DNA of 64,000 bases, from positions 4,464,001 through 4,528,000 of the forward strand of contig OZ038527.1 of NCBI GenBank assembly GCA_964036665.1. The letters run 5' to 3'. This stretch comes from Gordius sp. MW1 (Eukaryota; Nematomorpha; Gordioida; Gordea; Gordiidae). How positions within the stretch are numbered: the first letter of the stretch is position 1; each line of letters opens with the position of its first letter. Below the pieces are notes generated by a model. That model searched no databases, was not told the origin of the DNA, and saw nothing but the letters and a program-made list of their open reading frames with translations. The translations under genes were made by a program, and so were the position numbers. Below, one piece after another: positions 1-64,000 of this stretch.

Positions 1-203
1 CTTGATTATATGATTGCATTTTATTACAATATTTTAATTGGCGCCAAGTGTAGCATAAAATTTCGGGATTATGCGTTTTCGGGATTTAGCTTAGGAATCA
101 AAAATCGTTGTTTATATAACTTTTATTTCATATGTTTTATAATTTTAATATGTACCAAATTGCGTTATTATGAAGCGTTTGAGCAGTTAGTAAATGTAGA
201 ACC
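1..203. other. AT-rich flank, nothing recognised
   Basis: No conserved coding sequence, RNA gene or repeat end was recognised. The short ORF at 10-237 runs into the inverted-repeat element that follows and looks like chance. Confidence 0.5.
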
Positions 204-489
204 AGGCTATGTATTCTCGATTTTGAGTGATAAATAACAAAACGTAAAACGCATTTCTTAAACGTTCCATTCCCGAGCGCAATCATCGCGTTCGAATTTG
301 TGTGTTATTGTTTAAAAATAATCCTTTCAAGTCAAAATTATCTTTAAGGGACAGGGTTAAGGTTCGGGGTTAGGGTTTTAGGTCAGCGTTTTAGGTTAGG
401 GTTAGGGTTAGGATTAGATGCAATGGAACGTTTAAAAAATGCGTTTTACGTTTTGTTATTTATCACTCAAAATCGAGAATACATAGCCT
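204..489. repeat. TIR element with a telomere-like core
   Basis: The first about 65 bases (204-270) are the near-perfect reverse complement of the last 65 (422-489), so this is a short non-autonomous inverted-repeat element or MITE. Its centre (about 350-415) is rich in GGTTAGGGTT-type repeats interrupted by a TTTTAGGTCAGCGTTTTAGG block. The same core is found between different arms at 40140-40200. No coding capacity. No clear target duplication was seen. Confidence 0.75.
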
Positions 490-532
490 AGGCCGTAAAG
501 TACCCGAATCCCCATAAAGACGCATTTTATTA

Positions 533-2268
533 ATGGGCGATCAAATTTTTGTTAAACTTGGGTTTACTTTGGTTACCGCTATAGTCGTTCCCATTATTGC
601 TTACTATATGCTGAATAAACTTGAGCGTAGGGATGCTAAGGCCTTAAGAGAAGTAATGTTATGTATGTATGCATTATAATTTCTTAGGGGAAAAAAAATT
701 TGTCTAAAATACTCTCACCCAAAGAAATAGAAAATGTAGTTTGATTATACTTTATACTAATAATTTTCTAGCTTAATCCTTATGAGGTAGAAATAGCGTC
801 TTCCATTGTTTCCGATCAAGATCTTTTAGATCTATCTTGGAGTGATATAGGTGGTCTCTCTACCCTTATCAATGATATCAGACAAAGAGTCATATTTCCA
901 TTTTTGTTTTTTCACACATTAAAATCTAAATCCCCCTTAGTAGCTTGTCCCAAAGGTATGGATCTGAACACAATAATGGTTTTATTACCCTTTTTTAAAT
1001 TTATCCATTTTTATATAAATGTTCTAGGTGTATTGTTTTATGGACATCCTGGTTGTGGAAAAACTATTATAACAAAGGCTATTGCTAAAGAAATTGGTAC
1101 TGTTATTTTCTAATATATTGACATTTTTAGGTTGTAATATAATTCTCCTTGAAGTATCATCAATACATGATAAATGGTATGGTGAAAGTGAAAAATTAGT
1201 TAAAGCTCTATTTAGTTTGGTAATATATAGCTTGATATCAGTTATTTTTCAAATGATTTTGACATCAATTTTTATACACAAATATTAGGCAGAAAAAATC
1301 CAACCCTGTATCATATTCCTAGATGAAATAGGTAACCTATGATATTTATTGTATTATAGTTTAGCAGATTCTATGCTTAGGACCAGGAACTCTAATGATC
1401 ATGAATGTACATCTCGATTAAAATCAATATTTTTAACACAAATGGATGGATTTTTATCTACAAAAGATTGTCGCGTGCTAATCATTGGGGCTACTAATCG
1501 TATTGATTTTTTGGATAATGCAATATTAAGAAGATTGCCGGAAAAATTTTACATACCTTTGCCTGTAATTTATTAAATTTTGTATTTATAATTATATTAT
1601 ATTTGAAAAATTTTCCATCAAATTTTATAATGGTTGTTTACACTTTATAGGAAAAAACCCAAAGGGCTCAAATATTAAAAGTGATTTTAAAGGATATTGA
1701 GGTTAACAATATAATGCATAATTAATAATTTAATTTGCCTTTATTTTTTAGTTAAAGGATGATGTTAATTTTGAAGAAATAGCTCTTTTCACAGAAAATT
1801 ATTCTGGGAGTGATCTAAAAGAGCTATGCAAATCTGCAGTAGCTTTAAGAATTTTTAAATCAAATCCCCATTTAGTCACTTCAGCTCCAAATGTTACCCA
1901 AATGAAATCTTGGTAATATAAAAGTGTCTGCTCTGTTAATCAACAAGACATAATTTTAATCAATTGATTTCAAAATATTTGAATAAGTTGAATTCATAAA
2001 GAGTATTTATAATAAATCATAGTTTTTGAGTTAATAATAAATAAACAAGCTAAAAAAGGTGCTTAATGATTTATTAAGTTACAATATAGCTTAATAATCA
2101 TTGGAATGTTATAAAAATATATTATTTAAATCACTAAATAGAAGAGTTAGATATTTTTTATGTTTTATAATTAAAAACTATTTTATGTTTTTTAGCGACA
2201 ATGATCCAATCATTTCGTTCACGTTACAGCAATCAGATTTGTTAGAAGCCGTAACCCGAAAAAGTTAA
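533..2268 (+). CDS. ATAD1: Outer-membrane AAA ATPase, ATAD1/Msp1 family
   Basis: This is an AAA ATPase anchored in the mitochondrial outer membrane (and peroxisomes). In known members it extracts mislocalised tail-anchored proteins. Nine exons give an open frame of about 328 residues with consistent phases: 533-652, 772-955, 1028-1096, 1131-1219, 1289-1331, 1368-1564, 1651-1701, 1752-1912, 2196-2268. One membrane helix lies near residues 9-28. Walker A is GHPGCGKT (residues 107-114; the usual GPPG is GHPG), followed by the pore-side motif KWYGES, Walker B IIFLDEID (about 162-169), sensor GATNR and the arginine pair ILRRLPEKF. The C-terminal lid contains YSGSDLKELC. The length is slightly below human ATAD1 (361). 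The start is the first ATG before the membrane helix. Introns are 34-283 bp. All key catalytic motifs are present, so I judge it functional. Splice sites are inferred from homology and frame. Confidence 0.93.
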
Positions 2269-2401
2269 GATTCAAAAATGTGTCCATGGTACTTACTACC
2301 TCCTGGATTCAAATAATGTGTTTTAATCCAAAAATTTGAATTTTTGCTTGTTTATGGTTTTTTAGAGTTCCTATTAGCATTTGTAGATCCAAAATTGTTG
2401 C

Positions 2402-2407
2402 AATAAA
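2402..2407 (+). terminator. Candidate polyA signal for ATAD1
   Basis: AATAAA lies 134 bases after the stop codon of the AAA ATPase gene. A second candidate follows at about 2450. Confidence 0.4.
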
Positions 2408-2659
2408 TTTTGATTTATATATGTATTTTGAGTGAATACACAAAATGATCAATAAAATCATGTTAAAAAGTATATACCATTATGTTATTTAATAATATTT
2501 TGTGAAATCCATATATTTGGACTCAAATATCAAGCTTTAAAATTAAGCAAATGATTGAACGGATAATCAAGAACGTTTTTTGTAAATCAAATGTTTGCTT
2601 TGCGTCTGTAAAAATAAATTAAAAATTTCGATTTTTTTTAAATATAAGAAAGAGTTAAG

Positions 2660-3340
2660 TAAATTTTCAACATATGATTTGTGCTAGTTTTTTGAGAATT
2701 GAATTAAAAAAGAAGACCGCAAGACGGCCAAATACCTGGCCCTCCTTCCAGCCAACATATTAGCTCCCATTGGCGCCTAATTACAAACCACGCGCCTTTA
2801 ATCTTTTTAAAGAAAACGGCAGGCATTTGTTTAAACAATAATTCCTAATCACTAAATATAATATCAAATCCCTTGCTGACCGCTTCTCCTCAATGATATT
2901 TGTGATGCCTCCGAGCTCTACTTTTTATTAAATATATTAATGATAAGCAATGGGATCGTTTTTGGTTGTCTGTCCGTCCTGTCCAACTTTTAGGTTTTTA
3001 ATAGTTGCCGTGGGAACCTTTATGGGATTTTAATGGCTGTAGACTTATGCATATTTAAAAAACATTTGTTATGCTTTGGCAAATAGATTAGCTAATCACC
3101 TATGGTTGGCTTCATTTTTTCAACCACGCCCAGGTCTAATATCCATTAATATTTTGTGCTCGATTGATTACCTTTACATATAAATTTCTTTTGGCAATCA
3201 TTAATTTATTATATCCGTTTTAATATTTTACATCTATTTTTATAATGTTTATAACCTCAAATAGAATTTTTATTTACTTGCTTCTCATATAATAAAACAA
3301 AATAATTATTACTACCATAATTCTGAGGGTTATTTCATAG
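2660..3340. other. Intergenic, nothing recognised
   Basis: AT-rich sequence without a supported gene or repeat end. A slightly GC-richer patch at 2715-2810 has no open frame I recognise. Confidence 0.4.
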
Positions 3341-3341
3341 C

Positions 3342-3600
3342 CACCATAAGAATGGGTTTAAATCTAATTTGAGCATTATATATACCTATCTCGCTTAGTG
3401 TGTGACTAGAAAATAAACTAGCATACTGATGAGCTCTAATAAGAGCGAAAACGTTATATGTCTGTTATCATTTTCGAAGTCACATGCTAAAAAAGATAGG
3501 GATATATATAGTTCAAATTAGTCTCTAATTAAAATCGCCGATAGATGGCGCTAATTAGGGTAAACTTTTAAGTTAATTGCGGCACTCCTGAAAGGGGTTA
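3342..3600 (+). repeat. Hairpin repeat carrying a hammerhead-like motif, copy A
   Basis: The unit is flanked by imperfect inverted arms: TATATATACCTATCT at about 3379 and GATAGGGATATATATAG at about 3495. The arms continue outwards as AAATCTAATTTG and CAAATTAGTCTCTAATT. The right flank (AGATGGCGCTAATTAGG at about 3545) recurs in reverse orientation at the left of the copy at 19028. Related units lie at 36050-36540 and, truncated, at 62696-62885. There is no coding capacity. It behaves as a MITE-like fold-back repeat with the ribozyme motif at its tip. Confidence 0.75.
3402..3483 (+). ncRNA. Hammerhead ribozyme-like motif, copy A
   Basis: In order: outer stem I strand GTGACTAGAAAAT, inner stem I strand GCATA, core CTGATGA (3426-3432), stem II GCTCT-AATA-AGAGC, GAA box, palindromic AACGTT in the stem III position (3450-3455), predicted cleavage after A3456 (triplet TTA), inner stem I partner TATGT, outer partner ATTTTCGAAGTCAC. 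Every invariant core base of a hammerhead is present. A palindromic stem III cannot fold alone, so activity would be expected in dimers, as known for hammerheads of Penelope-like elements and satellite repeats. Activity itself is inferred. Confidence 0.7.
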
Positions 3601-4395
3601 TTATTATCTTCTGATTATTAAAAAAAACGTGTTTTGAAAGTGCCAACAATCAAGACTTTTAGCTAAAGTCAAGTGCATTGTTGGAATAACTTTCTTTGAT
3701 ATATTTCCAAATATTAAATTACGTTTGGTAAGTATTTATAGCTAACAGATTATAAAAATATCTAAATATATTTTTAATTCGGCTAAAATATCGTTATTTT
3801 AAATATTGTTGAAAATAGCGTGTTTCAATACGAACTTATACTTAAACCTGATCAAGCATTGTTATCACTTCAAATGTCCAATTTTAATTGAAATTTGACA
3901 GGAAGGGTAGAAATTGGTCCTAATTAATTACTTTATAAAATAAAACGCCTTTTTTGTTTGTATGCAAACTAATTTAGGATTAAATCGTTTGGGCATTTAT
4001 TTAATAAAATTTGGAAAAAGTTTAATAAAATAATTTCCGTATATGTGAAGAAAAAAGATAGTTTTATGAGAGATCTGATAAAGTTTATGTTTGAAAATAT
4101 GGCAGTTGGTGACTAATAGAGATTTATTTCGGTTTATTATTTAACTGACCCCTGATTCTATTTTATTTATTAGCGTTTCTAGCTAACTTAACTCTCAAAA
4201 TCAAACGATTCCTAAATCTTGAGTCGGGTTCATCACCCTGTCATACATAGAGCTATTGTTTTGAAATACCATTAATATAGATTAAAAAAATTCATGTGAA
4301 AAATTTTACTAACATATAGTCAAAAAGCATCGCATAAATTTTTACTTCAAATTCTTACTTAGGATTTTAATAGCAAAGTTATACTTTGGTAAAGT

Positions 4396-4767
4396 ATGGT
4401 CATTGATAAAATTGGAGGAAGTATAGAATCGACGAAGAATCGGAAAACGACTTCTAATGCACTGTTCAAAAAAAGGTGTTCTCTTAAACCCAGACATTCT
4501 TTGTCTCATAACGCTAATAAAGGTTTGAAAATTAGTGGTGTTGGCAAAAAGCTCAAAATCAATAACAAGAAGTCCGATAACGAGCACAAACGTGATGCCA
4601 AGGAAAGCATGACCAATATGATGTTTAAAAAGATGTGGAAAGATCCCTTGCAAGCTAAGATATTCAAAAATGCTATGATGGAATTACTTAATAGTTACGA
4701 AGAGAAGGGGTTAAGGAGTGACATAATAATTAAATTCAAGGAATTAGTTAATTTATGTTGCCCGTAA
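4396..4767 (+). CDS. Unrecognised small basic protein, 123 residues
   Basis: A single open frame from ATG with no family I can name. The first about 65 residues are lysine- and serine-rich and look disordered. Residues about 68-118 are likely helical (stretches KDPLQAKIFKNAMMELLNS and SDIIIKFKELVNL). It ends in CCP. No signal peptide or membrane segment is seen. AATAAA follows 72 bases after the stop, which supports a real transcript. It could also be the last exon of a longer gene or a chance ORF. The antisense ORF at 4342-4653 is treated as its shadow. Confidence 0.45.
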   Translation: MVIDKIGGSIESTKNRKTTSNALFKKRCSLKPRHSLSHNANKGLKISGVGKKLKINNKKSDNEHKRDAKESMTNMMFKKMWKDPLQAKIFKNAMMELLNSYEEKGLRSDIIIKFKELVNLCCP

Positions 4768-4838
4768 AGTCCAATCAATGGTAGATGCTCAATTTAATGA
4801 TTTAAATTTTGTTTGAGTTTAGTAGAAATCATCTCTGT

Positions 4839-4844
4839 AATAAA
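4839..4844 (+). terminator. Candidate polyA signal
   Basis: AATAAA 72 bases downstream of the 123-residue ORF. Confidence 0.4.
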
Positions 4845-5039
4845 ATGATATAGAATGACTTCATATGATATTTTGTGCATACCAGTATGTTATTTTAAAG
4901 CAAAAAATTTATTTTTTTCACTTGAACAAAAAGACTATATCTGATAACAATTCGGGATTTTTGGTGAAATATTAATAACTTGTTGAACGCTTCTTTTATA
5001 AGACTGTGATAATAATGTAAAAAGCTTCTAAACTAATCA

Positions 5040-5190
5040 ATGCCTGATAACACGGTTTAACAAGAAAAATCAACTGACAAACTGTTTGCAGATTCGGGTA
5101 GAGTTTTTTACGGTGAATACAAATATATTTTTTGTATTTAGCCTTAACGTCAAGTTTTTTAAATATTTGCTGTCAAAGTTGCAAAAACAA
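5040..5190. repeat. Arm fragment of the fold-back family at 62049
   Basis: It contains the same ordered blocks as the arm at 62085-62200 (TAGAGTT, GGTGAACACAAATAT-like, CTCAAGTTTTTGAAATATT-like, CAAAGTTGC), diverged, without its inverted partner nearby. Confidence 0.5.
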
Positions 5191-5211
5191 ACATCAATAA
5201 CTTGCAAACTA

Positions 5212-6002
5212 ACCCCGCGTTCGTGATGACGCGGAAAGCGAAAAAAGCTAAGTGAATTTTTGTGCTAAATTATCAAACTTTTAATTATTTTTCTTAATAA
5301 CTTATAATCATCGTGAATTTCATCATATATCACGAAAATAACAATTGTAAATATGAGGTGTTCATAGTGAAACCGCAGACGATTATTTTCGCCTGCGGCA
5401 AAAAGCGAACGAAAATTAAGAAAACTCGGGCCTTCGGCCCTCGTGGGAAGGGGGAGGGGGGAAGGTAAGGGGGAACGAAACTCATCTATACTCCGTATAA
5501 ATGTATCATATTTGCTATGCAATTTATGGGCGAGAAAGGTGGGAAGGGGCGAGAATGCCTATAGGGGGTATTAAATGCAAAATAATTGGACTGGGCATAG
5601 GGTAAATATCAATGTTAACCAGTTCCAAAACGAAAAAAAATTAAAATTTCGATTCACAATTTGGCCAATGGTCATTTTTCCCATTGGTCAGTAGCCAGGA
5701 CACGGTTAAAAAGTCACATTATCAATGGTATTAACAAGTACAATATATTAATTTAATTTAAAAAAAATAAAAATTTTGCCCTCTCCGGGATTTGAACCCA
5801 TATTAGTAAGGGCATAGGCTTTTGTAGGGGCACAGGGACCCATATCAGTAGACGCATAGGCTTTTGTAGGGGCATAGGGACCCATATCAGTAGAGGCGTA
5901 GGCCCTTGTAGGAAAGGGCATAGCGTAATTAACAATGTTAACCTAATACATAAAACCCAATTCAAAAACGAAAATATAAACCCGACCCCGCCCGAAAAAT
6001 CG

Positions 6003-6043
<41 letters not shown>

Positions 6044-6454
6044 GTGGGGAGGAGACACGCGTATGTATTACTATTCTAACACAGCGAGGGAGATAGAGAT
6101 GAGGGGTAGGGCACCTCTTATGCATTAATTCAAAAAAATCGATAAAATGCATTGGAGGACAACGGACAACGGACGGACAACGGACGGACAACAAAAAACG
6201 AGCCCATAAATTGCATAGCAATTAATACATATCATTTTGTACTTTTCGCGCAATGGTTAAAAAAATTATTTTTGTTTGCTTTTTGCCGCAGTCGAAAATA
6301 ATCGTCTGCGGTTTTACTATAAAAACCTCATATTTACAATTGTTATTTTCGTGATATATGATAAAATTCACGATGAATGATATTAAGAAAAATAATGAAA
6401 AGTTTGATAAATTAGTACAAAAATTCACTTCGCTTTTTTTCGCTTACGCGGGGT
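5212..6454. repeat. Fold-back element with ACCCCGCG ends
   Basis: About 200 bases at the left (5212-5410) are repeated in inverse orientation at the right (6277-6454). The ends are ACCCCGCG and CGCGGGGT, and the arms share CAATTGTAAATATGAGGT and CCGCAGACGATTATTTTCG. The centre holds about three copies of a 40-base unit (GGCATAGGCTTTTGTAGGGG, 5795-5930), a (GA)n microsatellite (about 6008-6039), a GGACAACGGAC stretch, and a segment (5400-5580) found inverted at 21340-21530. It has no coding capacity. ORFs across it are low-complexity artefacts. Confidence 0.75.
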
Positions 6455-6514
6455 AATGGGTAAAATTCTTGATTTATACATTTGATATTACAAGGTTTTA
6501 GATTGGTCGCCTGC

Positions 6515-7660
6515 AAGGGTTAACGTTTTTTCCCACCAAACCCTTTCAGTGTTGGGTAAATTTTTTTGGTTCGCCCTTGGTGTTTGGCGCTTTTGTAAAA
6601 AACACCCAAAGGGTGTTTGGGTGAAATTTTTTGGTCGACCTTTGGCGTCTGGCGTTTTTGTTAAACAACACCCAAAGGGTGTTGGGTGAATCACTTTAGT
6701 CGACCTTTGGCGTTTGGCGTTTTTACAATAAAACACCCTTGGCGTTTAGGTGAATTATTTTGGTAACCTTTTGGTTTGGTTTTGGTCGTTAAATAAATTA
6801 AGAACTTTGCCCCCTCCCTTTTTTGTCCCTTTGGTTTGCCCCCCCCTCTTACTTTTTACCCTCTTTCTTACCAGAGGGGAGGGGGGTGTTTTGCCCCCCC
6901 CCCTTATTTTTTACCCTTTTCCTCACCAGAGGGGAGGGGGGTGTTTTGCCCCCCCCCTTATTTTTTACCCTTTTTCTCACCAGAGAGGGAAGGGTATTTT
7001 GCCCCCCCCCCTTATTTTATAGCCTCTTTCTCACCAGAGGGGGGGGGTGTTTTGCCCCCCCCCCCTATTTTTACCCTCTTCCTCACCAGAGGGGAGGGGG
7101 GTGTTTTGCCCCTCCCACCTATTTTTTACCCTCTTTATCACCCAGGGGGGATTTGCCCCCCCCCTCCTTTTTCCCCTTCTTTCTCCATAACTAATCAAAT
7201 AACCTTATCAAGCAATTTTGATTTCAAGAAGGGGGGCACCAGTAAAAAAGAGGGTAAAAAATAAGGGGGGGGGCAAACTCCCCCCCCCCTCTGGTGTGAA
7301 TGAGGGTAAAAGATAAGGGGGGCAAAACACCCCCCCCCCCCTCTCCTCTGGTGGGAAAGATGGTAAAAAATGGGGGGGGGGGAGCAAACCAACGGGACAA
7401 AAAAGGGAGGGGGGGGGCAAAGTTCTTAATTTATTATTTTAAAGTAAAAAGGATAAAACACAAAACGACCAAAACCAAACCAAAAGGTTACCAAAATAAT
7501 TCACCTAAACGCTAAGAGTGTTTTTTTGTAAAAACGCCAAACGTCAAAGGTCGACAAAAAAATTTCACCCAAAACACCCTTTGGGTGTTTTTTACAAAAG
7601 CGCCAAACACCCAGGGCGAACCAAAAAAATTCACCTAACACTGAAAGGGTTAGGCGTAAT
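6515..7660. repeat. Fold-back element with inverted minisatellite arms
   Basis: The left arm (6527-6830) and right arm (7400-7655) are mutual reverse complements and carry a CAAACGCCAAAGGTCGAC-type unit two to three times each. Inside, a minisatellite of about 60 bp (C-runs, TTATTTTTTACCCTCTTTC, TCACCAGAGGGGAGG) is repeated about five times on one strand (6830-7150). About three copies follow on the other strand (7235-7420). The proline-rich ORFs here are repeats translated in frame, not genes. A fragment like the TAGTGTTG MITE end lies just outside at 7692-7725. Confidence 0.75.
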
Positions 7661-7759
7661 TTTTACACCAAAAACCAAGCTTAGCAACATGCTGGGAAAA
7701 ACCAGCCAACCGTTTTTACAACACTATTTGATATGTAGTGTAGATAAAGGGGAGAAAAA

Positions 7760-8080
7760 TTAATTTAAAAAATTGTTTTTATATTTTTTAATTACATCAA
7801 ATTAACGTATCCTTATCTTTTTCATTGACAAATTGCCCAGACTTGAGATCGCCATCCACTCCTTTAACATTATGAATTAATAGCGTGTGGCTGTTTAACT
7901 ATTTTAATACTACTAATACTAGAAAAATGCAAAGTCACTTTTTTCAACCCGACCCGATAGCATTTTAAAATTTTCATCCCGAATGACCGGGCCCGAAAGC
8001 GTTGAAAATTTCTTAAACGAATGCCTTCCGAACGTGTTTCAAATTTTGGTATCCATTGCGGGAGTAAGAAAAATTGCGGT
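7760..8080. other. AT-rich spacer with a CCCGACCCGA fragment
   Basis: No gene. At 7930-8010 there is a fragment of the CCCGACCCGAAAGC repeat family that forms whole hAT-like elements at 42591 and 62461. Confidence 0.4.
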
Positions 8081-8083
8081 GTG

Positions 8084-8247
8084 CATGGGAGTAGCCATGG
8101 GGTGGCAAGGACGGGCGGCTACCCCTTTCTAAATCCAAAAAACCTTAGATATTTTAGCAAATTATAGCTAAAATTTAATAAAATGGTTATTTTGCCCCTC
8201 CCTTAATCATTATTACCCCCTCTAGTTTCAATCCTGGCTACGCCCAC
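8084..8247. repeat. GGGCGTAGCC MITE
   Basis: A short inverted-repeat element with ends CATGGGAGTAGCCATGG and CCTGGCTACGCCCACG. G- and C-rich arms surround an AAATTTATTAAAAT-type centre. It belongs to the family also seen at 19364, 24287, 24918, 31430, 31648, 31901 and 60411. Confidence 0.65.
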
Positions 8248-8463
8248 GAGGGCGTTTAAAACATAATCGACAAATTAAATTGCAGTTGATGAAACTAATT
8301 GATACCACAGATTTTGAATACTAAATTTATTTGAATGATATATTATAGAGATATATAAATATGATAGCATATAAAATATAGGGTCACATTTAATTTGTAA
8401 TATATAGTTTTGCAAATGAATCATTTAATAAAACGAAACTTAATTTTATTGTTTTATGAATAT

Positions 8464-9073
8464 ACTAGCTGACCCGGCAAACGTTGTTTAGCTGATTTAT
8501 TTGAAATACAATTTTCTTTAATATAATAAAATAATTAATTGAAGGATGGATAATTATTAAAAATATGCTTCTATGATCGACTACTTGATAATAATGGCAA
8601 AAATTGCATAATTTAAATTTTATTTATTTAATTTAAATAGTTTGTTAAACCCCAATAATTTTGACAATATGACCGTTTACTGTAACATTTTTATTATACT
8701 TTTAAATATCTAATTCAAGAAAACTTCGCCTTGTATGTATGACGTCATTATTGTATAGTTGTATATGATGCTATAAATGAAACTGGTCGGGAAATGTCCG
8801 ATATTTTTAAAACGAAAAGGTATTTTAGGAATCTGAAAAAGCTGTTTTACCCCTGGCCGCCCTGGGCATCTACGGCTAAATTTTCGCGCGAATCGGACCG
8901 TTAGTTTCAGAATTTAGCCCTTTTTTAAAACTAAAAGGAATTTTAGGATTCTGCAAAAGCAATTTTACCCCTGGCCGCCCTGGGAACCTACGGTTAAAGT
9001 TTTGCGCGAATCGGGCCGGTAGTTTCAGAATTTAGCCATACATACATCATACACTTTACTTTATATATATAGA
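8464..9073 (-). mobile_element. Non-autonomous Helitron
   Basis: Read on the minus strand it starts TCTATATATATAAAG after an A and ends GCCGGGTCAGCTAGT, the CTRRT-type Helitron terminus. Inside is a tandem duplication of about 120 bases (8807-9045) with the phrases CCGATTCGCGC and ACCCCTGGCCGCCCTGGG. No Rep/helicase coding sequence is present. Confidence 0.7.
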
Positions 9074-9116
9074 TTATTATGTAGATTAAATTAATTTAAC
9101 TACCACTTCACACTAT

Positions 9117-9643
9117 TGTCGTGGTTTCTCCCACGTAGTTTACCATATGCGTATTCTCCCCTCCCCCTCATCTCATCTCTCTCCTCGCTTTGTTAGACGC
9201 GCATTAATGCCAACACGCGTATCCCCCCCTCACCTCTCTCTCTCCTAGCTTTATTATACGCATACTAATAAGGTCAGCTGCGCTGGCAGTTCAGGTCACG
9301 CGTAGATGATCCTTGAGATTTAATCTTTCTTTGCTCGCATTGAAAGAATTTATAATCATTCTCTCGTTTTTTTTTATATAATATAGTTTCCTTTTGTTCG
9401 TCGCGATGATATATTCGATTGGGACTTATGACTTATCGGAATAAATTATGTAGTTCTATGAAGTGTAATTATTTCTATGAATTGTAGTAATACTAATAAA
9501 TATTCAGAGCAAATTAAGGTAAGATTAAAATGAGTAGAATATTTACACATAATTGTAATTGAGAATTCTTGAATAAATATTAAAGATTAATAGTAACGTA
9601 ATAATAATCCTTTCTTTGTTATTTTATTTTTTATTTTCTTTCA
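9117..9643 (+). repeat. Left LTR
   Basis: A direct repeat of the sequence starting at 11217. It begins TGTCGTGGTTTCTCCCACG and ends in TTTCTTTCA, with ACTAT immediately before it. Confidence 0.82.
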
Positions 9644-11216
9644 ATGGTGTCAGAAGTAATTACTCTAATTAAATAGGAAAAGAAAATGTTTATTGTTTTT
9701 ATGTATTTATATTTTGGTTGGTTTAATATTAATCAATATAGGATAGGAGTAAAATATAATGAAGGGAACTATTTTAATTGCTATTGTAACTTAGATTTTT
9801 GTGTAATAAGAAGAGTATGGCAATATTTTTAATTTTTTAAATACGATGAGTTAGTTCATAAGTCCCAATAGAATCGCGCAAAGGTAAACATTTTTAATAA
9901 TGCATGTTTTATTCCTTCAATTTTTTCGCTTTTTTCTCCTGAAATTCATTTAATATTTATGAAAACGATTGACGCGTATGTGACCGTCAATCGCTGTCTG
10001 TCATTATCTTTGATTGATCCGCTGGTATCTGACAGTTCCATAATAGAGCTGTGATTCCGGTGCTGTGGAACGCTATTGCGGTTCTGGAAAATTCTGTCGG
10101 TACCTGCTTGATGATCGGAATATGGCGGATGGACAAGATGACTCGATGGTACATAACGTTATGCATGAAAGTTGCATGTACAGGGCAGTGTGGTCAATAT
10201 GTACTGAAGGATAATTCCAGTGCTTAGGGACGGTAGGGCCAAGCCCGAATAACTTCTGCCGGTACAGAGCAATGCGTATACGACGAGGTTTCGGATATTA
10301 AATTTAGTATTGCATGCGCGCGCGTTTAACCCAGAAGCAAATTAATGAGACCATTTACGACGCTAAGCGTCGGTACACCTTCGGGTGTGGCGTGCGGGTC
10401 TACGGACGCGTTGAATCATTTCGGAAGCTTAATGCCTGTTATGACCTGTTTTTTTGGCTAAATACCTTATCACCTTTAATTAGGTCTGATGAGGTCGAAT
10501 GGTGGGCAAATATTTTTGCCCCTTCCCATGATTTAGTTAAATCTTTTGGTTAGTACCGGAACGTCGCATGTAATAAGATGAAAGGTAATACCATCGTAGT
10601 CAATTCCAAGGTTACCGTTATGGAGTTCATAGCTCTCATGTGATTATGGTAGGCTGAGTTGCATTTTATGCGAGATACGTCGGATGACAATTTTTTGTAC
10701 TTAATGAGGTCGCTGGTGCCTGTGTCGGCGCCGATAGCTGATGTGTGGTATAGCGACGTCACCTATAATTAAACGGAAGTATCGTACTCTTGGGTCGAGA
10801 GGCTATCAGCTCTTATTGAGAAGCGGCTTGAACGACTTAGAATGGCGAAGATGTTTCTGTCGCTCTCTTTGGGGGGAATCAAAAACTACTGGGGGTTGCG
10901 TTAACGAAAACAATTGGGTCGAGTATCCCGAACCCAACGACGATCAGATATACTTGGTCAATCGTTAGCCATCAAATTGATGTTACCTTACAACAACCCC
11001 CCCCCCCCCCCGTAGCAAACTCGATGGGAAAGTGCGATTTAATTTGTACGGTCAAGGATAAAATCAAATCGAAAGGACCGAACCAGAAAACGATCGACGA
11101 TACGTACGTCCGAACGAGGTACAAGTGAAAAACGTAAGGCGGTCAAAAACTAACGTCTGATGACCGTGCTTAGAAGTTAACACTCGAGTCGGAGGAGGTT
11201 ATCTTGAAGGGTATGG

Positions 11217-14200
11217 TGTCGTGGTTTCTCCCACATAGCTTACCATACGCGTATTCTCTCCTCCCCCTCATCTCATCACTCTCCTCGCTTTGTTAGACGC
11301 GTATTAATGTCAACACGCGTGTTTCCCCCCCCTCACCTCACTCTCACCTCATTCTCTCCTAGCTTTTTTTTTAATTAAAAATCTTTATTAGGTGAAATCT
11401 ATATATATGAGAAATAAAAAACACGATCAATAAATAAATACAACGCGTGACTACTCTTCATCTTCATCGAGGGCCAGAGACCAGGTGTCGGAAAATGCCT
11501 TATAATTGTATTTGGCTATTAAAATTCCTATTTTTTGGCGCAAAAGAAAACTTGCTGAGTATTTTCCTTCGGAAGATCTCTTTCCTATCAGTTTAAAGAA
11601 GGCTAATGCCTGTTTGCCAAAAGTGGCGGAACAGGAAGCCACGATAGGGATAGAAATTTTAGAAGGAATTATATCCCGGTATTTATAAGTTTTGCGTGCT
11701 TCCGCTAGGGCTAATGGGTCAGCGTTATTGTTAGAGGGTGATACGTCGATGCAGGTAAAGTCCCAAGATAGAAACTTACCATCATCCCATGGAATTGTGG
11801 ATGTTCCATCGGGGCGTAGAGAATGAAGAAAAGCCGGCTTTTATTAAAGCGGTTTGAATCATAAGGTTGATCTTTTGATGGCGAATGAAACGGAATTTGT
11901 TAAGTTTATAATGTAAGGGGTGATGGGCCCAAACAACAATTTGTTTCTTACAATTTTTACAAGTCAATTGCTTGCAAATTGGGATCCCCAGTCTCAAGGC
12001 GATCGCGTAAGTAATTTCGGGGTTTGAGAGTAAGAGCCACGAGAACTTGCTTGGAATGTATTCCAGCCATTCGTGACCAGAGTCAGTCGTTATTGATTTG
12101 AAATGCTGTACAGCGTCACACTTCGAATGTAGGTAAGCAACGGAGCGTGACACTATATTGGCATCCCAATCTCGTTGTTTGACTGAATTTAAAAAAAAAA
12201 TGGGTTTTGCATTACACTTTCAAGCCATGATGTTAAAGCTGTTTGCGTTAAAAATCTTCCGTCTGAATGGTCAATTAAAAAACGAGATCTTTAACTAGAT
12301 TGTAAGACAAGAGAAAGGCTACTAGGCTAATGGTCAAAGGGGACCTTATTCCTAATCCTCCAAATTAAGCTGGAAGAGTGGCTTGTAACCAGCTAGTAAC
12401 ATTAAAAGATAAGTTTAAAATTTTTTAGGAGGTTTTTAATTGTGGATTCGTATAATTTAAGAATATCTGTGAGTAAAAAAGCAGTTGATCTAAAACAATG
12501 CTGAGCATAAAAAAAGCGTGATGTATTGGTAACAATTTTAAAAGTTCCATTTTTGAGGTCAAAAAAGCTAAATGTTTATTTAAAAAGTCCTGCAAGCACG
12601 GAGATCCGCCTATGGGTGAACCGAGCATAGAAAGTTTTTCCTTAGCCACGATGGAATAAGGTTTAAAAAGCGAATATTGGTCGCAAGCAGGTGGTTGTAA
12701 AATTTCGCATTTGGCATCGTTGAGCGATAGATTTAAAGGTACACAATAGTCTTTAATGATGGTGATGGCTTTGGCGACCTGATCATAGCTTCCCGCCAAA
12801 GTCGCATCATCTAGGTACCAAACATGTAATGATAGATCGCACTGATCCTTAATTAGGTCAATAACTTTCTTTATCCCTCAACAAAATAGTTGAAGGCCCT
12901 CAGCAGATTTAATTATGAAGGAGTCAAAATTTAAAAGGGATGGTGATCAGTAACTTATAATTTGCGTATTGGGGAAACTCTTCTAAAGAATTTTCCATAA
13001 AAACGTTTCTATTAAGCTGATTGAAGGCATATGAGAAATCCAGTTTCACTAAACAGTGGTCGGGATGGAGGTTTTGTATTGTGATACGACCTGCATAGCT
13101 TGCAGCCTCACATCCTCCCTTCACACCAAAGCCTAATTGATGAGGTAAAAGGGGATTTGGTCAATTAGGGTTTGATTCGTTTGCAAATTATTTTAGAAAT
13201 TAAATGGCGGAATACACTCCCAATGGCGATGGGTCTTAAATAATTGTTAGGCTTTTTAACGCTAAAAGACGTGCCCCAAAGAGAACTGGCCTTATCTCTT
13301 GAGGAACATTGGCATTTACAATTAAGTTGCAAAGATGGGTTATTGATTCAAGCAATGAGTTTGAAAAATTGTTCTTTAAATTAATTAAATCTTGCAAGAA
13401 GTTAGGGTTAATGCCATCTTACCCAGCAGAGGAAGGAATCTAGGGGAAATGAGTTGATAGCTTCACTCATTTCTTGGGGTTGGGGAGAAAATGACAATGA
13501 AGAAATACTGTTTGGGTATTTAAATGTATGATTTCAGTTAGGGTGCAAGATAATAATTTGGCTAAATTAATCATGATGGCAGGTACCATGGAGTGGTTAT
13601 TATAAAATACATTCAAAGCACCTCTTAAATTGTAAAAATTGATTTTTTTTGAGATTTGATTTGCTCTTTATGATAAGGATATGTCTATCTTTGATATCTG
13701 TTTATTTGACGTTGGAGAGGATATTCCGTTGTTGAAATTTAGAATTGCGTCTTTGATATGTTTGGATAAATTGGTATCTTTGTTCGGAGGAATAAACAAA
13801 TTCTTTAAAGCTAAATTAAATAGTGTATTCCAACCTTTAGCGTTTTCTGGATTATCAGAATTTAATTTGATAAGGTTTATAAATAATTGTTGCATAGCAG
13901 GGCGAGCTCCACGTGGGATTCTGTTTATAGTCTTAGTAGAGGGTTGAGCTAGGAAGGCATTGCTCCATGTGTAATTAGGTTCTATGTCACTATATAATAA
14001 TTAGAGAGTTGAGGTAAGACAGGTGGTGTGATAAGGGGTAAAGGTTCATTTCTTTCTTTAATATTAAGAGGTAAGGGGGGTTTAAGAATAATTGGGGGTA
14101 CACTCTTACCAGGTGAAGGGCATCTAAATGTTGTGGGGCAATGTAATAAAAAACAATTATTTTTGTTTATGGATATTTTCCTATTACAAGAGGGACAGAG

Positions 14201-14909
14201 AGCCTTGTCTAATGTCATAGTGATAATTTAGGTTATGAGGTGAAGAGTCTTACTGAGGATTTAATAAATCACTTCTCTTTGTTTTTTTTGATTGGTTTAA
14301 TATAATGATGAATGATTCTATTGTGTAAGGGTATTATCAATGAATTCAAAGTTTTGTTTTCTATCAATCATTCAATCTTTCAACATTTTAAGGAAATTTT
14401 TGTTTAAAATGAATGTTCATAATTGGTCATGTGATGAATGTTTGAGGGCTTCAATTCGCTTTGATGATAATGATTATAACAAATGTTTGTTATTTATCCG
14501 AAATAGAGAATAGGTGTGTTTTTATAGGTAAATTTATATGCGCTGGCAGTTCAGGTCACTCGTGGATAATCCTGGAGATTTAATCTTTCTTTGTTCGCAT
14601 TGAAAGAATTAATATATTGATTCTCTCGTTTTTTATATATAATTAATAGTTTCCTTTGTTCTTCGCGCGGATATATATATTCTATTGGGACAGTATATAT
14701 ATATGATGATCGAATAAATTACGTAGTTCTATGAAGTGAAATTAGTTCTATGAATTGTAGTAATAAATATTCAGAGCAAATTAAGGTAAAATTAAAATGA
14801 GTAGAATATTCACACATATTTATAATTGAGTATTCATGTATAAATAGTAAATATTAATAGTAACGTAATCTTAATAATAATCCTTTCTTTTATCTTTTAC
14901 TTTCTTTCA
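11217..14909 (+). repeat. Right LTR, split by a LINE
   Basis: LTR sequence runs 11217-11363 and resumes at about 14538 with GCGCTGGCAGTTCAGG, as in the left LTR at 9280. The intervening 3.2 kb is the minus-strand LINE. ACTAT follows the end. Confidence 0.82.
11364..14537 (-). mobile_element. LINE with restriction-like endonuclease (R2/CRE/Hero-type)
   Basis: A minus-strand non-LTR retrotransposon of about 3.2 kb ending in a poly-A (T-run at 11364-11371). Reading 5' to 3': an N-terminal zinc finger (CPSCNRKIS...LLHC, 14100-14200), reverse transcriptase pieces (KLDFSYAFNQLN at about 13040; LAGSYDQVAKAI at about 12790; LSLNDAKCEIL at about 12720), a CCHC-like finger (LTCKNCKKQI...HHPLHY at about 11940), and a restriction-like endonuclease with RPDG...PW...WDFTCIDV (11735-11815) ending in LDEDEE. 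The PD...D plus upstream CCHC arrangement is that of RLE-type LINEs. The coding frame is broken by several frameshifts. A near-identical 3' fragment lies at 27929-28396, so the family was active fairly recently. Confidence 0.78.
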
Positions 14910-15600
14910 ACTATATAAATAAATTTAAAAATATTATTTTAATAATATATTTACGAGTCAAATTTAAATTTGCGTCCAAACTTAAGCAATCAGATGTAAA
15001 AAAACAAATGGAATTTAATTTAAATTATACATTTCAAGATTAATTAAAAAAAAATATACATGATAGCATTAATTAAAAAGATATGTCCACTGTATTTTGC
15101 AATGCAAGATTTATAACCTTTGACCCTACACTCCAACCCGACCCGACCCGACCCGAAAGCATATTAGAATTTTCAACCCAAACCCGACCCAACACTAAAG
15201 CATTTAAAATTTTCAACCCGCCAATATCACTACACTACTACCAATGCTACTAATGGTTGTGGCTGCTAGAAATATTTTATTTTTTTTTAATTTGTGTAAA
15301 AAAATTTATTCCCTCCCTCATCTAGAGAGGGGAGATATCTGCCCCTCCCTTCCTTAATCATTTTCCCCCTTCCACCAATCTCCTTGCCCGAAGGGAGGAG
15401 TAGGAGATATGCTCCTCCCCTCCTTATTTACTTGCTTCCTTCCTCAACCCTCTCCCTCCTTAAAGCAGGCCACCCCCCCCCCTTTTTACTCTATCCCCAC
15501 CTATTTTGCTTTCTTTTTCTACCCGCTCCCTCCCCCAGAGAAGAAGAGGGGGTGATTTGCCCCCACCCTTTCACCACCCAGAGAAACTAATCTTATTATC
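14910..15600. other. Spacer with CCCGACCC repeat and pyrimidine-rich tract
   Basis: 14910-15110 is plain AT-rich DNA. 15130-15220 is a fragment of the CCCGACCCGAAAGC family. 15300-15590 is a C/T-rich stretch with CCTCCCT and CCAGAGAAGAAG blocks resembling the minisatellite at 6830-7150. ORFs here are low complexity. Confidence 0.45.
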
Positions 15601-15892
15601 TTATATAGCTCGCGGCATACCACATTGGATTTGCTTCAAGACGTTAATTGACTTAATTGTATTATCTCGTAAGCTCGCGGTAAACAACGTTAAATTCATT
15701 TCTAAATAATTAACTTAAACGTATTATTTCTTATAGCTCGTGATTATATAAGGATTAGCACTTACTTACCAATTACTCACTTACACACTTTTATCATTTA
15801 TATTAAAAAAATATTTAAGAATTTGTGACCTAACCTTTGGGAAACGCAACCTTCTAAATGTATACAAGCCAGTGTGTCAGATAACGCTATGT

Positions 15893-16446
15893 TTTTACCC
15901 CCCCCCCTTTAATTGTTTAAATCCCCGCCTTTGGTTTGTCCAAATTGAGGCCCTCTTCACCAAACGCCGGATTGAGTCCAGCAAGCTCGGATACGTAATT
16001 GAATTCTTCCCCCATAAAATCACAAGTGAAATACAAGAGATTTTGAAAAATTCACCTGTTGAAGCTCCGTACACCACCATCCGGACAGCTATCATCGACC
16101 GCACGGCCCCGATCTCCAAAGGGCAATTAGGCGATCGTACATCATCCCAACTTTTTAGACATATTAAAGCCCTCCTCCAAAATGTATGACGCCATTTAAA
16201 AACAATTGTGGTTGTATAAATTTGACAACAACATAGCCAGCATCTTGGCTCTTTGTGCAGGCGATCAAACTCTAATAAAACTGGCTGAAAAAGCGGACAA
16301 AATAGCGGAAACATACCATACCCCTTAAATCTAGGCCCAACTTGCGTCATCTGGCTTGCATTACAGCCCTTCCCGGCCCTGAATGTTGTTTCTTTAAGGC
16401 ATAGGCCCATCCAAGCTTGGCCCGCGAGCCGGATCCGGTCGCGCAA
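15893..16446 (+). mobile_element. Ty3/gypsy-type gag fossil
   Basis: Plus-strand sequence with the capsid-like phrases LWFVQIEALF, TTIRTAIIDR and LGDRTSSQLFRHIKALL, typical of the gag of Ty3/gypsy retroelements in invertebrates. Only a fragment remains, it is broken, and no LTRs were seen beside it. The long ORF on the other strand (15895-16446) is its antisense shadow. Confidence 0.65.
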
Positions 16447-16768
16447 GTTTCTAGTAAAAAATGTTAATCAAAATAATTCACATTTTTAAATTCTGATGTT
16501 GTTTCTAATAGAGAGCGAAAGTTAGTGAGATTGATTAAAGATAAGTGATACAGAATAAGGATATCAGGCATTTCTAAGTAATAAATAGCATAAATTTTAG
16601 GCCGAACAAGTTATCTCTTTATTAAAGCGTATATGAATTGTTAAGTTAAAAAATAACTATATTTAGCTCAAAAGATTTTTATAAGCGCATAATTGAATTC
16701 AACGAGTTGTACCATTTTATTGCAAACAACTTTTAATCGATAATCATATGTTTACAAGCTAACATTAA
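16447..16768. promoter_or_regulatory. Region upstream of tankyrase
   Basis: AT-rich 5' flank between the gag fossil and the tankyrase start. It should hold the promoter and 5' UTR, but no TATA box, initiator or CpG-rich stretch can be singled out. Confidence 0.3.
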
Positions 16769-19700
16769 ATGGCTTGTAGACCTAACATATTTGACAACTA
16801 TTTAGAAGGCAGTGACGATTTTTCTGATACTATCAAAGAAATTTTTGAAGCTTGTAGGAACGGCGATCTAAATAAAATCAAATCGATCATTAATCCAACT
16901 AATATCAATTATCGCGATGACTTAGGACGCAAATCTACACCACTACACATTGCAGCAGGTAAGATAGATTATTGTTATGTAATATAGTCTTAAAGGTTTT
17001 GGGAGACTTGAGGTTGTGGATTATCTATTAGTGACGGGAGCTGATGTTAATGTACATGATGAAGGTGGCTTGATTCCCCTTCATAATGCTTGTTCATTTG
17101 GACATTGTGAAGTAGTTCAATTATTGCTTAAGCATGGCTCAGATCCCAATGCCAGAGATAACTGGAATTTTACTCCATTACACGAGGCTGTGATAAAAGG
17201 CAAAATAGAAACATGTTTAAGTAATGCTAATATGTTGATTATGAATAATTAATACAATTTTCAGTTTTACTTCAGAATGGTGCAAATCCTGAAATATGTA
17301 ATGCAGATGGTAAATCTCCCTATGACATAGCTGACACTATGATAAAAACAGTTTTAACAGGTATTTTGTATATAGCCTTATTGTTTGTAAAATGTCATGT
17401 AGGAGAATACAAAAAGGATGAATTGCTTGAAGCAGCAAGGTCAGGAAATGAAGATAAACTTTTATTTTTATTGACTCCCTACAACACTAATTGCCATGCT
17501 GATGATGGAAGAAAGTCTACACCCCTGCATTTGGCTAGTGGCTACAATAGAACAAATATTGTCAGGATTTTATTAAAGCATGGGGCAGATGTAGGTGCAA
17601 AGGATAAGGGGTAAATTTTGTTTTTAATATTCTCTCCCTTTTTTAAGTGATTTAAAAGTTATGAAATTTTGTTTTTTATAATTATTGATAAGCTATGAAA
17701 TTGAATTAGAGTAACATGAATTACATTGATGTTATATTTATTTGGAATACTAAATTTTATTGCAACATTATATTATAACATTTATATAAATGGGTAATTT
17801 ACTACATTTGCCTGGTTAAGGCAACATAAAATATAAGTTATTTCAATTCAAAGCTATCCAAATAAATAAACTTTAAATATTTGTATCTCTAAAATTTCAA
17901 ATAAATTTATGGATATTTTTTATCACAGTGGTTTAGTACCTCTTCACAACGGTTGCTCCTATGGGCATTTTGACGTGGCCGAAATTTTGATAAAACATGG
18001 TGCTGGCGTTAATGCACAAGATTTGTGGCATTTCACTCCACTGCACGAATCGGCTTACAAAAATAGGGGGGACGTTTGTAGTTTGCTCATTTGCTACGGG
18101 GCTGACCCTACCCTACTCAATTGTCATGGCAAATCGGCTTTTGATTGCGCCGCTACAAAAGAACTCAAGGACAGAATGCTCTGTATAAATTTTTTAATTT
18201 TATTTTGAAATTAATTTTATCACAGTGTTGTAAAAACGGCTGGGTTTTGTTTGGTCTACCTTTGGTTTAACTAAGACTAAGGTCGATTTTGCTCTGCCTT
18301 TCAGATTTCGACTAAGCTCAGAGGTAGACTATGAAAAACGGGGAAAGATCTTTTGTTTGTTTATGTTTAGTCGACTAAAACCAAAAGTCGACCAAACAAA
18401 ACCCAGCCGTTTTTTACAACACTACTCCTTTGGCCAAGGTTACAATACTGATAAATTGGTTGGTATTTCAAAATATTAACTTTTTAGATTTTGCCCAAAT
18501 AATTGGGTTATATGAATTAACACATTTATAATGTTATAAATATACTTTACCTTAAAATTGTTGGTTTCTTTTAGACGAATACAAGGGTATCGAGTTTTTG
18601 GGTGCAGCACTTAAATGTGACGTGGCAAAACTGAAAAAATTCATATCCGAATGCTGCGCTTTCAAGCATCCTCTAACTGGAAACAACGCTTTGCACGAAG
18701 TTTCATCTTCTACCCATCCCAAACGAAAACAGGTATGATAATTTCATTTTACGCATTTAAATTTTCCAAATTTAATCATTTTTATGTTTTAAAATTTTGG
18801 GTTTTTGGTTAAGGTGATGGAATTTTTGATGCGTAAAGGCTGTAACGTGAACGAAAAAAACAACGATCTCCTGACGCCATTACACGTTGCGGCAGATGCG
18901 AATGGCTTGGAAATGGCGGAAGTATTGGTGAAACACGGGGCCAAAGTATAAAAGACAAAAATACTTTAATTTTGATATACATCTTATAATTAATTTGAAG
19001 AAGATGATAATAACTTTATTTAAAAGTGCGGCAATTATCTTAAAATTGTGCTTTAATTAGCGCCATCTAGAGGCAATTTTAATTAGAGAGACTATATATG
19101 GGTCGAATCTAATTTGACCTTATTCTACCTATCGCGCTTAGAATGTGACTAGAAAATTAACTATGGCATACTGGTGAGCTCTAATAAGAGCGAAAACGTT
19201 ATATGTCTGTTATCATTTTCGAGTCACAGCTAAGAGATTGGGATATAAATAGCCCAATACCATTTAACATGGTCCCTCTCCCCCTTAAAAATTAAAAAAT
19301 TGTTTTTTTTATAAATACCTCATTTTAACCAAGGCGTTGCGATTTCTTAGCAATTTATATGGCCATGGGCTAGCCAGCATTCGAATTAGAGGGGGGCGAT
19401 AATGATTTAAGGAGTAGCAATTTTTTCAAATTTTAACCATAATTTTTAGCAAATTTTTTGATTTAGAAGGGGGCAGCCGCCCCTCTTTGCCCCCCCCCCC
19501 CCGGCAACGCCCATGTCTATGGCTAAAATAATTTTCGTTCTTTTATTGTATCAAAGGTGATTGCTTTGGACAGTTTAGGACAAACCGCGTTGCAGCGTTG
19601 CGCTAAACTGGGCAACGCTAAGGCTTGTTCAATTTTATTGACTCTCGGCTGTAATCTAGACCACGTGTCCTTGCAAGGCTTCACGGCCGTTCAATTGGCA

Positions 19701-22700
19701 ACAAATTCCGAAACTCTTAATGTTTTGAAAGGTAACTTTTTTATTTTGGGTAAGATTTGTTTAGCTGAAATAATCAATTAAAATTTGCTTTTAACTAAAT
19801 CTATTGAAGTTTAAAATTGAAATACTAATTTAGAGTTATTAATTGCTATGCAATTTATGGGCTCGTTTTTTGTTGTCCGTCCGTCCGTCCGTCCATCCCT
19901 ATCTATTTGCATTGGGTATATTAGGTTATCGATTTTTTAAATTAATGCATGAGAAAGAGGTGCCCCACCCCTCATCTCTATCTCCCTCGGTGTGTTATAT
20001 ATATAAGATTTGTTAAATTATCTATTATATAATAAACATAAATAAAAGTTGTTTACTTTTAATGCCATGCAATTTAACTAGTTATATAATAAACATAAAT
20101 AAAAGTTGTTTACTTTTAATTGCTATGCAATTTAACTAGTTTTTTAGTTAGAATCCCGGAGTTTTTTTTGACTCTTATGATTGTTCTTGTAACTATCATT
20201 GATAATAAGAATTTTTGGCCGTCCGTTGGCTGCTGACCGATGGAAAAAATGACCATTGGCCAAAATGTGAATCGAAATTATTTTTTTCGTTTTTTTTTAC
20301 TATTATGATTGTTCCTGTTCCTACCATTGCTATTATGACTTTTTGGCCGTCCGCTGGCTGCTGACCAATGTTATATAATAAACATAAATAAAAGTTGTTT
20401 ACTTTTAATTGCTATGCAATTTAACTAGTTTTTGGGTTAGAATCCCGGAGTTTTTTTGACTCTTATGATTGTTCTTGTTACTATCATTGATAATAAGACT
20501 TTTTGGCCGTCCGTTGGCTGCTGACCAATGAAAAAAATGACCAGTGGCCAAAATGTGAATCCGAGTTTATTTTTTTCGTTTTTTTTGACTATTATGATTG
20601 TTCCTGTTACTACCATTGCTATTATGACTTTTTGGCCGTCCGCTGGCTCACCGATGGAAAAAATGACCATTGGCCAAAATGTGAATCGAAATTATGTTTT
20701 TCGTTTTTTTGACTATTATGATTGTTCCTGTTCCTACCATTGCTATTATGACTTTTTGGCCGTCCGCTGGCTGCTGACCAATGGAATAAAATGACCATTG
20801 GCCAAAATGTGATTCGAAAACTTTTTTTTCGTTTTTTTTGACTATTATGAATTTATATCCACTTTTACCGTGTCCTGGCTGCTGACCAATGAAAAAAAAT
20901 GACCATTGGCCAAAATGTGATTCGAAAATTTTTTTTTCGTTTTTTTTATTCTTATGAATTTATATCCACTTTTACCGTGTGCTGGCTGCTGACCAATGGA
21001 AAAAAATGACCATTGGCCAAAGTGAGCATCAAAAATTTTTTTTCCGTTTTTTTTGGCTATTAGAGTATCTGTTGGTACTGACCAATAGAGAAAAAATGAC
21101 TATTGGCCAAATTTTTGATTTTTTTAATTAAAAATTGTTCAAATTCAACAAAAAATTTCTCCCAACAATTCTGCAAATTCTTAACATTGTGTTGTTTTAT
21201 AATATAATGTTTGTTAGACCCATAATCACTAAAGGCCATAAAAACTAATGTAATACGCAACTAGATGCAAACACTAAATCTAACCCTAACCCTTGCCTAT
21301 ATTACATTTTGCCTATAATGGAAAATTTGTATAAATAATTAATTAATCATTAGGCATTTAATACCCCCCTATAGGCATTCTCTCCCCTTCCCACCTTTCT
21401 CGCCCATAAATTGCATAGCAAATATGATACATTTATACGAAGTACAGATGAGTCGTCCCCCCTTCCCTTCCCCTCTTCCCTTCCCTTCTCCCCCTTCCCA
21501 CGAGGGCCGAAGGCCCGAGTTTTTTATTATGTGAACAGTCTTTAAAATTATGTATATCATCGAGTGACGATTTTAATGATCAAATTTTGCATTCAATGTT
21601 AAGAAACATATTATCAAAACTAAAAAAACCTTACTTTTAAAGTTTAACGCAGAACCTATGCTAAAACATGTTTTGTTCCTTTATTTAGGCGTTCCCAATG
21701 ATACCAAAAATGACCAAACGACAACTACCACCGATGGTAAAGTTAAAAAAAACTCGCAACAACCGATCGTTCCAGAAAGTACGATGACCTCTCCCAAAAT
21801 CGTCTGCTCACCCGAGGAACTGGGAACTACTTTTTCTGGCGTCACGCTCGCGGTAGCGAATCACGTAGTCGCGACCGATTTGCGCGCGGCCAAAGAACTC
21901 GAAATGGCGACACTCGAATCCAAACTTCTGGAAGCGGCGAAGGGCGGTGACCTCGAACTCTGCCGCACCCTCATAGATGGTCCCGCCCCTTTAAATTTTT
22001 CGGGGGTCAGGGTGGGCGCCGGGCGGGTCGACGTTAATTGCAGGTATAAATATTAGAAGCTTTTAACTTTTAGCGAGTTTTATAATTAATATTCGGCAAA
22101 CGAGTTCGTTTTGCTTTACGTCAAGATTAATATTTAATAAATTCTCATGTAAACAAAACGAACGATGGAATTTATGAGATTATTGAAGCCTTAATTATGT
22201 AAGCATTAACCCAATCAGGAGTCTTATGAAATATTGGGTTGAGGAGAAAGTTCGGTAGGGTGCAACACATGTTGCATTATTTTATCGATTTTTTGCTTCT
22301 GATGAATTATATAATATTCATTAAGTAGAACTCTTTCCCCTCTACAAAACTGTGCCAATCGTGAATTTGAGAAAATTTAGTTTTTTATAACTTTCGCGAC
22401 GTCAAAATGAAATATCCAAACGGTAAAAATCAACATTTTCGACACCTGCTATTCTTCGCTTTTTATCGTGGTCAAAACGCTGCTGAAACCATGCTGAAAC
22501 AGCCCGAGACATTTGTAAGGTACGGAGAAGGTGTCATAGTTGAGTCTACAGCACAAAAATGGTTCGCAAAGTTCTAAAATGGCGATTTTGACATCGCTGA
22601 CAAGCCCCGTAGCGGAAGACCCTCGGAATTCGACAAAGAGTGTCTCAGAGCACTTTTGAAGGAGGACGGTCGCCAAACAAGTCGTGAATTGGCGGAAATA

Positions 22701-25700
22701 ATGAAGTTCGATCAGAAAACCATCCTAAATCATCTTCATTCGATGGGATTTGCCGAAAAATTGCGATCTTGGATCCCTCACGAGCTTAACGAAAGCCACA
22801 AAGAAAATCGTCTTCAAATTGCTTCTCAACGTCTCGCCCGTCATCGAGCAACCCGCGGTCATAAACAGCGCTTTTTTGTACCGAATCGTCACGGGAGATG
22901 ATAAATGGTGGTTGTACGTAAATTTGAAGCAAAGAAAGGAGTGGGTGGCTTCTGGAGCGACTCCAAAGCCGAGAATTAAGCCTGACCTCCATCCGAAAAA
23001 GACCATGATTTGCGTTTGGTGGGACTGGGATGGCATTCTGCATTGGGAAATTCTGGAAAGGAATGCCACGGTCAACAAGGAGCTCTATATATCTCAGCTA
23101 CACTGCGTGAATGAGGCTATTCGACTCAAAAGACCCCATCGACAAGGCCAGACCATACTCCTTCACGACAACGCAAGGCCCCATGTTGCTCAAGTCGTAA
23201 AAGCCGCACTCCAAGTGCTCGAATGGGAGGTCCTTCAGCATCCACCATATTCTTCGGACCTTGCACCGACGGATTACCATTTTTTCCGCTCTCTCTCGAA
23301 CCATATGAGGGGCGTTACCTTGGACAATGTAGAGGGCCCTTAAAAAATGGCTCAACAACTTCTTCGATACCAGACCGGTCGATTTTTGGCGTAATGGCAT
23401 CGAAAAATTGGCAAAAGGTGGGAGGAGGTCGTAAACAGCAACGGCGAATATATTATTGAAAAAGTTTTTGTTATAACAATAAATAATCGTTAAATAAAAG
23501 ACTTTGATAAAAACTCTACGAACTTTTTCCTCACCCTAATAAATGTGATTCTACTTCTAATTCAGCAAAGGTGAGTTTGGGTTTGGCGAAAATTTAAGTT
23601 GTTCATTAAATTTTAGTCAATATCTTATATTCCAATTAATAGACATCCATTGGCTAGATATTTTATGATAATTTTTGCTACATGTTGTATAACTTAAATA
23701 CAACCCTAAAATTAAGCGTACCGCCCATTAGGTTTGTGTCTTTATATCGAAATTGCCATGGCTTTAAGCGTATCCACCCCTTATAACATACATGGCCACG
23801 TGTCTTTTTAATTATGGATTTAAAGCTTTATTCATTACGAAACCTTTATTTATTAATATATATAAATAGCATTATATGGCCCCACCCTCAAAATTTTGAA
23901 ATTTAAAATGGGAGGTGTTTGTCGTTCGCTTATTAACTAGTATAAACTTTTCGAATTTAATATTAAACATAATAGACTTAACAATAGCCACTAAATCAGA
24001 TAATTTACCGACGTCTGATGCTTAAAACGTATTTAAATTACATAAATTGCATAGCAATTAAAGGGAACCACTTTTAAAATAACTAAATTATTAATATTGA
24101 AGTTTTATCATTCGGACTAGCCTAATATAATATTTTAAATAATTTTTCCTTAAAATTTAAATCAGGGATACGGACGGGCGTCATTCTACGCCTATGCACT
24201 TAGCTGCTGGTTATAATCGAGCGGGCGTCGTTGAATTTCTACTTTCCAGGGGAGCTGACATACACGCCAAAGACAAGGGGTAAATGTATGGGCGTAACCA
24301 AGGGGGGGGGAAGAGAGGGGCGGCTTCCCCCCCCCCCTTTAAATCTAAAAAATTGTTGAAATTTATTAAACTGAAATTTCAAAAAATGATTATTTTGCCC
24401 CTCCCTAACTCATTATTGCCCCCCCCCCTCTAATCCCAAACTCTTTCGTTTTCGAACATTTCATATAAATATTAATATAAGTGTTTAGGGTTAAATATCA
24501 CGTTTTTTTTCATTTTAAAGAACTAAACTCACGGATTTTAAACATAAAAACGCAAAAAATGTGTATCCCATCACCGTCAAGATTTTGCTGAAATCAAAAA
24601 ACCACCTTTTATTTAAAATAAAAACGTTCGCGATTCTCTTATTTAATCACTTTCAAAAATTTAGTCAGCATTCAATGTTGGCAAAAGATTGAGTTTTTTT
24701 AGGATGAAAATAAAATGACAATGTTTGCAAAAAGACGTGTCTGTCCAACATTTTCTCTGTTATTTAAATCGTTCGTTAGCGAAATGATAGTTTGTTTTTT
24801 ATCGTCCTTTAAAGTTGTTGGGATACGCGAGCTAATTGCAACCCAGATGTTGTATAAATTTTCCCTTTATACCAAAACTTGGTTTCTAAATATACCTTTT
24901 TTGTCTTTCCAAAATTCGTGGGCATAGTCAGGATTGGAATTAGAGAGGGGCTAGGGTGGTGCAAAATGAAAATTTATCGAAAATTTGGCCAAAACAATAG
25001 TAAATTTCAAAGATTTCTTGAAATTAAAGGGGGGCAGCCGCTCCTCCCTGTTACCCCCTAGCTACGCCCTTGCTAAAAATTAAAAGCTTTTAGAAGAATT
25101 TGTACAAGTAACCAATTGATTTTTTTGTGTCAAAGTCATAAATTTGAGTGAAGGCTCAACTAGTAGGAAAGAGTTGTTTATAGTATCCTACAGGATTTGG
25201 ATGCAAACATATCCTTTAAACGCCAATATCACGCTGTGTTGGAATGCGTAAATCATAAGATTTATTGATGCAAAATCCTTGACAATGATTAAGAAGACCA
25301 AGCTCGTTAGAATCACGAGAGCAGAATTAGTTTTGCTTGTTTATTATAAAAGAAAATTCATTCTTTTTTTTAATTGAAAAATTTGTATCGATCTACCGTC
25401 TTTATTATATTTAATCTGATTCTATATCAATCGCCTTCCCCGTCGAGTATCAATATGAACATGCTTAATTACCATTTTGCTCCCCTATTTTTGAATTTAA
25501 TTTTGTTTTCGAGAGAAGTTAGAGTCGCAATTGAAACGGAAAAATCTGACAAATAGTAAGAGGATTTTAGTTATTGATATTCTCTTTGTTTAGTTTCCAT
25601 AAATTTCCCACATTTATTTTCGTTAAAAATTGTGTTCCAATGCATTACTAACTTTGATGGAGAAGTTATATTATTTTATAAAAAGTTGTTTTTTAAAGAA

Positions 25701-28700
25701 GATATTATAGAAATTTGTGTTTTTTCGGGTCAATTTTGAAAGCATTTGACTTTCATTTGTAATAATTATATAGCTATAAATCAATCGATGTGTGGTGGCC
25801 CTTCTTTTATTCAATTGACATGATATACATTTTGAATTTTACTTTATCTTTTTGGTTGAAAATCTCGTATATAAGAAAAATACAAAAAACAATGTTTTAA
25901 GGAAATTTTTTACAATAAAGTTAGCTTTATTTGCTATATGAATATTAATGCATCCTGTAAAATAGTGTTCTAAAAACGGCTGGGTTTTGTTTGGTCGACC
26001 CTTGGTTAGACTAAACTTAAACAGATCTAATTAGAGGTTTTTAAATCTATTTATGTTTAGTCGACTTAAATTAAGGGTCGACCAAACAAAACCCAGCCGT
26101 TTTTACAACAACACTACTGTGAAGGACAATTTTGATATCATAAGAAATGACTTCTTTGCCATAATATAAGATAATTAAAACATTAACGTAAACTTTAACC
26201 CATGCAACATGAAATTATATAAATTTTACAGCTGGATTTTTTTTCTTCAATTTTCTCAACATTTTCGCCCTGACAAATCAACATTTTTTCCCCCGATAGA
26301 AATTTATTTCCAAATAATTGCGTATGTTACATGCTAAAATATATGATAAATTAATGAGCTGGCATCCAGCCATGGATTGAGATTGTATTGGTTTTTACAA
26401 TTTCCATGGAGATTTATATCCAATTTTTTTAATTGCTGTGCTCAGAGGCTTAGTGCCTTTGCACAACGCCTGCTCATACGGGCATTCCGAGGTCGCGGAG
26501 CTCCTGCTATCGCGCCGCCCCGACTCAGACCCAGACGCCGCAGACTTGTGGGGCTTCACGCCGCTGCACGAAGCCGCTGCCAAGGGTAAACTTGACGCTT
26601 GCGCTCTACTCTTACGCTTTGGGGCTGATCCCGAGCGCCTAAATCGTGACGGGATTACGGCTCGTCAATTGGTTACCGCAACTTTTCTCGCTAACGTTCC
26701 TACGCTCGAGCGCGAAGTAGGGATAATTTAAAAAAAAATCTTACTATGAGTATAATGGCGATTTATACTTTTTTTTATTATTTACTCCAGAGGTTTTTGG
26801 TTGGGTATTCCATAGTGCATGCACAGTCCGAGTAATTGTTTTATAAGTTTTTTGTTGTTGTTAATTTGAAATAATAGTTTAGTCCTTTTTTAATATAATT
26901 TTTGGCGAATTGACCAAACCTCAAGGCAACTTTTAAGTTATTTTGGTAGGACGCCTGTGGCATAATAAGATAAAGTTGGTCACGGGGTTTAATACCGGCC
27001 GTTTTAAGGTTGCATCGCATTATTCATTTTACGTCGCCCTGATTTATGAGATGCAAAACTTTAATTTAGTTATGTTTGTAACCTATTGGCTTCGAAATTT
27101 AAATATCCTTTTTTCTATTAGATTGAGGATTTGTTATAACCTTTTCAAAGTTTTCACATTAAATTTATCAACGCTAGCGCGAAACTAACGCTGCCGCTCC
27201 TACGCTCGAGCGCGAAAAATTGCTGGAATTGGGTGAGCTTTTAGTGGACGGTGGTAGGGCGGCACTGCTAGAAGCTTCTAAGCGCGGCGCGCTACCCAAA
27301 GTCAAGCGTCTAGCTAGCCGTGCTAATGTCAATTGTCGCGATACCCAAGGGCGTTATTCTACGCCCCTCCATTTAGCCGGTGAGCGTTTTGATATTAATG
27401 GCGTAAAAAGAGCTGGGTTTTGTTTAGTCGACCTTTGGTGTGTTCAAGGTTTTTGGTCTGTTTTTCTTAGTCAATGGTTTGTTTTTTGTTAAGTCGGACG
27501 TTAGTCTTAGATGAACCAAATGTCGACTTATCAAACCCCAGCTCATATTACAAGAGCTACCATCTCCTAAGATATTAGAGCTTTGTTGGGTCGATAATTT
27601 TTTAATTTAATTATTCTAAAATATAGGCCAAATCAAGCTAATCTTAAGGCTATTTTTAAAAAGCCATAGAAAGATTTGGCAAAACATTTTTATTGCTTGT
27701 ATTTTTTACCCGCCACATACTGCTGGTCGAAGTCTTAATTTAATCAGTAACCTTATCCCGAACGCAATGGTATACTAGTATTTTTGATTTTAATAACGAC
27801 CTATACTTGTGGATAGCCTAGTGTCTTGTAAAAATGGCTAGGTTTTGTTTCATCGATCTTAGCTTTTAGTCGACTAAGCATAAACAAACCAAAGGTTTTT
27901 TTGGCAAAACATTGGATCTGTTCATGTTTGCCACTCTTGAGGGTAGAATGCGCCCCGATGGAACATCCACAATTCCATGGGAGGATGGTAAGTTCCTATC
28001 TTGGGACATTACCTGCATCGACGTATTTGCACCCTCTAACAATAACGCTGACCCATTAGCTCTTGCGGAAGCACTCATAAATACCGTGATCTAAAAATTT
28101 TATCCCTATCGTGGCTTCTTGTTCTGCCACTTTTGGCAAACAGGCATTAGCCTTCTTTAAATTGATGGGAAAGAGATCCCCCGAAGGAAAATACTCAGCA
28201 AGTTTTCTTTTACGCCAAAAAATAGGAATTTTGATAGCCAAATATAATTATAAGGCATTTTCCGACACCTGGCCTCTGGCCCTCGATGAAGATGACGAGT
28301 AGTCACGCTTTTTATTTATTTATTGATCGTGTTTTATATTTTTCATATATAGATTTTACCTAATAAAAAAAAAAAAATTTAAAAAAAAAAATTTAAGGTT
28401 GATTAGTCAAACCCAGCCACAATAATAGTCTAGCAATCGTACACAGTTTTAAGTTTATTTTAAAGATCTATAACAAGTGTATTGATTTAGTCACTTGAAA
28501 TATCCAAACCAAATGTAAAATTAACGCTTTCGTTTTTAATCAGGTAGGGCTGTCAAAATCTCGACCTCGCTGGACATTCACTCTAACATAACATATCATA
28601 GTTTCTTTAATCTCATATTATAATTTTCCGGCGCCTCTTTTTTGCCTGTTTAAATACATTAATAAGGTATCAATGTAGAACGTGTAAGAATGGGATAGTT

Positions 28701-31700
28701 GGAAATCAATAATTTTAAAACATATATTTGCTTACGTTAAAATTGTTAGCCGGTTACAATAATTTTGACGTGGCCATACTACTGCTCGAGCTCGGGGCCG
28801 AAGTCAATGCTCAGGACCGGGGTGGCTTAATTCCCCTCCACAACGCAGCCTCTTACGGGCACGTGGATATGGCAGCACTCTTGATCGATAAGTAAATTGC
28901 TCTGATAAGAACCACCTCTCTGGGTTTTATTACAAAATATTAACCCCATTTTTGCGTACGACTACTTGTCAATATAGTGTTTATCTTTTTAATTGAGCTC
29001 GAGGATTTGTTTTAGCCTTAGTTTTCCATTCTTTTTTCCCCCCGTTTCATTTACACAGCTTGGTCGTTAGATAAATGTCTGGCTTAGATTTTTGTCGGTC
29101 AAATTATATTTAAAGCCTTACGCTATTTGAATTTTAAATCAACGACTGATCGGATGCCATTCGAATAATTTTGATTTTTTGTATCTCGAAGTTTATCTCC
29201 GGAAACTTGGGATTTACTATTGTTATACGTGTTGGGGGGGGGGGGGAGGATAGCTCACAGAACCCTAATCTAAGCTTAACGTAATTAAATTGGTTTTGGT
29301 AGTGTTCTGCTACCAAATAACTTTACAAATTTTATGCAAGTAATTAAATAGAAGTAGGGTTCATTTGTAAAAGTTAATATAGTAAATTTGAGTCCAAGTG
29401 AGTTTTATGTATTAGAGTAGAAAGCGTAATCTTTTAATCTAATTATGATTTTGTTGCGTGCTTTATTTAACGTTGGCATTTATAATCTCACATTTCAGTC
29501 TACAGAATTATATAATAGTTGGCTAACAATATAAATTTAAGATGAATATTTCTAGTTGTTATACATTTTTTTCAAATTTAAAAACTCAGTACATAAAGCT
29601 ATAATTGCCTTTTTCATACAAAAATGTAGGGGGGCCAGGGTAAACGCGCCCGATAAATGGGGTTTCTCTCCACTCCACGAAGCAGCTCAAAAAGGTCGGA
29701 CGCAATTGTGTTCGCTCCTTTTAGCTCACGGGGCCGATTTTAACGCTGTGAATCACGAAGGGGCCACGGCCCTCACCCTAACTACCGTAAGTTTGGTTGC
29801 GCTCTTGCTATCTTTTCCCTTGTTTGCAGTCTTTCTGAAACGTTGTTGATTTTTATTAACGAATACAGCAGACTTTACATTCATGCCTTTGAGATATTAG
29901 CTTACTAATGATTTCATGGTATTAATTTGGTATTGAGTTAAAGGGCTGTTTCTCTTAAAAACTCTCATAATTTTTTGTTATAAGTTTTTTTTAATATTTT
30001 TGATTCAGCGTGGGTTGATGGTAAACCCCAAACATTGAATAGCTATTGCTCGTTTAACAAACTTTATAAGCATACTACCTAGATTTTAGTACCGAAATTG
30101 TGTCGTATCAATGTTATATGCAATATTTATGATTTTGGCATCCGTACTTTTAAAATCTACCTAATTTTTTAAACGGGTTGGGGTTTCAGGGACCCCGCAC
30201 ATCATGTAACTTTTTTCCCCCATTCTCCCAGGCCGAGGATTGTAAATGCCTGCTCGAGAGTCTCTTGATAGGGCGCGGGGTGAGTGGGGGTCACGTGACT
30301 CTCAGCGATGGCGACGATCACCACGTACCCGTGACCACGGCTTCGATCCGGAATACGGGGGACGGCGACCAATCCGACGGCGAGAACGTCGCCGTCAAAC
30401 ACGTGGCCACCTGCTCGTCGACCAACGGGGAGGTTGAGGGTCACGTGGCGGGAGACCAATTGCCAATCGCTTTCCTCAAAAGATTGTCGCTCGATCACCT
30501 GATCCCTTTGTTCGAATCGGAAAAGGTGAGGATCGTCTGCGTCAGACAATATTTTGACACAAAAATCGCAAAAGATTTAAATTTCGATTAATTAATTTAC
30601 AACGGTTTTGAAACTCGATGATGAAGGATTGTTTTGGTATATTCCGCAAAAACCTTTTAGTTACGAATTTTTTTCTATTAATTAACACAATTATAGTTCA
30701 ATTTTTTTCAAAAAACCTTCTTTTACCTAGTTTTCTTGGCTACGCCCATCCACCCGCTTTCCCTTTTTTGTTTCTATTTTAGACCCTGCTCTATATAATA
30801 CTCTCTTGTATAATTTGTGGATAATTATATTTAAAGCATGATTCAGAGAAGGATATTAAATTAATGAACGGGTGATACCGAACATTTGCATAGCTTAGTT
30901 ACGGAGGCATTTGATAACGACTAGCAAACGTTTGAAATCGCTTTAATAAAATATAAAATTTTCATGTTTTCAATTACCCGTTGCGAAAGCATATTAGATT
31001 TAAAAAATAATACACGCGTTGTTTAAAACCTTTTACAATTTTTATTAGACATTTAAGAATTTATTCTAGGTTAGCCTTCTTAACCAAAAGAAAAACTATT
31101 TGTATTTCGTGTAGCATGGGAAAAATTATCTTTTTAAGGCAAAATATAACGTTCATCGTGGAATGAGAAAAAAATATTTTATTTTAAGCTGGGAAAGAAT
31201 AGTTAAGTATATATTTGATTTTTTAAGCCATTTTTCGTTCAAATAAAGGTTACCTTGGATATATTGCGAGAGATGGGTCACGACGAGTTAAAATCGATCG
31301 GTGTTACTGCTTACGGCTATCGCCATAAAATTATCAAGGGCGTACAACGATATCCACCCTCGGCAAACGACAGTGAGTCAAATTTCAAAAATTTGTTCCG
31401 ATTTAATTTCTTTTGTTAATGTAAGTTTGCATGATCGTAGCAAGCATTGGAATTAGAGGGGGGCAATAAAAATTTAGGGAGGGGCAAAATGAACATTTTT
31501 TAAAATGTTAGCCATAATTTTAATAAATTTCAACAAATATTTGGATTTAGAGGGGGGCTGCCGCCCCTCCCTGCCTCCCCTCCTGGCTACACCCATGTAA
31601 GTTTATCAATGCATGAATAAATCAATGCAATTATTTATGTAGCAAGCATGGGCGTAGTCAGGGGGGCGCCCCTCTCTAAATCCAAAAATATGTTGAAATT

Positions 31701-34700
31701 TATTAAAATTATGGCTAAAATTTTTGAAAATGATCATTTTTCCCTTCCCTACATCATTATTGCCCCTTTCTAATCCCAATACTGGCAACTCCCATGGCAG
31801 CAAAGTTACTTTAAGCCTTCTATTTATTTATAGAGATAAACTTTTACAATAACTAATCTATAGTAGGCATTTAAAGTTTGTGGTGCAGGACTCCCTAACC
31901 CATGGGCGTAACCAAGGGGGGGGGGGGGGGGGAGGGGGGGGGGGATTGGGAGGGGCGGCTGCCTTCCTTTTAAATCCAGAAATACTTTGCCCCTCCCTAA
32001 ATCATAATTGCCCCCCTCTAGATCCAATCCTGGCTACGCCCATGCCCTAACCTGACTAACAAAATGGTAAATCATAATGAAAGGGTATAAATGTATTTCG
32101 GAAATCATCGAGGAATGGGGATCATCAACTTTTTAAAAATTTGTCATTGGTCTAGTCAGAGTGTTTATTATACTTTCATTAAACATTTTTATCACGTTTA
32201 GGTATTTTAATTAACCCTCGAGAGTATTGATGGGGTATTTTGGTACCCCACGCAAATTATAAATTTAAATATAAAACGCAATTTAAGTCTAGTGAATCTG
32301 GCCTTTTCAGTAGCTTAATATTTTATCAAGAACTAGATTAGGTAAAAATTTCATAGGTTTTGGTTTTTTTTTAAAATATAGAAGCTTTTTTGGCTCGTGG
32401 GGTTCTGTTAGACCCCACGAATATTCTCACGTAAGGTTTTTTCTATATGAAAAAATGTATGTATTTTTTTTATATGAAGATATCTTTTACAATTTGTGTT
32501 TTTAATACATTTTGAACATTCCTTTAATAAAAAATCACGTTTATTTTGATTTATTTTAAGGTATATGATGTCAAGAGGTAAAATGAGGGGGAGCTCTAAA
32601 ATAACCAAAATAAAAATGGGGGCCCAGAAAATTGTTAATAAGTTTTGTAATGTTGATTAGATTTATATCAAAATTTATACCATCAATCTTAAGACCTTTA
32701 TAAACATATGTTTAAAATTTCAAAAAGGTTATAAAGGAAGGAATACTTTAAAAGTTATAAGAAGTTAAAAGGTGGGATAGATTTATACCCCACGAATACT
32801 CTCGCGTTCGGGATTTTTAGGAATACTCTCGAGGGTTAAAGTAGCAACTTATTAATCCCAATTGTTTTTAATCAATTAATTATTACCTTCAAATCGACCT
32901 TTTACATAATAATATTTTGACACTTTTACTCAATCTAAAAAGCCGGATATTAGGGTATAATTAATTCCACTAAATCTCAATTTTCTTTGGTACATAGAAC
33001 TTTATCAAGTGCTATATGTGCTATAGCTTTGAAACATCTGAAACGTTTCATCTGAGGGCCAGGCACCCATACATATATCAGTGAAAGGTGTATACCTATT
33101 ATACACACTAATCGCAAAATGGCTTTCATAATTAAGGCCTATGTAGTCTATAAACATTGATGTTGCGCGTTAAAAACATCATTTTTCCCCTCCAAACTCA
33201 GGCCTGAATATTAGTGTGTAAAAAGAGCTAGGTTTTGTTTGGTCGACTTTTAGTTTTAGTCGACTAAATATCAACAACCCAAAGATTTTTTGGTCTGTTT
33301 ATGTTTAGTCGACTAGAACCAAAGGTAGACCAAACCAAAACCCAGCCGTTTTTACAACACCACTAAATATTAAAACTCCATATTTTAGAATGTCCATCTA
33401 CCCCATCGTCCAGTAGTAGCACTTCTACACAGGAGATGAGCCTTTCACCCTTGGCGACATTGAACGGCCCCAAGCCCTCTTTAAGCGAGACTATCCTGTT
33501 GGAATTGGATCGAGACGACAAAGAATTCGCCTTGGTTGAGCACATGATGCAGTCGTCCATCAAGGAGCACAAAGATAAGGGTTTAGCTGGGGGAATATTT
33601 GATTCCTACGACATTTTAAAAGTTTGTTTTTTTTCTTCTTTATTTATTTTAAGAATATATATATATGTAAACGCTGGAATGTTTTCGGAATTTCACCTAA
33701 TTAGTGGTGTATCTTTCTCTTAAATGTTGGATTAATTTGAATTGGAGTTTTGACGTTCTAAAGCGTTTTGGGTGACATTTGGCATTTTAAAACGTGAAAA
33801 TATTGTTGAAGTAAAAAGATTTAATCGTTAAATGATAAGAGTTCCTTTCATGGTTGGTATTAGTGTGCCGGACGGGTATTAATCTTAATAAATTTTATTT
33901 TTGCGTATTTAATTTCATATATCAAATGGTGTTTTCACGATAAAATATATCACCTTTAAAACTATGATTTCGACCTGACCATAAGTACTATAATTTTTGG
34001 AATATACCTTTTAAAGAAAGCAGACGATAGTTTTAAGTTTTTTGATATTTTGAATATAATTGCGATAAATTGACGAAAACTGTGTGTACAGAAAATGTAT
34101 ATTTTCCGTTTAATTTTATTTAATTGAGTTTTCTATTGTATTTTCTTACTTATATTTATTTCTTTTCACTCCCCTAAATATTAAAACTGAAACTATAACC
34201 AAATTGTTTTAATTGGGAGACGAAAATTCCAAAATTACTGTTGTTTTTTAAAATTAATTTATTGTCCATGTAACTATAGTAAACAACTGTCAGTTGGTGC
34301 ATAATTTATAGACTTCTCATGTAGGGTAAATTACAAGGGTTTAGCCAGGATTTGAATTTGGGGGGGGGGGGCTATTGTAATTTAAGGGGGAGTTGAGGCA
34401 AAGTAGAGTACTGCATAGTCAAGTTTTCCGAACCCGACCCGGCCCGGCCCGAAAGCATTTCAACAATTTCAACCCTAACCCGGGTTTCGGGTCACTCGTG
34501 TAGGTCTTTAAGGCAAAGTAATGTTTTTTTTTTGAAAACTTAACAAATTCTTAAAGGATTTTTGGATTTAAGGGATTTATATGTGTATGGTTGTGTAAAT
34601 TATATTAGAGTAGTTAATAAATTCCGGGTTTTTGATAATAATCAGAATAATTTAATTGCGTCACTCCTGAAGGGATCATTATTATTTTCTTTTGATGTTG

Positions 34701-37700
34701 TTTTACATGCTACATGGCAGATTCAAAAAGTGTCGAACAGAAAGTTGTGGGAACGTTATTTACATCGGAGGGCAGAAATTATGGAAGATAACGCGGGAGA
34801 TCACAACGAAAAACTCCTATTTCACGGTTCGCCCTTCGTTGCCGCTATCGTTCATAAGGGATTCGACGAAAGACACGCCTACTTGGGTGGCATGTTTGGA
34901 GCTGGTAATAATTATGATACACGAGAAAATAGACTAGGGGCCATTCCATAACAAATCAAAACGTTTTCGACCGACCATTTCAGATCAGGATAATTTTTGG
35001 TGAGGGTGTAGGTCTCATTTATTATATTAATTTCTAAAAGTTTTAGCCATTTTGGGCCAATACTTTTTAAGTTATGGACGTTTAAAGGGCCAAAATCACG
35101 TTCGGGAGCGTTTTATGGATTTTACTCTTTTTTCATATTTTTGAAAGTAATAGCGTTATTCACTCAAATTTTGGTGCATTTTGTTCTTAAAAAAATTCTC
35201 TATCGAAATAATTTAACCAAAAACCTCAAACTTTTGCGGTTAATTTTTTGTGGTAAAATTAGTAAAAAATTATAAAAACATATTTCTCCGGTATATGAAA
35301 TCACCAATTTCACATTGTGAAATCCTTTATGACCCATTACCATATTTCAATCATAAAAAGTTTGGGAGCGGCTACGAGATGGTCAAAAATTCGAAAAATT
35401 GCATTTCCAACAAAAATATTTATAGATGGCGGTATAATCAATTATTACAAGAACACATTATGGTGTTTATTTTTTATCAAATTGCAAATTTATAAAGAAT
35501 ATATGGTAAATAATTAATGTTGGAATAAAAATAAACTTAAAGTTGATATTTTTTTCTGCGCAATTGGCAATTATCCGAGTTTGAAAATTAGATCTTGAAT
35601 TTTAACTTGAATGATATAGGGGTATGCTAAAATTAATATGAGGTAAAAATAAATAAATACTAATATGATGGCATAATTGCTCTATATTTTAATTTTTGTA
35701 TTGATAATCTATGCTAAAAATAAAAAATTTATGCAGGATGAAAGGTATTTTAAAAAAAAAATTGGCTAGTTGTGACCATTTTTTATTTTAATTAAACCTA
35801 AAGTTATTTTCAAACTCGGTTACTTGCCCATCGCGTAGATAAAATTTCAAAATTTAAGTTGATTTTTAATCCAATATTATTTATTTACAATATATTTTGT
35901 AAAAATTTGCAATTTGGTTAAAAAACAAATACCATAATATGTTTGAAATTTTGTTGAAATAAAGATTTATAATACGATTCCGGTTGGGGTTTTTATAAAG
36001 AGGGCCCGATTTACGACGGGTGGAAACCGCGAATCAAATAAGAATAACTCTAATTTATATGTCATCTAGGACACATTTTAAATTAGAGACTAATTTGACT
36101 AAATTATCCCTATCTCTTTTAGAATGTGACTTGAAAATGAAAACAGACATATAACGTTTTCGCTCTTATTGGAGCTCATCAGCATGCCATAGTTAATTCT
36201 CTAGTCACATAGTAATCGAGATAGCTATATATAAGGCCAAATTAGATTTTCACGTTTACGGTGTTTAAGGATAAAACTATATAAGGCCAAATTAGATTTT
36301 CACGTTACCGTAAACGTGAAAATCTAATTTGGCCTTATATATAGCTATATCGATTACTATGTGACTAGAGAATTAACTATGGCATGCTGATGAGCTCCAA
36401 TAAGAGCGAAAACGTTATATGTCTGTTTTCATTTTCAAGTCACATTCTAAAAGAGATAGGGATAATTTAGTCAAATTAGTCTCTAATTTAAAATGTGTCC
36501 TAGATGACATATAAATTAGAGTTATTCTTATTTGATTCGCGGTTTCCACCCGTCGTAAATCGGGCCCTCTTTATAAAAACCATAATATGTTCTTGTGATA
36601 ATTGGTTATACCGCCACATCTATAAATATTTTTGTTGGAAATGCAATTTTTCGAATTTTTGACCATCTCGTAGCCGCTCCCTAACTTTTTACGATTGAAA
36701 TATGATAATGGGTCATAAAGGAAAGGAGTTCACATTGTAAAAATGGTGGTTTCATATACCGGAGAAATATATTTTTATGATGTTTCACTAATTTTCCCAC
36801 AAAAAATTAACCACAAAAGTGTGAGGTTTTTGGTTAAATTATTTCGATAGAGAATTTTTTAGGAACAAAATGCACCAAAATTTGAGTGAATAACGCAATT
36901 ACTTTCAAAAATATGACAAAAATAGTAAAATCCATAAAACGCTCCGAACGTGATTTTGGCCCTTTAAACGTCCATAACTTAAAAAGTATTGGCCCAAAAT
37001 GGCTATAACTTTCAGAAATTAATCTAATATATGAGGCCTACACCCTCACCAAAAATTATCCTGATCTGAGATGGTCCGTCGAAAATCTTCTTTTTTTTTG
37101 ACGAATCGACATGGAATGGTCCCTAGTTCATTTTAATATGGCCCCCAAAAATGTAAAATCGAAATTATGGCAAACATTATTTTTATGGGTTGGTTTTGAA
37201 AATTTTGGATAAATAGTTGTATAGGGCGAACTTGCATATCTCCTATTATAATTTTGATTCTAGAGCTGCCGCGATTTGACTTCAACAACTATAGTAATGA
37301 CTTGCGAATTGTTAAAATGCAATTCTTTTACGGCTTTGCCTTGATTTTGTTTTGGTTTGGGTAGAATTTTGTGGCATTTCTAAAGCGGCCTGACTCAATT
37401 ACGTCGGAAATGGAATAAGTTTACTAATTACAAAAATGATTATATGTTGGTTTAAACGCTATCGCAGGGATATATTTCGCTGAAAACTCGTCTAAAAGTA
37501 ACCAATACGTTCACGGAATCTCGGGAGGCAACGGGTGTTTTGCCCATAAAGATCGCTCTTGCTACGGCTGCATCAGGTAAATTCATGATGGTCCATTATA
37601 ATGTCTCGTAGACTATTTCATTTTTCGCGAGATTACTTCTAGGAAATTTATAGTTAAATTCCAATACGTTTTCAGTGGCTAATTATTTTAGTTTAGAAAT

Positions 37701-38451
37701 ATTTTCTGAAAATTTTGCAATTGATAAAGTGAGTAATAATGAAGGCCAAAGTTTTAATCTGAAGGATTATGAAAATTGCGTGGAGGGAAGTGCCTTTTTA
37801 AAGAATATATCTCAACTGAGCTCATAAGTTTGGAATCGCAAATTGATTGTAACTAATAATAAATGCGTCTAGTCAAGAGTGCATTTTCCTGGTTTTACAA
37901 TAAAATTTATTTTTGCGTCTTAACCCTAACCATATTAAACCCAATAACCTATAAAATTTTAAAACAACCCTTATAGCCCCTATAAACTCTACTACATATA
38001 TAACGAAGTGAGTGGACGACCTAAAAATCATATTAGAAAAGCATTTTGAATTTTATACAATACATTTGTGATCTTTAAGCTCACTACGAACTCTCTCACA
38101 CACTATCAGGTCGACTTAAAAATAGTTCTTATTTTACCTCTTACAACAATAAAAAATATTTTATTTTAAATAAAGTATAAAAAGGATAAATGTTTTTGGT
38201 TCAGACAAGTCATTTTGTGTCGGGTGAGTTTGGGGAAGTCGTTTCCCCAATTTTCCGCCATAAAAATGGCTCATTCCCCGCCCGGACACCATTCGGTAAG
38301 TGGGAAACCGAGTGCGAACGGGCTACTCTACTCCGAATACGTTATCTACCGAGGCGAACAAGCCTATCCCGAACACCTCATTACCTATCGCATCAAAAAA
38401 CCGGAAAATGCCGATGAGACGGACGAAAACTTCCGAACGCCCGCCAACTAG
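16769..38451 (+). CDS. TNKS: Tankyrase, poly-ADP-ribose polymerase
   Basis: It adds poly-ADP-ribose to proteins bound by its ankyrin clusters (axin, telomere and spindle factors in known animals). Twenty exons in consistent phase give about 1278 residues (human TNKS 1327): 16769-16958, 16996-17220, 17265-17360, 17403-17610, 17929-18182, 18575-18732, 18814-18945, 19557-19731, 21689-22043, 24166-24279, 26446-26716, 27211-27379, 28750-28891, 29630-29786, 30232-30525, 31249-31372, 33389-33621, 34721-34904, 37468-37576, 38205-38451. Ankyrin clusters fill residues about 25-885 (repeats such as [15 protein letters not shown] and [13 protein letters not shown]), a SAM domain about 957-1018, the PARP domain about 1045-1278. 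The catalytic His1134, Tyr1163 and Glu1241 and the zinc ligands Cys1184, His1187, Cys1192, Cys1195 are all present with human spacing. A poorly conserved insert rich in Thr, Lys and Ser (about 480-550) lies in exon 9. Exons 9, 11, 12 and 15 are GC-richer than the rest. Looks intact; splice sites are inferred. Confidence 0.95.
18223..18424. repeat. TAGTGTTG hAT-like MITE, copy 1
   Basis: In tankyrase intron 5. Ends CAGTGTTGTAAAAACGGCTG and CAGCCGTTTTTTACAACACTA with long inverted arms containing GGGTTTTGTTTGGTC and GACCAAACAAAACCC. Related copies lie at 25963, 27401, 27819, 33212, 38642 and 59080. Confidence 0.75.
19028..19260 (+). repeat. Hairpin repeat with hammerhead-like motif, copy B
   Basis: In tankyrase intron 7. 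The left flank TTAGCGCCATCTAGAGGC with TTTTAATTAGAGAGACT is the inverse of the right flank of copy A, so both ends of the family are inverted repeats. The ribozyme-like part is listed separately. Confidence 0.7.
19145..19227 (+). ncRNA. Hammerhead-like motif, copy B (mutated core)
   Basis: Same order as copy A, with inner stem I GGCATA/TATGTC (all six pairs possible), stem II GCTCT-AATA-AGAGC, GAA and AACGTT. The core reads CTGGTGA (19171-19177), an A-to-G change at an invariant position, so this copy is predicted inactive. Confidence 0.6.
19364..19515. repeat. GGGCGTAGCC MITE
   Basis: In tankyrase intron 7. Ends CATGGGCTAGCCAG and GCAACGCCCATG around GGGGGCGATAATG and a C-run of 14. Confidence 0.6.
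19850..20165. repeat. Mosaic repeat with GCTATGCAATTTATGGG and TATATAATAAACATAAAT blocks
   Basis: In tankyrase intron 8. Contains GCTATGCAATTTATGGGCTCG, shared with 5514 and, inverted, 6190, 21410 and 50930. It also has two copies of an approximately 65-base unit starting TATATAATAAACATAAATAA. A third copy of that unit lies at 20372. Confidence 0.5.
20150..21120. repeat. Tandem satellite, unit about 120 bp
   Basis: About seven diverged copies in tankyrase intron 8 of a unit with TGACTATTATGATTGTTCC, TTTTTGGCCGTCCGCTGGC, GCTGACCAATGG and ATGACCATTGGCCAAAATG. Each unit contains a small palindrome (CCAATGG and CCATTGG). A single inverted unit occurs at 5655-5710 inside the fold-back element. 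The ORFs found here are repeat artefacts. Confidence 0.7.
21340..21535. repeat. Inverted copy of the 5400-5580 segment
   Basis: In tankyrase intron 8. Reads as the reverse complement of 5425-5580: TTTAATACCCCCCTATAGGC, CCCATAAATTGCATAGC, then CCTTCCCACGAGGGCCGAAG. Confidence 0.65.
22234..23539 (+). mobile_element. Mariner transposon, broken transposase
   Basis: A 1306-bp element in tankyrase intron 9 with a TA target duplication on both sides (22232-22233, 23540-23541). Inverted ends are TTGGGTTGAGGAGAAAGTTCG and CGAACTTTTTCCTCACCCTAA. The transposase starts at ATG 22407. It has an N-terminal HTH region ([19 protein letters not shown]) and [10 protein letters not shown], followed by the catalytic motifs VTGDDKWW (D1), LLHDNARPH (D2) and [13 protein letters not shown] (D3, mariner D,D34D). 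One in-frame stop (about 22576) and at least two frameshifts (about 22850-22890 and about 23340) break it, so it is dead. GC content is higher than the surrounding intron. Confidence 0.92.
24287..24440. repeat. GGGCGTAGCC MITE at a splice donor
   Basis: Begins TATGGGCGTAACCAAGG seven bases after the donor of tankyrase exon 10 (exon end 24279) and ends near CTCTAATCCC. Long G- and C-runs. Confidence 0.6.
24918..25071. repeat. GGGCGTAGCC MITE
   Basis: In tankyrase intron 10. Ends GTGGGCATAGTCAGGATTGG and CTAGCTACGCCC. Same internal layout as the other copies. Confidence 0.6.
25963..26116. repeat. TAGTGTTG hAT-like MITE, copy 2
   Basis: In tankyrase intron 10. Ends TAGTGTTCTAAAAACGGCTG and CAGCCGTTTTTACAACAACACTA. 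The flanks CTGTAAAA and CTGTGAAG agree at six of eight positions, consistent with an old 8-bp hAT target duplication. Confidence 0.7.
26698..27216 (+). repeat. 19-bp direct repeat bracketing tankyrase intron 11
   Basis: The same 19 bases (TCCTACGCTCGAGCGCGAA) occur at 26698-26716 and 27198-27216, exactly 500 bp apart. The intron donor lies immediately after the first copy. The acceptor AG is inside the second. CTAACG precedes both copies. The repeat is GC-rich like the exons, unlike the AT-rich intron between. Confidence 0.85.
27401..27553. repeat. TAGTGTTG hAT-like MITE, copy 3 (diverged)
   Basis: In tankyrase intron 12. Contains AGCTGGGTTTTGTTTAGTCG and, inverted, CGACTTATCAAACCCCAGCT. The terminal TAGTG bases are lost. 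Confidence 0.55.
27819..28432. repeat. TAGTGTTG hAT-like MITE, copy 4, split by a LINE
   Basis: In tankyrase intron 12. The left part starts TAGTGTCTTGTAAAAATGGC and runs to about 27928. The right part resumes after the LINE tail with GTTGATTAGTCAAACCCAGCC. Confidence 0.6.
27929..28396 (+). mobile_element. 3' fragment of the RLE LINE
   Basis: A 5'-truncated insertion of the LINE found at 11364-14537. It encodes [27 protein letters not shown] and, after a short deletion and frame change, the same C-terminal part ending LDEDDE. It ends in an A-rich tail (28365-28396). By eye it is about 95 percent identical in protein to the other copy. The catalytic PD...D signature is present but the gene is only a tail. 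Confidence 0.8.
31430..32044. repeat. Cluster of three GGGCGTAGCC MITEs
   Basis: In tankyrase intron 16, at 31430-31597, 31648-31796 and 31901-32044, the last with a long G-run. Orientations differ (the first starts with the AATTAGAGGGGGGC side). Ends read CATGGGCGTAG and CTACGCCCATG. Confidence 0.65.
32215..32835. repeat. piggyBac-like non-autonomous element
   Basis: In tankyrase intron 16. TTAA flanks both sides (32211-32214, 32836-32839), and the ends are CCCTCGAGAGTATT and AATACTCTCGAGGG, the layout of piggyBac elements. Subterminal blocks TACCCCACG and CCCCACGAATA are also inverted. The 66-residue minus-strand ORF (32408-32608, with [10 protein letters not shown]) could be a transposase remnant but is not convincing. 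Confidence 0.75.
33212..33365. repeat. TAGTGTTG hAT-like MITE, copy 5
   Basis: In tankyrase intron 16, ending only 23 bases before the acceptor of exon 17. Ends TAGTGTGTAAAAAGAGC and GCCGTTTTTACAACACCACTA. Confidence 0.7.
36126..36208 (-). ncRNA. Hammerhead ribozyme-like motif, copy C
   Basis: Minus strand. Core CTGATGA intact, stem II GCTC-CAATAA-GAGC, GAA, AACGTT palindrome, predicted cleavage after the following A, inner stem I GGCATG/TATGTC, outer stem GTGACTAGAGAAT with ATTTTCAAGTCAC. Mirror image of copy D about 150 bases away. Confidence 0.7.
36361..36443 (+). ncRNA. Hammerhead ribozyme-like motif, copy D
   Basis: Plus-strand mirror of copy C with identical core. GTGACTAGAGAAT opens and AAGTCAC closes it. 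A read-through transcript of the palindrome would contain one sense motif and one antisense motif. Confidence 0.7.
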
Positions 38452-38641
38452 TTTTGTCACCACGACAACGAGGATAAAGAATAAGAAAATGCCTTTTTGA
38501 CTAATCAAAATCCTTAATCTTTTGTCCGATGTAGATAATACAGACCCAAAAATTCTACTCAAAACGCGCACCCTCTTTTCGCTGATAAATTTCGTAATAT
38601 CTCGTACGAAACTCAAATTCTCAATCGCTGGATGTTAAGAT

Positions 38642-38820
38642 TAGTGTTGTAAAAACGACTGGTTTTTGTTTGGTCGGCCTTTGGTTTTAGTCGAATAAAC
38701 ATAAACAGACCAAAATTTTTAGTCGCATAAGCAGACCAAATGTTTTTTTGGTCAAACTTCGGTCTATTTATGTAACCAAATGTCGACCAAACAAAACCCA
38801 GCCGTTTTTTTACAACACTA
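38642..38820. repeat. TAGTGTTG hAT-like MITE, copy 6, with target duplication
   Basis: Just downstream of the tankyrase stop codon. Ends TAGTGTTGTAAAAACG and TTTTTTTACAACACTA. The flanks GTTAAGAT (38634-38641) and GTTGAGAT (38821-38828) agree at seven of eight positions, which assigns the family to the hAT type. It contributes an AATAAA at about 38694 that the tankyrase transcript might use. Confidence 0.8.
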
Positions 38821-38828
38821 GTTGAGAT

Positions 38829-39840
38829 ATATTTATTTTAACGTAAAATGGGTGATGATATGTCTACGTTAGTAATCTGCTGGTTAGCCACCATTATACA
38901 TTACCACATGTGGATTGTTGTTTTCCGCAACATACACCGTTTTTAAAACCCTGCCCCCCCCCCCCTATTTATTTAGGTATATTTATAACAAATTACTATA
39001 CATTTTTATTTTCCATAAGAATCGCAATTTTAGTTTGCTCCTGCCCTTTTTGGGCTTTGGATTTGTTGTCAATCGAAATTTTTAGTATTTTAACACTATC
39101 ATGACTCTTTACAGCTTCGTTTCATCTCTCAAAACAGGCATGACAAAATGTGTTTGCTTTAGAAAAAAGAAATGTTATATGTCAGAGTTATTGTCGTCCT
39201 TATGCATTATCAAGCGTTTATGTAAGATAGCAACTTCGAATCATTTCATATTTCACATCCAAAAGTATTATAAATTGGTTTAAGAGCGAAACTTTTTTTT
39301 TAATTAATAAATCTGGTTATATATCCGTAATTTGTCACCAAAACGCATGTACCAACCATTTTGCTTCAAATATCCGTGAGGTTGTCTAATTATTTATTGG
39401 CGTCATACTTTAAGCTGTATAAAAGCGTTGTTCGTAACTTTTTATCCATTTTTTCCAAGAATATTTTATATCGTTTTTGTCCCTGACCCTCACATTATTA
39501 TGTAAATCTCAAGTTTCGTACTTAATTTAAATAATTTTTATCGAACATCATTATTCAAGTATATATGTATGCTATATGAAAAAGATTAATAGCAAGTTAA
39601 AACTTCCCACTGCCAAACCGTTTCGAAACGTATTAATGACATTTATATACATATTTAAAAAGATTTATATAAAAAAATTACCGGTTTAAATCAGAGATCA
39701 GCTTTGTTAGAATTCTTCTGCTCGAACCAGGCCCAATTTTATAAATGATTTGCCCGCCCGAACCCTTCTATAAATGCCAGGATTATTAGAGCAGGCCGAA
39801 CTGCCCAGCCCGAAATAACGTGTTTTAAAATTTTTGGCAC
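38829..39840. other. Intergenic, mostly featureless
   Basis: AT-rich. A stretch at 39695-39840 with GCCCGCCCGAACCC-type blocks seems to be one end of an inverted-repeat element whose other end (GTGCCCGCCCGAAAG) lies at 40971 beyond the Helitron. No gene seen. Confidence 0.4.
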
Positions 39841-39844
39841 TAAA

Positions 39845-40829
39845 TCTTATATATAAAAATGAAACTATGTGTGTATGCCGCCACCAATTTTGGAAAACTA
39901 CCAGACCGATTTGGCTCAAAATTTCACCCTGACACTCCGGAGCATGTTTTAAGATTTGTTCGAGCCAAATCGGTCCAGTAGTTTTCGAGTATTCGTACGC
40001 GTTGCACTGTATACGGAAATAGAACAATAGAAGTAGAACATATAGACACATAGACTAGATAGACTGCTTATGCCGGGAACCGGTCAAAGTAGCAGAAAAA
40101 AAGCAGCCAAATTGGTCAGAACTCATCAAGATCACGATTGATCAGGAGGGTTAGGGTTAGTGTTTTAGGTCAGTGTTTTAGGATAGGGTTAGGGTTAGAT
40201 GCACATCAAATTCCCTCCCAATTTGAGATTTAATTTAATATATTGATTATCTAAAAGTCATATTTTTCTGCTACTTTTTCATCATTCTGCTACTTTGACC
40301 CCTATCCCTCATGCCATATGTTGCATATGGTTAATTGTGTGTCATATTTTCCTCCATTTTGAAGAGGGCAACTGGTGTATTTTAACCATGTAATTTTGCG
40401 CTCAGTCAATTTACCTTCCTCACTAGTTTATAAATTAAAACGAACGTCAATAAATTAATATTATACAAAATAGCAATCAATATCGATGGCGTTATTTTAT
40501 TAAACAAACTTTGATCGCATTTTTAATTTTTAAGTATTTTTTAAATTATATTTATTGTAAAATGCTGTTTTTGATATCTACCCAATTCAATATTTTTTAT
40601 TTACCTTTTTAAGATTATTTAATTTGCGAAAATTACGCATTTCTATTTGATCACCACTTTACAATGTGCCTTTCAAAATGGTGGAAAAAAGGGTACACAT
40701 TTTGTGCGTTGATGACCAGTCTAATTTTTACTTCAATAACCGCTTTATCATCATATATGCCCTAAAATTCCAACATAATTTAATACACCCGGGTAAATGG
40801 CAAAACAAAGTTTGCCGGGTTCATATAGT
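39845..40829 (+). mobile_element. Non-autonomous Helitron, interrupted
   Basis: Starts TCTTATATATAAAAATGAAA after an A and shares CGCCACCAATTTTGG and ACCGATTTGGCTCAAAATTT with the shorter copy at 44117. It ends GTTTGCCGGGTTCATATAGT. About 650 bases (roughly 40045-40710) are inserted relative to that copy, including the TIR element at 40078. Confidence 0.7.
40078..40305. repeat. TIR element with a telomere-like core, second case
   Basis: Inverted arms GTCAAAGTAGCAGAAAAA and TTTTCTGCTACTTT...CTGCTACTTTGAC surround GGGTTAGGGTTAGTGTTTT, AGGTCAGTGTTTTAGG and GGGTTAGGGTTAGATGCA. This is the same core as in the element at 204-489, though the arms are unrelated. Confidence 0.65.
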
Positions 40830-41720
40830 AACGTTATATTTTTTGAAAAATTTTATTTTAATTTCTCATTTTTTTAACAAACATTATACAAACAAATATA
40901 AAGTGACAAACTATAGACGAAAACAATATAATACATATTTTTAAAAATCATTGAGCCCGATTCTAATTATGGTGCCCGCCCGAAAGTTAAAATTTACGAC
41001 AAGCAGGCCTAGATTTTATGGTCTCTGTTTTAAATTGCTAATCACAAAAGTCAACCGTTTTAAAGCCTTTAATCCCTCTGTAGACTTAAAAAATATTTAG
41101 TTTTCTACCTCATTATTTTTCACATTCAATGTATTATATTTAGGGCTAATATCCTTAATTCGTGGAAGATTTATTGTAAACCCAAAATACAGTGCGTAAA
41201 AATATTTAGAATAAGAAAGTGAGCTATGTGTTATGTGTCGGTATCACAAAATAAATAAATAATCATTGGTGATAATATATAAATAAATGATCGAGGGAGG
41301 ATAAATATTGAATAATGACTAGAAAATAGCGAATCACAACGATTATAAGTTATAAATGACAATAATTGAACGGCTAACAAAAGATTATTGATAATATAAT
41401 TAAATAAATATATAATCACTTAGGTAAAATAGCGTAACGTGTATAGTGTAAAAGCAGATATAATAATAATATATCACAAATAGGTGTTTAATGGTGAAAT
41501 TGTAAGAAATATATTAAATGCTAATAATATAAAAAATTATTTTGTTAAAATCAGAGCTCTTTAATCTATAAGTTTGGAATAAAGATTGGCATAGCATGTC
41601 ATCTGTTCATTATTCTTGCCCACGAGGTAAATCTAAATTAAAATTTTGGTCAATTTAAATTTACTATATTAGCCAAACCCCAACTAAAATGATCTACAAG
41701 TAACTAAAAAGGGTTTTAAC
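40830..41720. other. Intergenic between Helitron and macroH2A 3' end
   Basis: Very AT-rich with many ATAAATAAAT and TAATAATAT stretches. It should include the macroH2A 3' UTR on the minus strand. No clear polyA signal can be chosen. Confidence 0.35.
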
Positions 41721-41732
41721 ATGTTTTAAATA

Positions 41733-44700
41733 TTACTCATAATTTGAAAAACATATGTCTTTAATAAAAGCAGACGAACCGTTAAAAATATTTGTGTAAA
41801 AAAATGGTAAACAAATTATGTCATACTATTATTGCTATTTAAATTTTATTCTATTAAAAAGCGGATAATAAAGTAATTTACCTGATCAAGGGAAGAGTTT
41901 GTGCATGAATTGCAGTATTTAGAGATTGATTTAAAAATTGCTTCGGCATAATCTGCTATGGTAAATCTTTAGAGAATATCATATGAAATTATTAACATTC
42001 CATTGGTCAAGTTAAAAAAACTAACACAGATGGTAGAGAAGGCCTCAAAAACCCCAAACTTTAATTTCTTTTGAAGCCTTTACATAATATGTTCATTTTT
42101 ACACAATATTTAATCTAATGATTTCGTTGTTTAGTTCCACTAATAAACTGTCATTCAGGCTAGTAACTTAAAGCAAGCTAATCCTTCTAAGTCTGAGAAT
42201 CATGGCAACTTGCATAGAGCCAGTCGAGGTGAAAGGTCAGTTATTAACAATTTTTTTAATATTTTAAGGTAATTAACTTTTAACCCTCCGTTGGTCAGGT
42301 CAAAATCCTAACACGGATGGTAAAGGGGGTCATGATGACCCCAAACTTTTAATAGCTATAACTTTGTTGTATTATGATATTAACTTTAGAAAATTTTAAA
42401 GCTTAATACTAAAACTCTTATCTGTAAATTAAAATATTACTTTGGGTATTTGAACAAGTTGTTATAATTTTATAATTACAATTAATGCAACCCCTAAAAT
42501 TTCCCCCTATGTGACTATATTTATTCATAACAATTTCCCCCCCCCCTTTCATAATTTAATTTATAAGATCATATAAAATAAGGTTGCAACTATAGCCATG
42601 CACGGGTGACCCGAAACCCGATCCGACGCTCGGGTTCGGGTTGAAAATTTTAAAATACCTTCGGGTCGAGTCGGGTTCGGGTTGAACATTTTATAATAGT
42701 TTCGGGTCGGGTCGGGTTGAAAAATTTAAAACGCTTTCGGGTCGGGTCGGGTTGAAGGTTATAAATCTTATATTGCATAACAAACATATCTTTCAAATTA
42801 ATGCTATTACATATAAAACATTTTTTGATAAATTTGAAATGTATCATTAATTAATCTCAATTCATTTAATTGATTTCTTTGTAATTCACTTCCTATTTTT
42901 GTATCTGGCCAATTTCAAACTCAACATAAAAATATATAATAACTATACTATTTATTATTAATTAAATGCATTATAAATCAACATAAATTACAGAAGCTGA
43001 TTGACAATAAATTCTATAGAGTGGAAAATAATTTGGTTGGTAAATCCAAGGTATGGGAATTGTTTGATTTCATATATGACGAAAATGACAAAAAAATAGA
43101 CTTTGTTAGATGCTCAACCTGTTCTGAAAGCTGAATTTATTTTGGCAAATCAATTTAAAATATTTAAAACGCTTTCGGGTCGGGTTCGGGTTGAAAATTT
43201 AAAAACGCATTTGGGTCGGGTCGGGTTCGGGTTGAAAATTTAAAAACGCTTTCGGGTTGGGTAGGGTTCGGGTCGAAAATTAAAAACGCTTTCGGGTCGG
43301 GTTAGGGTTGAAAAAAAGTGACTTTGCAGGGCTCTAGTTGGAACTATAATTATAAAAAATTTGGCATAAAAAAACCTAAAAACAAAAAAAGATAGAGATG
43401 TCCAAACTTATGGAATTTTTGGCCCTATGTTTTTTAAAGTAAAAAAGTTACTATTGATCTTAGCCATTATTTTTCTAATTTTTGGACTTCAATTAAAATT
43501 TTTTTAATAGAAATACATTATAGAAGGTTAGAATGAAGAATAAGAAAAAAATCTAATTGTAAAATCTTAAAACAAAAATTTTATGAGGCTCTAAAAATAG
43601 TAGATTTTGTGTAAAAAATGAGATTTCCTACAAGTTTTCTTAGTTTAAAATTTAAATAATTTTGGATTGAAAAGGTAAAGTTTAAAATAGTCAGTTTATA
43701 ATTAAACAATGGTAATATAAGTTCATGATTTTTGGAAATTTGGCATAAAAAACATCAAAACAAAAAAATAGAGTTGTCTAAACTTAAGGAAGTTTTGACT
43801 TTTTATTTTTTGAGACAGAAAAGTTTCTATTCTTATTGTTCATCTTAGTTTAAGATTTTTACATAGAAATACATCATATAAGGTTGAATTTGAGAATATG
43901 AAAATAATCCTCATGTAATATCTTACAACATACATTATATAAGGCTATAAAAACAGTCAATTTTGTAATAAATGAGACTTTTTACACATATTTAATATCA
44001 AATTTAATTTGTTTTAAATTATCAAGAAAGTTTTAATTTAGTTACTTTATAAACAGACATTACATAAGCTTATTAATATGATTTTTTAGTCTATTAAAAC
44101 CAAAGCTACTATAATATCTTGTATATAAAAATGAAACTATGTGTGTGTGTGTATATATGCCGCCACCAATTTTGGAAAACTACCAGACCGATTTGACTCA
44201 AAATTTCGCAGTTTATTTTTGACACTCCGGAGCATGTTTTAAGATTTGTTCAAGCCAGATCGGTCCAGTAGTTTTCGAGAATTCGTACGCGTTGCACTGT
44301 ATACGGAAATAAAAGTAGAACATATAGACATCAAAATTTATTTTTACTTCAATAACCGCTTTATCATCATATATGCCCTAAAATTCCAACATAATTTAAT
44401 ACACCCGGGTAAATGGCAAAACAACGTTTGCCGGGTTCATCTAGTCTTAAATAAATATGGCCTTTCCTATTATTGAAATATATTATATTTATTTACATAT
44501 AGCTAAATATTTTTAACAACATAAACTCTTCTACAGATAACCCAAAATTTTTCATATGATCTATTAATTTGTATTAATTATTTAGCTAATTAGGGACTAA
44601 GCCAAAGCAACGCTTGGCCGGGCACAGCTAGTTAACTATAAAGTATAAACTCCTCAAACTAATATTTAATGTTTATTTATTTGGGACCACTAGATAAAAT

Positions 44701-46594
44701 TTTATCTTTTTATATTTAGAGACCATTTTCAGGCAAAAAATATCAATTATATAGCACTTATTAATGTTAGACATGTTAAGATATCAAAATGCACAGGAAA
44801 ATTTACGCAAATGAGAATTTTTAAATACCACCAGGAAAAATAAACATGTTAAAATCTGAGAAGTTAAATATCTCATATGAGAGGAGATGTTTAAAAAAAA
44901 TTTCTTTACAAATAGGTTAAGAATAATGGTTTATGATAAAAATTTCAAAAAAAAATATTGAAATTTTTTTTTGTTTCATATTGTGGAAGGTGTTATCCTG
45001 GAAGACCCCGGGCATCTGAAACACGCTGTATCTTTAAAACTATTTGATAAAAACAAGCCAAACTTTGCAGAGATATTCTAGGATACATTTTATTAAGCTA
45101 CTGTAAGAATGAAATTATAACAATCACTAACTTAATTTGTACAACCTTTATAAACCGCTTGGGGTCCTCATTGACCCCACCTAGCCAACGGAGTGTATAA
45201 AATACACTTATTCAAGTGTAAAAAAAGCACAAGAAAAAACAGATGAACACAATGAAATACCAGGGAAAAAATAAATAGCAAACTTTTTATATTCTGAAAA
45301 AGTTTAAAATTAAAGGCGTCTAAATCATCAAAATTAAAATATAATGATTTTACCTGTAAGACAATTTGTTATCTTTAATACCACTTTTAGTCAAATTAGA
45401 GACTAGATCAGAGGGTATAGCTATCGAAGACAGTTTACGTTTATCTGCTAGGCCCAAACAATTGATAATGGTTTTATCCAAAAGTTTCATTATCAAATCT
45501 TTATTTTGATTTATTCCTCCATCCTCAGCCTCCCCAATGTAATAACAAATTATGATGTTACTAGATTTCACGGCTCCTTGACTTTCAATAATTTTACCTT
45601 TTTAATTATTTTAACAATATATTTTGTAACAAAATTATAAATATTAAATTTATGTGACTGCCTCATAAAAAATTTTACTTACAATCCCCCATTTCTAAAG
45701 GTAATTCTTTATTAAGCATTTTAATCTGATTTTCTAGGCATTTGTCTTTTACTAAAAAAAATTTATAAATGTATAAAAACTTATATACAAATACTTTTCA
45801 AATTAAACTCATCAGTAAGTTTGAGAGGTAGAATTACAGCATCACATTTGATGTCTTCAATATTTGATTTTTCTAAAATAATCTACCAATAAATTTCCTG
45901 CAAATTTGCAAAGATTTTTTTTACCTTCTGATATAAATGATCCCTATTAGCAAGAGCTTTTTTTCTCGGTATTCTCTGTTAAAACTTATGTTAATTCATA
46001 AAGAAAATATACCTTAATAGGAAATTGGGCTTTTTTATTGACTACTAGTTTGACTTTGTGTGGTGGTTCTTGAATAATTACAGGTGCAAAAACTTCAATA
46101 TTCTTCTTTATTGGTAATAATTCTGGTAATATCTTTGGCAGTACTCCCCCTGATGGAATAGTGACATCTTTAAGCATCTATTATATGTTAGTTGATTTAA
46201 ATTATAAAGATAAGGATATTGCAAGTTGTCAATGACTTAAAAAAATTGTTAAGCAAACATAAAATTTGATAATAAGTACTGTTTTAAGTTCCTCATCATT
46301 CATTATAGCTAACAGTATATGCCTAGGATTTATTCTACACTTTTTGTTATCTCTAGCTGCATTCCCTGCTAATTCCATAATCTCAGCTGGTTTATAATAG
46401 TAAGCATATTAAATATGCTTACCTGTTAAATATTCCATAACTGAAGCTAAATATATGGATGCCCCCATAGCAAATCGATATTTTTTTAAAAATTTTCGCA
46501 AATATCTATTTATTCTGGAAACAGGAAATATAATACCAGCCCTCACAGATTTGGATATCCCTTTGGATCTTTTCTTTCTCAAAATAGATGACAT
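41733..46594 (-). CDS. MACROH2A: macroH2A-type histone with divergent macrodomain
   Basis: A histone H2A variant fused to a macrodomain, a chromatin component. Nine minus-strand exons in consistent phase give about 357 residues (human about 370): 46423-46594, 46280-46386, 46013-46177, 45925-45975, 45795-45882, 45683-45751, 45354-45597, 41882-41966, 41733-41825. The histone fold is clear ([51 protein letters not shown]), with acidic-patch residues kept, then the macroH2A hallmark [17 protein letters not shown] and a short linker (about 35 residues). The macrodomain is recognisable ([36 protein letters not shown]), but the NPTN-type motif reads LPLK and the GSG loop is absent, so ADP-ribose binding is unlikely (inference). 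Intron 7 is 3.4 kb of transposons. The last exon (30 residues) is the least certain. Confidence 0.88.
42591..43336. repeat. hAT-like element of CCCGACCC repeats
   Basis: A 746-bp insertion with near 8-bp target duplication GTTGCAAC / GTTGGAAC (seven of eight). Ends TATAGCCATGCACGGGTGAC and TTTGCAGGGCTCTA. Arms contain several GGGTCGGGTCGGGTTGAAAA units. Same family as 62461-63474. Confidence 0.7.
44117..44445 (+). mobile_element. Short non-autonomous Helitron
   Basis: 329 bp. Starts TCTTGTATATAAAAATG after an A and ends CGTTTGCCGGGTTCATCTAGT. Contains CAGACCGATTTGACTCAAAA and a GT microsatellite. Another Helitron-like 3' end (GGCCGGGCACAGCTAGT) ends at 44632. Confidence 0.8.
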
Positions 46595-46734
46595 ATTTTA
46601 GTTCACGGTCATTTTGGTACCCAGGTGATTATGGATACATAGCACTTTTGTTTAAAAAACTACTATTTAAACTTCTATAACCAATCAAAACTTATGACCA
46701 ATTTGCAGCGTAACTTCCTTGCCGCGTCCAAACG

Positions 46735-49700
46735 ACGTTGAGAGTATTAAATTATTTAACGAGAAGCTGCAAAAGAGAATTGAGACTACACCACAGACAA
46801 TTAACATGATTATTAAGGAGCAAAGTGCAAAGCCTGATACAATTATCGCTCAAATTAAAACCCACCCCCCATCATAAAAAATTGCTCTCCTCTGAATCTC
46901 TTCGCTTTACCATTATGGTTGAGAGGAGCGCAATAACCAGATCATCGGCCAAATTCAAGAAAGAGCATCAGCAATCAAAAAGCTTATAAAGACTAGTGTG
47001 CAACGCGATAAGAGGATATACGCTGCGGATATAATAAAAGAAACAGAAGTTGCAAGTAAAACGAACAATACGCACAAACTTCATAAAACTTAAAAGCCCT
47101 AACTAAGCTTGAACCTCAGTTGCAACGAGCATCCAATTACAACCTCCAACCCCAAACCCAAAGATTTTATGGTTCACGGAAATCATGGGAAAAACACTTC
47201 CGCGACATCCTTTCCTTCCCCACCCCATTCCCTTATACAGCTATTTATGCAGGATTTATCAAGGCTTTAAAGGCCTTGGTGAGGCCAACATAAATCATCA
47301 AATCCCTAATGATCATGAGATCATGCAAACCATAAAAAAATAGGAACCACAAAGCCACTGACAAAGAAGGAATCTCAGCCGAACTTTACAAGGCCAATCC
47401 TAAAACTTCTTCCCAGCTCCTACAGCCATTATTCGAAAGGATATGGATGAATGAACAACTGCCCGAATCATTGTCTAACAGTGTTTAAAAATCTTCGAAA
47501 AGGGCAACCATCTTGACCCCAATAACTACAGAGGCATAGCACTAATAAATGTTACCTCAAATATTTTCATAAACATACTCTACCCCGAGTTAATCGTACG
47601 TACATGGACAGTAAAATAAATCACGCACAAGCAGGCTTCGGAAGCTCGCGCACAACAACCGAGCTAATATTAACCATAAAAAACTTGATTGACAAATCTA
47701 ACTGCGCAAAAAACCCCTCTGCATACTCTTCCTTGACATCTCTAAGGCATTTGACTCGATTCAACATCTATATATATGGGAAACCCTTTGTTTACTTGGA
47801 ATGCCAAAAAAATTATAGGACTTATTTTCAGCTATATGAAAACCAAAAACTCTTTGTCAGACATTACCAGTTTCTCTTAAACCCAATCCCGAGCTCATGT
47901 GTGAGGCAGGGGTGCCCCTTATCCCCTCTGATTTTTATCTCGGTTTTGAATTTAGTACTGAAGAGATCCATATTCCCAAGCGATGGCTGTCTGTTGAGTA
48001 ACGAGGATCTCATCTCTTTTGTTTGCTGATAATATCTGCCTCATCTCCGACTCACTGACCAACCTACAAAACATGCACGATAGATATGCTCAATAAGCAG
48101 CCCGAGGAGGCCTCATCATTAATGCCAAAAACTCGACACTACTTGCCCTTAACCCGCCACTTAATGCGAGTATCATGAGCCATAATTCTATTATTAAACC
48201 CTCGGTTCAAGTTAAATACATCGGTGTGTCTCTGTGCACGGACAAGTTCACCACGCTAGTCTCGGAAAAAAATAACAAAAGCTACCAACAGGTTCAAACA
48301 ATGTCATAAAATTTAGAACTGCAAAATAACACCAAACTTCGTCTATATAAAACCTTATTCTTCCCAGTACTCTTTTGGAACTGCATAATGTTTCAAGAAA
48401 CACCAAACTTCGTCTATATAAAACCATCCTCCCAGTAGTCTTTTACGGCTGCAGGACCTGGAACCTCATGACAAGCTTAATCAAAAGCATACAAACAAAG
48501 GTGAACAAAATGCTGAGAAGTGTCTGTCAAATCTTCTACCCAAGAATAATTAGTAATGAGTATTTATGGTACCTATGCAAACTACCCCCAGTCAAATACA
48601 TGTTTTTTGGTTAAAAAGTGAAACTTCTTAGCGCACCAGTTTCGGAGAGGCTCTCCCAACCTCTGCATGTCCACTTTACTGTGGAGACCTCCCCAATTAG
48701 GATACCGGAAATGCCGTAAAACGTGGGCCTACAACACGCCCAAAGAATTAAACGGTATAGTACTTCAACCCGACCAACTAGATGTGTAGTGATGCGGAAA
48801 AAACGAGAAAAATCTCGGTCTCGTCTCGTCTCGAAAAACCGACACGAGACGAGACGAGAATTTGAAAAATGGAGTCGAGATCGAGACGAGAATTTTGATG
48901 TCGAGACGAGACGATCCGAGATTTTCTCGGCGAGATCTCGACTTTTTATTGATCGTTAGATTTTAGTAAATTATTGTGTATTTTAATTTACATGATTTAC
49001 ATTTAAGGTATATTAAGTGTAAATTAATATGTTTGGAATATATTTGATATTAAAAAAAAATTCCTAAGTGTAGTAAATATTATATATTTTTGCAAAAAAA
49101 TGAAAATTTGGCAATTATTTACCTAAGTATGGTTGATTTTTGTCATACATTTAAATACGTACTCTTTAATTTAAAGTTTAAAACTTTATGTTCTTAATCC
49201 TATAATAAGGCTGCTTTTATTGTTGTTTTTACAATATTTTAATTTGTGCAACTAGTTATTAATTCTGTGAATAATAATAACATCATTAAATGTCACTCGC
49301 ACTTTGTGGTTTATAACGCTATAGTAAACACGCAATAAACACTATGGGCTATAATTGATGATGGTTATATAAATGGACTTAAACGTTTGCCTTAAATATG
49401 TTAAGGTCTACTTTGAAGCTTTAGCAAAGGTTAATAAAGAGTCTCAATATGCTCAAGTATGCAACTAAGTCAACTATAAGCGAACTTATAATTTTCAAAG
49501 TCCATTTATAGTTGACAGACACAGTTTTTATACTAATGTTATAATTTGCTAGAACAATAAAATTTAATTATCTATATTTCAAATTTATTTATAGTTTTTT
49601 TAGTCTGCACTTTTTATAGAAAATGTTATCTATATGAGTTAATTCATATCTTTATATTGTCAATGAGATGTCGTGTCCCGCTAAATCTTTAAAAAGTTTG

Positions 49701-50210
49701 TGTATTAGAGTTTTTCCAAAACTATAAAAGTTTGCCATTTGGATTTTTGAACACTTACTTAATATTTTTAATAAAAGAGGAGAAATTTTTATTCCGTATA
49801 TATTTTTTTTAAATGTCGAGACGAGACGAGAATTCTCGTCGAGACCGAGATTTTTTTAGACCGAGACAATCGAGATTTTCATAATCGCTCCCGAGACGAG
49901 ATTTTGTTTTCGAGACCGAGACGAGATCGAAACACTATAGATGTGATCTTCTTAGAAAGGAACGCTTGGAAAAAGTTTGTCACCAATCACCCAGCTTACA
50001 AGTTTTTTGTCAACACGCCAAGAAAATTGATTACCATCCATAAACCACCAAGCCCTCTCCCCGCAGTCTGACAATGATTCAAGCAAGTACCAGTGTGCAA
50101 CCGAACGAGGTAAACTATCTCTTATCTCCAGTACTTGCCGTAGATGGTATGTTAATTTTTGTATCATTTATGATTTTTATATAGAGCGAGTGTACTGCCT
50201 ACCGACTTGC
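46735..50210 (+). mobile_element. LINE remnant with reverse transcriptase, split by a hAT element
   Basis: A plus-strand non-LTR element. Reverse transcriptase pieces in order: GISAELYKA (about 47370), a block resembling GNHLDPNNYRGIALINV (about 47505-47555), QAGFGSSRTTTELIL (47628), VRQGCPLSPLIF (47905), then the C-terminal NTKLRLYKTILPVVFYGCRTW (48395). Sequence continues beyond the hAT insertion with LERNAWKKF (about 49955). Many frameshifts and stops, so it is dead. An apurinic endonuclease-type LINE (RTE- or L2-like) is likely but the clade is not fixed. Confidence 0.75.
48787..49937. repeat. Non-autonomous hAT element of CGAGACGAGA repeats
   Basis: 1151 bp inserted in the LINE with a perfect 8-bp target duplication TAGATGTG (48779-48786, 49938-49945). 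Starts TAGTGATGCGG and ends CGAAACACTA. Both sides carry many GTCTCGTCTCG / CGAGACGAGA units, and the middle is AT-rich without coding capacity. Confidence 0.88.
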
Positions 50211-50214
50211 AGCA

Positions 50215-51370
50215 TCTCTATACATAATCGTTTGAACTTTTTCAAAATTTATTTAATATTATTTAATTCACGAAAATCCCATATTTAATTTATTTGTCCA
50301 TCTCACATGCTGATTGTTTAACAAACATCTCTAGCATATTTTAATGGGGGGAGGGGGGGGGCCTTCCCAAAAATCAAAACTCGACCCCCCCCCCCAAAGC
50401 AAAAACGCTAGCTGCCACTGCTCTTGGGCAGCACGCGTAATTTAACGATCCAAAGAGTACATCGAATAAGACCGATGCCTAACGATTGTTATAAACATAA
50501 TTGTAGATGTAGTCAGGATGGTCAACAATCTGTCCAGGAGAGGGCAGGACCATCGAATAATTATAATTGACAATTAGTTGCGGCTAACACAATAAATACG
50601 CCATGATTAATATTTGTTAATATGTTTATTTTATCACAGAATCAATTTAGGTTTTCTCGATCTCGTTGATACTGGTGACTCGATTAATATAATTTATCGT
50701 AAAAAAATTGTTAAATCCAATTAAATGGCACAAATATTAATATTCTAGGTAGCACTAAAGTTATTGTATGCATAGACAGATAGACTACTCATCAACGCAC
50801 AAAATGTGTACCCATTTTATCGCAAAACATGGTAAGAACTATTTGGATACTAGTTAATTTTGTAAATTAAAGCTTAAACAGGTAAATAAAAAATATTGAA
50901 TTGGGTAGATATCGAAAATAAAACTAAACCCATAAATTGCATAGCAATTAATATCATATTTGTTCAATAAATATAGCGCCATCTATATTATGAATAATAA
51001 TAATCAACTTTTATTGACCAAAACATTTTTATTTAATTTATTTGCAATATAAATTTTTAATTTTTGATTAATATTCAGAGAATGATTATGAAAACAAATT
51101 TTAAGATTTTTCAAAACTATTAAATTAATTTAAAAAAAAATTTAATGTGTAAAATCTTGATTAATAATGTGATTGTTTAATGTATTAAAAATATTAGAAC
51201 CGATTAGATGATAAAATATTTTGTTTAATATTATTGAACTTATGTTTTTAAATTCAATAAATTTATATTTTTAAAGTTATTAAAGACGGTGTACGAAGTT
51301 TTACATAATAAATATAATTCTTTAGAGAAATATATTAGGCCAAACTTATTTTTTATATTAATTAAATGAT
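50215..51370. other. Spacer with repeat fragments
   Basis: A G/C homopolymer patch lies at 50345-50400. The region 50765-50935 (AGATAGACTACTCATCAACG...GGGTAGATATCGAAAAT) matches, inverted, the sequence at 40560-40720. CCCATAAATTGCATAGC at 50931 is the shared block seen at 5514, 6190 and 21410. The rest is AT-rich. No gene. Confidence 0.45.
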
Positions 51371-51372
51371 AA

Positions 51373-53870
51373 TTGTTATTTAAACAATTATTAGGAATAG
51401 ATGATAAAAAAGAAATACCTCCCCTTTTTACAAGCCGGTTACTGCCCTTGCAGACCACCCTTCAAGGTCATAGCAGCCAAAAGGGTAAACAGCGTGCTGC
51501 CAACGGTTGTTACCGACCCGCTGGTCTGCACCGGGGGTGTGACCATGCCTTCTAACAGGCAGGGTACTCATATTACTATTTAAGATGACTCCAGAGGTCG
51601 GACGTAGGTAGGCAATGCCATCGCTGGCATCCCTAACAAGGCCGTTAACGCCTCTTCCTCTTGGGCGCTGTCGGCCATTACCTGGGGATATTCCCAGGTC
51701 CCTGCCGGCCAACTTCGTCATTCCTTGTGAACACCGGCGGCATCCCTGGACTCCTAGCCACATAAAGTTCTGCAAAAAAAGTCATCTACGGTACACCATC
51801 CATCCCAATTACAAACGATATATGTAAAGGGCAGTCTGGTTAAGGAGCGGCGCTACATTTTTTCAAAAAAAGCTGGAGCGCCTCTCCTTTTTAAAAATGA
51901 AGAGCTAGAACAGGAGTAGCTCCTTTTAGGGCTGGGGCGGAGGAAATTTAATATATGAATCATATTATTTTTTAAATATTTATAATATTTGTTAATTAAA
52001 ATTTAATGAAAATATAATTTTATTTTATTTAAATTTATTCATTATTAAATGTTGAGCCGAATTTCAGGGGTTTGAACCCGTCCAAAATAAAACCGGGTTC
52101 GTGTTCGGGTTTGGCATGAATTTTGAAATAGGGTTCGTGTTCGGGTTTGGCATAAATTTTGAAACCCGGTTGGGGTACAGGTTCGGGTTCAAGAAAAAAG
52201 GCCTCGACTATCCAAATCCAAAAATTTTCCTTACCAAAAATTTTCTTGAGAGCAAAAAAAAAAAAAAGGTCTCGACTATCCAAAACCAAAATTCTCTCCA
52301 AAATTTTCCTGAGAGCAAAAAAAAATAGGTCTCGACTCAAAAAGGGGGGGGGGGCTTAAAAACCCGAACCTTTTTTGTGTTCATCGGGTTCGGGTTTTAA
52401 GGGTATTTTTAAAAATGGGTTTGGGTTCGGGTTCTGTAAAACATCGGGTTTTACCCGGTTCGGGTTCAGGGGTTCGGGTTCGGGACCCCTGGTTTTTTAT
52501 TGATTTTTCATTAAATCATTTGAAACATTAGACATCAATTCTTCTATTTTATAATGAAAATTTTTTGAAAAATTATGTAAGTCATATTAATATTCATTTT
52601 ATAGATATATAATAAAAAATAGTTTTATTATGGATTTAGTAGAGATTATTGAAAAAGAAACCAAATTTCCATTTCCATTATACAAAAAATATTTCAACCT
52701 TATTGATGATACAGATGATAAAGTCAACTTAAAGGCGAAATGCCTACTGTGCATTAACAACAAAATGATTTCTTTCTCTAAAATCAGCAGCTTTAATTTA
52801 AAAAAACACCATAAGGTAAAATCAATATTTTTTTATTTTATAATAATTTTTTTTAAAATGGTTTTAATTATTTTTGGGCAATTCATTACATTAGTTGAGC
52901 TTGGGTTGTCAGATATGATGCCCTTTTATATTTTTATATTTATTTTAATTTTGTCATTTTTAAACTCATTTTAAAATTAAATAAATTATCAGATTTAGAG
53001 TTTTGCCACCTCTTGTAAAGTCTCTCATCAGCTATATTAATAAAAGGTTTATAATAACACATAAATTATATCTATTTAAATAACCTTATTGCAGATATAT
53101 TTCTAATGATGATAATATAATTGGAGGCGATTGTCCCTTCTGCATTTAAATTGAATTGGGAATGGATAAAAGATTTAACAAATATGGAACTAAAAGCCAG
53201 ATTAATTAATTTTTTAAGGAAACAAATACCCGACGGAAAAATAGTTACAATTAGTTCATGGGAACCTTGTAATTTGGAAGATTTCTTTGGATTCCATGAA
53301 ATTGATTACCATGAAAATAATATATTGGATAGATATTCTTTAAGTGATGATAGCAAGATTACTATTTTTGAACAATTCCATTGAAATATATTTATATTAA
53401 ATAAAATACCCGCTTCCCTCTAGTGCTCCTGTGGAGCGCCTATTTAGTATCGCAAACAGGTTTTAGGGAAGAAGCGTGGGTGTTTGTTAGATTCTAATTT
53501 AGAAAATTTATTACTTTTAAAAGCTAATAAAAATTATAAATATTTTGATATATCATATAATATAAATAAAACGTTTTGATAAAAAAATATAATTTTGTTT
53601 CGTGTACCTTTTAAAAAAATGAAAATCAAAGAAGCGGTTATGGAGCGGCACTCTATTAGTTAGAGCGGGAGCGCTCCCTTTAATATGTAGTAGCGGGAGC
53701 GGGAGTTCGCTCCTTTTGAGAAGGTAGGAGCGGAAGCGGGAGTCGCTACTTTTAAAAAGGAGCCTTAACAAGACTGGTAAAGGGCATGGAGGACGCAATC
53801 CGACCAAACTCTCAACTACGATTCTCACGATACACCATGACGCCATCAGTACAAAATATATTTAAAAAAT
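51373..53870. repeat. GC-rich unclassified repeat, split by a hAT transposon
   Basis: 51420-51831 and 53777-53840 are joined across the hAT target site and are much GC-richer than their surroundings. ORFs exist on both strands (for example 51428-51775 minus), but none matches a family I know. It is probably part of a retroelement leader or ORF. Confidence 0.4.
51832..53776 (+). mobile_element. hAT DNA transposon, decayed
   Basis: 1945 bp with a perfect 8-bp target duplication GTAAAGGG (51824-51831, 53777-53784). Ends CAGTCTGGTTAAGGAGC and TTAACAAGACTG, with many GGAGCGGGAGC units subterminally. It encodes pieces of a hAT transposase: a BED-finger-like N-terminus (CLLC...KHH, 52740-52815), a middle part with FLRKQIPDGK (53205), and the dimerisation region around APVERLFSIANRF-like sequence and LENLLLLKANK (53420-53530). 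The latter lies in other frames, so several stops and frameshifts are present. CGGGTTCGGGTT repeats at 52085-52480 lie inside it. Confidence 0.85.
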
Positions 53871-53884
53871 ATACACACTAGGCA

Positions 53885-55560
53885 TAATAACTTAACAGTT
53901 GTTCGACATGCTTAGTTTCTGTTTTTTCAGTCTCTAATGACTTAACCTGGTAAATCTTGTTACCTACATGGTCAACTATTCTAGAGAACTCCGACCTAGG
54001 CTGGCTTAATTTCCGACCAAACAAGATTAATATATTATATTTGGTCTTGCCTGTTAAATGATATTTAAAACTGCTATCCAGCAAAAAAATCAGGCGGAAA
54101 ACGTTAATTATGACCAAAGAATTCAACATATACTGTCAAACGTCTAAATCGAGGTGTCATGTTATTAATCGACATAATCATGTACCCTCTCTAATTTTTT
54201 TTGTACCAGTTCCAACCTTTTTTTTTTAACAATCTTTACGTACCTCTCCACCTGTCCATTAGAACTAGGATGGTACGGCGGCCTCAGTTATTTTCCAATT
54301 ATTACAGAAATCTTTAAAATCGACATTTTTAAACCCTTTTTGTTATCGGTTTCTATAAATTTCGGAAAACCGTATGAGCCAATAAATTCGTTTAAAAATA
54401 TTAGGGTAACCTTAGAAGGTATATTGTCTAGTTTAATTTCAGTTCAACCTGAATATGCGTCTACTTCTAATATATACCTCTTTTTATTAAATTCAAAAGA
54501 ACCAACATGAATTCTACTCCAGAGATTATCTGCACGTGACCATCGAGTCTTCTTATCCCAGCGTGGCATGGCTGCCTTTAACTTACACATAGCATATTGC
54601 CGAACATAGATTTCAACGTCTCTTGTAATCTTGGGCCAGTAGATATATAGTCTAGCGAGCTCCTTCATCTTTACTAAACCTGCGTGTCCTTGATGCGAAA
54701 GGCTTAAAACATTACAACGCAGCTCAACAATTTTCAATATATAGTTTATAGAGAAATATGTTCTCTACTTTAGCTTTATTTATAACCCAAAATAAAAATG
54801 ATTCGAAATGAATTTATTATAACAACAGGGTATCTCAAACGTTAATAATATGAACCGATGAAATTGGAGGAAGATAAAAACATATGTGTTTCGTCGACTT
54901 GCTACATTTTCAATGTTTATGTCGCTACAAGTTCCTTAATAACATGTTTAAAGTCTACAGGAACATTTTGAATATCTTTAACACCTGTAATAATTTGTTT
55001 AAAATTTGCTAATCCAGCATTATTCACTGTACTTTTGACATATCGTCAAGGTCATTAACTTTTATCAACAAAATTATTTATTTCGTGATAAAACATCAGC
55101 CAAATTATTACTTTTACCTTCTCGATATTTTAATGTTTATGAAAAATTAGCCAAGTGTTAATAACCATCTCTAAAGTCAAGGCGACATTAAAAATTCTAT
55201 ATTAATTTTATCAATCAAAGCTACCAATGGCTTATGATCGGTATATAATGTAAACGCCTTACCAATTAAATATTCTCGACATCAACCATAAACCATCGCA
55301 AGAGCTTTCTCCATGATCGAATAATTAATTTCAGCTTTAGTAAGCTTGTGAAAAAATAAATAACGGGATGCTCTATTTCATCACCTATATGACATAATGC
55401 GCCACAAATACCAGTATTTGATGCATCATAATTTATGCTCTTCATTGGGATCGAAGTATTTAAGAATTGGACCCGTTAATAAAGCATTAATGATATCTAG
55501 TACAACGCGGTTTCTACAATCATAATATTTCCTACGGTTTAAAAATAGTATATTTTATGC
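53885..55560 (-). mobile_element. Ty3/gypsy pol fossil
   Basis: Minus-strand remnant of a Ty3/gypsy element. In order it holds the end of reverse transcriptase, an RNase H part (DHKPLVALID at about 55230) and an integrase with the zinc-binding HQGHAGLVKMKELARLYIYW and core WSRADNLWSRIHVGSF (54444-54720). It is broken in several places. LTRs were not identified. It begins directly after the GC-rich repeat. Confidence 0.78.
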
Positions 55561-55599
55561 AGTAACAATAATCAGCAAAAAGCGCAAGGATGAGGCGAG

Positions 55600-56315
55600 G
55601 ATGAACGTTCATAATAAAAATAAAACTTTAAAACAAACTTTAATAGCATAATGAAATATGCTACAGGTATAAAAGCGATAAAGATAGAACTATAAAGGAG
55701 ATAGATAGAAAAAATAATAGAAGAAAGCGATACCTCCGCTAGCCTCAGTAAGGAGGGGGAGCGGCAAAACCATCAGGCGGGGCAACACCACAATTATGTA
55801 AGTTTACGCTTAACTTAAATTAAACCCTTGGTAATTTAAGCAATTTAAGTGTATATATGCATGTTTGCCCCAATAAAATCAAGTATTAAGTGTAAATATT
55901 AAATTTACGTCATATGGCGCATAAGTCGCTTTAGATACCATTTTTAAGTGTTCTTATAACAGCGAAATTAGTAACACGTTATACCCCAATACTTGATTGA
56001 GATCTAAATGATTATGAGGCTTAATAATAATATAATTTGGATGATAAAATAAAGATTTAAAATAATTGTACTGTGTACTATAGGAGGCTACAGATTTGCT
56101 AAAATCTGTGCGTCTAATTTGTTTCTGGTAAAATTTTTAGTAATTGTTGATTATTCGAGGCCAATGGCTTATTATAATGGCTGATTTAATTTAATTACTA
56201 ATTGAAAGGATAAATAAATATCCTTTGCAAACTATAGAGAGCTTGTTATTATGTGAATGCTTCATGCTGGATAATAATGTAGTCTAGTTTGTACATTTTG
56301 AAAATCGATCAATGA
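55600..56315. other. Intergenic, AT-rich
   Basis: May include a leader or LTR part of the gypsy fossil (a GC-richer patch at 55735-55790). The promoter for the downstream ARPC1 locus should be here or further up, but no motif can be named. Confidence 0.35.
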
Positions 56316-56320
56316 TGTAG

Positions 56321-56711
56321 AGAAACGAATAAAAATCAACATGGAACAAGGGAGCTATTACATGGGCTTGATGATAGAAGAAAATTGGTGGCCCGTCAAC
56401 TGGCCAAAAACCATCTTGCCGAATTGAATGTTCCAATGTTAAAAAATGTTCTACAATTAGAAAATGTCCCCCAACAAAATGCTAATTTATCATTCAATTT
56501 CGAAAGTTATAATTTAGGTATTTTTTATAATAAAATTAATAATTATTATAAAAAAAGGTACTCAATTTAGGGCCTTCTTTATGATAATCGGGAGATGATC
56601 GTTAGCGCCCCAGGCTGAATTCTGCAAGATGGCTTTCGGCGAGTTGATAAGGCATTAAGGAAATTGATGTATCTTTCTGCAAAATTGTTCTCTTCCATGT
56701 CTTGGCTTTGA
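56321..56711 (+). CDS. Candidate small spliced gene ending 2 nt before ARPC1
   Basis: Exon 56321-56517 reads GTRELLHGLDDRRKLVARQL, AKNHLAELNVPMLKNVLQ and QQNANLSFNFESYNL. With a GT-AG intron (56518-56628) it joins in phase to DGFRRVDKALRKLMYLSAKL ending at TGA 56709-56711. No ATG lies in frame after the upstream stop (56313), so a 5' exon must lie further up. I do not recognise a family. The helix-rich composition is protein-like, but one exon is only 83 bp, so chance is possible. The ARPC1 ATG follows at 56714, so if real the two could share one transcript. Confidence 0.35.
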
Positions 56712-56713
56712 AA

Positions 56714-59700
56714 ATGGCTAGGCATTACAATTTTGGCGAACCTATAACTTGCCATTCATGGAATGATCAAAATGATCAGATAGCTCTGAGCTTGAATAAT
56801 AATTTTGTTCACATTTATGCATATTCCGGAAAGAGTTGGGACATGATAGATACTCTGGAAGAACATGAATTGCGTGTCACGGCCATTGATTGGTGTCCAA
56901 AGACAAACCAGATTGTTACTTGTGGGGAAGATCGCAATGCTTATGTGTGGAATTCCTTTGAAGAAGGTTGGAAACCAACTTTGGTACTTCTTCGCATTAA
57001 TAGGGCAGCTATGTGTGTGAGATGGTCTCCAAATGGTTTACTTCATTATTTATTTTAACAATATATCAATTGCAGGTGATAAGTTTGCCGTTGGAAGTAG
57101 TGCAAAATTGGTGGCTGTTTGTCATTTTGATGATGAGAATGATTGGTGGGTCAGCAAACATATTAAAAAATCTATTAAATCAACTGTAACTTGCTTGGAC
57201 TGGCATCCAAACAATATATTATTATGTGCAGGTTCAACAGATTTTAAAACTAGGTAGACAATATTTTATTCTATTGTTTTGAATTATGTGTTTATGTAAG
57301 AGTTTTATCACAATCAATGCGTCCCTTTCTTGTTTGTGCCTTTTTAATAAATAAAATAATTATATTAAGCAAATTTTTATTAAATAAGCTCAATGTTTTT
57401 GTTTTTATCATAATAGAATCTTTTCTGCATTTTTGCCTGAAATTGATAAAAACACTACATCTTCACAATGGGGCAGTGCAGAAAAATTTGGTTCATTGTT
57501 AGCTGAATTTACTAATGAATGTGGTAATAAACATAGTTATATTTAATGTTTAGTTGCATAGCAAATTTACATATTTTTTTAATTAATTAAAAAATCATAA
57601 TGAACCTGACTTTTTTAATTAAGGTGGCTGGGTATATTCTACTAGTTTTTCACCATCAGGAAGTAAATTGGCCTGGTGTTCTCATGATAGCACCATAACA
57701 ATTGTTGATGTTTCTACTTCAGGATCTATGATTGTTGAAAAATCTCCCTACCTTCCATTTAAATCACTCAAGTGGATAGATGAAAGCTCAATTGTTTTGG
57801 CCGTAATATCAGTTTAACCATTATATTTTATACAATTAATATTTTAAGTACTTATTAACTTTAATTTGTATAATTCTTTTGTTTTAATTTGTATTTAAAG
57901 TATTTGTCTAACAATTATAGAATTCCTTGTATTGTATCAAAAACACAATTTTTATATTTATAATAGATGCAGCTACGGTTTGTCTCTTTTTGCCAACAAT
58001 TTGGCTTTATGAAAACAAACTTTAAGCTATTAAAAATGTTTAGTATGCTTAATTTTTGTTTAACTGCATTAAATACCATTATCTATCATTAATTAACAAT
58101 TTATAGTCATTTTCAAATGCTTGCAATAACATCCTCTAAATAATGTAGTTTCAAATAACTGTTATAAGTCACACTTATTGCCATTATTTCATAAGTAAAA
58201 ATTTATAATACATGTCAAACTTTAATATCTAATTACCTAATGAAAATGCCAATTTAAGATAATTTTTAAGTGATCAACCTGATTATTTAAATTCAAGATA
58301 GTTGTTAATACTAATGATTAAATATTATTTAATTATGTTTGTTAATCCAGGGTTACGATTGTTGTCCCATGCTGTACGTTCATACAAATGATAAAAAATT
58401 GGTTTTTAAACAAAAATTGGATCACGTCAACACTTCAAGGCCAAGTGATAAATCTAACTTGATGAGGTAATATAGCATTTGTGGTAACTTTGTAGATTAT
58501 TAAATATGACCATTTTGCGAGGCCTTTCAACTTTTACTCTACATGGTAACCTAAAAAAATTAATTTTGATTTAACCCGAAATTTAAATAGCAATTTGTCA
58601 TAACACTCATTTAAATTTAGGGGCGTGTTATTTTACGATTACATTTAATTTAACAACATTTCCGCTTTCGTCTATTTTTTTCGCTTATTCCCACATTTTA
58701 TTTTTATACTTTTTATTGGTTTTTATATTATATAGCGCCATGAGTAAGTTTCAAAATATGGATAAGCACGCCACTACAACGCACGTTGATACCGCAGTTA
58801 AAACGCTTCATCAAAATACCATTAAGTATATACCATAGATTAGATAGAATGCTCATCAACTTTAAAGTGTTTTCCGCGGCATTTTGAAATGTGCACAAAT
58901 AAGGGAAGGACATATGGATTTTAGTGATTTTAGTTAATTAAAGTGTTTTTAGTACTTAATACAAAATATTGCACTAGTAAAACATTAAAGACAGCATTTT
59001 AAAATATGGGCCATTCCACGTCGAATCGTGAAAAAAAGACGATTTTCGACCGCCCATTTCAGATTTGAATAATTTTTCGTGTAAAATCGGCTGGGTTTTG
59101 TTTGGTCGACCTTCGGTTTTGGTCGACTAAACATAAACATATGCGACTAAGTCAAACGGACCAAAAAATCTTTTGTTTGTTGATGTTTTGTCGACTAAAA
59201 TCAGCGATCAAACCAAACCAAGCCGTTTTTACAAAACTAGTGCAGGCCTCATATATCAGAGCAAATTTTACCCATTTTAGGCCGATAATTTTTAAGTTAG
59301 GGACGTTTAAAGGGCCAAAATTAGGCTCGGGCGCGTTTTGTAGATTTTACTATTTTTGTCATATTTTTGAAAGGAATGGCGCTATTCGCTCAAATTTTGG
59401 TGCGTTTTATTCCTTAAAAAGTTCTCTATTTAAATAATTTAACAAAACCCCAAACTTTCGTGGTTATTTTTAGTGAGTAAATTAGTGAAAAATCATAAAT
59501 ACCTATTTCAAACATGGAATGGCCCATATATATCATTTACAAAATTTGAAAGAATTTAAATATTGTGAATTGTGTTGAAGCAATTAAGTGCCATCTGCAT
59601 TTTATTCATTTATTAAGATTTTTTATTTATTAACTAATGAGGAAGGTATCTATGGTTATAACTTCAAAAAATTATCATTTTGCCTCTCCCTAAATCATTA

Positions 59701-60618
59701 CCAAACTTTTGCTTTTTTTCTTAAGTTAAATCATTGTTACTTTTATGAGTATAGTTGTTATGATTTTTGTCGTTACTGACTTTAAAATCCGTTTCTAGTT
59801 CTTTTGATTTTGTATACTTTAAACATTGTTATTTGCGGCTTTTCTTATTTGATGGATATTTGTGATAGAATGCACTTCTCTAAAGGGTGTTTTCTATTGT
59901 ATAAATGGATGGTTGAATTGTATCTAAATGTTAAATTTCATATTTATATTGTTATTTAAGAATTTTTAACATCTAAGTAATTCGTATTACCCTAACGATG
60001 AGTGCTATGAATTTTGTAACCTTAATGATATAATAAATAATTAAAATCGTGTTTTATGTAAGATTTAACATGAGGTTGAAGGAAATTTTTTTGTATATAC
60101 ATAAAAATCTATTATCTTGATTGTTTAGCCAAATAGAGATAGTGACCAAAAGCAAGGGCATTGCTGACGTTTTTTCTACCGTTGGTTTGGATGGGCTCAT
60201 GGTTATGTGGGAAGTTCCGGTAAATTTTAAATTAAATTTAAGTCAATAAAATTACCTTTATTTAATTGTATATTAATTTATGGACCAATGAAGACTTATT
60301 TATCAATATTATTTTTATGATGTTTTTGGTCTTCGCGTTATTCAGGATTCATTTTATTTTTTTAAATAGAAGATAGTGTTTAATTAACATGGAACAATTA
60401 GTATTAAGTACATGGGCGTAGCCAGGGGGAGGCAGGGAGAAATTTAAAATTTTTTGAAATTTATTAAAATTATGGCTAAAATAAGAATCAACATTGTTGC
60501 CCCCCCCTTTAATTCCAATCCTGACTACTCCCATGTATAAGTAAGCTGATCTAAAGTCTATAAAGCCAACAAGTTTATGTGTAAATTTTATATTATATGA
60601 CATTTGTTTCAGAGCTAA
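56714..60618 (+). CDS. ARPC1: Arp2/3 complex subunit 1, WD40 protein
   Basis: The seven-bladed WD40 subunit of the Arp2/3 complex, which nucleates branched actin. Eight exons in phase give about 362 residues (human 370-372): 56714-57035, 57076-57253, 57417-57523, 57624-57802, 58351-58466, 58736-58825, 60129-60219, 60613-60618. Family landmarks: [101 protein letters not shown] and [13 protein letters not shown]. The last exon carries only Ser plus stop. The insert between blades 6 and 7 (residues about 290-320) is shorter and more divergent than in human. Introns hold a GGGCCATTCC element and two MITEs. Looks functional; splice sites are inferred from frame and homology. Confidence 0.94.
59008..59525. 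repeat. GGGCCATTCC element, relative of the 2.2-kb palindrome
   Basis: In ARPC1 intron 6. Ends GGGCCATTCCACGTCGAATCG and ATGGAATGGCCC, flanked by ATAT on both sides. Matches one arm of the element at 34938 (AACGTTTAAAGGGCCAAAAT-like blocks) and lacks the hammerhead centre. A TAGTGTTG MITE is nested inside. Confidence 0.75.
59080..59239. repeat. TAGTGTTG hAT-like MITE, copy 7, nested
   Basis: Starts GTGTAAAATCGGCTGGG and ends AAGCCGTTTTTACAAAACTA, inserted in the GGGCCATTCC element, hence younger than it. Confidence 0.7.
60411..60535. repeat. GGGCGTAGCC MITE
   Basis: In ARPC1 intron 7. Ends CATGGGCGTAGCCAGGGG and CCTGACTACTCCCATG. Confidence 0.65.
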
Positions 60619-60654
60619 GGTAAATTATGAAGTTTTATAAATGATATAATTCGA

Positions 60655-60660
60655 AATAAA
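60655..60660 (+). terminator. Candidate polyA signal for ARPC1
   Basis: AATAAA 37 bases after the ARPC1 stop codon. Confidence 0.5.
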
Positions 60661-60780
60661 ATTTGACTGGACCACCAAAATAAGGGTGACAGTACCAAGG
60701 TAAATAATCTCTCTTGAATAAATCTTAAGCAGAGAAGATTTGCTTATGCAATGATTCCTATAATTTCTGATCGCACAAGC

Positions 60781-61112
60781 TAGTGATGGTGAAATAGCGT
60801 TTGATAGGCGCTATAGCACATAGTCACACGGAGGTGCTAAGGCTATAGCACATAGTCACTTGGAGGCGCTAGAGGTGTAGCACATAGTCACATAAGGCGC
60901 TAGAGTTACATGTGCGTATATTAATGCAATTTAACCTATAAATTTTATAACAATGTTAGCGCCACGCTATAGCTCTAGCGCCTTATGCGACTATGTGCTA
61001 TAGCTCTAGCGCCTTATGTGACTATGTGCTATAACTGTAGCGCCTCCACGTGACTATGCTATGTAGATGGGAGGCGCTACACGTGATGGTGCTAAGCGTT
61101 TCGCCATCACTA
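60781..61112. repeat. hAT MITE with inverted tandem arms
   Basis: 332 bp with a perfect 8-bp target duplication GCACAAGC (60773-60780, 61113-61120). Ends TAGTGATGGTGAAA and TTTCGCCATCACTA. Each arm holds three copies of an about 34-base unit (TATAGCACATAGTCAC...GGCGCTA), inverted between arms. Confidence 0.9.
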
Positions 61113-61120
61113 GCACAAGC

Positions 61121-61850
61121 GTCAATATTTAGCCGGCAAATTTTGGTTGACATTTGAAGTGCCTTGGATCTAATGAGCGATAAAGCACCCATATAGAATT
61201 TTTTATTAGGAATACCCTAAGTTGTTGTCGAAATTTTTATCATTTATGTGAAGGACTTACTCTATGCTATTTTAAGATTTCATATTTCTTATTTCAAATT
61301 TAATTAACTAGTTAACAACAAAGTAAGTGACAATAAACTAGGAAAGAATCATGATTATATTTATCTCGGTATATTTCTATTTTAACTTATCGCTTTAAGG
61401 TGAACGCTTTAAGCCCCTCCATAAGCCCGAGTGCAAATTGCGTAACCAACGGAGTCTCAAACGGATGAATGATCATTTGTGCTCGACGCGAAGCTTGAAT
61501 TTCTACAAAAATTTGTTTATATTTTGCATGCGTCGCTTTAAGGCTGCATTTATAGCCTATAAACCGCCATATTTTTATACCTATTTATTTAACCCATCAA
61601 ATTTGTTAAACCCTTTTACCCCATATATTTTATATTTATACGATATTATATAAAATTTATTTGATAGTGCGAGGAAAAAGTGAAAACTAAAGAAAGTATG
61701 TGCTAGACGTTCTTGTTTTTAAGTTGTGTAATTACTTTTATATTAATTGTTTGAAGCCATTTAAGATATTGTTATAAAGCGTAGGGGGAGATGCAATCTA
61801 ATATTTTTGGATTTTAGTTTTATTGGATTTAGAATTACACTAGTCAACAA
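61121..61850. other. Intergenic, nothing recognised
   Basis: AT-rich. The ORF at 61438-61653 has no recognisable family and is probably chance. Confidence 0.4.
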
Positions 61851-62046
61851 TAGAGTTGTTAAATTGCTAACTTTCTCCAACTCCAGCTACCATCTGCTCG
61901 AGTTTCTGCTCGGCCCTCGAGCATTTTTAAATGCTACTGTTCTGCCTAGTGCAGCGAGCACATATTGTGCTAACGCGCATATTAAGCAACTCAGTGTGCT
62001 TGCTCGCGTCTGAAGTTTGAAGAAAGTTAGCAATTTAACAACTCTA
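61851..62046. repeat. Small hAT-like MITE
   Basis: 196 bp with ends TAGAGTTGTTAAATTGCTAA and TTAGCAATTTAACAACTCTA. Flanks GTCAACAA and ATCTACAA agree at six of eight positions. The centre has a GC-richer stretch with CTCGAG and GCTCG palindromes. Confidence 0.7.
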
Positions 62047-62048
62047 AT

Positions 62049-63853
62049 CTACAAATAATGATCTTGTTTAATCAACCGGGAAACGGTCAACATATTCTGA
62101 TAGAGTTATTTGTGGTGAACACAAATATGTTTTTTGTTTTTTTCCTATACCTCAAGTTTTTGAAATATTTAAACTCAAAGTTGCGAAAATGACCGTTTTT
62201 GACGCTCTATAGGGCGAAATTGAATAGCTAAAATAAACTCTAAGTGGTAGTCAACTTAGGGTAAACATTAAAAAATGATTTTTTCCCTGATTTTTATTAC
62301 TTTTTAATATATATAAAAAATTCAATTAGTCCCTATGCGAAATCGCGGCATCCTTTCCCTCCCTCTCTATCTAATTGGCTTATAGTAGGAATAGCATAGC
62401 TCGTATTAACCCACTACTCTTGCACACACCACACATCAATCACTCACATGCACTAAGGGTTAGAGCCCTGTAAGGTCACTTTTTTTCAACCCGACCCGAA
62501 AGCATTTATTTTTCAACCCGAACCCAACCCGACCCGAATGCGTTTTAAATTTTCAACCCGAACCCTACCCGACCCGATAGCTTTTTAAATTTTTCAACCC
62601 CAACCCGACCCGAAAGCTTTTTAAGCCGGACCTGACCCGAAAGTAAATAAAAAATTAATATTGTAAAATTAATTTTAATGGTTTTAAATGGCAACAAAAT
62701 ATTATTTCGGACAAAACGTTACATGTCTATCATTTCCAGGTCACATGCTAAAAAAGATAGGTATATATATAAAATCAAATTAGTCTCTAATTAAAATTGC
62801 TTATAAATGGCCCTTAGAGTATTCTTTTAAGTTTATTGCGACACTCCTAAATGTGGTTATAATTATCTTCGTAAAAATATTAACGAATCGACCCGCAATT
62901 TTTTCACATATAAAATGCTTATATTCTAATTAAAATGAGTCTGTATTATCGGGCAATTTTGATTTTAAGGCCAATAGTGGTTGTGGCAATATTGTGCGAA
63001 AATGAAAGGAGAAAAATTTGATTATTATTTCCAAAACTCTCATTTTTTAAATCATGTTTGTAAAATATGATAAATTAATTTAATTCTAGCTTATAAGTTA
63101 GGCGATAAAACAAGTTGAGACATTAATATTTAAAAAGGAAAAATGGGAATTAAGAAAATCATAAGTTTTGTGATATCAATTACATGTTCATTACGAGCAT
63201 CCATCAAGATATTTTACTTTTCTGATTTATAAATGCGCAATTCCAAAATTCAGATATAACTTAAAAGAAATTAATTTAAATGAATGTATGAGATAAATTA
63301 ATCATACATTTCGATATTAATTATAAAATATTATATAAAATAACATTAATTTAAAAGATATGTCTATTATTCAATATAAAATTTAACGTTAAACCTACCC
63401 GAGTTTAAAATTTTTCAACCCGAACCCGACCCGAAAGCATTTTAAAATTTTCGGGTCACCCGTGCAGGGCTCTACTAAGGTTATAGTGTTATATAAGCAT
63501 ATAAGCCAATTAGATAGAGGGGGAAGGAGCCTCAAAGAATGCCGCGATTTCGCATAGGGACTAATTGAATATTCGATATATTGGAAAAGTAAAAACAATA
63601 AAGAAAAAAATCTTTTTTCAATGTTTTACACTAAGTTAGTTTACCACTTAGAGGGTTAAAGTTTTCTTTTTAGCTATTTAATATCGCTCTATTGAGCGTC
63701 GAAAAGGGTCAAAAACGGTCATTTTCGCAACTTTGAATCGAGATATCTAAAAAAAACTTGACATATAGGAAAAAAACGAAAAACATATTTGTGTTCACCA
63801 CAAAATACTCTATCAGAATATGTTAACCGTTTCCCGGTTGATTTTTTTTGTAG
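62049..63853. repeat. Fold-back element with a hAT-like element nested at its centre
   Basis: About 350-bp arms: 62049-62405 (CTACAA...AATCAACCGGGAAACGG to TCTAATTGGCTTATAG) and inverted 63486-63853. Without the nested element the two arms almost meet, so this was a long hairpin of about 790 bp. A diverged single arm lies at 5040. No coding capacity. Confidence 0.8.
62461..63474. repeat. hAT-like element of CCCGACCC repeats
   Basis: 1014 bp with near target duplication CTAAGGGT / CTAAGGTT (seven of eight). Ends TAGAGCCCTGTAAGGTCAC and ACCCGTGCAGGGCTCTA. CAACCCGACCCGAAAGC units repeat at both sides. Inside, 62696-62885 is a truncated copy of the hammerhead hairpin repeat lacking the CTGATGA core but keeping AAAACGTTACATGTC. 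Confidence 0.8.
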
Positions 63854-64000
63854 ACCAGTGTTATCGGAGTGTAGGGGGTGAGATTCTTTTCTAAAATAAA
63901 ATAATTACTGCGCCTTTTTTTACAATATTTCACCCACCCTTATTATTATCCACATTAATTATGGCTTCTCGTAGTTATTGTGCCTTAAAAACAATTTTAA
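63854..64000. other. Window end, nothing recognised
   Basis: AT-rich flank without a supported feature. Confidence 0.4.

Follow-up and report, generated by a model that had tools for sequence, protein, structure and literature searches.

A minimal type I hammerhead ribozyme within a probable retrozyme of Gordius sp., and the Penelope-like structure of retrozyme insertions

Background

Metazoan non-LTR retrozymes are AT-rich, non-coding repeats of 150-450 bp that carry a type I hammerhead ribozyme and occur as anything from dimers to long arrays (Cervera and de la Pena 2020; PMC7229834). Some hammerheads, those of the newt type and of Penelope-like elements (PLEs), have a minimal palindromic stem III and work better as dimers, or only as dimers (PMC7229834, PMC7761336). 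PLEs or LINEs have been suggested to move animal retrozymes, since they co-occur with them and both have type I hammerheads as well as copies in tandem (PMC7229834, PMC7761336, PMC11722881). Retrozymes, dimer hammerheads, and PLE tails are already known, and the mobilisation of retrozymes by PLEs is a published suggestion.

At the level of insertion, the protein of a lizard PLE acts on both strands of the target, cleaving and extending each, and two internal start sites match the optional tail of the element (PMC11167929). Tails of this kind have been described in Penelope of rotifers and fruit flies as well as in the lizard element (PMC11167929, PMC3846280). Of the two inverted repeats in a rotifer Penelope, one may or may not carry the tail, and the duplications measure 8, 9, and 10 bp (PMC3846280). 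Comparisons here and below draw on the accessible portions of the cited papers.

Here, we describe a hammerhead sequence in the genome of Gordius sp. MW1, the element that carries it, and the structure of its insertions.

Results

Hammerhead core

The window (the whole stretch of 64,000 nucleotides analysed) contains a real and complete type I hammerhead-ribozyme sequence at 3421-3461 (Table 1). It presents the CUGANGA and GAA core, a NUH triplet, and three stems with stem I open, stem III being formed only between molecules: AACGTT has at most 1-2 pairs within one molecule and six between two. From its sequence, self-cleavage is predicted at A3456/3457. The window copy lacks two nucleotides beside stem I that are present in most copies (CTAGCATA here, CTATGGCATA there), and for this reason its stem I reaches the internal loop after 5 bp instead of 6.

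Table 1. Hammerhead and retrozyme features of the window (window coordinates)
Feature	Position	Strand	Basis or remark
Type I hammerhead core	3421-3461	+	Sequence; Rfam HH9 below gathering score; pattern counts
Start of stem I (GCATA / TATGT)	3421-3425 / 3457-3461	+	Sequence
CTGATGA box	3426-3432	+	Sequence
Stem II (GCTCT-AATA-AGAGC across 3433-3446)	3433-3437 / 3442-3446	+	Sequence
GAA	3447-3449	+	Sequence
Palindromic stem III (AACGTT)	3450-3455	+	Sequence
A17; triplet TTA; predicted cut A3456 / 3457	3456	+	Sequence
Extended stem I (rod)	3364-3521	+	Arms 3364-3407 and 3478-3521 flank the ribozyme
Retrozyme unit, family A, ~352 bp	3269-3620	+	Alignment to other loci and to a single unit taken out of a tandem copy
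Second retrozyme insertion, family B, head-to-head	35934-36581	.	L046 in the insertion set; direct repeat ACCATAATATGTT at ends
Minus copy of the second insertion	35934-36306	-	Outer 3' end at tail site T
Plus copy of the second insertion	36307-36581	+	Outer 3' end at site S
Hammerheads of the second insertion	36152-36182; 36387-36417	-; +	Core pattern

The window contains three matches to the core pattern with 14 spacer bases, and 100 shuffles yielded 0. Across the 211.8-Mb genome, the looser pattern CTGATGAN{10,22}GAAAACGTTA retrieved 311 matches (185 + 126) against 0 for the reversed control, and a narrower one (13 spacer bases), which misses the window copy, retrieved seven against one when reversed. 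Viral contigs gave 0 exact matches to the hammerhead.

No Rfam family matched the window at its gathering score. Below that level, Hammerhead_HH9 matched the window copy at 31.6 bits (E 2.6e-6 for 301 bases; gathering score 52), and the hairpin was also matched, below the cut-off, by some miRNA-precursor families at up to 27.5 bits. Elsewhere, five array units of one locus (L055) scored 29.0-29.4 bits and a sixth, incomplete because the locus ends within it, 25.0 bits; two further loci scored 26.6 bits over part of the model (L009) and 27.3 bits (L081).

The two arms flanking the ribozyme are 44 nt each and 80% complementary, and the hairpin folded at -62.8 kcal/mol, where shuffles averaged -29.1 (z -8.6). 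In the unconstrained minimum-energy fold of the window hairpin, the core was mispaired. Holding it open in one hairpin gave -20.8 vs. -23.4 kcal/mol unconstrained, a cost of 2.6 kcal/mol, and for two molecules with AACGTT paired between them the hammerhead form (-46.1) was 4.7 kcal/mol less stable than the unconstrained one (-50.8). In these models, the active hammerhead form is not favoured by thermodynamics alone.

The original prediction had read the motif as CTGATGA, a 5-bp stem II, GAA, AACGTT, and TTA, and both the sequence and the pattern counts bear this out. The predicted cut agrees with the position that it gave, between 3456 and 3457, and its assignment to the type I kind with a too-short palindromic stem III needing a dimer, known from PLEs, retrozymes, and satellites, holds. 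Among the checks that it had proposed were an Rfam search and in silico folding. The Rfam search returned nothing at gathering score, but 31.6 bits for HH9 at the window copy and 25.0-29.4 bits at other copies. Background scores for all copies, which were to count against the motif, were thus not what the search gave. In silico folding recovered the strong hairpin but placed the active form of both monomer and dimer above the unconstrained minimum.

For conservation, 29 copies were picked by overall similarity, and the strict core was intact in 20 of them. The core was not more conserved than the rest of these 29 copies (11/493 core cells changed vs. 99/4060 elsewhere, p 0.88). The first six pairs of stem I, one of several regions looked at, were less variable (1/348, p 0.004). 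Paired cells amounted to 88.6% and dropped to 31-53% when the partners were slid; covariation did not exceed that of shuffles (0.080 vs. 0.080). Ribozyme activity is therefore without support from core selection or covariation.

Retrozyme unit and families

The window copy is in a single orientation, truncated at its 5' side near 3269, and ends at its 3' side at site S (3620) with no tail. A target-site duplication was not found for this copy, the best direct repeat at its ends being 5 bp. It belongs to family A, whereas the second insertion of the window and an array of ~26 kb on C1 represent family B.

Both families have ~175 bp in common (about window 3360-3534), made up of the ribozyme and the arms, at 85-90% identity, and blastn gave no other clear match between them outside this segment. 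With a more sensitive alignment of their 3' regions, only 2/300 shuffles scored as high; the similarity covered ~18 nt within the rod and ~30 nt beyond it, and this stretch past the shared rod means that the two bodies may not be wholly unrelated. As circles, unit A folded at -86.2 and unit B at -80.0 kcal/mol, whereas 100 shuffles of each averaged -62.9 and -58.9, respectively.

Copies occur dispersed, as multimers, and in the ~26-kb array. The period is 367 in one tandem pair and 368 in another, and the units of the array (C1:7847944-7874084) measure 341-375 bp; by hand count, it holds at least 60 of the 311 pattern matches. More than one unit in length was seen in 19/69 segments. The cleavage junction was crossed by 52/69 segments, a count that fetching around the ribozyme favours, and 2/69 began no more than 3 nt away from this junction. 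These counts point to a template that was circular or had not been cleaved.

These elements are AT-rich, non-coding repeats in the 150-450-bp range with a type I hammerhead and tandem copies, and they show recurrent 3' ends, variable 5' ends, and duplications longer than 4 bp when present, as metazoan non-LTR retrozymes do. The window copy at 3269-3620 is thus very probably a small non-coding, non-autonomous retrozyme. By analogy with those systems, retrozyme RNA of unit length, linear or circular, would be expected. A plant LTR retrozyme was also considered as a candidate and rejected: it has a type III hammerhead, LTRs with PBS and PPT, and a 4-bp duplication, against a type I hammerhead and repeats of mostly 8-16 bp here.

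The window holds several other features. At 22729-23343 (+) there is a transposase fragment (PF01359), which we take to be of mariner type. An ankyrin-repeat frame and a PARP catalytic frame at 17249-34951 (+) resemble exons of one gene, presumably a tankyrase-like one. Reverse-transcriptase-like frames without a Pfam match lie at 12425-12877 (-) and 47526-48029 (+); we assume that YLDD and QGCPLSP in them are reverse-transcriptase motifs. Finally, repetitive frames rich in proline and phenylalanine at 6797-7264 (+) are probably a tandem repeat.

Insertion architecture

The insertion set was drawn from loci L001-L052, removing duplicates, clusters shorter than 60 nt, and clusters within 15 nt of a locus end; these filters also excluded the C1 array. 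Of the 49 insertion records, 23 were head-to-head, 26 single, and 0 tail-to-tail, and in the head-to-head records both outer ends were RNA 3' ends. Retrozyme copies have common 3' ends and variable 5' ends. Numbering positions from the cleavage site, the 3' ends of family A gathered at site S (160-165; 20/55, 0.9 expected if even) and at site T (199-206; 18/55, 1.2 expected if even), and those of family B at 162-164 (4/17) and 219-220 (4/17). The spacing from S to T is 40 nt in family A and ~56 nt in family B. The 3' ends that fell off these clusters (17/55 in family A, 9/17 in family B) were scattered or truncated.

Among head-to-head records with both ends canonical (n = 15), 14 had one end at S and one at T, one had S at both ends (L019), and none had T at both (p 0.0005 under independence of the two sides), a one-tail rule that was scored on the same data that suggested it. 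At least one non-canonical end was present in the other 8/23. Two of the records (L049 and L051) are perhaps one event, and the rule then stands at 13/14 (p 0.0009). They lie 1.9 Mb apart on C1 with near-identical 30-nt flanks on both sides; farther out, 67 and 60 of 120 positions match in an ungapped comparison.

Direct repeats of at least 8 bp flanked 15/22 of the head-to-head insertions tested, compared with 3.2% of 462 swapped-flank controls, and 2/15 of the single-orientation ones tested (of 26), compared with 4.3% of 210 controls. The 22 comprised 21 of the 23 head-to-head records (L014 and L050 were left out) plus L020, whose halves entered the 49-record set as singles. At head-to-head copies the repeats were mostly of 8-16 bp, lengths that are upper estimates because bases of the element ends can be included. 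The L020 insertion itself (C8:23722934 to about 23724540) is head-to-head with an outer 12-bp direct repeat and ~570 bp of other sequence between the 5' ends, possibly DNA captured at the 5'-5' joint. The flanks of the L011 and L036 insertions are rich in the same GAACTAGTTC-type repeat, which is perhaps a preferred target.

An optional tail in the form of two 3' ends, head-to-head copies, and short target duplications are the insertion marks of PLEs, and all of them are found here. The open reading frame of a PLE, with reverse transcriptase and GIY-YIG domains, is not: units measure 341-375 bp and no such frame lies near 3269-3620. The retrozyme behaves like a PLE at insertion and is not a PLE. 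Its insertions show a PLE-type structure, which does not imply a particular PLE or contact with its enzyme.

Penelope-like elements of the same genome

GIY-YIG matches were found at 118 places of the genome. Neighbours within 6 kb (n = 34) were head-to-head (-+) in 18 cases, on the same strand in 16, and tail-to-tail (+-) in 0; one +- pair, 13 kb apart, enters when the limit is set to 15 kb. The PLEs also form tandem blocks (C8:28243286-28278707 and C5:441910-462401) that repeat every ~2957 bp and contain open frames of ~875 aa, and these arrays consist of two opposed blocks, minus then plus. One ~875-aa frame has its GIY-YIG domain at residues 772-854 (Pfam). Among the best 120 of its 457 listed relatives, most carry RVT_1, and the named ones, from various animals plus one metagenome label, share 28-36% identity. 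A GIY-YIG of another kind is present at L068 and L069. Two matches on C4 (C4:23467463 and C4:23582220; 54 bits, 152-aa frames) are unlike the PLE ones and are, we assume, perhaps copies of a host SLX1-like gene.

Copies of PLE family P1 end on the 3' side at either of two places separated by ~35 nt, which lie roughly 88 and 124 nt inside the ORF. The three readable head-to-head insertions (L071/L072, L073, and L078) have one end of each kind and direct repeats of 12-13 bp, an arrangement similar to the tail described for rotifer, fruit-fly, and lizard elements. Folding the start regions of A, B, and P1 (n = 3; that of P1 includes some flank) placed S in or at a predicted hairpin loop and T 36-56 nt downstream.

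Neither the core regexes nor Rfam found a hammerhead in the PLE-type loci L070-L080 (11 of the 118 GIY-YIG places, ~3 kb each), and the same Rfam searches gave 25-29 bits at retrozyme loci; one loose core match in L072 was judged by eye to be without stem II. The 3' regions of the retrozymes showed no similarity to those of P1-P3 over shuffles (six alignments, each equalled by 149-283 of 300), so that the common tail which unites many SINE/LINE pairs is lacking here.

Discussion

The Gordius elements agree with metazoan retrozymes in their predicted self-paired RNA, in duplications longer than 4 bp when present, and in the occurrence of PLEs in the same genome (PMC7229834). Most invertebrate retrozymes have a stable stem III; the Gordius one is minimal and palindromic, as in the newt-type axolotl motif and in PLEs. 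Head-to-head one-tail insertions are not described for metazoan retrozymes in the accessible text of that paper (PMC7229834). With optional-tail PLEs, they share two internal 3' end or start sites, head-to-head and partial tandem copies, a one-sided tail, and short duplications (PMC11167929, PMC3846280). Differently from those PLEs, they have no ORF, their hammerhead is absent from the local PLE loci searched, and their sites are 40 (A) or ~56 nt (B) apart, compared with the 30-40 nt reported. The minimal dimer hammerheads of PLEs and Terminons (Cervera 2014 and Lunse 2017, via PMC7761336) are likewise of type I, with a short or absent stem III, and in tandem; here the ribozyme sits in a dedicated non-coding unit of ~367 nt, in two families with at most weak similarity elsewhere. 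By its description, pDo500 of Dolichopoda is comparable as a hammerhead in an insect satellite repeat, although the accessible description mentions no head-to-head insertions or retroposition (PMC2837043).

We consider it likely that the retrozyme is moved by PLE-type enzymes. Tandem copies would be transcribed into multimeric RNA, in which neighbouring units would supply each other with the stem III partner. Paired hammerheads, with stem III common to two units, would then cut this RNA into units of ~367 nt, and the cut units would be ligated into circles. A PLE GIY-YIG endonuclease/reverse transcriptase would nick both strands of AT-rich DNA and begin cDNA synthesis at two internal positions of the retrozyme RNA, spaced by 40-56 nt, each strand normally using one of them. 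Both cDNAs would be extended around the circle, or along a multimer that had escaped cleavage, and stop at variable points; joined 5' to 5', they would yield a head-to-head copy that bears a single tail and is flanked by a short duplication of the target. Cleavage, circles, the use of a PLE enzyme, and the joining step are what we infer from the structure of the copies. In the lizard PLE, hammerhead mutants left in vitro insertion unaffected, and no RNA ends were observed at the cleavage site (PMC11167929). Cleavage may therefore not be needed for insertion, and since these mutants still insert, the ribozyme may serve circle formation or processing instead.

Other explanations share part of this evidence. 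The original prediction had placed the hammerhead at the tip of a MITE hairpin and taken its stem I for the inverted repeat of a fold-back element; on this reading, a DNA element would have a hammerhead within its terminal repeats by chance. Two strongly folding 44-nt arms of 80% complementarity and short AT-rich direct repeats at many copies are what such an element would offer, but the arms are internal to the 3269-3620 unit, the copies have two 3' end sites and variable 5' ends and form multimers and tandem arrays, and the direct repeats accompany head-to-head copies and hardly single ones. As a class, MITEs have terminal inverted repeats and a duplication of fixed length; here the repeats vary, and they are shorter than 8 bp in 13/15 single copies. 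We regard this as the least credible of the readings, with very little chance of being right, and what had been taken for the inverted repeat of the element is stem I of the RNA rod. The remark that no retroelement genes lie nearby fits a non-autonomous element: among 79 retrozyme places, one has any of the 118 GIY-YIG matches at a distance of up to 5 kb, with 0.34 expected by chance. Overall, the earlier interpretation is partly supported. Plain satellite DNA, dispersed by DNA recombination with the hammerhead as a passenger, would suit the ~26-kb array and the lack of any sign of purifying selection on the core; recombination accounts neither for 3' ends at two sites nor for the one-tail rule or the direct repeats at the flanks, and we find this reading very improbable.

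Three further readings involve reverse transcription. The copies could derive from an autonomous PLE carrying this hammerhead, as solo pseudo-LTRs or as truncated fragments, since PLEs elsewhere bear minimal hammerheads in their pLTRs (PMC7761336, PMC11167929) and the insertion architecture is the same as that of the PLEs here. However, the eleven PLE-type loci searched have no hammerhead, retrozyme places near a GIY-YIG match are as rare as stated above, and there are long arrays of ~367-bp units, so this is improbable, if less so than satellite DNA. Slightly more doubtful is a retrozyme moved by a LINE, with inverted copies arising by twin priming. Twin priming gives inverted insertions with target duplications, such as those observed; the classic form, however, yields one outward 3' end and an internal inversion, unlike the two outward 3' ends at two start sites found here, and the retrozyme pattern equals that of PLE family P1. 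PLE-type enzymes could also be at work with head-to-head copies made by self-priming on one template and not by priming at both nicks, as the rotifer Penelope study infers from palindromes at inverted junctions (PMC3846280). By itself, self-priming from one cDNA leaves the two different outer start sites in 14/15 unexplained, and the lizard PLE extends both target strands (PMC11167929); we judge it unlikely, though the least so of these alternatives. Against movement by PLE-type enzymes with priming at both nicks, the reading that we prefer, stand the lack of similarity between retrozymes and P1-P3 above shuffles and the ~56-nt spacing in family B, outside the 30-40 nt reported for PLEs.

More tentatively, and with a chance that we put a little short of even, retrozymes may parasitise PLEs, much as SINEs do LINEs, but by structural mimicry without sequence homology. 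What they would mimic is the two-site start module of the PLE RNA; circular RNA would provide an endless template, and a pair of enzymes would nick both strands and assign one strand to each start site, giving exactly one tail per complete insertion. The hammerhead rod would be an exchangeable cassette joined to two start-module bodies.

Conclusions

In the literature searched, with subscription papers largely outside it, we found no report of tail-bearing head-to-head retrozyme insertions. The one-tail rule suggests different start sites for the two strands of one target and thus bears on PLE insertion, where the lizard PLE showed no strand difference in start site in vitro according to the accessible text (PMC11167929). 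For retrozymes, the insertions described here provide insertion-level evidence, beyond co-occurrence, for PLE-type enzymes as their movers, a claim that is testable in any retrozyme-bearing genome.
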